From assembly GCF_001522545.3 (NCBI RefSeq), contig NC_031773.1, positions 40,444,434 to 40,508,433 of the forward strand: 64,000 nucleotides of DNA, given 5' to 3'. Under the pieces are notes generated by a model, which saw only the letters and a program-made list of their open reading frames with translations, was not told the DNA's origin and ran no database searches. The position numbers and the translations under genes are program-made. Positions 1-64,000 of the stretch are shown in pieces. The stretch's first letter is position 1; each line of letters starts with the position of its first letter. Origin of the DNA: Parus major. Its lineage: Eukaryota > Chordata > Aves > Passeriformes > Paridae.

Positions 1-645
1 CCATTAGGACCTGTTCCATAAAGTTGTCATCCAGGTGTTTTAGGAATCTTCTGACCCAGGTTGGACCAGCTGCGATGTTCCCAGCTGATTTCTGGCAAGT
101 TGAAGTCCTCCATAAGAACAGGGGCGGTTTCCTTGGAAATGTCCTTTAGTTCCTCAAAGAATAACTTGTCAGTGTCATTGTCCTGGCTGGGAGCTCTATA
201 GCAGACTTCCATGGTGACACCTGCATTATTTCTCACCCAGAGGATCTCACCTGTGCCATTGCCAGCTGTGAGCTCAATACATTCTATCCCATCTATTACA
301 CATGAGGCCATCCCCTGCCTCTTCTGCCCTGCCCATCCCTCCTGAAGAGCCTTTACCCATCCAACAGAGCACCTCAGTCACAGGACTCATCCCACCAGGT
401 TTGAATTATGCCAATAATATCAGATCTCTGGGATGGGGCCAAAGCATTCTGTTTTTCTCCTTCATGCCATGTGCATTATTGTAGAAACAAACCACGTGTG
501 GTACATTGTAGCCAACACCTCCTGAAGCAGATTGAGGGATCCTATTAGAAGTGGTTTCCTCAAGCTCCTCAGGTTTTGACACACCATTGTTCATCACTGG
601 GAAGCATGGTTTTCTCTTTCTCCCTCCCAAGATAGTTTAAAGCTC
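1..645 (-). mobile_element. CR1 LINE fragment (endonuclease region of ORF2)
   Basis: Read on the minus strand, 27-311 translates to a degenerate apurinic-type endonuclease segment. Recognisable CR1 landmarks occur in order: a VCYRAPSQD box (CR1 consensus VCYRPPNQD), then VLMEDFNLPEISW (VLVGDFNLPDICW). Upstream in the element (about 400-630) a VVCFYNNAHGMKEKN stretch resembles the start of the endonuclease (LYTNAHSMGNKQEEL). Stops and frame changes between these blocks show that it is dead. The element continues beyond base 1. The right edge near 645 is approximate. Confidence 0.75.
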
Positions 646-683
646 TGCCAACAAACTGCAGTTGCTTCTGTGTACACTTTTAA

Positions 684-780
684 AAAATGTATACATATAT
701 CCATAAATATATATATAAATATATATGTGTATGTGTGTGCATATATATATATATATACAAACACACATATATATGCACAC
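684..780. repeat. (TA)n/(TG)n microsatellite
   Basis: Alternating TA runs with short TG and CA interruptions. It separates the CR1 fragment from unique intergenic sequence. Confidence 0.85.
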
Positions 781-1566
781 AGTCAGAGAGCAGTCTTTTC
801 AGGACATTAGCTCTTTGCTACCACCTGCCTGAAGTTTACAGAGGAAAGAGGGGGTTTTCTCATGACCGGTTCTGCTGAGAGGAACATCTCAAATTCTTCA
901 GAGAAGCATGATATGATCTGGTAAGCAAAAACCTATTTCCATTATATAATCTAAAAAGTGGGTACTAATCTATTAAAATAAATATTGGGTGCTGCTATTT
1001 CTTGCCTTTTAAATAAAGATAGTGTGTACCATCCTGGGGATTTTAAAATAATGGTTTTAAAACAGCTTTTTTCAGCAAACCAAATATTGGATCAGTCATG
1101 CTACAATAGGGGAGGAGAGCCTGCTGTGAAAGTGTGTCACTTTAAAATAGTGCAGAGCACTCTAGGGCAAATAAAACTACAGTAAATCAAAAGAGTTCAT
1201 CTATTGTGGCTATGTATTCTACAGCAGCCTCAGTTCAAGCCATGCTGCTAGTTTTTCTAGTGCCTTAAATCAAGCAGCAGGTATTTGTGGCCTGAAGTTA
1301 AGAAATGCTAAACATCTGCCAGTTTCCATACTTGAAACATTGCAGCTGCCTTACCTGAAGGATATTTTTCTGTTAGTGTACCAGGAATCTCAGTACTACT
1401 GTCATGTGGCATTTTCACTATGAAATACATCATTGTCATTTCACAAAATGTTAAACAATTCCCTCTCCCAAGGATCCAGTTTTAAGTAATTTACAAAATA
1501 TTTTAATTATCATATGTTTCAGTTCCTCATATTGGACACAAAAACACAGCGGCACACGATTTAATT

Positions 1567-1680
1567 TTACTTTTTAACAGACTCAAGACTTCTCTTGACA
1601 GCTGGCAGTTTCAGTGAGTAGTTCAGCACTCCATTCATCCAATCTGTAATGGCACTATTCTTGCTGACATGTGCTTTGGC
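1567..1680 (-). CDS. Exon-like orphan terminal coding segment, unidentified
   Basis: On the minus strand a plausible acceptor (pyrimidines then CATAG at 1681-1685) opens a 37-codon frame ending in TAA at 1567-1569. It begins AKAHVSKNSAITDWMNGVLN and ends SLESVKK. The peptide reads like an amphipathic protein tail rather than random AT-rich sequence, and the acceptor is in frame with it. I do not recognise the protein. No matching upstream exon and no AATAAA just downstream was found in the window. It may be the last exon of an unannotated gene, a relic exon, or chance. Confidence 0.3.
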   Translation of the reverse strand, partial: AKAHVSKNSAITDWMNGVLNYSLKLPAVKRSLESVKK

Positions 1681-2317
1681 CTATGAGAAAGACTTAGAGA
1701 CGTAAACATAATGAAATAAAACTAATCATCCCTCAGAACAAATATTTAATTTCTGAATGTTAATGGTCTGGTACTTATGAGCACAAATTACTTAAGACTT
1801 CTGTCTTCCCTTCATCATCAAGTACTCCCAATGCCAAAGAGAACAAAGGTTTTGATTGGTACTGGACCCATGAAAGAGCTGATGCGAATCATGTTTTATA
1901 TAACTTCCGATTGATTGTTGCATTCCCATAATTTATTGTACCTTCTACAGTTCTCTACTCTGTTTTCCCAGTTTGCAAATTTTTCTTCCAAAGTTAAAGT
2001 CTTGCAGCATTTCACATCCTCATCTATCTCTAAGAGCAATATCAATTTGGCAGGCTGCAATGCATATTGCAATGAAAATCTTGGAAGCCACTCTGTTGTG
2101 ATCAATCAAGATACACTTGAATCTAAGAATATTAGTAATTGTGTGGAAGTCATAAGGATTACTGTGGGTCTTGCTAGAGTAGTTGTACTTCATGCATATT
2201 CAGTGAGGCACTATAATAATCTTCAAAAGGTGCCCTGAAGATTGTCCTGGGGGGCAGAATGAGTCGTGAAGACATAAGAAGCACAATCCATCCTTTGATT
2301 GGAAATTCATTAATAAA

Positions 2318-2372
2318 CCTTGGACTCAGTGATCTTGGTGGTCTTTTAGAACCTTCATGATTCTATGATCAT
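2318..2372 (+). mobile_element. CR1 LINE 3' end fragment
   Basis: A TTGGACTCAGTGATCTTGG then AACCTTCATGATTCTATGAT series matches the conserved CR1 3' terminus (GATGATCTTTGAGGTC... ATTCTATGATTCTATG). The length upstream is unclear because the older part has diverged. Confidence 0.6.
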
Positions 2373-2959
2373 GGATGAACAGCAACAACAATGACACCAA
2401 TATCTGAAGAGATTGCTTTTGCTCAGGGAAAGCAAAATGCACCAAAAGAAAACCCCAAATGTGTCTTTTGTGTATGTTCTTAAATGAACTAAGGAGTTTT
2501 GGATGTCACTTTACCTTCTCAAATGACCCTGCCAATTTAATATCTAGTCTTGCCTAACAGCCTTTTCCTTAGGAAGTAAAAAAAGGAAAGAGGGAGCAGG
2601 ATTTTAAGCATAACTGTTGTGCTCTCAGGTGCCCTAAATCTTACATATCACAGTAGCATGTTTCCATCAATATTTCCACTTGCAAAATACCCCAAATATA
2701 AAAAGAAAAGGTATTTAAAAACCTCTAATATGTTTCCAGGCTAGAAAGATTAAAGGAGACTCCCAGTCTGAGGACATCTCTTTGAAAAGACTTCTCAGTT
2801 TCCCTGAGAAGCCGCTTGTGGTGAGAACTGTCCAAAGCAGGAGATAACAGAAAACATCTTTTGGAAAGTGTGTAGAATGCGATTATATCACCACACTGTT
2901 AAAAGGGGGAAAAAACAAAAAAAAAAGCTAATTAGGAATTTTGAATGTAGGGTGTTGTA

Positions 2960-3125
2960 GTCCTCCCCCGAGCTGGCCATAAGAAGACGACTGTGGCCTT
3001 TTGTCTGAATGTAAAGCTTGGCAGCGCACGGCGGAGGGAGAGGCTGCAGCTGCGGCGAGCCCTGCTGGGCGTGTTCAACCCATTCCTGGGACTGCACCGC
3101 CCCCTGCTGGCCCCAGGCACAGTTA
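2960..3125. other. Small GC-rich island in AT-rich intergenic DNA
   Basis: About 165 bases with several CpG dinucleotides (GCGCACGGCGG, GCGGCGAGC) set in otherwise AT-rich sequence. No open exon or known repeat is apparent. It contains the CTCF-like motif listed separately. Confidence 0.5.
3096..3114 (-). promoter_or_regulatory. CTCF-like binding motif
   Basis: The minus strand reads GGGGCCAGCAGGGGGCGGTG, which fits the CTCF core (CCASYAGRGGGCRS) at nearly every position. It lies about 2.8 kb beyond the 3' end of C12orf50, where a domain boundary between genes would be plausible. Sequence evidence only; occupancy is unknown. Confidence 0.5.
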
Positions 3126-5902
3126 AATGATGGACAGACTCGGGTTGCTTAATAAATTTATATATTTACATAATGCATCGCTGTACAAGGGAGCTTTCAT
3201 CAGAAAATATCTTTATTAGGAGAAAACTGTCAAAAATCCTTCTTTTTAAACAAAGTCTACAATTCCCAGGGACATTTTACTCCATTTCTATTTTACAACA
3301 AGCTTTTTTTCTTGTTCAGGTGCTAATTTGAGACGGACTTTCCTACCTTAATTAATAAATAAAATATTTACAATATCAGTGCTGCTGAGACGCTGGGAGT
3401 TAATAACAATAATTTAGCCAGGCTTGTTAAGGAATGCAGGATCTCACACTGGAAGCTTTGCAAACTTTTGTCAAAATACAGCTGGTAGCACTGTTATTCT
3501 ATTTACTAAGGAAAATGATTCACCTAGATTAGATGTCTGATGTGCTTTTAGAAGTACCATCTGGAAAAACATTAGCATATTTTAACATGTCTGGGGTGAA
3601 AGCAACAAATCACTTATTTCTCCTGGGCCTTCCAATTCAGCAGTAGATTATGGCCATGCATACTTAATACCAGGGCAAGTTCAACCCTGCTTCAGTCACC
3701 CTCTGCCTCTGCTCTTTGGCTCATTATCTCAGAGTTTATTTTCAACTACTATAAGTGTAAATCAGTGTGGGGGAGGGTCTGTCATGCAGTGATTATGTGA
3801 AAGTACAGAAATGCAATCAATCTTTAGGGCCTCGCTGCATGAAATGCTGAATATTCTCAGTTTCCTTCGGCTCCTCCCTGGGGCTTCAATGACAGAGAAA
3901 ATCACACAAGATTAAAACGTATAAGAGGGAAAGTGTCTGTGATCTGGAAAACAAGCAGGTATTTTTATTATTATAGAGAATCTTAGTGTCTTTAAAGCTG
4001 TGAAAGGGAAATCTTAATTAAGGATTTGATCACAAAGCACTTGATCCTATAATGTTCCTCTGGTTTCTGTCAAGAGCAGCTAACACCTCACAGGAACTGT
4101 AAATATCTTGTTGAGACATATATTTAATGTGCAGTGCTGAAGTATTTTTTGGTATCTGTGAATTTCTGGGTTGAGCAAGTGATGACTGAAAAAACAGTAT
4201 TTGTAATTTCTCTACAGGAAGCTCCAGTGAAAAGAGTACTGAAGCTGTGGTCCCACAAAAGCTGAGGATCAGCCCAGTACTACCCTCATAGACACATCCT
4301 TTTCTTCTTGCATTTCCTTGTCTTTCCCTTGAGAAGGGCCTGACACTTAGCTCAACCACCTGCTGCGATATTTGCATCTTAAGATGCTAGAAAATTGGGG
4401 TTTTTGGCTTTTGTTGGTTGGGTTGCTTTTTCAGGGTGGGGAGATGGGTTAAATTGTATCAGAAGGTGCCTTGTTCTTTCTGATGCCAGTCAGAAAGGTG
4501 CTCAGATTCTATAAAGGACATCTTAAGGTCCTGATTTTTTGAGACCACACCAAAAAGAAAAGGAAGATAGTAGAGTTAACCATAAGACCCTTCAGAGGCT
4601 GGGAGCCATGGATTGAATGGGTCTCTGACCACAGCCCAGCACACCCTGCAGTTTCCACCCATGTGAAATTACCCCATTTTGGTCACTGGAACTCTTACAG
4701 GATTTTCCCAAAGAAGCCAACTCTGTTCCTCACTTCTGCTGTCAAACAGAAAGGATGTCCACCTGAGAACTTGCTGCTAAATAAAGGTGAGGCCCAGCAG
4801 GGAGTGTCATCATCAAGCACGTACCAAGCAGGAGGTGCTGATTTGTTCCTGTGTGGCACAAGCAGCAGGCAGCACATGCAGCACAGCACAGCCTGCACTT
4901 ACACATCCATATATAGTAACAATATTAACCACTTGCACAAATTAAATATTGAAATCCTTTTTAAGAGAATGCTAAAATCAGACCAGCATATCATTTTCCC
5001 ATGCCCTTTTATGGTCTTATCAAACTTAATACTCTGACTTGTGAAGACATTAGACAAATAGCAAATGTAAAATTTATATTTCTTTTATGTGAAGAGCAAA
5101 AAGGGAATTAAAAGCCTTTATCAAGATATTAAAAAAATAACTTGATTCAACAGCCCTCTGAATTGAGATTTTAAATTGCCTCAAGCAGACAACATGTGAA
5201 ATGTTGCAGCAAGGCATCATGTGCTACAATTTGGAACATCAATGTTGAATTAGAGGTGGAGGGAAAATTTCCAACACACCTAGTCTTTGATTTTAAAAAG
5301 ATGCTTCTTGTTTTGTACATTTTTACTTAGCTAAACCAGAAAAGGTTCCAAGGTGGCAAAATGCTTTCATTCTCACAGTTACAGATGCCACCAATATCAT
5401 TACTGGATCCTAGTGTTACAGAAAAGAAGTTTGAAGGGCTCTCTTCAAAAACTGATTATGTTTTAAGAATGACAAAAGGTCAAGTAAATGCAAAAAAACT
5501 GAAAAAACATCTGAGAAAAAGATATGAAGTCATGTATATGTAACACTTCAGTATGAGGTTTGCTTCTTCAGAAAACAGTATTAAAGTATCCTTCTTTTCA
5601 GTCTTCCTCTCAATCTTTATACAACTCTTCATATTTTAGTTCGAAATGCATGTAAATACATATCTCAGTTAATTCTGACAGATTTCTTGTGAAGTTCATT
5701 TAGTTCATAACACAGTTCTGCTTCTGCACTAAAATTGGAAAATCTTAAGATCAAATTCAGACTGAGTCCCCAAACGTCTGGAAAAACAATTAAATCATCT
5801 AGGAATCTGACTTTTGTACCAGCAAACCACGTTCTAGAATGCATTACATTATTACTGCTTACATTAAAAGTCCTCTGAAACTGCTAAGTATAACTAATAG
5901 TA

Positions 5903-5908
5903 TTTATT
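5903..5908 (-). terminator. Candidate polyadenylation signal for C12orf50
   Basis: AATAAA on the minus strand (TTTATT as given) about 320 bases beyond the proposed TAA stop of C12orf50 at 6228. Confidence 0.45.
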
Positions 5909-6227
5909 CATATTAGGAGTTATACTTTAAAACAGCTATCAAATATATATCAAATATAATAAGGGAAGACTCTGCTTTGGATTTTTTTTTTTCCTCTTTG
6001 AACTATCAGTCTGTGGTGTAGAGTTGTAGTCTGTAAAAATAACTTCAACTGCCAAATTTTTATAGTAGATTAAACTTAGTGAATATAGATCTTTATATGT
6101 CACCATGCAGAGCATACTTTTAAGAATTTTTAACCAGTTTTGAAGCACTATAGTGGGCTTCCTTCCTGCACCTTCTTTTTGGAATTTGCAGTCTCTTCAT
6201 CTTTGGATATTCCAGTTGATAATTTTC

Positions 6228-6287
6228 TTATTTCCCTTTAGATGTTTCTTTTTCTCCTTTTTTATTCACTTCCATGTCTTCTTTACT
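6228..6287 (-). CDS. C12orf50: C12orf50 terminal coding exon 12
   Basis: In phase with exon 11, it reads SKEDMEVNKKGEKETSKGK and stops (TAA at 6228-6230). The acceptor is a tandem NAGNAG (AACAGCAG), so one extra Gln codon (6288-6290) may be included. The human tail also ends in basic residues and SK, but similarity is too short to be sure. Confidence 0.6.
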   Translation of the reverse strand, partial: SKEDMEVNKKGEKETSKGK

Positions 6288-9200
6288 CTGCTGTTAAAAC
6301 AGATATACACAAAATTCTGTGCATGATTTCTTAAAGTAAAACTACACGCTCCTTCAGAAACATTTTAAGAAGTAAAATTTCAACATGAAAGATGAGATAG
6401 AGGTTCTCAGCTTTCAAGGTAGCTGTAAAATGTATGAATGGTTCTTAGGATAGGTTTCAAACATTTTGTAGTCTGAGTCCTTTCATGGATTCAGATTTCA
6501 GCTGGTTATTATTCAGCCATTGCTGAAGCTTCACGAACAATCCAGCAGAGAAACAGATAGATCAAACTCATATGGTCTCTACTGTGTTTGCCTGGTGCTT
6601 TAATCCAAAACCTGCCTTTTGTATCACTTAATTTTAGTGTAAACATTTTGCTTTCATAGAAATATTGTTATAAAAAAATTAGAAATCACAGGTTATTTAT
6701 TCAGGCAAAGGTACATGACAGAAAACAAAACTATAAACTGCTCTTTCAGCTATTCAGCATTGATCAGAGTCTTGCAGGTTTTGAATGAGGAAGTTTTACA
6801 AGCACTTTTACATTTTCTAGGTGGGCATAGGCACGTCAATTCTCCTAAAAAGGCTAAATTGTAACCATTTCTATCAGTTACCTGAGTGGTTATTTTAAAT
6901 TTAGAGAACTGTTTTGCTTGTGGATTTCTTTTCCTCCAAGCTGGTGAATTAGAAGATCCTGAAGTATATTTGCCTGTAGGAAAAACATACACATTGCTTC
7001 CTAATTTCAGCCACAATTTCAGGAAAGACCCCTTTAGTCTGATATTAAATATTACATTGAATTAAATATTACATTGGCTGAAGTTTCAATGAATGCATCA
7101 GATGAGTCAGACATCGCATCTGAAACATGAGCTTGTATTAAAGGCAGACTCTCTCTAGAACTTTAAAGATAATTTGCAATATTGTAGCATTTCCATGAGG
7201 CTCGTGTGGTGGAGATTCTGCTACAGACATCCTTGGTTTTAACAAAGGGAATGTTCCTAGGCTAAAGACTGTCCCAAATATATCAATAGCTTCTGTTTTA
7301 TCCCTGCCTGTGAAAGCCCTATATGCAAGGCTATATTATGTTTTTGTGCTAGACAGTTCATTGTGCCTCAGAATATACTGCTTAATCACCATTAAAGCAT
7401 TAAACCATTAGGCATTAAACCATTTTCTAAAAAACTTATTTAAAATTAATATTCTTAATAGTCTTCTTTTGATTCCATCTTAATGTGATTAATTAAAATT
7501 ATTAATTTCTTAATAATCCTACAATTTTCAGTTTATAAACAATGTGAAAACATTACCATAGTTTTCTGTCTGTGTCCAAAATCTCCTATTGTTGTCAGGC
7601 TGATTCTTTTGTTTGGAGCTTTTCTGACCATAGGATTCAGGTACTGCTGGAAAGAAAGGCAGTAAAGAAGTTAATGATCATTCTTACAACAAAATGTTGA
7701 TCCACATTTTTTCAAAAATGTTCTATTCTTTTTTTAACCTAGAAATTTAATAAAATGCATTCTCACATAAAGAATGTTCTCTCTATAATCCCTATACCAC
7801 CTTGTTCACATTTAATGAAAGCAAACATTCAAAAAAAGAAAAAAGACACAACTACTTGTCCTCAAGAGAAAACACCAATATTGGAATTTGTTTCACTTTA
7901 CTTTATTCACCTTAAAGTAGGCATTACTCTGTCTGAAGGAGGTCCCTGTTGTTAGAAATTAAGACAAGGAGGCACCTCAAAATGAGAATGAACCCAGCTT
8001 AAGAGAGATGAAATTGGCAAGATGAAATCACTTTTTGATTTCTGATTATTTAAATTATTTACCATTAAATCTGTTGACAAAGTGACAAATGGGAAAAAAA
8101 AATTATTCAGAGAAGTCATGGACACAGCAACCGAAAATTCAAATAAAGCCCAAATGATATACTAAATTGGGTGAGGCTATATGCATTAGCAGGATAAAAA
8201 TAAAGCAAAAGATGTAATAAATCTGAAGCACATTGCCAGAAAGAAAGATGCAAGACTCAGAATCCCACCTGTAAGTTTCCTGCCAAATTAATGACATAGC
8301 ATGTACCATCAAGAAGACAGTAGAGTAAGATGAAGAAAAGTACCATCCTTTATGAACAGCAGAAAGAATAGATTCAGTCCTCTGTCCAACATAATTTATG
8401 TGAAAAAAATAATACTAATGTTAAATACAAAGATTTACACTGCATTTAAATTGATAACAGAAGTGTGAATAAGACCCAAAACCTTGTTTATTCAAAACAA
8501 AAAAATAATCCTAAATAATGAAAATAAACAGAAATACATAAAAATGAAAACTCCAGTGAAATCTCAGTTATGGAAATATATGCTGCAAAACAAGGTCATT
8601 CTATCATATCCTACATGAAAAATAAGATTGAACAAGAAACATTTCTTGAGACACAACTAAAATTCTACTGCAAAAAATACTTCTACTATAAGCAGTTAGA
8701 ATAAAATAAGAGCTTAAAGGTGGAGTTTTCAAGGTTTATTAAATATTTGAAAAGAATAAGTCACTTAAGACATGCTGTAAAAACTGGGGATCACTATATT
8801 TGTGCACATCACCACTTCATTGCATCCATGAATTCCTGCTGTAAATTCATGGATGCAATGAAATGTGAAAAATTGTGGCTCAATTATTGTTCAGGAATAT
8901 CCTGTCCAACAAATTGTAAAGCTTTATAAATCTTTACATTTTTGTCTACAGACATGGCTGAAATCTACTTGTGAAAATTATACTTGATCAAATTAGTCAT
9001 GGTTGTATTTAGGCATTAATAACTTATTCACCTGCAGGGACCCAATTGAATGCAGTACAATATAAACAGGCATTTTAAGAATTCTGTGTACGCAGAAACC
9101 CACCTGTAGATCCATTGAATTTTGGTTTTTGAGTGACAGTCCGGTAGACTACATAAGCTGATCGTCGAGGTTCTGGAGAATTTAAATGAGTGTATCTTCC

Positions 9201-12200
9201 AGTTTCTCTCCCATATGGACTCAAAGAAGCAGTTTCAACATCCTTACTTTGACCCCTTTGTTGATAACTTGGTTTTATTTTGGGGTCTGGAGTATGAATT
9301 CCTAAAAGTGAAAATACAACCAAAAGGGTTGTCCTGTCATTCAGAATTACACATAGTGCAGGCAACCAGAGACTGAATAAGCTTTGAAGACAGACCAGTC
9401 CAAGTATGGGATGCCCATATTTGACACAGAATTTTCCTAGATTTTTTTAGATTTTTCTAAAAACAGAAATTTCCTAGATAGTGCTAAATCATCTCACAAT
9501 TTAGTAAACAGAAATTAATAAACTGATGATTTTTACAAAATACCTTTGCCAGTTACTACATTAGCTGAATTTCTTCGCTCCTCAGAAATCCTTTTATTTT
9601 CCTTTACTTCCTTACAGTGGTGGTTCTTTACCAGTTCAGTGTGGTTTGTTTCTGAGGGATTAAAATGACACATATTCATTTTTTCAGAAAGAACAAAATG
9701 TGTTCATAGCCAAGAATACTGTGGTGTTTTGTAAACATAATCTCCTACTTCATAAATAGGTCCCTTTGGGTGGAACATGATTTCACGTGCTAATTACTGT
9801 AAAAGTGTAATTCCCCAGAAGGAAAGCACAAGTGTCTATATCTCCTCTAGCAGAAGAAATCTTGAAGGCCAACTCAAAGATTAACTCTAAATTCAAAAAT
9901 CAGATCATCCTTTCTCTACACTGCATAGGTGCGGAGCTCTGGAACACCCATGGCTGAGCCCATGGAGACCAATTCACGCACTTCAAAGGATGCCTGACTG
10001 AACTGTGAATGACTTCTACCTGTAGCACCTGGATACACCCTGGACATGTGCAGTGCATGAACATAACAAAATACTACAAATGATGGAGATAAATTAGCAA
10101 CAGCACTAGTTGCATAGGTAAGCCCACTTCAAACTACAAACAGAACTTCATTGGGAAAGTTGCATTGTACAGTAACCACAGAGCTCTTTTCCTGGCCCTG
10201 CTTCTCTTTGGGAAGATGAGGATTTGCTCTCCCTTTTTTCCTGCTAACATAAACAAGCACTTGTGGTTCCTCTCATTTCAGACCAAAATCTGGCAGAAAT
10301 TAAAAAGAAAATGAAAAGAAACTTCTGCTTCAGTTTATGGGGTAGTTTAAAGACAAAAATCTGTCCTTTTTTCCCCTTTAAAACTGCAAAGAAATAACTG
10401 GATAACAATGTACTCACAATAAAATTTTATACATTGACAAACACATTCTGGAATTCTCCTGTGAAAAGGATGAAACTTATCATTAAGGTACTTTGGTGTA
10501 GGGATTTTAATTTGCTGTACGTGACTAGTTTTTGATAAACACGCTTTATCACAAGTGTTACAGTCTTTACTATATTTTTACTGGTTTTATTAAGTCCTCT
10601 GTTCTGGGAGATCCTAACTACAGTCAAATCTGTTTTATTGTCTGAAGTGGAAAGTGCACAGCACTCCCCATGATCTAATGTGAGATCAAAGACTTTAGTA
10701 ACTCAGGGACTCATAATTGAATCTATCAGAGGATGCAAACTGGCTGAAAGAAGCAGAATTAAACCAGAAGCTTTAACAGAATTAAACCATAACAATTGCT
10801 ATCATCTTGCATTGAAAGAAATCACTCTGTTAATGGAAATTTCACTTCAGATTGGTTTTACACAAGATAGATAATGTTCACCACACTTGCAGAGGAACAA
10901 AAGTAATATAATCTAAAAATATGCAAATATATAATAATGAAGTACCTTTCACATTGGGATACTTTGACGTAATTGGTTCCTTTTCCCGAGGTAGTGCCTC
11001 AAATCTGTTCCCATCAACAAATGTGTTCCTCTGCATCACAGAACCACCACCTCCTGTAGGGAAGGAGTCTCACAAAGTTATCTGTACTCAAGAGCACCCT
11101 GAGAAAGGTGAACAATACAAAGAGTCTGCTTTTTAAATGGCATGTTTTTAGCTGGAGTAGAAAAATACAGTGAACACAATGAAACCAAATAGCTGATTTA
11201 ATAAGGCCCACAAAAATTAGAGAAAATGGTCTGTTAAACAGAGCTGTTAAATAGTCTATTAAAAGCTTTAAATATATATAATTGTGAACAGAGATTCAGT
11301 TATTGAATTGTGGCTCAGTGGTAACTGTTTATACAGACATAAAGCATATACAGACATAAAGTATCTTTCTAAAGATACTTTTGTACGTAAAGGTCACAGG
11401 AAAAGATGTAGAATAAAAGATACATTTCTACTGTGCAATAGTTCTGGAGCTAGAAGACACACATCAGTTTGCTCCAAGCTACAGCAAGCAGCCCTAGCAT
11501 GGTATTGCATTATTTTGCATCTACAAATAGGAAAATAGGGGGGAAAAATACTAAAATTATTACTATTTTTATAATTAATAATTATTTATGAAAAAAAGGA
11601 TTGAATACCACTAAGTATTAAGGAAATTCAGGAGAATGGGGCATTATTCAGCTTTAATGACAGGATTCAATGCAGAACTCAATTGCTCAAAATAGTATGT
11701 TCTCATTATGGTCAAGCAAGTGTATGCAAAGGGATATTTAACATTAAATAAATTAATTTAACAGATTAACAGATCCATTAAACAAATTGCAGGATTGCAG
11801 CTTGGTTATTTTTCTGTAGGATAACTGAAAAATACAAAGCTTATTCACCTTAACTATGGATAGTCTCACAAAAGTGACAGTTTTTGAAGGCATTTTCACT
11901 TCAGACAGTCACAGAATCACAGTCACAGAATATAAGAGTTGGAAGGGACTCACAAGGAACATCAAGTCCAGCTCTTAAATGAATGGCCCATACAAGGATC
12001 AAACCCATATCCTTGGCATTACTAGGACCAGGCTCTAATCAGCTTGTCTGCATCTCTACACTTGCTTTTTCATAACTCCACAGAACCCTTTCTTTCCCAA
12101 AATCAACTGTAATCTGCATAAAGGATTTTGTCCTGTGCAATACTAAAATAAGCATAATATATAATCATAAACAATGAGTTTTATTGTTAAAACTAACAGT

Positions 12201-14693
12201 TCAGCATGAGATAGAGTGTCTAGACCATAAAGATCATTTTATAACTCAAATGCAAAATGGGGAAGTTTAATGCATGCATATTTAGTTATTTACCACATGA
12301 TGTTCAGCAGTGAGAAGCTGATGCTACAGTATATTACCTCCATTCTCAAAGGATTTCTGATCTGTTCTGGGAATACTCTCTATTGATATTCTCCTTTCTG
12401 AACTCTCCTTTTCTTTTCTTGTATTATTAAATCTTGTAGGAATTGTGTTACCATCACCTGGAAAGGCAACAGAATGTTTAGTTGTGTGTAAGCACAGGTA
12501 ATGGCACTGACACTCTCTCCCACCCCTATGAACCAATGATTAGTTTAGTGCAATTTCTCTTAATCTCTCATTTCATAACCTTCTTTCTCATTTATTATTT
12601 GAATCCTATCTAGTGTAACTGATGTCTATCTTTCATGTTCTGTAAGAAAATATCATAATTCATAGACTAAAAAACTATGACTACAAAGTAAAGACCCAGC
12701 TATAAATTACCTACTTATTCATGAGCTTCTCACTACCCATGAATTATATTTATTAATCCTATCTAATTGAATTTATGACATTTTCAGAATGCATATCATT
12801 ATAGTAGCTGAAGCCTCAGAAAACTCAATAGAAAAACTGTTTTTTGGAAACATATCTGTATTTTTCTCTTTATGCATCTAATGATAAACAATGACACTTC
12901 TTAAAGGGTATGTTCACACATTTGTCACTGAGTCTCTCCTCTATAGTTTCATAGAGTCTCTCATCTATGTATTTGTTAGAAATAATTTATCCAAACTAGT
13001 TTAATAACAAACATTTCAAACTTAGAAGGTAGAAGAGAATAATAAATGAAAAACCACAAGAACTGGGGTAAATGTTTAAAAATTTGTATTATTTTATGTT
13101 AGATAGTCCAGAATTCAAAACAAAATGTAACTCTTTTGTTCTTCTCTTTTACAAGACAATTGAAGAAGATATTTAATCGAAATTTAGTTATAGAAAAGTT
13201 TGATTTAACACTACATTTTGACATCAAGACACCCAAGATAGCCAGCAGAGATCATGGAGCACCTCTGGAAAAGTGGCTCATCTCACCCTATAGCACTGCC
13301 TGGTGATTCAATAAAAATGAGATTCACTTGAGCTCTTGTTTCTCTCTATTTTCACCAGACAGCCTAGATGAGAAATTTAAACTACATTCCTAACCTTAGG
13401 ATGGTTAAACTTAAGACTACATAAATCTTTTCCATGAAATTATATGAAATACCTATATTGCATGTGTCAGGAAAGTACAGATTGTGTTAGTAGCCCATTT
13501 CTACCTTTTCCATCCACAACTGATGCAGGACATTCCCACGAGTGTGACTATATATATGGCAAAAAAGAATGAAGTGTTTTTGTAATTTGCTGACAAATAC
13601 AAATATGTGTTTTTTGTAATATTTTATTTTCACTAAACTTAAAAAGTGGGGAGGAAGTGAAAACTATTTAATAGTTTCTCCCTATTACAGCAATTTTAGA
13701 AGTGGTAAATAGAGTCCAAAGAAATCAAAATACTTGCCTTTCTGCAAGTTTTGTTCAGTAGTTTCCAAGGGTAATAACTCATCTTGCCACAGTGAAGACA
13801 CAGTTTTTGTCGATTGGTGTTTGTAAGGGTTCTGAATCCCATAATACTCTCCTATACATGCCCCAAGAGGGGAAAAAATAAAAAGGCCTAAAGTTTACTG
13901 TATTGGAAGTATTGCCTTCAAGGAAAGAATGATTAATTTCATATTTACCAGATTTATAGCATATATCCCTTATTGCTCTTTCCTCTTCAATATCTAAAAC
14001 AGTCTTAGGCATCCAGTTAGAAACATCTGCAGGAAATATTTGTAAAAGATTACAAGATAACTATAAACAGGCTTTCAATAATTCTAAATAATAAAATATG
14101 ATAATGACTTTTATTTTTGTCATTGATTATTTTTGGTTTTGACTGCAACCTGTGCTTTTGGACTGAAAAATTATGATTTAATATTAGGTATTTTCAAGTG
14201 TGATGGGATTGCAGTTAAAACACATTTTAATAAACAAATGTTTGTTAATTTAAAAATATTCAAAAATATCTCAAATATTCATTTTCAAAATAATCTTTCA
14301 TTTATACCCACCAGAGAGTGCTTATCACAAAACCACTGCCCAAACTACTGCCCTGTAATGCCTGTTGGCAGAGCTGATGAAGTGAGTGCTCCAGATCTCT
14401 CTCAGTTAAGGTTATGAAGATTAACAAAGCCCTACTTTCTATATTGTTTAAGTGGCATACTCAGGCTGAAACCAAGTTAGGAAGCACTGACAGGCTGGTC
14501 TACCAGACTGCCTGATAGGCAGTGGGAAAGTGAAAAGTGGGCTGGGGCAGCACAGTAATTTGCTGAATGTATGCCTGAAAGCAGGTCATTCTCTCACTTG
14601 TCACCCTCCAGGAATGTGTCATTTGTTCCATCCCTATGAATGTCTTATCTCTAAGTGAGATACAGTCAGTGGCTTAACTGTAGATATATTAAC

Positions 14694-14749
<56 letters not shown>

Positions 14750-17700
14750 ATATTCAGCTCAGCTAGTGGAGAGTTTTACATCAATTCTCTTTGCTAGATT
14801 TAAGAATAACTTTCTTTAAAAAATAAGACTGCCTACACAGTTTGGTAAATCAGCTGAAAAAATTACGTAAGTTAAAGTCACACAAGCATCTTTTGTAAAA
14901 AAACTTGTGACTTCACCTTTACTGAGGAGTGTATATAGCCCTTGTTCAAACACTTGTTTGCCAGAAAAAAAGTACCTCCTAAACTTGCAATTTCATTCCA
15001 AAATTTTGAATAGTTTTTAACGGCCATTTGAATTGGATCACAAGTGTTAGAAAATACTACCTTGCTCATATCTGGTGACTACCAGTTCCAACATTTTAAG
15101 GATTAGCTGAAAACCAGTTCCAAAAACATTTCAACAACTCTTTTCTAAAAATGTAATGGTTATTCTAACAAATCAGTTGTGAAGTATATTGCAAGAGCTG
15201 ACAAAACCCTTTCAACTTGCTTATAAAAGAAAAAAAAAAAAAACTGTTTACAGTTGTCTTCTTCATCATCATCCTCTTCATCATCCTCTTCATCATCCTC
15301 TTCATCACTGAGGTTTATAATCAGTGGAGGGTGAATTGGTACTAAAAGATTCTCTTGACTTCTGAGTGAGTCCTGACGATGGGCTGGATGCAGAATGCCT
15401 CCTTGGACATCCTGTTTCAATGGGACATCTGCAGACAAGAACATTAGATTTACTTTGTTACAAGGAAACTAAAGTATCACATCCAGGTTGACAGCTCCTC
15501 TGAATGGACATGAGCACTGCTGAATACAGACTTTTGAAAAGAGGAACATTTTCATCACTGCACTATTTAAAAATTTGCAAATATGCTGTATCAATCCCTA
15601 GAGCATCCTCTTCAAAGAATTTAGCAATGCTAAGCATAGGATTGCTCATTTTAAATTTGAATACATTTTGATATCAAACTAAATCTCAGCTTTCATTACT
15701 AGATACAACATGTAGATTTTGTGAGAGAATTTGAAGTTCACAAAAATAATTTACACTTAATCAGAAAAAAAAAAATCAGAAAATATATTATTTTCCTGAG
15801 GAACTTATCTCCACACATAATATTTTCAGCAAAATGGCTTTAGTATTGAGATAATACTTTCCAAGAGCCATTGTATTAATTGACTAAAAAGAAAAATTAT
15901 GAAAGATGGTGTGTCTATGGGTATTGTTCAAGCTGACTACTTGCAACTATACTATTCTGTGTATTATATTAAAAATAAAATAAATTAAATAAATAATAAA
16001 ATAAATTAAAATAAAATAAAAAGTTGGATATATCTTCCAGTCTAAAAGAAAGTGTGGGCATTTTTCAATTATTCCAGTTGTTTTTAATCTTGTGCATCTC
16101 TTGCTTGACTATGAGCAGCATGTGTATCACGTTAAACCTTTTTTTATAACATGGTTGCAAATCAGATTTGTTGTATCTCATGTGAGAGATGTGTGAGATA
16201 CAACACTAACTTGATGGAGCTTTTTCACTGTTCAGAACAGGCTATTTTTAGCTCCAGGTAGAATAAACCAAATAAAACTTAAATTTGTTTAACAAGATTT
16301 TTAAGTGTAAGAATGAAAAAAATAAAAAAAATCACGTTTAGTATTTACAGTGCTATTGTGCTGCACACAGGCTTTGAACTTGTACATATTTCAGTAAAAA
16401 GTAAAAGGGTTTAGTCTGTTTTCTAGCTGTGATTGTCAGACACTGCTCTTACACAGGATACCCTTGCCCACAGTGTCTTTTGGGTAGTCTCTGACTTGCA
16501 CCACAGCCAAAAGCATGCCTGTGCTGTGTAAGTGGGAGCTGTGCTGAAGGCAGCATGGGCACTCAGAAAAACAGGTCTTGTCTTGATCCTGTGTGCTTAG
16601 TTAGGCTCCACATGCCCAGATATGACAGGCTACATTTTCCTGGGGCAATCTCAGGAACACCAGGTTTCACAGTGACTTGCTCTCCTCACTCCTGCTTCTG
16701 ACATCTGTCTTTGTTCTTTGCCCTGGACTCTTATCCTATTTCCAGGTTCCAGCTGTCTACCAGAATTTCTGGTAGCCAAGAGCTCCTCTTAGAAATGGAT
16801 GAGGGAAAAAACACAACTTGTAATGGTGTAGTTTTCCACAAATAAAAGAGTGCTGCTTTATACATTATTACTGTACTTCAGTAACATGTAGCCAATGTTC
16901 AAGCCCAAAAATTTTATTCAAAACAACAAACTGGAAATATACCTGCATAAACAGCTCTGGAATCTCATGTTATCTACAAGGGGCATCTCATCCATACATG
17001 TTGTGCTCTATCAGCAGATACCAGTGTCCCTACAGACCTCCTCCTCCCACCACACACACTACTTTTGATTTCTCTGACCTGCATACTAACCATTTGAACT
17101 ACTAGAGAGATTTAATCTATCAGAAATTCAAATTAAGCAACATTTTTATTCCATGGATCTCAGCAACCTAAATGTGACTTCATCTTTTTTATCACTAAAA
17201 GGTATGAAGATTCATAATTTGACAGCTAAAATAATTCATGTGGAAATCTTATTCAAATTCCTTTCTTTCCCTTAAACTTGCTGGGATAGCAGATCATACC
17301 TGATTGATTTGCCATGGTGCATTTCCTGACCTTACATAAGCGCTGGAAGGGCATTTTTTTTCTATTCCATTACTCTAATGAACAAATTGTCGAGAAAATA
17401 TTTTTACTCACTGTTACTAGGTGGCAAATAAAGTCCATTTATATTACGGGGTTTTCTGTGAAAGAAGTCACAGCTTATCCTCCTACAGCCTACGGGCTCT
17501 GTCTCCCAGAAACAGGAGAACTTGCTGTAGTTTTGCTGCAGGAGAAAACAATTTTCAGGTGTTGTAAATATGACAATCAAAATGGAATAAATAGATCAGT
17601 ATATGCTGTGTGACTGAATATATGACAGTTCACACTGCTATAAACATATGACCAAGATTTTGTGGGACCACATTCTTATAGTTTACAACATTTCAAATTA

Positions 17701-19003
17701 CCTTTTATGACTTTTATCATAAGCTCTAGATACCTCTAAAGTTATTGAGTTAGGTCAAACAGTCTTCGGTGATGTAAAATTGTTTCTAGATTAGAATAAG
17801 GGTAAGACAATCTACTTAGCTTACTGCAGACTTTTCATGAGCTGACAGGAAGGAAAAAAAATCTCTTAAGTCATTTAATTGACATGTCACTGAGTTTACT
17901 TTCTGTACAATGGAAAAATCATATGAATCTCCAATGAAATGTGCTGTACAAGTGCAAATCTTGCACCAGTACTGCCTTAATATTAAAGGACATAAATCTA
18001 TGGAAAAACATGGGGCAAGAAACAAAACCCAGAATGAGTCCCAACAAAAACTGAAAAAAAAATTGGGACCTGATGTTGGCACTGCTTCTATTACACTGCT
18101 CACACCATCTTTCAGATTTAGCTGTTTTTAAAGATGACAAACAAAAACCTAATGGGAATAATACTCTGGCTACATGGATTTGTTTAATGATTATTTCTTT
18201 ACTCATATATATATATACTTATACTGCTGCTGTCCCTCTATTGATCAATATGGCATCAGCTAAAAAGTTTGCACAATATTGCAGAGATAGTACTTTCACA
18301 ACATGAGTCACTTCTTTCAGTCATACATAAAATCATTGTTCTGCATCTCTGTCTTATCAGAGTTTGCAGTTTTTAGCGTCATCTCTGATGATGCAATTCA
18401 CTTATCCTTGTAACTTGAGGTATCTTTCTCAAACACATGATAAACTTATAAGTCCAAAGAGGCAAGTGTTCACGCACTTTACCCTGAATATGGAAACTCA
18501 GATTTACATCCCAGATGTGAATGGCATCCCACCTGAGAACTGTAAATACCAGGTTGGGGGTTATTTTGGAATGAGTTTCTGAGTAACTTTTAAAATGAAA
18601 ACAAGGCCATACTTGAAAATATTGGAATATTTGGAAGCAGTTTTCTCCCAGTTCCAGACATTAACAGCTATGTCTAAGAGCAGCATCTCCAAAAACTTTT
18701 GGACTGTAGTCAGTACAACTGGGCCACCCCCTGAGACACAAAATCCATCTCCCAGGCATTAACACCTAACACCCTGACCCTTAAAAACAGATGGAATAAC
18801 CAAGAGCCCTAAACCCATCCCTGGATTTTTACCAGGTGGAATGTAAGTACTTCTTTGAATTAAAGCTATCAGCAGTCAGGCAAATCATCTTATCCTGAAA
18901 GCAGTTTTCTTTCAAATACCAAACCTTCAGGAGAAATAAAACTCAGTGGATAGTGCAGCTAAAGCAAAAAATAGTTGAATGAAGCATGTGGTACCTTCTC
19001 CAT
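6228..19003 (-). CDS. C12orf50: C12orf50 orthologue (uncharacterised CCCH zinc-finger protein), 12 coding exons
   Basis: The joined exons (listed below) give about 425 residues against about 414 in human. Orthology rests on ordered matches: CFWETEPVGC...RKPRNINGL at the N-terminus, QENLLVPIHPPL, IEEERAIRDICYKSGEYY, RTDQKSFENGGGG and SPAWRKRNP near the C-terminus. Residues Cys11, Cys20, Cys25 and His29 have CCCH spacing (CX8CX4CX3H), related to the first finger of ZC3H11A-type proteins. An acidic tract occupies about residues 86-102. The rest looks disordered and basic. Most exons share phase 1 boundaries, so exons can be skipped without frame loss. The biochemical role is unknown; RNA binding is an inference from the finger. 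The gene lies head to head with RLIG1. Introns hold one SINE, microsatellites and two hairpins; otherwise I see nothing in them. Confidence 0.88.
6882..6973 (-). CDS. C12orf50: C12orf50 coding exon 11
   Basis: Acceptor TTCCTACAG, donor CTCAG/GTAACT. Encodes KYTSGSSNSPAWRKRNPQAK, matching human YNGSAWRKRIP. If the donor is not used, the frame stays open for 44 further codons to a stop at 6750. Confidence 0.88.
7557..7646 (-). CDS. C12orf50: C12orf50 coding exon 10
   Basis: Acceptor CTTTCCAG, donor TATG/GTAATG. Encodes AVPESYGQKSSKQKNQPDNN and RRFWTQTENY. Phase 1 at both ends. Confidence 0.85.
8816..8862. repeat. Perfect 19-bp inverted repeat (hairpin), 9-nt loop
   Basis: TTCATTGCATCCATGAATT at 8816-8834 is exactly complementary to 8844-8862, with loop 8835-8843. 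A few more pairs form beyond the stem after a mismatch. It lies in C12orf50 intron 9. No terminal-repeat transposon structure surrounds it. Confidence 0.85.
9104..9301 (-). CDS. C12orf50: C12orf50 coding exon 9
   Basis: Acceptor CACTTTTAG, donor ACAG/GTGGGT. 198 nt, the longest exon. IKPSYQQRGQSKDVETASLS and the following RYTHLNSPEPRRS align with the human C-terminal third (SYHKNN... LNAPPHRRP). Confidence 0.88.
9544..9651 (-). CDS. C12orf50: C12orf50 coding exon 8
   Basis: Acceptor ATCCCTCAG, donor AAAG/GTATTT. Encodes ETNHTELVKNHHCKEVKENK and on to VVTGK. Similarity to mammals is weak, but phase, spacing and splice sites fit. Confidence 0.82.
10946..11053 (-). CDS. C12orf50: C12orf50 coding exon 7
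   Basis: Acceptor CCTACAG, donor AAAG/GTACTT. Reads GGGGSVMQRNTFVDGNRFEA then LPREKEPITSK, collinear with the human segment after FENGG. 108 nt, phase 1 at both ends. Confidence 0.88.
11906..12047 (-). mobile_element. TguSINE1-like SINE (tRNA-Ile head, CR1-like tail)
   Basis: On the minus strand the head reads GATTAGAGCCTGGTCCTAGT, then ATGCCAAGGATATGGGTTTGATCC, close to tRNA-Ile(AAT) including a mutated B box. Next comes TTAAGAGCTGGACTTGATG and the CR1 terminus GGGACTC/TTCCAACTC... with a TCTGTGACTG tail. This is the songbird SINE architecture. It lies in C12orf50 intron 6. Confidence 0.8.
12338..12457 (-). CDS. C12orf50: C12orf50 coding exon 6
   Basis: Acceptor TTTCCAG, donor GGAG/GTAATA. 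Starts GDGNTIPTRFNN and ends IPRTDQKSFENG, equivalent to human RKPRTDIAAFENG. Confidence 0.9.
13738..13851 (-). CDS. C12orf50: C12orf50 coding exon 5 (GC donor)
   Basis: Begins GEYYGIQNPYKH after acceptor TGTATAG and ends NLQK followed by G. Phase and the human match (LQEGDG) require the break at AAAG/GCAAGT, a non-canonical but consensus GC donor. Confidence 0.85.
13949..14026 (-). CDS. C12orf50: C12orf50 coding exon 4
   Basis: Acceptor CCTGCAG, donor TCTG/GTAAAT. Reads VSNWMPKTVLDIEEERAIRD then ICYKSG, the best conserved block after the finger. 78 nt, phase 1 at both ends. Confidence 0.92.
14693..14749. repeat. (TA)n(TG)n(TA)n microsatellite
   Basis: Compound dinucleotide tract in C12orf50 intron 3: TA units, then about eight TG units, then a long TA run. 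Likely polymorphic. Confidence 0.9.
15252..15428 (-). CDS. C12orf50: C12orf50 coding exon 3 (acidic tract)
   Basis: Acceptor GTCTGCAG, donor AACT/GTAAAC. Contains SQENLLVPIHPPLIINLSDE and then an Asp/Glu run that replaces the shorter Glu run of mammals. The run is coded by an imperfect 12-bp tandem repeat. Confidence 0.9.
15260..15307. repeat. 12-bp tandem repeat coding the acidic tract
   Basis: Units of CTTCATCATCCT (plus strand) repeated about 3.5 times with variants. On the minus strand they encode alternating Glu-Glu-Asp-Asp, so each unit gain or loss changes the protein by four acidic residues without shifting the frame. Confidence 0.8.
15968..16020. repeat. (TAAA)n A-rich simple repeat
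   Basis: Imperfect AAAT/AAATAAAAT units in C12orf50 intron 2, between conserved exons 2 and 3. Confidence 0.8.
16170..16204. repeat. 11-bp perfect hairpin
   Basis: GTTGTATCTCA at 16170-16180 pairs with TGAGATACAAC at 16194-16204 across a 13-nt loop that itself repeats GTGAGAGATGTG. It lies in C12orf50 intron 2. Confidence 0.7.
17412..17535 (-). CDS. C12orf50: C12orf50 coding exon 2 (zinc finger)
   Basis: Acceptor CTCCTGCAG, donor AACA/GTGAGT. Encodes the whole CCCH finger, then KPRNINGLYLPPSN, which is nearly identical to mammals. Starts in phase 0 and ends one base into a codon. Confidence 0.92.
18995..19003 (-). CDS. C12orf50: C12orf50 coding exon 1 (9 nt, start codon)
   Basis: ATG GAG AAG followed by GTACCA donor. 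It is the only nearby start that joins exon 2 in phase 0 to give MEKQNYSKFSCFWE, parallel to the human N-terminus as I recall it. CCACATGG is a strong Kozak context. The call depends on parsimony, since only three codons are involved. Confidence 0.65.
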
Positions 19004-19304
19004 GTGGTTAAACTGTTGAACTGAACGGAGAGCAGTTGTTAGCCAGGATGGAATGTTACATTTTAACAGTTGCCAACTGCTCCTCCAGCTTGGGACATCA
19101 GTATGATGCTGCTACATGACCTGTCCAGGCTGAACATCTTCCTTTCTCTCTATTGCATCCAAGTAAAATACAGAATATCAGATTGTTTCAAAGAGTTGCC
19201 CATTATGGTGCGTTTTTTAATGTGGAATGTAACAAACAATTTAGTGAAGCTCAAATAATACCCAACTTCTTGCTGATGCAACTGTGGTCTTAAAAACAAA
19301 TCTC

Positions 19305-19645
19305 TGATACCACAAGGACACTACAGCCTGTTGGGCAACAGCAGTCAGAGGGAGGAGTGAGAATACGTGTGAGAGAAAGAACCCTCGGACACCAAGGTCA
19401 GGGAAGAAGAAAAGGGAGAAGGTGCTCCAGACGCCGGGACAGAGAGTGTCTCCTGCAGCCCGTGGTGAAGGCCATGGTGAGGCAGCTGTAGCCCTGCAGC
19501 CCATGAAGATCCAAGGTGCAGCAGGGATGGACCTGCAGACTGTGGAGGGCCCCACGCCAGGGCAGGTGGGTGCACCCAAAGGAGGCTGTGACCCCATGAG
19601 AAGCCGGAGCTGGAGCAGGCTCCTGGCAGGACCTATAGACCCAGG
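19305..19645 (+). mobile_element. Fragment of a passerine ERV long terminal repeat
   Basis: Phrases in order match the GC-rich middle of common songbird LTRs as I remember them: GGAGTGAGAATACGTGTGAGA, GGACACCAAGGTCAG, GAAGGTGCTCCAGACGCCGG, GTGAAGGCCATGGTGAGGCA, TGGAGCAGGCTCCTGGCAGG. Neither the TGT start nor the ACA end is present, so it is truncated on both sides. It carries no viral coding region. It sits inside the C12orf50/RLIG1 promoter interval. Confidence 0.7.
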
Positions 19646-19753
19646 AGTCTACAGGAGTCTGCTCTCGCAGGAACCGGAGCTGGGGAAAGCGCAGCTGCCC
19701 CCGGTCGGGCTGGGCCGGGCCGGCCGAGCGGATCCGCCGAGTCGCAGGGCCTG

Positions 19754-19943
19754 NNNNNNNNNNNNNNNNNNNNNNNNNNNNNNNNNNNNNNNNNNNNNNN
19801 NNNNNNNNNNNNNNNNNNNNNNNNNNNNNNNNNNNNNNNNNNNNNNNNNNNNNNNNNNNNNNNNNNNNNNNNNNNNNNNNNNNNNNNNNNNNNNNNNNNN
19901 NNNNNNNNNNNNNNNNNNNNNNNNNNNNNNNNNNNNNNNNNNN
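19754..19943. other. Assembly gap (190 N)
   Basis: A run of N placed ten bases before the RLIG1 start codon in very GC-rich sequence, where sequencing often fails. The RLIG1 5' UTR and core promoter are partly hidden. The gap length may be nominal. Confidence 0.99.
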
Positions 19944-19953
19944 GGCCGGGGCC

Positions 19954-20043
19954 ATGAGGCGGCGGGGCGCGGTGCAGCGCAAGGTGCCGTGTCTGTTCGT
20001 CACCGAGGTGAAGGACGAGCCCTCGGCCAAGCGGGAGCGACAG
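19954..20043 (+). CDS. RLIG1: RLIG1 coding exon 1
   Basis: Start ATG in GGGGCCATGAGG. Encodes [20 protein letters not shown] and ten more residues. Donor CAG/GTGGCT, phase 0. The start agrees with the human N-terminus (QRKMPCVFVTEVK). Confidence 0.93.
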
Positions 20044-23000
20044 GTGGCTGGGGCAGTACCGGGACGGGAGGACGGGGGGCAGGCAGGTGGGGATGGGCCC
20101 GAGCCCAGGGAAAGTCGCTGGGCCGCGGCGTGGAGCAGCACGGACCGTGTCAGAGCCCCCGGCCACAGCCGAGTGGCGAGAAGGGTTGGCTGTAGATTTA
20201 AGGGAAGCTCACGGGAGAGGTTTGCGTAGGGTTCTCCCGCTGGAATGCAGCGAAGAAGGGCCGTCTGAGTGCCGTATCAGCTCAGCCCCACGCTTTTCCT
20301 GGCGAGTGCATACAGGTGTTCACCCTGATGCTGTGTTTGCTTTTTCTCAGTGAGGGCCACTGCAGCATGACCGTACAGGAAGCCTGTGCCTGTGTGAAAC
20401 CATCCTGCCATTCCCGCCTGTGAGCCTCGTAGGAGGAAAAATTAGCTTGTATCCCCCACCTCCTTTTTTTTTTTTTATTTTGAATATCAGGCTTATGACA
20501 GAAAAAAAATGAGGCTGTGAGATGTGTTAGTTTATGGAAGCTTATAGGAGTGGTTCTGTTGCCCTGTTTAGAGTGGAAAGCAAAATCATCTGTAAGTAAT
20601 AATCAAAAATGGGAAAGAGGAAGAGACTTCACAAACAGATTGACCTGGTTCTTCTGTCTTAGAATACTTTGCAAACTATCAGGTTTTGAAGAAACTATTA
20701 GAAATCAGCTCTATAATGTGTAATACTTAAAGAGCTAGATTTAGAGAGGCCAACTATAAGGAGCAAGAATCTGTATGGCAGCAAGGCAGTAACGTAGCTA
20801 CTTGTCTTCTTTTCAGCCATTTAAAGTTTTGGCAACTGACACTATAACTGGAAAGGCATTAGAGGCAGATGTACACAATGCAGTTCCTACTGAAAAGGTG
20901 GATGGAACCTGCTGTTATGTAACAACATATAAAGGTAATCAGAAGACCCATTTGCAGATTTCTCATGCTGACTAGAACTTGTTTTTCTTAGTTTTTACTT
21001 TTTTGTATGATTTATTTACAACTCTTGTTGTAATATTCAGTGAGTTCAAGTGTCATTAAGCATCTTCACCACAAAGTAATAGTTACCAAAGACTTAGAAG
21101 GTGTTTCTAGAGTTGTTCTAGCATTTACTCTCTAAAATACTTGAAGTGTGATTTAAGTGAATATGAACATCCAGGAACTATTCCAGTTTTTAAACTTCCT
21201 ATTAGTAAGTCTTCCTTGCAAACTGGGTCAGGTATAATAGAGTATCTAATTTCTTTGGTGAAGATGTATAGAAGTACAGAGGTTGGGAGGAAATGAGAAG
21301 ACTGTGATTCATTGACTCACTGGGGCTCGTGCCTTCACCTGCATTGTAAGGAAGCTCTGTATTATGCTAGGCAAGACTGTACATAGAATCTAAAATGGAC
21401 TTGAAAATTCACATAGTGTACTTTGAATTTAAATAGTGGCTTTGCTGATAAAATTTCTTTAGTGGCAAATGGGAATTCCTATCTTTCCTGTTATGTAGTT
21501 GATTTCAGTACTTTGCAGGATATGGTCACCTCAGTAAAATGCTGGTTTTATCTTTGGAAACTCCTAGGACAACCCTACCTATGGGCCAGGTTGGATCGAA
21601 AACCCACCAAACAAGGTGAAAAAAGGTTTAAACGATTCTTGTATTCATTGGAAGATTGCAAAGGTTAGTGAAGATTTCTTTCTTTCTTTCTTTTTGACAA
21701 TATAAGTTAGCCAGTTAGAAAAACAACTAGGCTAACATGGGAAATATCAGTGATCCTTGTTCCAGTTGTTTTAACCTCACCCTTTACATTGAAAAACTTT
21801 AAACTGGAATAGGTAGCTAATTTTTTAATCTTAATTTTTGAACCTGTGAATCTTAAATTTTGAACCTTTGAATTTCTTAAAGGCTGAACGATCTTTAAAC
21901 TACCCTAATTGTAGACCACTTGAGTGTGACAGATGGTGTTTGTACAAAGTAACTGGGATTACTGTCTATAAAACAAGGTTTAAATCAGTGGTATTTTGAT
22001 AATTGCATTGAAAGACAACAAAGCAAAGTTGGTTAACAGTTCACCAAAAACAAAGTATTACATTTATATGTCTAGAATTTGTCTGGAATATTGAAGAGGA
22101 TTTCAAGCCTGTTCCAGATACCTGGATTCCAGCAAAGGACATAGAGTTCTCTAATGGCAATCCTTTGCCTGATGAAAATGGACATATGCCAGGTACCTAT
22201 GATGCAGCACAGGTAAAACTGGGGAAAGGTGTGTGTGAATTTCTGAAGTGAATTAGAATTAGTTCCAGAGTTAAAAGTAGTATTTAACATATTCAGAAAA
22301 AAAAAATTGGAACATCATTCGTTGACTATCCAGAAAGGCTTTGTTCTTCTGACACATGGAAATAATTGCAGTTTGCTGTACAAACTCACAGGCTTTCAGC
22401 TGAAGGCATAATTGGCACATTTGCATTCTTCTGAGATACAGCAGTTTTTCTTTTTACTCTTTCTGTTTGTACTTAACTGTAGGTTGTTTTTTTAATGCAT
22501 GTAAAAGCTTCTAGTATTTACTTTGGTAAAATGTAGTGTTTTCTCATAGGTTGGGTGCCCGTGGAGAAGAATAGTAAGCAGTATTGCTGGCACTCATCTG
22601 TTGTAAATTATGAGGCAGGAATAGCACTGGTATTGAAACACCATGCTGACCCAGGGCTTCTGGAAATCAGTCCCGTGCCTTTATCAGAAATTTTAGAACA
22701 AACATTGGAGCTTATTGGGACTAATATCAATGCAAATCCATATGGTAAGTTTATATGGTCTGTTCTTAAATACTTTTTTTCTTTAGTGGTATTTTTGAGT
22801 GAAATCAGTGCATTTTCTTTGTGTAAGTTTCTTAAAAGAGTTTTCCAGTAGCAACCTTCATAGAAAGGAGATAAAGGGCTGGCTGAAGGAACTCTCACCC
22901 AAAAATACTCAGTTTAGAAAGCTGAGTTATCATGGGACTAATTACGTCAATTAAATCTCAGTTACTATAAAAATGCATTGCTTTGGTCTTTCAGAAGTAT

Positions 23001-24832
23001 TTTGACTGGAGAAAAGTGTTGTAAATATTACTAATTTATATTAAATTTAATTAATTTAATATATTTAAATACTAGTAAAATTTTTAAAGTTTGTTTCTTG
23101 GAACCTTCACTTTTTTTACACACTCTTCTGATGAATTGAAGTAGAAAGCTTTATTCAACCATTTTTTGGAGCCCCTAAAGTTAGTCAGAAGTTGCAATTT
23201 TTAAATTATGAAATAGGAAATTTTTAAAGGAAATGTAATTTAGGCTAGATTTAAGTTGTGGCTCCTTCCTTTAAAGGCCTTATAGTGAGAAACTAATTAA
23301 GTATGAGCACAAGTGAGTTCTAACTTCTGTGCTTTGCTGTTAGGATAACTTGCAAGGATGAATAGGAAAAATAGTCCTACCTGGTCCTAAGCATTTCTTC
23401 AGTTTGGACAAGAATTGCAACAAAAAGTTCTAATAGCTGTGTTCTCAGATGAAGATTTATGTTAAGGTGAAAAGGCAATGCAGTTGTTAACAGCCCAGTT
23501 TTAAGTATTCATGAGAAGATATGCCAGATTTTCAGGAACTAAGGTGTTTGTGCCATTGATCACGATCTGAAGCATGAAGGATTTAGCTGGTAGCTTTATG
23601 GTGACTGAGGAGGTAACCACAAGGAAAAAACAGACAACTCTATAAATCTGCGTGTCATGTTTATTTTATACAAAGGAGGAGGAGGTTTTAAAAAATATAA
23701 ATGAAAACGTGAGGAGAGACAGTTGCATTTGGTACTTAAAAATGTAATTAACTGTTCTGTTAAAGACAGGATAATGTTATAGTATCTAATAGAAGTTTAC
23801 CTTTACAGAGTACTTTTAAGATGTCTGCAATAACAAAAGTGAGGAAACACAGTAACTAGGAGGAAGGTATTTGTTTTTTTAAATGTAGGATTAGGAAGCA
23901 AGAAGCACCCTGTACATCTTCTAGTCCCACATGGAGCATTTGAAATAAAGAATCCACCTGCTTTGAAGCAAAATGACATACTGTCTTGGTTTGAAAGCTG
24001 CACGGAGGGTAAAGTTGAAGGAATTGTGTGGCACTGCCATGATGGGTGTTTAATCAAGGTAAGTATGTGGATGGATATGTGGAAAGCACTGTAATAATTC
24101 ATAAAATGTGAAGTACTGTATTCATTTTTTGTCTTTTTTTTTTTCCAAATTCTTTAATAGTAAATGAGTAGATCTGCAACAAATGAGATGACAGTAGAAT
24201 TAGCTACTGTAATGACAACATAACATATTGAACTTTTTCATTCCCAACATGCTAACAAAGTAATTGAGAACATATTTTCTTGCCTGTCTGTACAGGCAGC
24301 ATTCATTTTAAAGCTTAATTCTTGTATTTAAAAATTGAGTTCTCGTAACGTTGACTAATAGAACAATTATTATTAATAAGAATGTGATTTTTTATTAATT
24401 AGCAAGTTTGTATTATTTCTGAAACTGTGGAGGACACCTTGGTTCTGGTTTGCCTTTTGCGCTTTGCTGTTTTTCATTTACAGAGGAAATTTATTTATGT
24501 TACAGAGATAATTTATTCATGGTTTTAAGTGCCCTGATGCAGAGGATCCTAGAATCCACAAACACCCACACACTTCCCAAGCAGGAAATTGTTGCACTAC
24601 TCTATCAAAATGGCTGAAATTATCTTCTTTCCTTTTCTTTTAGCTCCATCGCCATCATCTTGGTTTACCTTGGCCACTTGCAGAGACGTACCTGAATTCT
24701 CAGCCTGTTGTAATTTCTTTTAACAGAACTAAATACGACTGTGACTTTGAGCCAAAGAGTTTGTTTCACCATTTTTCAGTGTTGGATGGACAAAGATTTG
24801 ACAGACTCAAAGATATCAAGTTTGATGCTTGA
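19954..24832 (+). CDS. RLIG1: RLIG1, RNA 5'-phosphate and 3'-OH ligase 1, 7 coding exons
   Basis: Exons join in frame to 324 residues (human C12orf29: 325). The family joins RNA 5'-phosphate and 3'-hydroxyl ends using ATP through a lysine-AMP intermediate. The nucleophile motif EKVDG carries Lys57, the residue auto-adenylated in the human enzyme. Other nucleotidyl-transferase signatures visible are RLDRKP after the nucleophile, a motif IV-like EGIVWH at 249-254 and a motif V-like LIKLHR at 260-265. No signal peptide or membrane segment, so a soluble intracellular enzyme is expected. All introns are GT-AG and internal boundaries are phase 1 until exon 6. All key residues are intact, so it is probably functional. 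It is divergent from C12orf50 and convergent with CEP290. Introns hold only simple repeats, such as (TTTC)n near 21675-21690. Confidence 0.96.
20817..20934 (+). CDS. RLIG1: RLIG1 coding exon 2 (nucleophile lysine)
   Basis: Acceptor CTTTTCAG, donor AAAG/GTAATC. Contains [17 protein letters not shown] with Lys57, the adenylate acceptor. Confidence 0.96.
21568..21663 (+). CDS. RLIG1: RLIG1 coding exon 3
   Basis: Acceptor CTCCTAG, donor AAAG/GTTAGT. Encodes [20 protein letters not shown], almost identical to human. Confidence 0.95.
22076..22192 (+). CDS. RLIG1: RLIG1 coding exon 4
   Basis: Acceptor ATGTCTAG, donor CCAG/GTACCT. Encodes [20 protein letters not shown] and on to PDENGHMP. Confidence 0.95.
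22550..22744 (+). CDS. RLIG1: RLIG1 coding exon 5
   Basis: Acceptor TCTCATAG, donor TATG/GTAAGT. Encodes [20 protein letters not shown] through [13 protein letters not shown]. The longest exon, 195 nt. Confidence 0.96.
23889..24058 (+). CDS. RLIG1: RLIG1 coding exon 6
   Basis: Acceptor AAATGTAG, donor CAAG/GTAAGT. Contains the motif IV-like [11 protein letters not shown] and ends LIK in phase 0. Confidence 0.96.
24644..24832 (+). CDS. RLIG1: RLIG1 terminal coding exon 7
   Basis: Acceptor TTCTTTTAG. Begins [20 protein letters not shown] and ends RLKDIKFDA then TGA. 62 codons, matching the human tail length. Confidence 0.95.
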   Translation, partial: LHRHHLGLPWPLAETYLNSQPVVISFNRTKYDCDFEPKSLFHHFSVLDGQRFDRLKDIKFDA

Positions 24833-25558
24833 AATGGTTTTTTTCTTTTAAGTTAATTGTTGTATGTCCTGCATTCCTCTTACTTGTGTCTACCACAGAA
24901 TTCTTCATGAATACTCTTCTAGCTTAGGCAACAGCCCAGGTACTACCGTATCATTTTAAGTTTATCCTAAATGACTAATTTTATATAACAGAGATCTACC
25001 TTCCAGCATGTTTATTTTATGAAAAGTCCTTAATTTTGAACCCATTCCTGGAAACTGTTAGCATTGAGTGTAGAAAGTATGTTTTCTACTGCTGGCTGGT
25101 CCTAAAAGCTTTACTAATTAATGCAATCTACTGGAAAAGTTACATAGGTTGTGCTTCTGCAAATGTAATTATTATGACACTATTGTATGTAGGTTTGAGA
25201 CTTAGCATCTAGTTTCTTAACAGTAGAAGGACATATTTCAGGTGGGACCAGAATTAGTCCTAAAATTTGACATTTTTTTTAAAAGTTGTAACAGTTTCTT
25301 ACATGGAAAAACTTCCTGGTATCATTTAACTGTATATCTGCAGCATTATACTATTATTTAAAAACCCAATTAACCTATATCCTCCCGGCACTTGCACTAT
25401 TTCAGGACAAAGAGAGTAAATAATAGAAAATAAGCTATTTTTATTCTGGAGAGCCTAGTAAGTGGAGAGAGACATGACTTGGTTTAGTAATTCCCGTTTA
25501 CAACTATGTCTCAATTAGGAAACTTAATCAAAGGCATATTAAGATAAGGTATATAAAT

Positions 25559-25564
25559 AATAAA
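25559..25564 (+). terminator. RLIG1 polyadenylation signal
   Basis: AATAAA about 730 bases after the RLIG1 stop. Only 30 bases separate it from a minus-strand AATAAA that CEP290 could use. Confidence 0.6.
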
Positions 25565-25593
25565 GGACAGACTGAATGATCATTTGAGTTGGC

Positions 25594-25599
25594 TTTATT
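25594..25599 (-). terminator. Distal candidate polyadenylation signal for CEP290
   Basis: AATAAA on the minus strand about 545 bases beyond the CEP290 stop. If used, the CEP290 transcript would end inside or against the RLIG1 3' end. Confidence 0.4.
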
Positions 25600-26003
25600 T
25601 CATCTCTGCTATAAAAGTATACATCCAGCAATATTAAAAAAAAAAATAATCAATTATGTACAAAAATCCCAGTGTTTTGGCTGAAATAGTATAGCTTCAT
25701 TTTCAGTTCTTTGTTCTTGGATGTTTTAACATTGAGGTAAAAATAACCAGGGACGTAAAAACACACATCTAGCACACTGACCCTGAGTTCAGAGTTAAAC
25801 ATTATGGTTGCACAGGACAAGAGCAAATTATGTATTCTTACTGATCTGGGACTTAGCATACTTAGTATGCTGACAGTTTAAAGGTTTATTAACTTCTAAG
25901 AGAAGCCCAAGGTTTCAATTTCACCTGACACCTTATTACCCAAATTAACTGTTCTGAATTAAAATACATTATTGCACAGGAGCTGGGACAGGCAAAACTC
26001 ACT

Positions 26004-26009
26004 TTTATT
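26004..26009 (-). terminator. Proximal candidate polyadenylation signal for CEP290
   Basis: AATAAA on the minus strand about 135 bases after the CEP290 stop at 26141, giving a short 3' UTR like that of many vertebrate CEP290 transcripts. Confidence 0.5.
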
Positions 26010-26140
26010 TTGATTGTTGTGTATAGTGACCATGAACTGTTGAATAATGCAATTCTGCACTCTTAGGTGTGTGCAAACTCACATAACTTTAAGAGATTTG
26101 TACAATTCAAAGACACAAAAAATGAAATTGTCCGCGTTTA

Positions 26141-26353
26141 TCAATGATGAGGATACTGAACACTACCCCAGTCAACAGAACTGTTGTCTGGATTATTCTG
26201 AATGCCAAACTCTTCATAAAGGTGCTTCAATCTCTCTTCTAAGATAATATTTTTTTTTAATTCTTCTTTGTAGTTATATTTTAGATCCTCAAGTTCTTCA
26301 AAAAAGGAAGGACTATAGGTTTCCAGTTCTCTTCTTAGCTCTTTTGTCTCTTC
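26141..26353 (-). CDS. CEP290: CEP290 exon 54 (terminal coding)
   Basis: Acceptor [28 protein letters not shown] is conserved. The last 25 residues, ending SVQYPHH before TGA at 26141-26143, differ from the mammalian tail. Confidence 0.95.
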   Translation of the reverse strand, partial: EETKELRRELETYSPSFFEELEDLKYNYKEELKKNIILEERLKHLYEEFGIQNNPDNSSVDWGSVQYPHH

Positions 26354-29300
26354 CTATTGAAAAGAATGAAAAGGAGTACCTTTATCCAGAACTTTGCTAA
26401 TACCACACCTTTTTTTGCCTTTTTCATGAGGGATTATATGATAAGAGAATAAGGATCTTATCTAGAAGAAAAAAACTCTAGTCATAAACAGCATCTTCAC
26501 TAAAAACAGGCTTTGTAAACAATGCTTAGAAATTGACTGTATCATTAAATATTAATTTAGCTATTAAACAGCTCTTTCTAGCTCAACATAATTTTGCTTA
26601 TTATCTTGCCTAGGATGATCCTTGCAGCTCACCTTTAATTGCTGTTTTTCGAGCTCTGAAACTTCCAGCTGTGACTGGAGGTCAGCCATTTCTGTCATTA
26701 GTTTATCAATTTTATCCTTCTCTACAGTTTCATTATGTCCTGCAAAAATAATGATTTTTTTAATGAAATTTTAAGTAGTGAAAACCCATGGCACAAATAA
26801 TCTTGTTTCAATAATTCTGCATCTCCTGAAAGCTGAAACAGTTAAGTAAAATCAATTATGATCACCAAACATTAAAGTCAGCTGGACTTTTCCTTAGTTC
26901 TTTTATAAATTAGGCAGTGGTGTCTAGTTCCTAGTTTACAGCCTCTTGCTCAAAGTAATTGATTATGGAGATTTTTATTGAAAATTCTCTTCAAAAAGCT
27001 TGTATATGTACTCAAAAATCCAAGACCTTAATCTGCTTCAGTTTACACAACTTTGACATTAATCTACTTCAAATAATTCTGTAGATTATTGCTTTGCACA
27101 CACATATTAAGCAAAAGTAGTTTTAGGCCCTAAATACAAGAAGATCTTTAGGTATTGAAAATTATTACCAGCTGCAGGACCTTCATTTGTAAAGGTATGT
27201 CTTTCGTGCTTATAATCCTCCATCTGGTTCACTAGTTCTGCTTTTTCTTTCTCTAATTGATTATTAGTTAATCTGGAATATTAAAAAATAGAATTTTTTT
27301 TAATTATTACAATATTTTAAAACATCAAATATTTAACTAAAAATTGCAGTGGTCATTTCCTGATCTTCTGGTCACTTCCTGATTTCATGTATATTAGCTG
27401 AGATACTTAGTTTAGAAGTACATTACCTTAAAAGCTGAAGCTCCTTGATGATGTTTTCCTCTGACCCTGAACCTTCAGGAAGATGTTTGAGATGCTCAAT
27501 CTTAAAAGAAAAATTAAGAAAGTTTTATTCTTGAAAACAGTATCCATGGCCCTGCAGTTCAAATAGAGTTCTCTTGGATACAGTATTAAAAAAATACTGA
27601 AAATAATACTAAGGATGTAATCAAACATTAAGCTATCAGAAAAAAAAAAAACAACTTGTTCATGTACAGTTCCCACACACAAAGCTAATGCTTGACAGCT
27701 TTTCCAAAGTTAGTAAAATCATTGTTATGTATTTAATGAAGGGCAAAGAAAAAAGTAGAAGTTAGATTTACAAAGAAAGTTGGATACATAGCTACACCAA
27801 CGTCCTGTATACATATGCTTAAGGAATTAATATGCCTAAGTCATTTAAATGCTTTAAAAATATTACTGATATGGTTATTTGCATACTTGGGTGTCCCAGT
27901 TCATTTTGAAAGATTGTATGAAAACCCTGTGATTTTGGAATGACAGCCCAGTGAGGGTACAGTGACTTGGGGTGACCTGCAAGTTAAGTTAGAAGAGGTC
28001 CCTGACTAGAGAGGGAGGGAGCCTCTGAAAGAGACTCCTGGTAAAGATGCAGGCACAAGAGTGGTTTAAATATGTGATTATATACAGTTGATGAATGCAG
28101 TGACAGTTCATGAACTCGTATGAGGTTACTGACAATGATAGGTTTTTGTTCTGTTAGTACCTAACAGGGTAAGGATTTGGGGTTTTTTACACAATCAGGC
28201 TCTGTTTTTTTGAAACATAATTAACTTTGATCTCATCCCTTAATCAGTACTTGAGACATGAAAGAAACTGGAAAGTGTGTTGCTCCCAGAGTAATATCAC
28301 AAAATGAAAGACTTCTATCTCCATGCTAAATTCGCTGCTGGTATATACTTCATGTTAATAACACTAAGATAATGTTAATAACTTTAAGGAAAAGGAAAAA
28401 CAAGAAAAAACTAAGAAAGTAATTGTTTTATAGGAATAAATTCCAAGTTCTGTTATTGAACACATCTACTTTCTTACATAATATGTAGACACACATCTAT
28501 CTATCTATCTATCTATCTATGACTTCCAAAATCAGAAGTTTTGTATTTGATACCTTACACTGAGAAGGGCCAGTACAAGTTGTCTGGGGAAGAAAATCGT
28601 CTGCATATAAATAAATGAGAAGATGGAAGCTAATGTAGGGGCAATTCTAGGACTGCACCTCTGTACTTAAAAGCCAAAAGGTGATACATCTTTTAAAAGG
28701 TACCTAAGTTTAAAATTCATCAACTCTTCCACACGTACAATAGTACTTTTAAGACTACTGGAGACTGCATGTAAGGGACCACACTGGAAACAGAAATGAG
28801 GATCCTATTTAGGATAGCGAACTCAGTACTCTCCTGCCCCCCACCAAAACTGGAGGGAATAGGGAAGTCTCTGCAGCAGCCTCACTGCAAAACAAGCTTG
28901 AAAGATTTAAGACCTTTTGAAGCATCTATCTACAGGCTTTCATGTGATCACTGAAACTATAATAAAAAAACTCCAACAGAAAAATACAGTAGAAAAATAA
29001 TCATATTCCTCAGACTACAAATCAAGCATATGTACTGATAATATGTGGTAAACCTCATTAATTGGCTAAATTATGCAAATATAGCAACTATGACTGAAAA
29101 AAGCTATAAAAGAAAGGATTAGAAAAAAAACAAGTATTCTGCCACTACAGACATTATTACAAAGACAAATTAAGCATTCTACTTCCAGAGTTATCTAGCT
29201 AAATTTTACTCACTTGTTCTTTCAGGTCTTGTAAATTTTTATCAGCGTTGTGCTCACGTTCTGTTGCTTCCTGAAGCAGCCTTTTAAGGTTAGCAATACT

Positions 29301-32300
29301 TTGGGTTTTCTTAGCAATATCTGTTTCCATTTCCTTCAACTTAGTTTCCTGCATTCTGACAGTATTTTTATTTAGAGAAAAATAAGAGCAGAAGTTAATA
29401 CTTATGCAGAAACAGAGGTTAAAATATTTTTAGGAGAATAAATGCTGTAAAATACACCCTAAAATATGTTTGGGGCATTGGCCTTGAAATAACCACTGGC
29501 CTGATAAATACAGTTTGTGGAAAGAAGCATAGCAAGAAACACATCTCTAATCTTAGAATAAAGGCTTTTCTAGATATTACACTGTTGTGGTTCTCTTTTT
29601 GTGTCTACATTTATTAAAAGGGGACAGGAATATTTTTATGCTATTGTGCATAAACCCCAAACACCTGCTGCTGAAAGGATCCATGTTGCTGATGCAGGGT
29701 ATACACTAGTTGGATCTTACTTCAGTGTTATACCTTTGAAAGTATTTTTATAATGATTTATGAAAAATAATGTACTGAGAAAAGGACTAATGCAGATGCA
29801 GAAGATGAAGACTCCAAGGCCAAACAAACCTGCAGTAAATTGTTTACCCTGGAGGAAGAGCAGTCTGAGGAAGATTCCATTTTGCTTTGAGCTTTACAAG
29901 GCTACAAAAAGGTTTGTGTAGAATCTGAAATGTTGGAAAGTACTTCTGGAGGTCATGTAGCCCTGTCTCCTGTCTGAATCTATCTGGATTTTCAGATAGC
30001 AATACAGTGTCCAACACCTTGCTACCTGCCAAGGAATCTTCTGAAGGGTCATTGGGATGACAGCCCTTTGTTTGCCCTATGAAAGACTGTGTTTTCACGT
30101 ATACGCATTGGTAGTTGTGCTGGTGAGGTGCATTGCATGTTAAAGTTCCCCAAGGAGCTCTAGGTTAGTAAGGTTATGTTATTAACTTTAAAGTAAATGC
30201 AAATAGAAGGCTTTAGTTGCATGAGTTGAAATAGGCAAGTACAATTAAATGTGACCATGTATTTTGTATCTATACACAACTATGTATCACTCTCAACTAA
30301 ATAGAACCAAGTAGAAATGTTTTTGAAAAGAGGTGAAGAATACTGCTGAACCAATATGGCAGCTGTTAAGGGCCTGCTATCTTCACTGCATGGTCATAGC
30401 CTCTCTCTGCTGTGGCAATCAGCTACTTCTGTCCTGTCCTGCAGTCAGTTCTGCCCTCCTTCCTTAGACAAATTATGGTTTCATCTGGCCTTAAATAGAG
30501 ACATTTTACCTCACTGGATAGTTTGGGGGGAAGGTTAAAAAAAAAACAAAATGCTTTTTGAAGTCTCAATGAAGAAATGGCTCAGCAATATGTCAGAGTA
30601 GCACTGGACTCCCCAAGGGATCCTGTGGGAGCACAAGACCGGGAAGGAGTAAAATCTTGGACATTAACAGTGTTCTGACCTAAGATAAAATTAAACAAGT
30701 CTCTCTCCTGTCCAGCTGATTTTCTGCCCTAATAAGTTTACTGTCAGAGGTTCTGATTTTGTAGATACCTTCCATTTCTGTTTACCACTATTAAAGAGTA
30801 CTTTTTAACACATCAACTTATTTCACCCTGAAGTCATCCAGTAGTCTGGGACTAAGTATTTATTACCAAAAATTTGCTCTCTGCCATCCTTACACAGGAC
30901 ACAGGTTGTTTATGTCTCTTAATAGCATAAGCATTGTATCATTTTTCTGTCCTTTTATTACATTCCCAATTCCTACCTTGTTACAATGGACTTCCAGCCT
31001 CTGCTGTCAGCTCCATCAAGCTGGCTCTCAGCCAAATTTAGCTTCTTAATGGTTTCCTCCAGCTGTACATTTAACTTCTCATTTAATATCTCCAAGTTAT
31101 TCTTCTCTATTCGTAGCTTCTCTCCAATGTCAGCTTCCTATTGTTCGATAAAAGCAAAGCTTTATGGAATACTTAACCACACATGAAGCATGGTATTATC
31201 GCAAATGACAGTGAGACAGTGAGTGCTGATGTAGAGGAAAATGGCATCAAAGACTACTAGCACTACAACTTCCAAATTTGATCTTGGGCTAGTCCTTGGA
31301 TATCTCCTTTCCACATATAGTAAAATAAATCTGTCATGGCCATATCAGTGTTTTATCAACCATTAACTAAAGTAAAAACCATATACTTAGCGTGACCAGT
31401 GCCTAGTGGAAATAAAGGGATGCATCAAAATGATCATACCTTTTTCAGTTCTTTACGCAGTCTTTCATTTTCAGTAATGAGTTTTTCTGTTGCTTTGGTT
31501 TTAGACTCAAAACGCACACTCAGCTGGCCCTCCAGATCAAGTTTCATTTTTTCCATTTCAGACTAAAGATCAAACAATTTGTTAAAACCCATTTACATTG
31601 CTTAGTAGAAGATTTTAGATTTCCATTTAAAGCACAGGTACTTAGCACAGTGAACATTTCATCACATAGTTAAATGTATCTGCAAGGTACAATGTACCTT
31701 AAACTGTGCAGTATGTTATACTAAAATGCAGTTTTGCCTTTCTGTTCTATATATTTCATAGCTGGCCTTTCCAAAACAGTTTTGTGCCAATCAGTATCAA
31801 CAGGCTTGCTTCTCCATTTTGTTACTACCTTGCATATAAACTGTTAAATAAAGTTATTGGAGAAAATCTGTACCTTTAGCCTCTCATTTTCCTGCTCAAG
31901 ACCAAGTAATTTCTCATTAGAAACTACAGCTGGAGCTTTTTTCAGTTCTTCATTTTCTCTTTGGACTCTCTCAACAACCTTTTTCATCAAGCCAATGGTT
32001 TTTTCCAGTTCTGGGACTGTCTTTCCACTTCTACCAGCCTACAGAGGGGGGAAGGAAAGAAGTGAACAAATAGTTCATCTTAACATTCTGAGATACTCCA
32101 GATCTTACATTATTGATTATTTTCCCATTGCAATTCATACTTATATAAAAAAAAGCTTTATTTTGATACAACTTGAACACTAGAATTTCTTGCGTACTTA
32201 GCTCTCCAAAACATCTGAAGATTTATTAATACCCCAAGTCAACAGATCAACTCCTTCATTTTCTATGTTACCCTAAAGAGCTGCAGTTAAGTCTCAAAAT

Positions 32301-35300
32301 CTGCTGTACTCATGAACTAAACTGAAATATTAGGAAAATAAACCAAAGAACTACTTAATTTATTTAGCTTTTCTTGTAGAAAAATTCCCCAATCCAACAG
32401 ACCATGCAATTGCTTAAATACTAATACCATTGGGGGCACAGGGGAAAAATGTCTGGGAGCTTGAGGGAAGAAAAGAAGGCTCTTTTTTAGCAACCCTTCT
32501 TCTGCTGAATTAAAGTGACAGAAGAACTACATATTAAAGCATAAGTAGATCTGCCTTTCCAAAGGCATATATTTTTCTTGCAAAATTATAAATAAATAAA
32601 TGTGGGGGAAAATACTGTAATTTCCCTATTTTTCTTCTTTCACTACATTAAATAATGAGTTAGAAATTCTGTAAGGGAGTCTTCAAATCCATTTTTTTTC
32701 TCATCCTCTTTGTAACAATTTCCTCAGCAACCATCATTTAAAGATACTGCTGATTCTAGTTCAGGGACAATAAGGTACCTCATAAGGAAAAAGGGGAGGA
32801 TTTACTCCCTAGATTTCTACATAAATGTATAGCAACCAAATTTCAGAAGTAAAAACTACTTATTTTTCTTCTCTAAAATAACTGGAGGGATTAGGAGGTT
32901 TGTGTCAGTACACAGCAGAGTTAAAGAAAAACCTGTCACATCTTTCTGCCTGTGAATGGAGAAATATGCAGAATTTGCTGTATCTTCAGAATTTTTGTGT
33001 GAAACAGTTGTATAAACTGAATTTTCTTGTCCAAGAATACCACTACATAAGAGAGACAGGTATACAAGCACTCCATGCAAAGCATGGGTAAAAAAATGAA
33101 AAATACTTGATCATTTTCAGGTACCCCAAAGTAAAACTCATTCTCCTTGTGTAGTGAGCTACAAAGAGCTACAGAGGCACTTAGGAGCTTCTATTAATTC
33201 AGCTTTCTTTACAAGGTCACACAAATAGTTTGATAAGTGAGCAGCAGGAGACACACTGCTGAGTAGTTTTTCCCCTTAACTTTGGAAATATTGTTCTATT
33301 AAAGTAGTTGACAGTAGCTAGGGTAAACTTTTGCTGTGTCACCTTCCATAGTACAACAAACAAAAACCTTCAGTAATAGTAACTGACCCTTTTTACATCT
33401 GCATCAAAAAATTTACAAAAACATATGAATGTAATTTTCATTATTACTGCTGTAACTGCTATTTATTGTACAAATATGCTTCTGAAGGTAACCAATCAAA
33501 ATGACAAAATAAGGTCATGATAGTGCAAATATTTAATAGTTTAGCTCTAGTCCTTCTAATGCTCCTGTTAACTTAAGGTCATTATTCATTATAGCATTTT
33601 GTCAATACAATAAACAAGAGCAATTCATGTTTGGCTTTGGTTGATTCCAAGTGATTTCATTTCAGTAATACTTTGGGTTTTTTTGTATTTTATTTTAATT
33701 TACTTATGATATAAAGTGCTGTTAAGATACTCACCCCTCTAATGCTGCCCAGCTTTCGTTCAGCTTCTGCTTTCTCTTTTTTGAGAAGTTGACACATTTC
33801 TTTTAAGTCATCTACTTGGTCCTACAAACAACAAAAAAAAAAGTGATAAGCAATTTAGATCTCAAATTGAAGTGAAAAACTGGTGAACAAAATTACAGGG
33901 GTTTTACTTGAAAAATGTAAGAGAAAGCAATTTCCCATCACAATGACATTTTCCATTATTTCTACCATTCTACCATATTCAACCTTCTCATCATTCATGT
34001 AAAAACATGGAAAATTTACAGTATGTACAGAAAAAATATCCATTTCATTTTAAGCAATTCTCTGAGCTGTGTGAGGGTAAAGGGTCTAAAGTAAGATGAT
34101 GTTACCTTTAGTCTTGGCAAATCTTTATTGGCCTGCTCTAGCTGGAATTTTAGCTCTATGTTTTCAGATGACAATCTGAAATTCTCCTTTAAAACTTCTT
34201 GTTCTCTTTGATACTGGTCACCTGATCTTATTCCTGATGTCTTGAGAAAAGAGAGGAAAAAGATATTATTAAGTGGTAATGTAATTCAGTACAACTATCA
34301 GTTGTAGCTGATTAAGAGCAACAGAGAACTAGTATTTTTCACAGAAATGAAGCAAGACAATATTATTTCCAGTTTTGATCTAATCTGCTTTGATTTTAAC
34401 ACCTTCTCTTACATTTCATTAACTTGCTTAACCTTTAAGGGAAGTTTACAAATCAGTATAAACCAGTAAAAATTTCATCAAACCGAAATTACTTCTCAAA
34501 CTATTCTGTAGAAGTAAACCTCAAAGACTAAAAGATAAACAAGTTACTGAATGAAGTAAGTTGTGACACTGTACCTGGGAACAGCATCTAATTTTAAGAG
34601 CATACTCTGGTAGTTTTTCAGGTAGCACATACGTCATAAGAAATTTCAATCATGTCAAATGGATCAGAGAGCAAGCCAGGAACAGTAGCATGTCATTGAA
34701 TCTGTTAGTTCCCAAAATCCCAAGTTTTTATCCATGGAGGATCATGATTTCAACTACACAAAGATGGCTTTGCATACTTTATAGTGCCAACTGAAATCAC
34801 AGCAATACAGTAAATTTACTCTGACTAGTAAAAAGAAAAGTCTTTTAATAATTTAATAATCAGTATTTTTTACTTATGTAATTTGGGAATTAACTGTATG
34901 ATTCATTACTTTATTGCTAAATTGGAGAAATCAAGTATTTGCTTCTTTAAAGCCTCTTTTTTTTTCTTGGTGTAAATAATAACAGATCGTAAATCTCTTA
35001 AAGAATGAAGGATATCAATTAGCTCCATGTATCTTTGGATAGTCTCTGGATCAAAATTTTAGAATTGACAGTAGCTTACTTGTGAGCTGACATGCATGCC
35101 TATCCTGAAAGTATAAAGTTTGCTTTCTGGACCACTTGGTAAGTACTCTAATATCCCTGCAGACCATGCACAGGAAAGCACTGCTTTATCAAGATCAAAC
35201 TATTCTATTTCTAAATTATTTGTACTGAAGAAATTCTAGAGGGTCACTACAGTATCAAACCTCGGGCATTTCACAAAATTCTGGGATAGTTTCAACCCCT

Positions 35301-38300
35301 TCTGTACAGCCTCGGTCATTTTCCTGTTTATTCTCTGCAGTGTGTTGATTCATTTCATTATTCATATTTATATTCTCTGCTTCACAGTCATTAGCTTGAT
35401 GAGGAGGTTCCCCTGAATCAGACTGATTGCAGCTCATTTTATCAGCATCAGGCTCCTCTACACATTCCTCTTCATCCACATTTGATTGCTTGAAGATTTC
35501 TTGCTTCCTCTCTTCTTCTTCTTCTTCTTCGCATTTCTCATTAACTTTTCCATTTTCAGGTTGGGTTATATTTTCTTCTTTTTCACCGCAGTCCTCTTTA
35601 CCAGCTTCAGCTATAATTTTGGTTTTCAGTCTTTCCCTAGAAACATCTGTGTCCTTGCATTTCTCACTATCTTCAGGGTGCTGTTCAAGAGACACTTCTC
35701 TGCTTACATCTGCAGCAGCCTCCTGGCCTTCATTATGCATGATGCATGTTTGCATGCCTGTGTCCCCATCTACTTCACTGCCATCAGTAACTCTATTATT
35801 AGTCTGATGTTTGATTTCATTCCTATTTGAAATAGATTTCTTGTGAAGGAATTTCAGATACTTTTGTTTACTGACACTGATAGGAACAGACTTGGTCAGT
35901 TCAGTTTGGTCACATGTACTCTGAGTCAAGTTGAAGATAGAGTGAAGCATGAAAGAAAACCAGAACACAGTAAAAGAAAACAGAAAACAGAAAGGAAAAT
36001 AGAACCTACTGTTAAGTCTATTCTTGAAAGATTAAGAAAACATAAAAATGCAAAATTTGCAATATAATCAACCTTGTAAAAATCGAAGCACAGCAAAAAC
36101 ACCTAATATAACTGAAATGAAGCTTAGTATTTCCCCAAACTCTGTGCGTCTTAAATTTTTAATCAATATATAGTATAGAAGTAGTCTCTCAGCTGCAGAC
36201 TCATATTTAAAAATATATTTTCCTTATTTCTCTGCATATGCTAGGATGCTCACTATTCCAGCTTCTACCTGTAGGACACAGAAACCTGAGGACTTTGGGG
36301 ATTTGGGGATTTTGGTTTGTTGGGTTTTTTAAAAAGCACTAAAAGATGAGTATTTCATATCCTGCTGTAGAATACTGTCATTCAAATAAAACCAACTAAG
36401 TGACAGAATACCAAATAGAAAACAAATACTTTTCATAAATAGTATTCTAGATAATATGGTTACATTATTAACTTACCAAGGGTCTTAAAAATGTCTCTCT
36501 TGAACATTGTCTCTGCAATGCATGAAGCTTTTCCTGGAGGCATTGATTTTTGAAGTGTAAATCTTCTACAACAGAGTCTCGTGGGATTGCTTGCAGTGTT
36601 CTACATCAACAAATGAATCAAGCCAAAACAAACAAATGGCTATTAATGCAGAAAAACATCCCTGAAGGTAAAAGCACCGTGAAATTCTCGATTTCTACAC
36701 TGGATTTTCCCAGTGTTTCTAAGCTAGTTATTCTAAATCAATGTTGGTCATATTTCAGCTAGTCCCAATGAATGGAAGATACTTGCTTTAGCAAAAGGAA
36801 TCGGCTCTTTTCAGATATGTACAATTTCTATTACTCAGGTACATTATCCACTGTGATAGTGGATACACTGGTTAAGAATACATTTCCTAGCTGCACTTAG
36901 CAGTTCCAGTAACTTTCACCAACTCTAAACTGCTGTTAAAATTTTTCACAATAGGAGCCATATGTTTTTCATATTATTTAGCTTTTTAGAATAATGAACC
37001 AATGCTACATAGTCTCTGAACATGCACAACTACTCCCAAATACTTGTAAGTTAGTTCATCACAGACTCTAAGTTAAATTCCTGTTTCTGTTTTTATTTCT
37101 TGAAGTATAATTTGCCTGTTGGAGACTATCTCATTCCATATATTTTTTTACTAATTTAGATTTCTCACTTTTTATATTTTTTTAAAAAGCATCTCACCTC
37201 ATGTGAGCAACTTCATTTTCTAACTCTAGATTCCGTTTTCTTAGTTCTTCCACTTCTTTTTCAGTTTCTGTGGCTCTTACTCCAACAACACGGTCAACAG
37301 TGACACCAGTAGTTTTCAATCTCTTCTGTAGAGCAACTTTCTCTTTTTCAGTCCTGCAACATCCAGTAAATTTACATTTTAAAGTTTATTTACTAACTTG
37401 CTTTCTTGAGGAGTGAATACTTTCTGTCTTAAAGAATCCACATTTGCGTTTCATCTGCTCACTGAACCAAACCCCCTTTTTCTGTTTAATAAGGTTACTG
37501 TATAGACAGTAAAGCCTTACCAAAATCCCAACACAGGGTATGGACATATGGTTGTTTCCTGAAAAGGCTTCAAACTCATAATCCTAGAATTGTCATTACT
37601 GCAGTAACACTACAAGTATCCAGTCCTAGCAACCTGATTAAATAACACCATCGTGAGAAACAGCCTGTCTTCATAAAGCTGTTATTTGCTTTATGAGAAT
37701 AATAGAATGCTACACCAGGAAGCATAATAAAGGACTTAAATTAATTTTATCTTGAGACACTTTCTTCTGATAAAGGTAGTTGGCTTCCATAAGGGAAAGG
37801 ATACTAGAGGAGCTAGTAGTCTGCTGCTTGAAAATTAACTAAACCTTTTAGTCTCAACAGCAACGTCAAATTCTCGCTATCGATCTTATAAACATAACAA
37901 ACTGCAATAATTACTATGTCAAACATATCTGGACTTCCCTTATGATATAATTTTGAAGCTGAATCAATTAAAACCAACTCACTTTGTATAAATTTCTTTC
38001 AATGTATTCAACTGTTTAGATAAAGCATCTGCTTCTTTTTCCTTTTCCCTTAGTTTGTTCCGCAATCCTTCCATTTTGATTTGCCATTTTTTACCTTCAT
38101 CCCATCTAATTATTTCCTCCTTGGAGGTCTGTGAAGAACATAAACAGATTATGTATTTCCCTTTGATTTCTTCTCTTAATGCAAAACAAGCAAACACATT
38201 TAAAAACTAAGAATGATATATCCTTCATTTATCAATTTAAACTAGGAAGCCATAGCAGGCATATATTATTTACCATAGCTAAGTAGCAGTTTCTTCACAT

Positions 38301-41300
38301 TTTTTCTCAAGTTCACTTTCCAACTTTTTAATTTTTTTCTTAAGCACATCCATCAGATTTTTTCATCAGCTTTGCTCTGAAAAATTCAGCTGGATACACT
38401 GCTATGATTGGTGTATAAAGCTAATGCAGTTGATTGCTCCTACCAAATTCTTCCTTAGCATTTAATATTCATCTTACAAATAAAAGGAGTGAAGCATTTT
38501 ATGAAATTAGAGGTGCTAGTGCAATGTGTCCTTTTACTTCAAATTACAAGATTTAAGACAAAGTAGGTTTTTCATACGGTAATTTTCAACAGATCTGTCT
38601 TCTACAACTCACCAGGGACTTGCATGCCCCTGTTGGACAGCTTCTTTTCCTACAAGAAATGGCATCTCTACTTAGAGTTAATAACTCAGTAACTATAAAT
38701 TATACATTGGTTAAAACCTGTAACTATAGGATCACAAGTGTCTACCAAAAAATCACAGTCAATATTCGTATAAGAAATTTTTGGTTTGGTTTGGGGATTT
38801 TTTTGTTTATTTTCAGTTGGAATTATTCCTTCTCTGGTTATTCCCTGTACTTAATTTTCTGTTTTTGTTCTAAACCGTTACTGCTATAAAGCAATGGAAT
38901 GAAAGGAAAATCTTGGAAAACAGGAAAAATGCATGCCAAGTGTGAGAAAAATACCTCTACACATAAAGCAACAGGCATTGAAAACATTTAAAATTAAATG
39001 AAAGCCTAAGTGCAGTCCTAGAATAATGATAAACATCATACATAAATAGTTTGACTCTCATTATGCAAGTGTGCTATAATATTCCAGTACACTTTATAAT
39101 TAATATGAGAAGCCACTAATTAGATAGTGACATAGTAACAAGCAAGAAACCAGGAAAACACTTAAAAATGAACACAACTCTAGTCACTCAGAACTTCTTG
39201 AATGTGGAGATCACAATTGTCAAGAATAATCACTTATAGAGATACCATCCCTTTTAAGATTCACTCTTTTGCTACTCAGTATTTTGTGCTTTTACTATTG
39301 CACTGGTTTCACAAAAGCACATTTGGCAGAACTTATGTAATCAATTTCACTGCTACCTAAACAATCTTCATTTTCTAAGATTTTGTAGAATTAAACATCC
39401 TTTAGAAAAAGCCAGGAAAACATTAATATATCAGTACAAAGTAACAAGAGCAGTAATAAAGTGCATGAGAAACATGAGAAGTTGCACCCATGAAACTACT
39501 TATTTTCTGATCAAGTTTGGCTGGTATGTTTTAGAAGAAATAGGGAGAGGTGAACAACCTTGGCCTCGGCTAATGAGCTCTTTCAAGGCCATGATATAAA
39601 TAGCACATACCTTGTCTTCTCTTAGACTCTTCTTTTCTGTTTCTTCACACTTCTTCTCAAGTTCACTTTCCAACTTCTTAATTTTTTTCTGAAGCACATC
39701 TATCAGATTTTGTTCATCAGCTTTGCTCTGAAAAATTACAGAATTTTACATCTTCAAGTTAAGTGACTACTGAGATTTTTTTCTCCAATTAAAAAACAAG
39801 GATTTTAATTCCAAATTGGCAAAACTAGTTTAAAACCTAAACGATCTTTTAAAAGTTCTCTTCAAATCATTGTAGTATTGGAATGAAACTTTTCCCTCTG
39901 AACTGAATAATCAGCAGCAAGTAGCTGAAATTTAAAAAATAAATGGATGATTCTTCTGTAAATCCCTTACTTATCTTCTAAAAGGAGAAACACGGACAGC
40001 CAGGAAGAAGACAAAATACCATTTTCCCAAGAAGCTATGAAAGTGGTTATTCAACTTCTCAGACTCTTCCAAACGTATTTCAAGAAGTACACAATTTTTT
40101 TTTAGCTGAGGCATAGAAACAAGCTAATAGCTTACATGTAACCCAACTGATGAGGAAAAAAATAAACTTTTTAATCAAGTGCGAGATACTTATATTTTCG
40201 TTCCTCCCAAACCAGCTCCTCTATACCAAGATCAAACATAGTTTGAAAAGTCGCTTCTACCTGAATGCTACTGCTTAGCCTCCTAATCCGGTTCTTCAGT
40301 TCTTCATTTTCTTTTTCTATTTCATTTTTTTCCCTCGATATTTTAGAAAATGCTTTTTCTTTCTTCTGAAGCTCTTGGCTTAACTCATCCCTTTCATTAG
40401 ACAATGAAGTTTCCTTGCTTTTACTTATTTTAAGGTTATCTGTAAGTTTTGTAATCTGATTATTCAATTCCTCTATCTGTGTCTAGAAGAAAACAAAAAA
40501 GTCAGCAAAGGCCTGAAATCAGCTTGATTAACAATACAAAAAAGCAAATCAATGACATTACCTAGTACTCACCGTAAGCCCCTTTGTTTCTCTGTCAACA
40601 ATCTCTTGGACATTCATATATGCCTCTTTTTGTGATGCAGCAGAAATAATTTGCTGTTCAGCATTGGCAGTCATTTCTGCTCGGAGTTCTAGAAGTGCTT
40701 TACTCAAAGCCTGAAAATAATTAATTCATTTTTTTTTATAAGTGAAGATGCTTCTACAAAACAAGTGTCATGGTTTAACATAGCTTGGTTTTTAGTTAAA
40801 GAGAAAATCTGTCAGTTATGGAAGTGATTCTCTGAGAGGACTGCTAACAGCTTTCTCTGGACTTTACAGAGCTAATTAGCTGGCTAGTTCTGAATATTGA
40901 CACATTGTTAAACCACTAAGAAAGCTGGACACACCTCTGTGAATAGCACATTTGAAAACGAAGCCTGTAAAAAGCTCTCTTGTTTCTGGCCTTTGAACAG
41001 GTAACTGGGCACTGTCCAGGCCGGCCCCGCATGGATTGCGCGCCCGGGCCGGGCTCTGCTGTGGCGCTGGCCCCTGCCCGGGGAGCCCACGAGCCCCATC
41101 CCAGCGGAGCGGCTGGGGCTCCTTCCTAGTGGCACCGGGCCTCTTTTTGGCAGAACCCACCGATCTTTTTTTCCGGTGGCACCGCTGGGCCATCCCAAGG
41201 CCGGGAGCAACCATGCGGCCGGGACTGGCGCCGGGAGCGGCCTCGTGGCCGGCGCTGGAAGCAGCCCTGAGGCCGGGAGCGGCCACGGGGCCGGGACTGC

Positions 41301-44300
41301 TCGGCCGAAATCGCAGCGCCACGCGGCCACAGCTATCGTGGCATTGTTTGCAATGAACTTTGTTTGCTCAGCCATGCTTTTAGCCGGCCATGCTGCGGAG
41401 AGAAGGACAAAAGTAGCGGCAGCAGCTTTTCATTCTTTTCGGCATCCCGCATGAAGAGAATACGCGGGGTGGCACCAGAAACTCGCATGGTGTCGGCGGA
41501 GGCCTCACAACCAACAGCGGCACGGCCAGCGACATCCTCAATGCAGAGCCTGGATGAGATCAATCTTTTCAGCGCTGCAGAACTCTGTAAAAACTGTTTC
41601 AGTTGATATAAATTGAGAACAAATGAACCTATGAACACCAATTCTCTCCTGAATGAGGAAAAAAGAAAGGGTGAAGACACATAAATAAAACAACTGAGGT
41701 CAGTGAAGAAGGAGTCAAAGTCTAGATGAGAAGAGATTGAGGAGATGCCCTAGTTTTGGGCTGAAATTCTCTTGTAAGGCTATGGTGAAGAGGTAATTAA
41801 TACATCAGACTCTTATTTCCCCCCTGTAACTCATAGAATGCATTGGGGGGATGTAGTATTCTAACCACAGCCATGAACCCATGCTGAAGTAGCTTGAACA
41901 GAAAAAGATGAAAGAAATAAAGTACCTTGCCCCAGGGATAGAAGAAGAAAACCTCTGTTCCTAGAGATAAGAGAACTTTTGTTTCTGTATTAGAACAGAT
42001 CATTCTTAAGATTGCACCCCAATAAGCTGAAATGGCCCATGGTGGTAGTTGTGGGAAAGCTACCAAAACTGTGGGAGGGACTTTCACACTGCAAACATAT
42101 TTTCCTTTCCTGGGTGGCTGATTTGCTGTGACATTGAAGCCATGAGAGAATTGTTTCTTGTCAGAAGTCTCCATGGCATGGCAAGAGAGAGACTGCTCCC
42201 TAAGAAAACCAAAGAAAAACTATTTTTAAAGATGGTAAACTGACTGGAAGTCCCAGGTTTTGTCTTTTTATGTTGTCAGCAAGAAAAAAAAAGTGTGGGG
42301 GGAGAAGAAGTCTTCTGAAGGGTAATTCTGATTTCTTCTTATTTTCTTTTAATTATGTTAATAAAGTTTTTATACCCTTTAAAGTTTGAGCCTGCTTTGC
42401 TCCTCCTAATCCTTATCTCACAGCAGAAAATGAGTAAATAATTCTATTAGGTGCACTGGTGTTTGGCCAGCACTAGACCCACTACAACAAGAAAAGGCAT
42501 TTTTCTTTTACTTTGGCATGTTATGTGGTTATATTGTACCTCCTGCTCAGCGATACAAAGAATTCTTAACCATTAGGAAAGATTTAGTATTCAAGTGACA
42601 TAGAGATTAATTTTTATTGACTAACTTTGTGCTGGTTCTCTTTTATGGCTAACTGGCTCTTCAGCTGTTCCACCAGGTTTTTCAGTGTTGCTGTGGGTGC
42701 TCTATTATTTGCTTCTTTTTGGACCTCTAGTTCAGCTTTAACATTTGCTAATTCCTTCTCCTTCTGAGATAATATGTTCCTCAGTTCATTTGCTTCTTCT
42801 CTTATTTGTTCCACATCAAGTGTGTGCTTTTCTTGAAGCCTAATAAAAAAATAAGCATTAATAGGGTACAATGTAAAAATTAAGTCAGCAAACTCTAAAT
42901 AAATCACAAAGGACACAATATTTTATTTTTATCTATTAAAGAAAAAGATACTTAGATCTGGAAACAGCAAAGAAAAATTGACTCAACAAAGGCAGCCCCC
43001 ATATAATAAGAAAATTACTCATGAAAGTCAGCAAAATTACATTATAGCATTGTTCATTTTCATTCCTGGACCTTACAGGTAAAGAAATCATCATATTTTT
43101 TCCTTTTAAACATGGGTTAAACTTTCATGAGTTTAAACTTGTTCAGCAGCAAACCCAAATGGATGTGTCATGAAAAGAAAAATGACTGAACGCAAGCCAG
43201 CAAGTAATATAGTAAATTAAAAACAATGCTCTTTTTCACTAAAAGGCACAAAGCTAACAACTAAACAGCATTTTTCCAAGCCACAGTCCCAGTGAAGGAC
43301 TACAGGTTAAAAATAACTTACAATTTCCAACTGTACTAACACTTTTGAGATTTTTTTTCAGCTAGATCTTAAAGTAAGCAAAAACATGTTAAATTTGATA
43401 GATCAGTCCTGTAGCAGCAATACATAATTGACTTGAACCACTTCAATTATGACTAATAGTTTAAAAACTTACTGGGCTCTGATTATCTCAAACTCATTGA
43501 TTTTCAATACAGTAATTTGTTTTTGTTTCTCCAAATCAGATGATGTTTTCTTTAATTTTCCAACAAGTGAAGCAAGAGAATGATCCTGTTCTGCTACAGT
43601 TTGCTCTAAGTGATGAAAATATTTGCTGTTGGAAAGGGACATAGAGGTCTCTTTCCCTAACTCCTGTAAAACACAACAAATGCAAGTGGTAAACATTTTC
43701 AACTTTAAGCAAAAGATAAGCATTACTGATGCATTTTTAACTAATTCCTAAATATAATCAAGCATTAATAGCTACCATTTATTTACTGAGATGTGATTTT
43801 TAGTTTACAGAGAAACGGGTCAGGCTGCTTTGAAAAGAGCTTTGAACATCTAATGATCAACAGAATACAGCAGAATACTGGTTTCACCTTATCATAAAGT
43901 GCAGAGAGAAATTTTGAATTGAAATGGGTTAGCTTAATATACCCATACACTGAATGAGAAGAAGGGAAAGCAATATATAACCTATATATAACCCTCTTCC
44001 CTAGAATTCTCCATGAATTCGGATGATAGGCAAAATGCCCATATATACTGATGTGGTAAATCTGGATTTTTACACTTGACTTCTAATGCCTCTCATGTGA
44101 AAACTCTCAAAAACAATACAGCAGTTATTTATCAATGATATATATATCATCAGTTATTACTCACTTTTGACTGCAAAACTGTTCTTTCCAGCAACAATGT
44201 AAAAAAATATCAGAACAACTTCACTAATTCTACAAATACATGACTCACCAAAGCAGTCTCTTTGAATTTATTAAGGGAATTGTCAGTGTACAAATCTAAC

Positions 44301-47300
44301 TTCTGGTGTAGTACTCTTATGTCTTCCTCATGCTTCTTTGCTATTTCCTCTTGTTCCTGTTAGTTCAAAATAAAACTGGTGATATACACTATCACAGAAA
44401 GTCATGAAATGGCAGTGTCTTCAAGTTGCTTGTTCACTCATTTCTCAATATTACTTCCCAGATTTTCCTCTAATTCTGTACGTTTTTAAAATTCTTTTCT
44501 TCTAGCTATAATCAATGTTTTTCTTCTTTTTTTTTTACACTATTGGGGAAAAAACATAAACTCTTGCAGTTTTAAGCTATGTAGCAAGTAGTATGGTGTA
44601 ACAGCACAGAAGCTGGAGAACAAAACTGTTGGTGTTGGTCTTCAACAACTGTGACTTTCAGTATGGACAGTAATACCCATAACCAGGTACATTTCCAATT
44701 TATGTACTTTAGACTATAGTGTGATCCCATGGATGGAATGCTAGCACACAGAGCACAACAGGTTCATTTAAAAACTGCATCTTCTGAGTTTTTTTCCAAA
44801 CAAAACCCCTTGATTTCTCCCAAAAGAAATAGCTACAGGTGTTAACCAAAGAACACTAAGCAAAGATGATAGAAAGTCTGCTTTGGAAATGTGCTTTGGC
44901 TCACACTACAACTGATGCATGTTTGGTATTGAAATATCTCTTTGACAAAATGTTTATGCTTTAAAATACACTTTATGGATATAAAGAAAAAACAATAAAA
45001 ACTATGCTTAAATAATATAAAGTATGCTTAAACACACTGTTTATGCTTTAAAAAATGCTTTAGCTTAAAATATGATTTAAGAATATTATTCATAAGTGTA
45101 TGTCTTTCTTGTACTTTCCAAATTCACTACCAGATGCAATCTGCTGCAAATACTGAAAATCCCAAAGAAATATACAAAATATACCAAGACCATTTAATCA
45201 GAATTTTAATTTTCTTCATGTCACACTACTTTAATTCCAAGATGGACATTTTATTTATAACCTCTCAATTAAGCAAACCACTATTCTAAACAGCTAAAAA
45301 ATTCTATATGAATTTTCCACATATAATGTAGTTCTCTCTGTTCTGTGTGAGATCAGAAACCTTTCTTTTTAGATTTCACTAGCAATGAGAAGACAAAGAA
45401 TCAACTAAAACAACTTGAAAATGGAAGAAATTTCAGAAAAAGAAGTTTAATTACCTCTCTTGCTTTAGCAAGCATATGTTGGTATCTTCTTAACACTTCC
45501 TCCTTTTGATTTAATCTTGCTTGCATATTTGCAATGGTTTGATGAGCAATTTTCATGGCATGATGGTACTCTGAGTCATCTTCTTGTTTGCTAAAGTCAG
45601 CCATTATTTTCTCTCCTGATATTGCAGGTAATCGAAGTCTTAATTCATTTATAACTTTGTCTCTTGATATAACATTTTGTTCAGCTTTCCACAGAGCAGT
45701 CTCCTTTTCTTTTAATTTCTACAACAAAAGGCAATTTCTGCATTTCCAGAATTCAAACACTGCAAAAAGATCTTACTTTTCAAGAAATGTAGCAGAAAGA
45801 TTTATCTAAATGTACATATAAACACAAAACACTTTTGACTGGGTTCTGTCTATATGGGATTGAAATGATGACAATGTCCCAGAATATCATAACTGTGTCT
45901 TCATGTATTTGCTTGGCACAAGACACTTAAACAATTAATTTTGTCCTACCAAATGAAGAAGTGGTGTTTTACAAATTATTTAAGAACCACAAAGTATCTT
46001 CTGTAGCAGAGTAGCAATTTAACAACCCAAGATAAAAGTATTTTGTAGCACTTGCTAAATTTAACTAGGTATAGTCAACTGAATTTTGTACAGCAAGAGG
46101 CATCTTACCCTACTAAATGGATGAATAAAAACATTAGAAAACTCTCCTTTATGATTTGTTCCAATGGAAAAAATATTTCATTTTACTCATAGTTTGATTA
46201 TATTAATTACATTTTCTGAGTGTTAAATATGTCATTTAAAAAAGGGTATTTTTCATGGAATAAAAAAGTAAAAGAGTATGGAAACACAAACTTCACTTTA
46301 AATTATAATTTATACATTAAATTACCTCCTCCAGTGATCCGCAGGTTGCCCTAGTTTCCAGGATTGTTCGAATATGTTCCTGAATCTTTCTTAAAGCCAA
46401 CTCAAGCTGCTGTGGGATTGGCAAAGCAGGATCTGGAACAGAGCCTGTAGCCTCTTCTAACTGCACAGAAAGATTAATATTCCTGTCATCTGACAGCTCT
46501 TAAAAACATGCTTATATGTGTACTCTTAGTGTATATACCTTTAAAGCTGTGCTAAGTATTTCAGTTTGTTGATGATCATACTGGTCTAACTGGCGCTGCA
46601 GTTCTACTTCTCTCTGGTCCCAAGCCATTTCCCTTTCTTCATGAAACTGTAATAAATGTTTGATAGAAATAGTTTATTTATTGAAGGCAATGGGAATTTT
46701 ATAGACAACTTAACTGAAAAAATAGTTCCCAAAAAGTAAAACACTCGAACAACAACACTCTATTAAAAAGGATTAGGAAACCAAGATATAAACACCTGTG
46801 TTACAAAGTTGTTAGAAAATCACTTAGTAAAATAAGGAACAGGATATTTTTTCAATAGCATGCAGAAATACATACCTTGTTCTGCTGTACAATTTCTTCT
46901 TCCAGGTTGCTGATTGTACATTCATATTCAGAAATGATATTACGCAAATACTTCACCTCTTCCTTTTGCTTGACTAATTCTCGACTGAGTTTAAGTTCCT
47001 GCAGATGGAGTTCCTCCATTTTCATGTGCCATTCAATTACCTTGCAATGAATAATACACAGTATATTATAATTTACCATAGACCAACTAGATGCAGCTTC
47101 ACTCTTTGGCTTTGAGGAAGGATGGAACTTCTCAAACTAACTGGAAAACAGATATTTTGCCTTTTTAAGCTTCTACACTTTTCTTCAGTGAGGAAGCATG
47201 ACAAGAGTATGAAACTGCAAGAGAATGACTGATAAGTACAGCAGCCAACTGGAGAGGCAACAGGTTTCCCTTACACTGACAAAAGTGCATTGGAAACAAT

Positions 47301-50300
47301 TTTCAAATGATCCAAGTTATACCTTATGTATCTGTCCAGACTGAACCAAAAAAAAATGCAAAAATTTTAGTTTGTATTTTCTAAAAGAGCAAGTGAATTC
47401 CAAACCATTAAAAACTGTAGGTATACAAAAAAATGCCCTTGTACTAAGAATAACAGACATGTCAAAACGCTCTAGAAAAACATTTGAAAACTGACTTAGA
47501 ACTAAAACATACCCAAAGCGTTATAACTATTGCTTATATGCAGACAACTTTGGTCACAACAGATATGATAATATCTTGAAGAAAAATGAGAAAGCCTTCT
47601 TAAGATTTCAGGGTGACTTTGCTTATGGTTGCAAAACACGCTTAAGCAGAATTACATAAGCACAGCAATATTTCTAATCATGCTGTCTAAATTACTGCCC
47701 CTGGATATTTTTTAAAAAAGACATGGATGTGGAAATATTTCAATGCAAGCTCATGGAACAAAACTTCAGAATAGTACTCTGTATTTAATTTAATTAATTA
47801 CTTAATTCAATTCAAAATTTGATACAATTTAATATAATTGCATTTATAGTTAGAATTTAGTTACTATGTGCCTTAATTGTACACAAAAGAAGATAATTAA
47901 TATATATAACTGCACTGACTTTTACAGAAAGCAAAGTATGATAGCTGTCATATTCTACAAGTGTATTTTGAAATCAATAAGTTTTACATTAAAACATATA
48001 TTTAGAGAACAAACTGAGCTGAAACTTTATTTTAATGCAGTTCAGATAAGCAAAGCTATTCAAAGCTATAAAATCACAAACCTTTTGAGCTCCTTTTGTA
48101 TCCTTCAATGCACTTACTAATTCTTCTAAACTTTTCAGTTTCAACTCCAGCTCTAATGCTTTGTTTTCTGCATTTCGACGCTCCTGCTGGGCATGCTGAA
48201 CTTCTTCCAAGATCTTCAGTTTGTCATTCTGTAGCTGAATCATTGTTTTAGAGAATTTTTCCTGTTGTGCTAAAGGCAGAGCACCACTAAACTGTCGCCG
48301 CAAAGACTGAACCGTCTGTTGTAGATGTTTGGCTCTATTTCTTCCTTCAAGTCGGGCAAAATATAAGGCTTGATCTCTCTCATCAAGTTTCCGCTCTAAA
48401 CGTAGATTATGGATCTCCATCTTCTGTAGTTTCAATTTAAACTTCTCCAATTTGCCCACAGCAACAGACTCACTACCTTGAAGGGCTATGATATCTTGAT
48501 GCAGTTTTGCAATAATTGCTTTTTCATCTGACTGTGCCTAAGAACAAAATTGATAGAACAAATTTATTTTTCATTTTAACACAGAATATGTTAACACAGT
48601 TTATATGTAAATATAAACAAACTACATTTTATATATATGAATTATATATTGCATGTATTTTATTCCACAGAGAAGAGTAAGAATCAGCCTCTAACAGGCT
48701 TTTAATTTTTCCACTATTGTTTCTACAGCCAGATTTTAGAAGTACACCTTTTCAGACACTGATCTTCAAAATAGTCTCTTTCCAAAATACCAGAAACTGA
48801 GGAAAAAATGTGTACGTAAACTTAGAAGATATGGTAATGTAAAAGTTGACACAACTGTTGGATTTAAGGTCTCAAAACTCTCTATAATGTGAAACCAAAT
48901 TATTTTAGCTAATAACAAAACAAAATAGGAAACCAATTGCAAATCTTCAATATTTACAAGTAATTTCTTGCCTTGAAAAAATTGATCAGACTTTCCTCAC
49001 CATGAGTTTTTCCTTGACCATGAGCTATTAAAGATACAGGAATGAATACTACGTAATCAACACAGAAAAAGGTCAGGACCCATAATAGCTTCACAGCTAG
49101 AAATGAATAAGTGGAGAAGGGAATAATAAATTTAATACAGAAATTTTGAAAAGGTATGGGCACTACAAGGACTAGCTTGCTAAGATTCTTCTGAAACACT
49201 TCTGCAGTTTTCAAACTCATTGCAAAATTATTTCATTTCCTCTCATTCCAGGGAAAAAAGAATCAGAACTGCAATTTTAATAAAGGCTGAATTTTACCTG
49301 ATAATCTAAAATTTGCATTCTAAGATATTCCACTTCTTTATCTCTGTATTGCTGGCGTGCCTCCAGAGCTTCAACTTGTTTTTGTGCTACATCAGACAGT
49401 TCTCTTAACCTTCCAGGGAAAACAAGAGTATTGTGTCACTTGGAACCACCGAATAACTTTTTCTACATTGAAGATACTAAGCAAAGATAGTTAATATGTT
49501 TCCTCATATCAAAACATTTGGACTTCACTCTTTTCAGCACACTCTACTGTTTAGAATTCTGGTTAAGAAAATTCTTCTGTATTGCCTCTCAACTTTATTA
49601 CAGGACATTTTCCTAAGTATTATAAAGAAGTTTGCTAGCAGTAACCTACTTCCATAAAACAATGCCATGGTTTTTTTACCTAAGCACCTCTGTCCTCTCT
49701 TTCTCTGCTACTTCATGATATAAATACTCACTATTTTCTAAGTGCTCAAAATGTTTCATTCTCAATTCCCTTCTCTGCTTCTGCAAATCTAATAACTTAT
49801 TTGCAGTGCCAAAATTCACTGCAAGTATCCCTATAGATTTTGCTGGTTTAGGCATATAACAGGATTACATTAATTACTTGAAGACAAATGTTCATATCAA
49901 CATATCTAAAAAGCTCAGTTTTCCAATTTATGCAAAGTTAATCTCTTCTAAGCAAATAGAAAACCTCCCTCCTACTGTGTCTTAATGTTTGAGATATGAG
50001 TCTTTCAAAGAAAAATCTGCTTTCCAATTAGTTCTATGAGATTTTCATACACAGAATGGGAGTTGTGGCACAGAAACAAAACCAACCCTAATTAGTGTAA
50101 AAATACTACTGTAAGTATCTAATTGCACAGTTACCCTATTTATCCAGGCCAGTACTTAATTCCTTGTTCAAATTAAAATGAAACAAATTGCCTTCTTTAC
50201 AGTCAGGAATTAAATTCTTCATTTTCAATGCCAAGTTTGGCATGCATATATGCTCAAAAAAACAGGTATTGAAAATTGGATGTTAGTGATACACAAGTAG

Positions 50301-53300
50301 TGTATTATGTAAGACTAGTATGCCTGAATTTTCACACATTTCTGAATATACAGAATTCAAAACTTATAATTTCAAAGACTTACTTTGATACTTCAATCTT
50401 GAGCTCCATCTCACGCTTCTCTAGGTCCATAATTTGTCGTCTGTCTGCATCACTTACTGCCTTACTTACACTCTTTGACAGTTCATCTCTTAAATCTTGT
50501 TCCACTTTCTGTGCCTCAAGATTGATTTTGGTGAGCTTAAAAAAATCAAAACCACAAATAAACAAACAAAATGGTATCCTTGGCACATAGCCACTCAAAC
50601 TCTGCAATGAAATAGCAGCACCAAAAGTACTTTTCTTTTTCAGTCATTACAAAATACAGTTCAGCAGTGATGAGGTGGTGTTCAAAAGCCAGTTTCCCTT
50701 ACTCTTTGATTAAACATCTTTTCACTTGCAGGATTCCATGCACATAGGAATGAATACACAATTTGGCACTGAAAAGAATTCTAAACTAAACACAATTTTT
50801 ATCAGTGAATTGTCTTAAAACAGTTACTGCAATAACTTGCTCCTAAACTAAAATGGAAAGTAAAAATAGATTTAAAAAAAAGACTCTAAACACTTTAGGA
50901 AATTAACAGTTTTACAAATTTATGTACTGTCTTTTATAGTGGCATTGGTAACACATAGAGGTTATAAATGCCAATACTGACAATAATGTTGTTCTTTTAT
51001 TTTTTCTAAAACAACTTTCTTAATTGATATTCTTTCAAGGAGCCCGATTTTTCAAGTTGATTATCAAACACTGAGTAACCAATATTTCAACTCAAACCAA
51101 AAGACATTAAAAATAGATAATCTTAATCTATCTTAATCCTAACACAGAGAAATCCCAGGACTTAATTAGTGCATACATTTGTGGCCCATTATTCTGATAA
51201 CACTTCTCTTAATAAAGTAACTGATTTCCTAAACAAACAAAAAGAAGTGCAGGGTATCCTCATGTATCTGGAAAACTAAAAGTAGAATGCTGAAGTTGAT
51301 TTATGAGTTAAAACAATGTATAGTAGACTTCTAGCTATCAGTTCTTACACTGGTATCACTTATAACTTACACTTATCACTTATAACCTTGTTATCTCTTT
51401 CTCAAACAAAAAACCCAATTATTAGGATTGGCACTAGATTAGGAGGTACTGACAACAAGAGTATATGAAACAGAAAATGTATGTCCTGGAACTACAGAAA
51501 TGGGGCAAAAAAGGGATACAGAGGTACTAGTAAGAAAGAATGGCATTAGTAGTTCATAAACTCAGAATGAAGGATGACCATCAGACCTAAAATAATAATA
51601 AACACAAAAGAGAATATGAAAAATGTGATGCTAGGGTGCATCACCTAAAGCATTTCTTATAGAAATAAAAGAACCTATTCCATCAGAAAAGGCTTCAGCA
51701 ATACTATATAATACTAATATAATACTATAATAATACTAATGCTGAAAAGCTTTATACACTTTCAGTTACTCCACCTCCCAGATTAATAGCAAACACTCTA
51801 GCAAAGGACAAGGAGTGGAAATGAATACAACCTATCAGCATTCCTATCAATTATTATATTTCTGCCCTTGTACTAAAATTATAGACCAGCAATGTCACAA
51901 GAACAAACCTGTATAATTCCTATAAATAAATTTATTGTAGAAACTATAATAAAGTCTCCTGTTAATAAAAAATAAATTTGTATAAGAAATTCAAATACAA
52001 ATAGTGTGGGCAAAACACCCTAACAAGTTTAAAACTGATAGGAATACTAAGATTCATCAGCTTCAATGGCACATGACTTCTATTTCTGTACTATAGACAA
52101 TGTGTGGCATAGGACATGACCAGACTGTAACAAAATCAGAACACTATCATTTGCACAAGGGATGTAAAGTTCTAACCTTTTTTTTTAAATATTTGGAAAT
52201 GGAAAAATTAATAAGGAAATAAGATCATATGGATCAGACAAAAGAAATAACAAGTTTGGAAGAGACTGTTTTCTTGCAGTCTGCTGACAAAACTAGAAAA
52301 TTATTTGTCAAGATGCTTTTAATGTGATTTACTATTAACTAACTTCTAAAATAAACTGCTGACAAATGGATTAGTTCTATTTTTATCAGCGTCTTGCATA
52401 TGCAAAATTGCAGCTTTTAAAGGCTGCAAACTATTTTTTGCATCTTAAGCTTATTTGTTGACACAAATTGGTATTATTGATATAAATAATTTTTGAGAAG
52501 CTCAAAGATATGCTTTTAAGATATATCTAATTAGGTTGTTAAATCTCAGCAGATTTACCTCAGCAAATTTTGTTTCCAATTCAAAATTACGTTCTTCTAT
52601 TTGCTTTACAGTACTCCTTAAGTGTTCATACATTCGTTGTGAATGTTCTGCTCTCTGTCTTTCATTTAGTTCTTTCATTTCCAACATAGTGATTTTCTTA
52701 GAAATGGACAAAATCTCACTGTTGGTTATTGCTTTTGTGGCTTTGTCCATGGCATTTTCATCCCCTACAAGAAAAAAATACCTAAATTAAGAAATACACA
52801 AACCGATATAACTACGAAAATTATTTCCACCATGAAACTGAACATGAGTTTTGCTTTATCTGTGTCAAGTAAACTTTATCACAAAATCTGTGCTATTTTT
52901 TTTAAGGTGGAGGTATGGTTATCTTGCCTTACTACATGTATGAAAAGTATGTAATTTGAATAAAATACTGCTATCAATTATGAATGCACGTATCTACAAC
53001 CATGGTTATTGAGACTGAAACTACTTTCAGTGTAGCCTTTCACCTTATGCTTAATACAGCTGGCAAATCTAAAGGAAATTTAATTTAAAATCTGTAAAAG
53101 AAACTGGATAAAGGAGCTTTTCCCAAATAATGGGAATGAAATCTATACAAAGAAACCCCAGCTGTTAAGAAAGAATACTTTGTTACAAGGCATGAAACTA
53201 GCAAAAAAGAAATCACATTCTTGACAACCTCTGAAACATTATTACTGACAGTCAAGTTAGAACATAGTAAGAAAAAAAACCTCAGGTGTTGCATTAAAGC

Positions 53301-56300
53301 TCTTAAACCCTTGACACAGTAACCCAAGAAAGTCAAAGCGGAGGAGTTTCAAGAGAAAAATACAAAATTTGGTTTTAGCCAAATAAAACATATAAACAAA
53401 AAAATTCGGTACAAAAATGCAGATCATTACTGAAAGACATTAAATAGATATGGTTATTTGTTTTTTTTTAATTTTATTTTAAGACACATCAATTTTAAAA
53501 TATTTTACAGTATTACTTTTATACAGGATATACCATTTGGTGTTTAATGCTGCAATATAACTTTCATACTTGCCCAGTTTAGTCATCTGTTCCCAAGCTT
53601 CTTCTACAGTGTGAAGTTTTTCTTTCGTGATCTCCAGTTCCTTATTCAATGAATTTATCTGTGCTTTCAAGGATTCATTCTCACGCTATATGACAGAAAA
53701 GTTGCAATGTAACAGCAAACTATTTAATAGTAACAGAATTTGTGTTTAGTATCTACAAAATCTTTCAGATTAACAGACTTTACCTGTGTGTGACCCATAA
53801 CCTACATATATGGCAACAGAAGAGTACATGTTTGTAAAGTGCATATGTTTTATAAGTGTTAAAATGTCAGTCTTTATCCACTGTATCTTACTAACACAGC
53901 TAGTAATGCTGTGAATATTTATTACCAGTGACTGTGATTCAGACAACATCTAGAATTAGATGAGAAAATACTTGTTTGTCATACTAAGCACCTCATTGAC
54001 AGTGGAAAGAAATACTTCTGGAGGATTACTTCATCCCACAAAGAATACTTCATTTTGCACATAAATACCTATTTGAGACAGATCAGACATTTCTTTTAGT
54101 TCTTTTGGGCGTTCAGTATGATGCCAAATATTACTTTTGTAAATGTTCCTTCACTCCTCCAAACAGAAATACAAATTTACACATAAAACAAAAAACAAAT
54201 TGAATACTTCATATTATTTTCAATTTTTAGTTTTCTGGACATGTTTTTAGTTGATAAATTATTCTCTAGCTCTATGAAGTTGCTGAAACAGGAAATGCAA
54301 GTTTTCATACACTCAAAATTCCATACAATAGACATAGGAGTCCTTCATTCTTTACCCCCATGAAAAGTGTGAGGTAGTAACATATCTCTGAAGATAACTT
54401 CACAGTTCTTGATAAGAAATTCCCTTTTACTTCAGAATAAAAGTTCACAGGTAGAGCTAAATATTTTCAGTGCCTACAATACTTTGCATGCACATTATCA
54501 ACAATCTTTGGCTTCTTTTTTTTGGAAGTAAAATTCCAAAGCTTTACTCTTTTTGAAACATTTCATTCCTGTGAAAGCTAGGAATTAGTAAGAACACATA
54601 CTTTGAAAGAAAGCTTTGAAAGTGTTTACATTCATTCTACTTTCCTTATGACCTCCAAAACTGAGGACGATACCAAATACTCCTTCTGCCTTGTTTTAGT
54701 AATCAAAGAACTAAAAATAATCTCTGAGAGAACATATCCAAAGCTTAGTTTAAGGAACAAATAAACAAAAAACCAAAGAACTGAAATGAAATGGTTTTCT
54801 GTCTGCCCATTTTTTTCCTTAGGGTTAAAACATAACACAGACATTACCTCCATGTGTTCCATGTTTGTTGTCCTTTGCACAAGCAAATTATCTTTTTGTA
54901 ACATCTCTCTGTATTTAGCAGTTAATGCATTGTACTGCTTATTGGCCACTTCTAGCTCAGATAATGGCACACTACTGTCCAGCACTTTTTGCAGAGCTGC
55001 AATCTTAAAGCAAGCCATTTCCTATGAAAATAATCAGCACAATAGGTTACTAAAGTCAGCTAGAAATTTAAATATAAAATTACTCCACATAAAAAGAATA
55101 CTTAATATAGTGCTTTAGATATTAGTTTATTTTTCTAAATTACTGTTCATCTTTAAAAATCACCTGCAATAAACATTGACCAAACTCTGATATTCCAACT
55201 CTCTTGGTAATTTTATCAATAGTTGCCTCTCAAGGCACTGTCAAAACATATAAAATTGATGTAGGCCCTAGCAACCTGCAAGACCAAAAGGTAAGATTTG
55301 GTTTCTTATGATGATCGTAGAATCATAGAATGGTTTGGGTTGGAAGGGCACCTTGAAGATCATCTAGTTCCAAACCACGGCCATGGGCAGGAACACCTTT
55401 CACTTGAGCAGGTTGCTCAGACCCCCGTCCAACCTGGCCTTGAGTGCTTCCGGGGACAGGGCATCCAATTTCTCTGGGAAACCTCTGCCAGTGCCTCACC
55501 ACCCTCATAGCTAAGATTTTCTTCCTAATATCTAGTCTAAATCTACTCTTTTTTGGTTTGAAGCCAGTCCCCCTTTGTCCTGTCACCACATACTCTTGTC
55601 AAAAGTCTCTCTATTTCTTGTAGGCTCCCTCCAGATACTGGAAGGGCAGATTTAGGTTACCCCAGATGTTTTCTCATTTCCAGTCTGAGTGACTGCAGTT
55701 CTCTCAGTCTTTCCTCATAGCAGTCACAGTGCTGTGGATGCAGCCCAGGACACGTTTGGTGTTCTGGGCTGGGAGTGTCCATGGCTGGCTCGTGTCCAGC
55801 CTCTCACCCACCTGCACCCCAAGTCCTTCTCCCAGGGCTGCTCTCCATCTGTTCATCCCCCAGCCTGGATTGGTACCAGGGGTTGCCCTGACCCAGGTGC
55901 AGCACCTTGCACTTGGTCTTGTGTAACCTCATGAGATTCCCACAGACCCATTTCTCCAGCTCCTCCAGGTCACAGTACTTATATAAATAAAAAGACTATA
56001 TATTTATAAATATTTATATATATATAAATATATTTATAAGATTTATAACAGCAATTAGCAAGCTTTTGGGAAATGCATTCAAGAAGCTAGTAATAACTCC
56101 ATTTAAAAACAAAGGGTGTTTCTTTCCAAACTGCAAAAATAAAAATGTGTCCTATTACTACTATAAACTTTACCTTGAATCGTTGCAAGTTTCCAATTTT
56201 CCCTGTAACTGCAGTCTCCATATGTGTTATTTCACCCTTTAGTTTCTCATTTTCTTTTCTGAGGTGCCGTTCCATTTCAAGTAAAGTGGTGCACTGCCTT

Positions 56301-59300
56301 GTAAGTGATTTTTCATTAACTCGTAAAACAGTTATTTTTCTATTATTTTCTGCAAGTACTTTCTTTGTTTCATCAGGATCCATCTGAAGTGCATCGAGTA
56401 AATTCTGTAAAACATTTTTTTAACAAGACCCTTGTACAAAAATATGGTAAAGCACAACTACATACACAAGATTTCTTGTATTTTTTTTAATGTAGGTGGA
56501 AAAATTCCATTAATTTGTCTGAAATAATTTCTTTTTGCTAATAAAATATAAAAACACACTCAACATATGCTCAAACATAACATATTCTAAGAAAAAGATT
56601 GATCTTCAAAACCAGGAGCTAAGTACATTTGACTGACTAACTGGAATTTTAATTACTGCTGACACTTCCAAAATTTAGAACAAGAATGGTTCTCTGTACT
56701 CACTGTCATCAGTCTTCCATTTATACTAGAATAAAAAAAAATGCACTGGAACAATTTTCTAAACAAAATAGTAGTCCAAACAAACCCTAATAACATCCTA
56801 CTTTGAAGACCAAACCCTTACTTGTAAAGTAAGCACAGGATCTCTTCTGTAGTAGCATTTATGTGGATGTGTGCACTCTCGGGTTTGCATGTATGTTTAA
56901 ATCCCAGGAGGGGCAGTGGTGGGGAGAACAAACTATAGCAACTCAGGTCACAGAAGTCATGTGAGCTTTAGCTTTGCCATCACACACACCAGCTTGCCAA
57001 GGAGACAGGTAGTAGAAATTGGAGCTGCTAGAACTCTGCTGTCTAAACATCTAGTTACTTTCAACACCCTGTGCTATCCTTGCCCTGTGTCTGCTTCTCT
57101 AAAAGGACACGTGGCTGCCATGCCTTTGGTTAGATTTTGCAAAGTCTGCTGCCCAAAGACAACCATAGCCATTTAAAATTGCACTATGTCTGTGATTGGA
57201 CACCTGCATCAATTCCAGGAACTTCTAAATGCTACCAACACTTTTCAGTTTTCTTAATGCAATATTGAATTCAAACTTGGTGGAAGTAAATCAAACTAGA
57301 AAGATGAATTCTGTTTCCTGTTTTTCTAAAACCCTGATTCATATACATTAGCAGTTATATATAATAAGATGCAACTGAAAGTAATAACCTTAATTCTTAG
57401 GGTTTTTTAATGTATTTTTCAAGGGCCTGTTTGCATGCACCCCCTCCCAGTCAAACAGCCTGGGTAACAACTGCTGTCCAGAGAGCAGTGTGAGTGTAAA
57501 TAGTGTGTGTGAACAGAATACCAAAGACTGACTTAGAAGGCATTTGCTCAAAACTGATAATCTTAAAGAGAAAGATCACCATTAACCAGACTGAATAGTA
57601 ACCATAAAATTAGAGACTTCAAATAAAGAAGTTGTCAGCTTGAAAACTGGCATAAAAAAAGCATAAAAACTTCTAACAGCAGGGGCAGAAAGGGTTATAA
57701 TGCAACACTCATAACCTAGTTCAGCTTCACAAGCTTCTCCACTGTCCCTGCATCCTCTGTGCATCTGTGAGTGATTCTTCCCTGCTGGACACCACACCTC
57801 AGCACGCAAGATAATGGTCTGGAGGTACTAAGTGCAACAACTAGTGACCCACACCTCAGGTGTGTGATGTGACCTCTTGGGTGGTTTCTCCCCAGTGCAT
57901 GGACTAGCAGACTGCAGGAAGGCCAACGGGCACACACAGTGTTGGAGCACCCCCATACATACACAGCACCATGGCATGCACAAGAGGTGTGTGTACACAT
58001 TATCCCTATCCAAAAAATCAGAGTAATGTATTAAAACCTCTGTTCTATGTCCTAAAATATTTTTCAAAAATGAAAGTAACAAAATTACTTACAGAATATG
58101 CCTTTATTTTCGTGGCATCCTGTTCTTTTTGCTCTTCTAGTTTTTTCATTTCCTCTTTAATATTTTCTGATTCTTTTTGCCAGCTTTCCTTTTGACTAAA
58201 ACAGTAACAAATTTTCATTTATTATAATGAAAGACCTGATGATTTTTAAAACTAACTTCAACAGCAATTCTGAAATATTGCAAATCAAGGTACTTACTTG
58301 TGGCAGTAATATAATTTGAAAAGTACATGAAAAATTGTAGATGGATTACTGAAAAACAATATCCTCTGTTTAGACTACAGCTGGTTAAATTATGAAAATA
58401 ATTCTTCAGTGTCTTATTTGTTCTTCAAATGTATATTATAATGCAGATATATATTTGGGAAAAAAAACAAACTATGATCTTTCATACATGTCTAATAAGG
58501 AAGTTCCTATATACTATATGGCATAGTTTAGGGTAGTTTAAAAAATGCTTCATCAAGGGTACTTTAGAAGGGGTATTTTCACTTCAAAGAGGTATCTAAG
58601 TTTCTTAAAAAATGGAGTAAAACTAGAACTAAAGTAAATTATTTGAAAGTGACTTTTTAATAGCATGCCAAGTCAAAGAATCTCCTCCTGTAACTTCAAT
58701 CTGTACCAGGTTTAGAGAAGGAGCCTTGAATCATCATTTTATTCCTGTCATTGGAGATATCTCACCTAGTAGTAAATAAGCATATTACAGTATATTACAG
58801 CCTTCTGTAATAAAAAGCTGTCTCTTTAATGCCTAAAAAAAAGAGACAACACTGTCTGGGATTCTTGAAGAACAAACAGAAGTTTCTGAAAAGTTAAACC
58901 CTTAGTCCAGAAACCATCCAGGTGACTGTTCATTCCAATCCAGAGAGTATTCAACTAACAGTTCATTAATTGAAATATATAAATCTCCATATTTATCCTC
59001 CCAACAGATGAAAACACTTTTTAAATTTTTTTGACCATACTAATAATTTTATAGCATTAAAGTTGACTGAAGCATATAAAAGAACTAGGAATCCAAAAGA
59101 AAACCAACCACAAAATCCTGATGATCTCAAATTTTTAGAGATCTACAACTGTATTTGGACAGCAGTTTGCTTTTTTCCCTCCCCTCCTCTCCACTCCCAA
59201 AAACCTATTAGAACCCATACTTGAAAGCAAAAAAAGTGAGGCCAAAGAGTCCATCATACCAGGTTCATGTAAAATGCAAGATACCAGATGCAGAAAGCAC

Positions 59301-62300
59301 AATGAAATCCTCATGATAAAATATGCAACATGAGAAGAATGCAGCAGAAGATGGTTTTGTCGTTTTCTGGATCTTTACTTTTAAAGAAAATGTTTGGAGT
59401 CCATATCCAAACATGCTGGCACTTATGACATTAACCAAAGAACTACTTCAACACAGCAGAAAATCTTGTCTCAAGGCTGTTAAATATTTACATAATTAAA
59501 CTTTCATAACTCAGAAAAGAGAGCAATACCTTTGATATTCTTTATACAGCAAGCCTTGTTGATGACGAATTACTGCAAATTTTCGCTTGTAGTCCTCTAC
59601 TGCATCTTCGAATTGTTTAAGTAACTTTTCTTTGTTCTCCAGTTCCTAATTATTGTTTTCCAAAGAAAAATATAGAAATTATTAATGTAGGTTTTAAACA
59701 TGAATCTAGCAATTTAATCAAAAATACTTTGTGTTTTCATGATAGATGCTTCTGCCATGAATTGTGTGAACTACAAATATGAAATATGCATTTTCTTTAG
59801 AAGCAACAGATGAAAACAATCCAATGAGCTTCAGCATCACATTAATTAGTGTGAAATAGAGAACAATTGTACGGCAGTTACAATCCTCAAAGTTCAAAAC
59901 ACTATGACCTGTAGCTAGCCCACAAAGAATACTAACTGAATGTTTAACTGGCAAGTGTCATTTTCTTCTCATTTTCTCAAATACTCTTCTGCTTTATAAG
60001 CATACACAGTTGAGAAAATATTCTCTAATGAAAAATGAAAAAAAAAATTATCAAAGACAGAAAAATATTATTAAGAAGAAAAAGGTAACTTTGTTTTTTA
60101 CTCCATTTCTCAAGTAGTTCTTAATTACTATATGCCTGTTTGCTATGCTTCCCATGGGAATCACTGGGATCTGTTTCAATGTATTTATGCCTGTATTTAC
60201 AATTTTTGATGTATTTTTGACAAATAATGGAATGAAAATTAATATAGTAAATTAATAGAGACCTTGGCTCTATAGGAAAAAACTGTTCAAGTAGGATTTG
60301 CACATGCAGACTGAAGTGTGGAATCCAGACAGCAGTAAGAGAGAATTTCTCATAGAAAGAGTGCAACTGTGGAAGTAGAAGGAAGAGTGGGCAAATATTT
60401 AGATCAAAACTCAGATTTAAAACAAAAAAATCTGAATTACTGTCCAAAACTTAGTTAGCTATTACCTTTCAGGCTTACAGCACAGCAAAATACTTACAGC
60501 TTTAAATTACAGAATAACCCATAGAGTTTAGTAGATGTTAGAACACCAAAATAATTTTGGAGAGATCTCTCATGTCCAAACATGGCAAATTACTGGATTT
60601 TAGAGGAATTAGATACATATTACAAATATTCTTTATTTCAAGGAATGTATTAGTTACCTGTGTAAGATGTATTAAATACTCATTCAGAGAATTAATTGTA
60701 TTAACACTTGAAGGAGCCATTCCTTCTGGAAGATTCACTGTTTGGAAGACAATATTGGCACCTTCTGACTGATGTAGTAAGCAAATTTCATTTTTCATTT
60801 GTTCAATCTAAAGACAAGACACAAAATTATCATAATGAAGTACCTCTTGCTATTAGATTAAAAAAAATGATGAAAAATATATTGCTACATCACTCCTTAT
60901 TAATAACCCAATTAATTTTCCCTTATAGTCTAGAACATTCTAATACTCTTTAAAATTACCTTTTAAAAATTCTATGATTTCATAAATCAATACATGCATA
61001 ATAAATTCATCCAAATTTATCAAATTACCCCAGCAATCAAGGCAACTACACATATCATCACAGTTTTAAAACCCTGTGCATTCCTACTCTAGTAAGATTA
61101 AATTTTGGAAAAAATTATTGCAGTGGTTATTAGACAGGTTTTTCTAGACAAATCTTTGCCTTTTCATTTAATTTAAAAGCTCTCTGGTTTCTCTAACAGT
61201 ATGTAAAACATTATTTTAGAGGATTAATTTCTGACAAATCTTTTTGCATGACCAAAGCTGTCATAAAATGTAAATTTAAACTTGGCTTCTTATAAGGTAA
61301 TATTTCATTCCTCATTCCTTCCCTGGAAGAACCATTCCACAGAATATATTTTACAACTTAAAACAAGATATAGGACTCATAATTTCAAACACTTAATTTC
61401 TGTTACATATTTATAAATAAAAAATGTAAGACTCCTGGCTTTTTTTAGGAAAAAGATCTGTGAGTTTTTTGGACACAGCTCTCCCCAGAAGATAGGCATG
61501 CTCAGTGTTTAACATGATGGAATATTGCAAGGATTAAGCAACATCAAGAAGAATAAGATCTGAAGTTAAAAAGAACAAATGAGTAGGTCCATTACATAAA
61601 TCTCATTGAGATTTGTACAATGACACTATTCACATAAGCTAAATTCAGTGTCTTATAGTTCATGTGGATTGTTCTAAATTATCAGAACAGCTGCTTTTGA
61701 AGTAGGAAATAAATTATATAAAATAAATTACATACCTTTTCATTGGCACTTGCCAGCTGATTAGACAAACTTGTTGCCTCCTTCTGAGTCTCTTTTAGCT
61801 CCTGTCTCAATTCTTCATTTCGTCCTGTAAGCTGGTCAACCTGGGCTTTCAAGTGCACGCTAGCATCAAAGATCCCATCTGAATTCTTTGACTCCATTGC
61901 CTAATGCAGTAAACAATTAATTAACATAACAAATAAAAAGTGTGCAAAACTTTAATTAATATTAATTTAAATTTTTTTTAGAGTAAATTTGAGCCCTCAA
62001 GTTTAGACTTCATGAAATTAACAAAAAGCATGACATTTTAACCCTGTAAATCCTATAAAGCTAAATAATAATTTAGAAAGCAAGCTTACATGAACTAAGC
62101 GTTCCAGACTAGGGATTATTAAGGCTGTTTCTCCTCCCTTCATGCTAGAATTATTTTGCATTTCCTTGATGGCTTGCAATATTTCTTTCATTCCTTGTTG
62201 AAGTTGTTTATTCTCTTCTGATAACTCTTTTACTGTAATAAAAGTTGTAAGTCTGTTAAAAAGCACTGGAAAAATGATTTAAGGTTTCCTAGGACATTTC

Positions 62301-63425
62301 ATCATGATGACTGTTGATTTGATAAATTAAAAGAATGTTCATATTTATACATACATAGGCATAATCAATTATGAAATTAAAATCAAGAGCTACTAGGGAT
62401 ATCTGAGAAGTGTATTTTTCTGATGAAATATCAAGAAAAGATAATTAAATGTTTCATGGGAACATAATTGACTTCACTGAACCTTCCAGTCTCCAATGTT
62501 TACCTCACTTTAAACTTCTTTAGTAGTCTGTCTGACTTTTACCAGTTCAGAAACATGGCTGTGATGGAAATGACTGAGTGTAACAATGAAGTATTTAGGA
62601 ATTGCCTAAATTCCTTCTGCAGAATGAGAAAAAAGGAGCATTTAAATTATGTGGCTGTCAAGGACTCTCAAGACTCCTACTATCTGTAGCTTCTCAAAGA
62701 AATTCCAATTTCCAGCACAAAACAAGAAGTCTGAAAACTAAAAAAAAAAAAAAAAAAAAATGCCACAAACCTATCAGGACATTCTCTGCATTCAAACAAT
62801 ATGGCTAATCATCCTGAACAGCCAGGAGTGAAGGGCAAAAACTTGAGTAGTTTCAAGTTTCAAGTGGTTTCAAGTCTATTTTGACAATTCAAAAAGAATT
62901 TTAAGAATTGTCATTCTCTGGGGGAAAAAAATTAAGCTTCTTGTCCAAAGAAATTAAAATTATATTTTATTTCTGAGTTTTCAAAAAGATTGAAAACTCA
63001 GTTAAGGTAGATAAATATGCAAGCAGCAATTGGCTCTAACTCCCCAACACTTCCTTTGAGCCAGAAAAGCCTGACAATAACACAAGTTGTAAAATTGTTA
63101 CAAGTGGGATTACTCACACAAACTATGTTTCATGTTTATTAATAAACTATGTTACCAACATTCACTGGTTTGGTAACACTATAGATGTATATTTATACAT
63201 ATACACAAAGATATACACAAGATTTTTTTTACAAGTCAAGTTATTTATGATCACAATTATAGAAACAGAACAACTAAATAAGTAAACTATCTACAGGTAT
63301 CTGATAATATTCCCTAGTTCTAAAACAGGTTGCAACTTACATTTAGATTGAAATTTGGCTATTACAGTCCTGTTCTTCTCCAAATCTCTTTCTCTCTCAA
63401 GTAATTCAGTTGCAAGATATTCATT
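26141..63425 (-). CDS. CEP290: CEP290 (centrosomal protein 290), exons equivalent to human 19-54
   Basis: Thirty-six exons join in one frame to 1867 codons plus TGA, corresponding to human residues about 609 to 2479. Those with human lengths I remember (exons 19-29, for example 206 nt for 28 and 152 nt for 29) agree exactly. CEP290 is a long coiled-coil scaffold of the ciliary transition zone and centriolar satellites, needed for gating of ciliary traffic; loss causes Joubert/Meckel syndromes and retinal dystrophy. The translation is heptad-rich throughout. A P-loop-like GAGRSGKT spans exons 46/47, and the conserved tail [18 protein letters not shown] is present. The extreme C-terminus diverges from mammals. 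Introns are GT-AG except a GC donor after exon 27. Introns contain a solo LTR, CR1 copies, a broken copy of exon 41 and a long extra open segment. Exons 1-18 lie outside the window. Confidence 0.97.
26633..26739 (-). CDS. CEP290: CEP290 exon 53
   Basis: Acceptor TTTTTGCAG, donor [29 protein letters not shown]. 107 nt. Confidence 0.93.
27169..27272 (-). CDS. CEP290: CEP290 exon 52
   Basis: Acceptor TATTCCAG, donor [30 protein letters not shown], equivalent to human LANHQLDKEKAELIHQIEAN. 104 nt. Confidence 0.93.
27427..27500 (-). CDS. CEP290: CEP290 exon 51
   Basis: Acceptor TTCTTTTAAG, donor [31 protein letters not shown], equivalent to human IKILKHVPEGAETEQGLKRE. 74 nt. Confidence 0.94.
28495..28520. 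repeat. (ATCT)n tetranucleotide repeat
   Basis: Six and a half perfect ATCT units in CEP290 intron 50. Length is probably polymorphic. Confidence 0.9.
29214..29355 (-). CDS. CEP290: CEP290 exon 50
   Basis: Acceptor CTGTCAG, donor [30 protein letters not shown] second AG seven bases in (GAATGCAG) was rejected because it breaks phase. 142 nt. Confidence 0.94.
29915..30090 (-). mobile_element. Possible old CR1 3' fragment
   Basis: The minus strand carries TACATGACCTCCAGAAGTAC then TTTCCAACATTTCAGATTCT, resembling the CR1 terminus (GACCTCCAGAGGTCCCTTCCAACCTC). The match is weak, and upstream limits are a guess. It lies in CEP290 intron 49. Confidence 0.35.
30977..31137 (-). CDS. CEP290: CEP290 exon 49
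   Basis: Acceptor AACAATAG, donor [22 protein letters not shown], matching human ADSKSWKSIVVT. 161 nt. Confidence 0.94.
31440..31562 (-). CDS. CEP290: CEP290 exon 48
   Basis: Acceptor ATCTTTAG, donor [29 protein letters not shown]. 123 nt. Confidence 0.94.
31874..32038 (-). CDS. CEP290: CEP290 exon 47
   Basis: Acceptor CTCTGTAG, donor [29 protein letters not shown] is nearly identical to human. 165 nt. Confidence 0.95.
33735..33821 (-). CDS. CEP290: CEP290 exon 46
   Basis: Acceptor GTTTGTAG, donor [29 protein letters not shown], ending in the first glycine of the P-loop-like GAGRSGKT. 87 nt. Confidence 0.94.
34106..34240 (-). CDS. CEP290: CEP290 exon 45
   Basis: Acceptor TTCTCAAG, donor [29 protein letters not shown] is invariant. 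135 nt. In frame with exon 44 directly, as in mammals. Confidence 0.95.
35261..35920 (-). CDS. CEP290: Candidate extra CEP290 exon, Glu-rich acidic (cassette or alternative 3' terminal)
   Basis: Between exons 44 and 45 the minus strand stays open for more than 700 bases in the CEP290 frame. A good acceptor (pyrimidine-rich CTTCAACTTGACTCAG) precedes [20 protein letters not shown]. The frame runs to PEFCEMPE, where GAG/GTTTGA is a weak donor. From acceptor to donor it is 660 nt, phase 0 to phase 0, so it can be inserted between exons 44 and 45 without a shift. If the donor is ignored, TGA follows at once (35255-35257) and a terminal exon results. The product is hydrophilic, with roughly one residue in five Glu, including seven in a row, and lacks obvious heptads. 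I recall no counterpart in human or mouse CEP290. Expression is unproven. Confidence 0.55.
36477..36600 (-). CDS. CEP290: CEP290 exon 44
   Basis: Acceptor TGATGTAG, donor [29 protein letters not shown]. 124 nt. Starts on the third base of an Arg codon, exactly as human c.6012. Ends in phase 0. Confidence 0.95.
37198..37353 (-). CDS. CEP290: CEP290 exon 43
   Basis: Acceptor GTTGCAG, donor [31 protein letters not shown]. 156 nt. Confidence 0.95.
37983..38128 (-). CDS. CEP290: CEP290 exon 42
   Basis: Acceptor CTTCACAG, donor [31 protein letters not shown]. 146 nt. Confidence 0.95.
38291..38386 (-). pseudogene. Broken duplicate of CEP290 exon 41
   Basis: 96 bases match 39641-39737 with about five substitutions and one single-base deletion. 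It includes the acceptor side and about the first three quarters of the exon, and stops before the donor. The deletion (GAACAAAAT to GAAAAAAT) shifts the frame within six codons and the donor is missing, so it cannot replace exon 41. It lies in intron 41. Confidence 0.85.
39611..39727 (-). CDS. CEP290: CEP290 exon 41 (intact copy)
   Basis: Acceptor TTTTTCAG, donor [29 protein letters not shown] and on to KKSLREDK, equivalent to human DNKQSLIEELQRKVKKLE. 117 nt. A broken near-copy lies 1.3 kb downstream. Confidence 0.93.
40261..40482 (-). CDS. CEP290: CEP290 exon 40
   Basis: Acceptor TCTTCTAG, donor [26 protein letters not shown], equivalent to human ENDELKRQIKRLTSGLQ. The frame remains open beyond the donor to about 40171, but the match ends at the donor. 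222 nt. Confidence 0.93.
40573..40710 (-). CDS. CEP290: CEP290 exon 39
   Basis: Acceptor ATTTTCAG, donor [29 protein letters not shown]. 138 nt. Only 55 bases of original intron remain between its acceptor and the solo LTR. Confidence 0.95.
40761..40765. repeat. Target site duplication, left copy
   Basis: ACAAG immediately before the LTR's TGT; identical to 42487-42491. Confidence 0.75.
40766..42486 (+). mobile_element. Solo ERV long terminal repeat, 1721 bp
   Basis: Starts TGTCATGGTTTAACATAG and ends AGACCCACTACA, flanked by a 5-bp target duplication ACAAG (40761-40765 and 42487-42491). A GC-rich middle (41000-41580), a TATAAA-like site near 41607 and AATAAA at 42360-42365 fit LTR promoter and polyadenylation parts. 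There is no internal viral coding region, so recombination has left a solo LTR. It lies antisense to CEP290 in intron 38. Open frames in the GC-rich part have no viral or host similarity that I recognise. Confidence 0.8.
42487..42491. repeat. Target site duplication, right copy
   Basis: ACAAG immediately after the LTR's terminal ACA. Five bases fits ERVL-type integration. Confidence 0.75.
42626..42839 (-). CDS. CEP290: CEP290 exon 38
   Basis: Acceptor TTATTAG, donor [29 protein letters not shown]. 214 nt. Its donor lies 139 bases from the solo LTR. Confidence 0.94.
43473..43663 (-). CDS. CEP290: CEP290 exon 37
   Basis: Acceptor TTTTACAG, donor [31 protein letters not shown] matches human [20 protein letters not shown]. 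191 nt. Confidence 0.94.
44249..44356 (-). CDS. CEP290: CEP290 exon 36
   Basis: Acceptor ACTAACAG, donor [29 protein letters not shown], then [11 protein letters not shown]. 108 nt. Confidence 0.94.
45455..45718 (-). CDS. CEP290: CEP290 exon 35
   Basis: Acceptor TTGTTGTAG, donor [29 protein letters not shown] and [20 protein letters not shown]. 264 nt. Confidence 0.95.
46326..46460 (-). CDS. CEP290: CEP290 exon 34
   Basis: Acceptor CTGTGCAG, donor [29 protein letters not shown]. 135 nt. The preceding intron is only 78 nt. Confidence 0.95.
46539..46646 (-). CDS. CEP290: CEP290 exon 33
   Basis: Acceptor TATTACAG, donor [29 protein letters not shown]. 108 nt. Confidence 0.95.
46876..47040 (-). 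CDS. CEP290: CEP290 exon 32
   Basis: Acceptor TTGCAAG, donor [29 protein letters not shown] and [20 protein letters not shown]. The exon itself begins with GTAATT, so the acceptor choice rests on phase and on mammalian VINWHMK. Confidence 0.93.
48082..48537 (-). CDS. CEP290: CEP290 exon 31
   Basis: Acceptor GTTCTTAG, donor AAG/GTTTGT. The longest conserved exon (456 nt). [20 protein letters not shown] is invariant, followed by a strongly charged coiled coil ending KDTKGAQK. Confidence 0.96.
49298..49409 (-). CDS. CEP290: CEP290 exon 30
   Basis: Acceptor CCTGGAAG (weak pyrimidine tract), donor [29 protein letters not shown] joins exon 29 as VSK-LRELSD, exactly as in mammals. Confidence 0.92.
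49676..49855 (-). other. Intronic 59-codon open frame with exon-like ends
   Basis: In CEP290 intron 29 the minus strand reads [20 protein letters not shown] and [19 protein letters not shown], charged and coiled-coil-like, ending at CTTAG/GTAAAA, a fair donor that also creates a TAA in frame. No acceptor gives a length divisible by three (for example 49830 or 49842), so inclusion between exons 29 and 30 would shift the frame. It may be a poison exon, a relic exon or chance. Confidence 0.25.
50384..50535 (-). CDS. CEP290: CEP290 exon 29
   Basis: Acceptor TTTTTAAG, donor [31 protein letters not shown] and [20 protein letters not shown]. 152 nt as in human. Confidence 0.95.
52559..52764 (-). 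CDS. CEP290: CEP290 exon 28
   Basis: Acceptor CTTGTAG, donor [29 protein letters not shown]. 206 nt as in human. Confidence 0.95.
53574..53685 (-). CDS. CEP290: CEP290 exon 27 (GC donor)
   Basis: Acceptor [28 protein letters not shown] then MTKLG. Phase, the 112-nt length and the human match place the break at CTGG/GCAAGT, a GC donor. Confidence 0.92.
54848..55021 (-). CDS. CEP290: CEP290 exon 26
   Basis: Acceptor TTTCATAG, donor [29 protein letters not shown] and [20 protein letters not shown]. 174 nt as in human. Confidence 0.95.
55317..55972 (-). mobile_element. CR1 LINE 3' portion
   Basis: The left end reads AGAATCATAGAATGGTTTGG GTTGGAAGGGCACCTTGAAG, the hallmark inverted CR1 terminus, followed by GCCATGGGCAGGAACACCT. 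About 650 bases of the 3' region are present, 5' truncated near CTCCTCCAGGTC. It lies in CEP290 intron 25. Confidence 0.92.
55977..56046. repeat. AT-rich simple repeat
   Basis: TATATAAATA/TATTTATA units directly beside the truncated 5' end of the CR1 copy. Confidence 0.75.
56174..56404 (-). CDS. CEP290: CEP290 exon 25
   Basis: Acceptor TTTTACAG, donor [29 protein letters not shown]. 231 nt as in human. Confidence 0.95.
56830..57990. other. Moderately GC-rich stretch of CEP290 intron 24
   Basis: Higher GC than the surrounding introns, with clustered CA/TG words and open frames of 75-94 codons on both strands. I see no LTR ends, CR1 terminus or exon with conserved protein. It may be an unrecognised repeat. 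Confidence 0.3.
58093..58195 (-). CDS. CEP290: CEP290 exon 24
   Basis: Acceptor GTTTTAG, donor [39 protein letters not shown]. 103 nt as in human. Confidence 0.93.
59530..59645 (-). CDS. CEP290: CEP290 exon 23
   Basis: Acceptor ATAATTAG, donor [31 protein letters not shown]. 116 nt, ends two bases into a codon. Confidence 0.94.
60658..60807 (-). CDS. CEP290: CEP290 exon 22
   Basis: Acceptor GTCTTTAG, donor [29 protein letters not shown] matches human DGIAPSSASIINSQNEYLI. 150 nt. Confidence 0.95.
61736..61900 (-). CDS. CEP290: CEP290 exon 21
   Basis: Acceptor GCATTAG, donor [29 protein letters not shown] is almost invariant. 165 nt, phase 0. Confidence 0.95.
62090..62232 (-). CDS. CEP290: CEP290 exon 20
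   Basis: Acceptor ATTACAG, donor [29 protein letters not shown] and [15 protein letters not shown] are conserved. 143 nt as in human. Confidence 0.95.
62738..62760 (+). repeat. Poly(A) tract of about 23
   Basis: An uninterrupted A run in CEP290 intron 19. A 73-codon frame at 62468-62689 precedes it, but I recognise no gene there, so a retroposed origin is only a possibility. Confidence 0.7.
63341..63425 (-). CDS. CEP290: CEP290 exon 19
   Basis: Acceptor TTTCTTTAG, donor [30 protein letters not shown] matches human NEFLSRELIEKERDLERSRT. 85 nt as in human. The window ends in the intron upstream. Confidence 0.93.
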
Positions 63426-64000
63426 CTAAAGAAAAAGACAAAGTTTCTTTATAGACAAAAAATATGCAGAAACAAATTTTAGCAGTTTAATATTTTAGAC
63501 CCAGACTTTTTCAAATTTGAAATATGCATTCACGAAAAATTCCCTGTCCACATATTGATTTCTTGCCTAAATAGGAACAGAAATAGATTCACTGGAATAG
63601 TTACATCAGGTATATCCCATATAACACTGTCCATGGAGAAATATATACTCTTGGATCATGCAGCAGCTGGAATAGTGGTCTGGTACAAACTAGAAGTCTG
63701 GAAGGCTTTGTAAGTTGTAGCTCTAGTGATATGAAAACACCAAGAATTTCGAAATTACCCTTGTGTTTAACTAGTTGCCACTCTATCACATAGGCTTAGA
63801 ACCTAAATGAACAAAAAAAGTATTTTTGTTTTTTTCCCAAGTAATTTGAATTCTCATGTATGCCAGAGGTTCTTCTAAATAGATTTCCCACAGCCTTTCT
63901 CTCTTCAGCTGTACTCTTTTCTCTACTTTTTACAGAATTTTCTCTGCCTTCAGAATTTCAGCTAGTGCTATTCTATCTATAAGTGTATTTCTGTATTCCA

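Follow-up and report, generated by a model that had tools for sequence, protein, structure and literature searches.

A long acidic exon of CEP290 in the great tit, very probably optional and older than the divergence between birds, turtles and squamates

Long disordered alternative exons of scaffold proteins form a general kind. The CEP290 exon that we describe here from the great tit, Parus major, resembles this kind in its symmetric phase, its acidic and predicted disordered product and the existence of gene models with and without it. Optional exons have also been described in the mouse: in the retina, Musashi proteins are reported to bind UAG sites of the proximal downstream intron and thereby to favour the inclusion of photoreceptor-specific exons (PMC9509328, PMC4991804, PMC6952364). 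Such exons are known in Ttc8, Cep290, Cc2d2a and Prom1. The mouse Cep290 photoreceptor microexon is like the great tit cassette exon in being an optional exon of CEP290, and its deletion is reported to have caused no phenotype that could be detected (PMC9509328, PMC4991804, PMC6952364), but it measures 30 nt or less and is reported to be traceable to fish (PMC9509328), against 660 nt for the cassette exon. NCBI models of CEP290, for example isoform X2 of Parus major, contain the cassette exon with identical junctions; these models are automatic annotation. We take the mouse microexon to be an early exon, hence situated elsewhere in the gene than the cassette exon, whose site presumably follows about residue 2046 of human CEP290. 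The exon is thus already on record in automatic annotation; our searches turned up no statement of its function, and among the titles and abstract openings listed for open-licence papers on CEP290 no paper describing it appeared.

In the 64,000-nucleotide window (the whole stretch of Parus major DNA that was analysed), CEP290 was located from 56416 to 26201 by exon-by-exon alignment to a human CEP290 sequence that served as an approximate query. Twenty-two of the 28 modelled junctions were found in P0024, a listed CEP290 model, and 3 more in other listed models. The wrong junctions are those with donors 53562, 40227 and 27233, and their introns stayed in the control sets used below for open runs, UAG counts and counts of UCUU-type words. 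The preliminary description had proposed an extra in-frame exon between two CEP290 exons that it named, and this is supported by the junctions of Parus major isoform X2 and by the insert present in 92 of the 120 best matches discussed below. The exon borders, the neighbouring ends at 36477 and 34240 and the phase 0 throughout had also been given correctly, as judged by tblastn, the splice model and isoform X2 (Table 1).

Table 1. Features of the CEP290 locus in the window, with the strand and the basis of each assignment.
Feature	Position	Strand	Basis or remark
Modelled part of CEP290: 29 exons, approximate, with 3 wrong junctions among 28	26201..56416	-	tblastn and splice model
Upstream CEP290 exon, 3' end 36477, phase 0	36477..36600	-	tblastn and splice model
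Pyrimidine-rich stretch and 3' splice site ACTCAG/A	35921..36000	-	sequence; 71% pyrimidine, CAG
CEP290 cassette exon, 220 aa, entered and left in phase 0	35261..35920	-	open frame; Parus major isoform X2 junctions; homologues between the same exons
Weak 5' splice site GAG/GTTTGA; intron +4 to +6 is an in-frame stop TGA	35255..35263	-	score -1.12
Five UAG triplets, possible Musashi sites	35200..35249	-	first 61 intron bases; weak
AATAAA, possible poly(A) signal for a donor read-through transcript	34910..34915	-	motif scan only
Downstream CEP290 exon, start 34240, phase 0	34106..34240	-	tblastn and splice model

The minus-strand frame from 36031 to 35258 contains 258 codons without a stop and is closed by a TGA at 35257-35255, which bears out the earlier count of more than 230 open codons. 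Counted from the acceptor CAG/A at 35920 (the stroke marks the exon border), the frame has 221 sense codons, and the exon itself comprises 660 bases encoding 220 residues. Its 3' splice site reads CTTGACTCAG up to the border and AGTACATGTG from the border on, and the exon combines an AG acceptor, a GT donor, a length divisible by 3 and phase 0 on each side. An acceptor had been announced at this position and had been called good; it is present, and with 71% pyrimidine and CAG it is average rather than good. Stop triplets make up 6.4% on the gene strand of the other CEP290 introns, instead of the roughly 4% assumed beforehand, and at this frequency per triplet the probability that 222 codons stay open from a given start is 4.5e-7. 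Among 60 sequences of 64 kb simulated with a fifth-order Markov model and read in six frames, none reached 222 open codons, the longest run being 200 and the mean of the longest 140. The longest open run on the gene strand of the other modelled CEP290 introns is 173 codons.

The region around the insert in the spliced protein derived from the window was used as a query, and the best 120 of 1581 CEP290 matches were classified. An insert of 180-220 aa lies between the same two exons in 92 of these 120, the two exons are joined directly in 25, two (P0105 and P0113) carry the insert in odd models with a neighbouring exon absent or altered, and one (P0109) stops within the insert; because the query contained the insert, this list is biased to insert-bearing models and the proportion is no frequency. 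Isoform X2 of Parus major CEP290 at NCBI, the best match, comprises the insert and both predicted junctions with 100% identity over 335 residues. The 25 insert-free models are, we assume, all from songbirds; 13 of them are named 'CE290 protein, partial', which we take to be a homology-based annotation prone to miss the exon, and the others include NCBI or Ensembl-type models. Annotations of bird CEP290 seem to disagree in length by some 220 residues in part through technical causes. Including and skipping models both exist between the same two exons, as gene models and not as reads, and on the strength of these models a real alternative inclusion of the exon seems likely.

The 3' end of the insert is E-M-P-E or a near variant adjoining the next exon in 87 of the 92 inserts, with exactly CEMPE in 50; in lizards and sea turtles the insert ends in CEVPQ, YEVPQ or CEMPQ. 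Five inserts stop before this end (two from ostrich and one each from emu, the pigeon Caloenas and the flycatcher Myiozetetes), and the 3' border thus differs between models. The tortoise model P0113 continues beyond the usual insert end. The gene models may stem in part from ab initio extension or from other species. We consider it almost certain that the insert is a coding exon of CEP290.

The preliminary description had called the insert lineage-specific, which holds only in a wider sense, for sauropsid groups, and fails for birds alone, since homologous inserts occupy the same place in turtles and squamates. A profile built from bird inserts scored 164-169 bits on two turtle inserts and 28-33 bits on four squamate inserts, and a profile of squamate inserts scored 111-114 bits on the turtle inserts and 38-62 bits on those of three birds. 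Such tests among the three groups numbered 15, and in none of them did any of 500 shuffles attain the real profile score. A search with the turtle insert, which requires shared words of 5 residues, gave 10 matches (4 turtle and 6 bird models). No crocodilian, mammalian or amphibian insert-bearing model was among the matches listed in this search or among the best 120 of 1581 described above, which is no evidence of absence, since the word search missed the known lizard inserts. No such insert is known in mammals, in which CEP290 has, as far as is known, the direct junction. Read most simply, these sequences place the origin of the exon before birds, turtles and squamates diverged, and the preliminary description had made it too young. 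We consider it very probable that the insert is a real, optional CEP290 exon older than this divergence.

In the great tit insert, aspartate and glutamate account for 25% of the residues and the net charge is -30 in 220 aa; in eight other species (two turtles, four squamates, ostrich and goose) the net charge of the insert is between -18 and -27. Its charge and hydropathy place it on the disordered side, and AlphaFold2, run on the insert with an alignment of 23 sequences, returned a mean pLDDT of 49.6 and a pTM of 0.10, with one short helix at 18-25. No Pfam family and no PDB sequence matched the insert at E up to 10. The insert is thus predicted to be intrinsically disordered, and both the composition and the low-confidence AlphaFold model support the acidic, hydrophilic and disordered product that had been expected.

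Of the 92 models with the insert, a single one was taken for each of 60 species, and branch lengths were obtained from these with FastTree on a fixed tree. The species were 54 birds (ostrich and emu included), 2 sea turtles and the squamates Gekko, Sceloporus, Anolis and Varanus; the 32 models outside the tree were further isoforms, a subspecies, another manakin and three additional crows. The insert branch length exceeded that of the CEP290 flanks by a factor of 2.0-2.3 in birds and of 2.7-2.8 in all 60 species, so that the sequence of the insert may be tolerated rather than functional. When compared with the great tit, the insert had an identity of 0.58 in ostrich, 0.40 in a turtle and 0.24-0.25 in two lizards, the flanks lying at 0.66-0.82, and conservation within the insert concerned one short patch from the tit to Lepidochelys, plus the end of the exon. 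A protein-level search of the great tit genome with the exon recovered one place, plus one match at E 1.5 that we took as noise. The DNA of the exon may have originated from a transposon.

The donor of the exon, on which the preliminary description is silent, is weak. Scored with a weight matrix of approximate frequencies, it lies below all 25 confirmed CEP290 donors (22 confirmed by P0024 and 3 by other models), and the only donors with lower scores are the three at wrong modelled junctions, which were set aside. With the in-frame TGA at intron +4 to +6, a donor left unspliced would stop translation one codon later. Twenty-two further ORFs, five of them from named birds, cover the exon, and 21 of the 22 keep a valine right after the last exon codon, so that the GT of the donor is retained; 20 terminate right after this valine, and one (P0023) has lost the stop and reads on for 11 residues. 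The ORF of P0016 is frame-shifted near its end, and we infer that its shifted reading is still compatible with GTT at the donor. In the duck Anas acuta, CEP290 isoform X4 (2248 aa) has the C-terminus ELCEMPKV and ends exactly at the in-frame stop of the donor.

The exon could then act as an alternative last exon, in which read-through of the donor leads to the TGA stop, an intronic poly(A) site is used and a shortened CEP290 results, a mode that can coexist with that of a cassette exon. The duck isoform ending exactly at this TGA, the weakness of GAG/GTTTGA and the AATAAA at 34915 on the minus strand, downstream of the donor, all point in this direction. The shortened form is however present in only one of the 120 best models, and the duck model may reflect retained introns in the RNA data or be a partial model. 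We regard an alternative last exon as possible and somewhat unlikely, and the use in cells of truncation by such a choice between splicing and stop as tentative to the same degree.

A regulatory proposal within the reading as an optional CEP290 exon is that the exon is photoreceptor-specific and switched on by Musashi at the downstream UAG clusters. Over the first 100 bases of the intron, UAG shows the strongest enrichment among all 64 triplets (5 observed, 1.58 expected; Poisson P 0.023, uncorrected), and 5 UAG in 100 nt are found in none of the 25 other CEP290 introns (out of 27) that have at least 120 nt; sliding intronic windows reach 5 UAG in 1.5% of 2204 cases. This count is nevertheless equalled in 1, 1 and 4 of the 25 other introns with windows of 150, 200 and 250 nt, and at least 3 UAG in 40 nt also occur in 8 of 27 other introns. 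Upstream of the exon, the words UCUU, UUCU and CUCU are more numerous than in all 25 other introns, but the acceptor at 34240 of the same intron is preceded by 9 such words in 100 nt, against 10 here, and the regulatory motifs were picked post hoc. The density of YCU/UCY motifs upstream is ordinary, and a PTB motif cluster of at least 5 is absent there, the longest YCU/UCY cluster counting 3, below the 5 used in PMC4991804; such clusters are an enriched feature and not a strict requirement. In the mouse studies Musashi is reported to act from the proximal downstream intron (PMC9509328, PMC4991804), but the conserved mouse photoreceptor exons that were tested are 30 nt or less and their deletion gave no detected phenotype (PMC9509328). 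Control of the exon by Musashi in photoreceptors strikes us as rather doubtful.

It could also be supposed that the open frame is an independent gene within the CEP290 intron, encoding a short acidic protein that begins with an ATG some 30 bases ahead of the acceptor and ends at the TGA. NCBI indeed lists the exon as a separate uncharacterized protein in five birds (Geothlypis, Zonotrichia, Balearica, Lathamus and Cyrtonyx), and the 20 of 22 ORFs that end right after the valine would agree with it. In four of these five entries the first residues are a translation of the pyrimidine tract before the acceptor, the beginning being different in Cyrtonyx. The start codon of the ORFs was picked by the ORF caller, the exon belongs to CEP290 in 92 of the 120 best matches and the two CEP290 exons also delimit the homologous region in turtles and lizards, which makes a nested gene very improbable and suggests that some 'uncharacterized proteins' of birds are this exon annotated as an independent gene. 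Finally, a chance open frame of an AT-rich intron mistakenly adopted by gene models would agree with the faster divergence of the insert, with the readiness of automatic annotation to adopt long ORFs and with the 173-codon run in another modelled CEP290 intron, but is scarcely credible, and we rejected it on the open-run statistics (222 open codons being improbable by chance) and on the cross-lineage profile homology, which shows homologous frames at this place in the gene all the way from lizard to tit.

If the exon is an optional part of CEP290, its inclusion would lengthen, by an acidic disordered linker of about 200 residues, a break containing Ser, Pro and Gly that separates two coiled-coil segments in the C-terminal half, and its skipping would give CEP290 with the direct junction. 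Both forms would be present as RNA and inclusion would be regulated, with the weak donor as a possible control point; failure of the donor would bring in the stop one codon on and would leave CEP290 without its last segment. The most likely role would be that of a flexible, negatively charged spacer altering the reach of the CEP290 C-terminus and its access to partners at the ciliary transition zone. One may go further and imagine a three-way switch, in which skipping yields the standard protein, inclusion the acidic spacer and donor failure a truncation, kept across birds and perhaps all sauropsids, and chosen in photoreceptors or specialised ciliated cells where it would tune the geometry of the transition zone; we hold this to be speculative and unlikely.

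CEP290 is a central human ciliopathy gene. That birds, turtles and lizards apparently tolerate a natural insertion of some 200 disordered residues points to a site where the length of CEP290 can vary greatly, which would be useful for designing shortened or tagged versions of the protein.

Among the best 120 of 1581 protein matches, the cassette exon of CEP290 was found as an insert of 180-220 residues in 92 CEP290 models, and in five of these (P0088, P0103, P0106, P0107, and P0108, from flycatcher, pigeon, ostrich, and emu) the insert ended earlier than in the other 87, which suggests a different donor or a modelling choice. Five bird entries, P0006, P0008, P0012, P0018, and P0020, are named “uncharacterized protein” by NCBI and appear to correspond to this same exon annotated as a gene of its own.

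Positions in the window of the features discussed
Feature	Position	Strand
CEP290 cassette exon	35261..35920	-
Fragment with sub-threshold reverse transcriptase match	27-377	-
GC-rich kilobase	41001-42000	
GC-rich stretch	19241-20353	

The GC-rich kilobase lies in a CEP290 intron (54% GC vs 35-37% in the adjoining kilobases) and contains long open frames on both strands; the single one searched against Pfam had no match. The GC-rich stretch, located past the CEP290 3' end, includes an N run (assembly gap), and its GC, measured per kilobase, was 45-48%. At the window start, the fragment matching the endonuclease-reverse transcriptase family PF14529 in the Pfam comparison (E 0.0008, a match that falls short of the curated cut-off) is probably an old LINE remnant, presumably of CR1.
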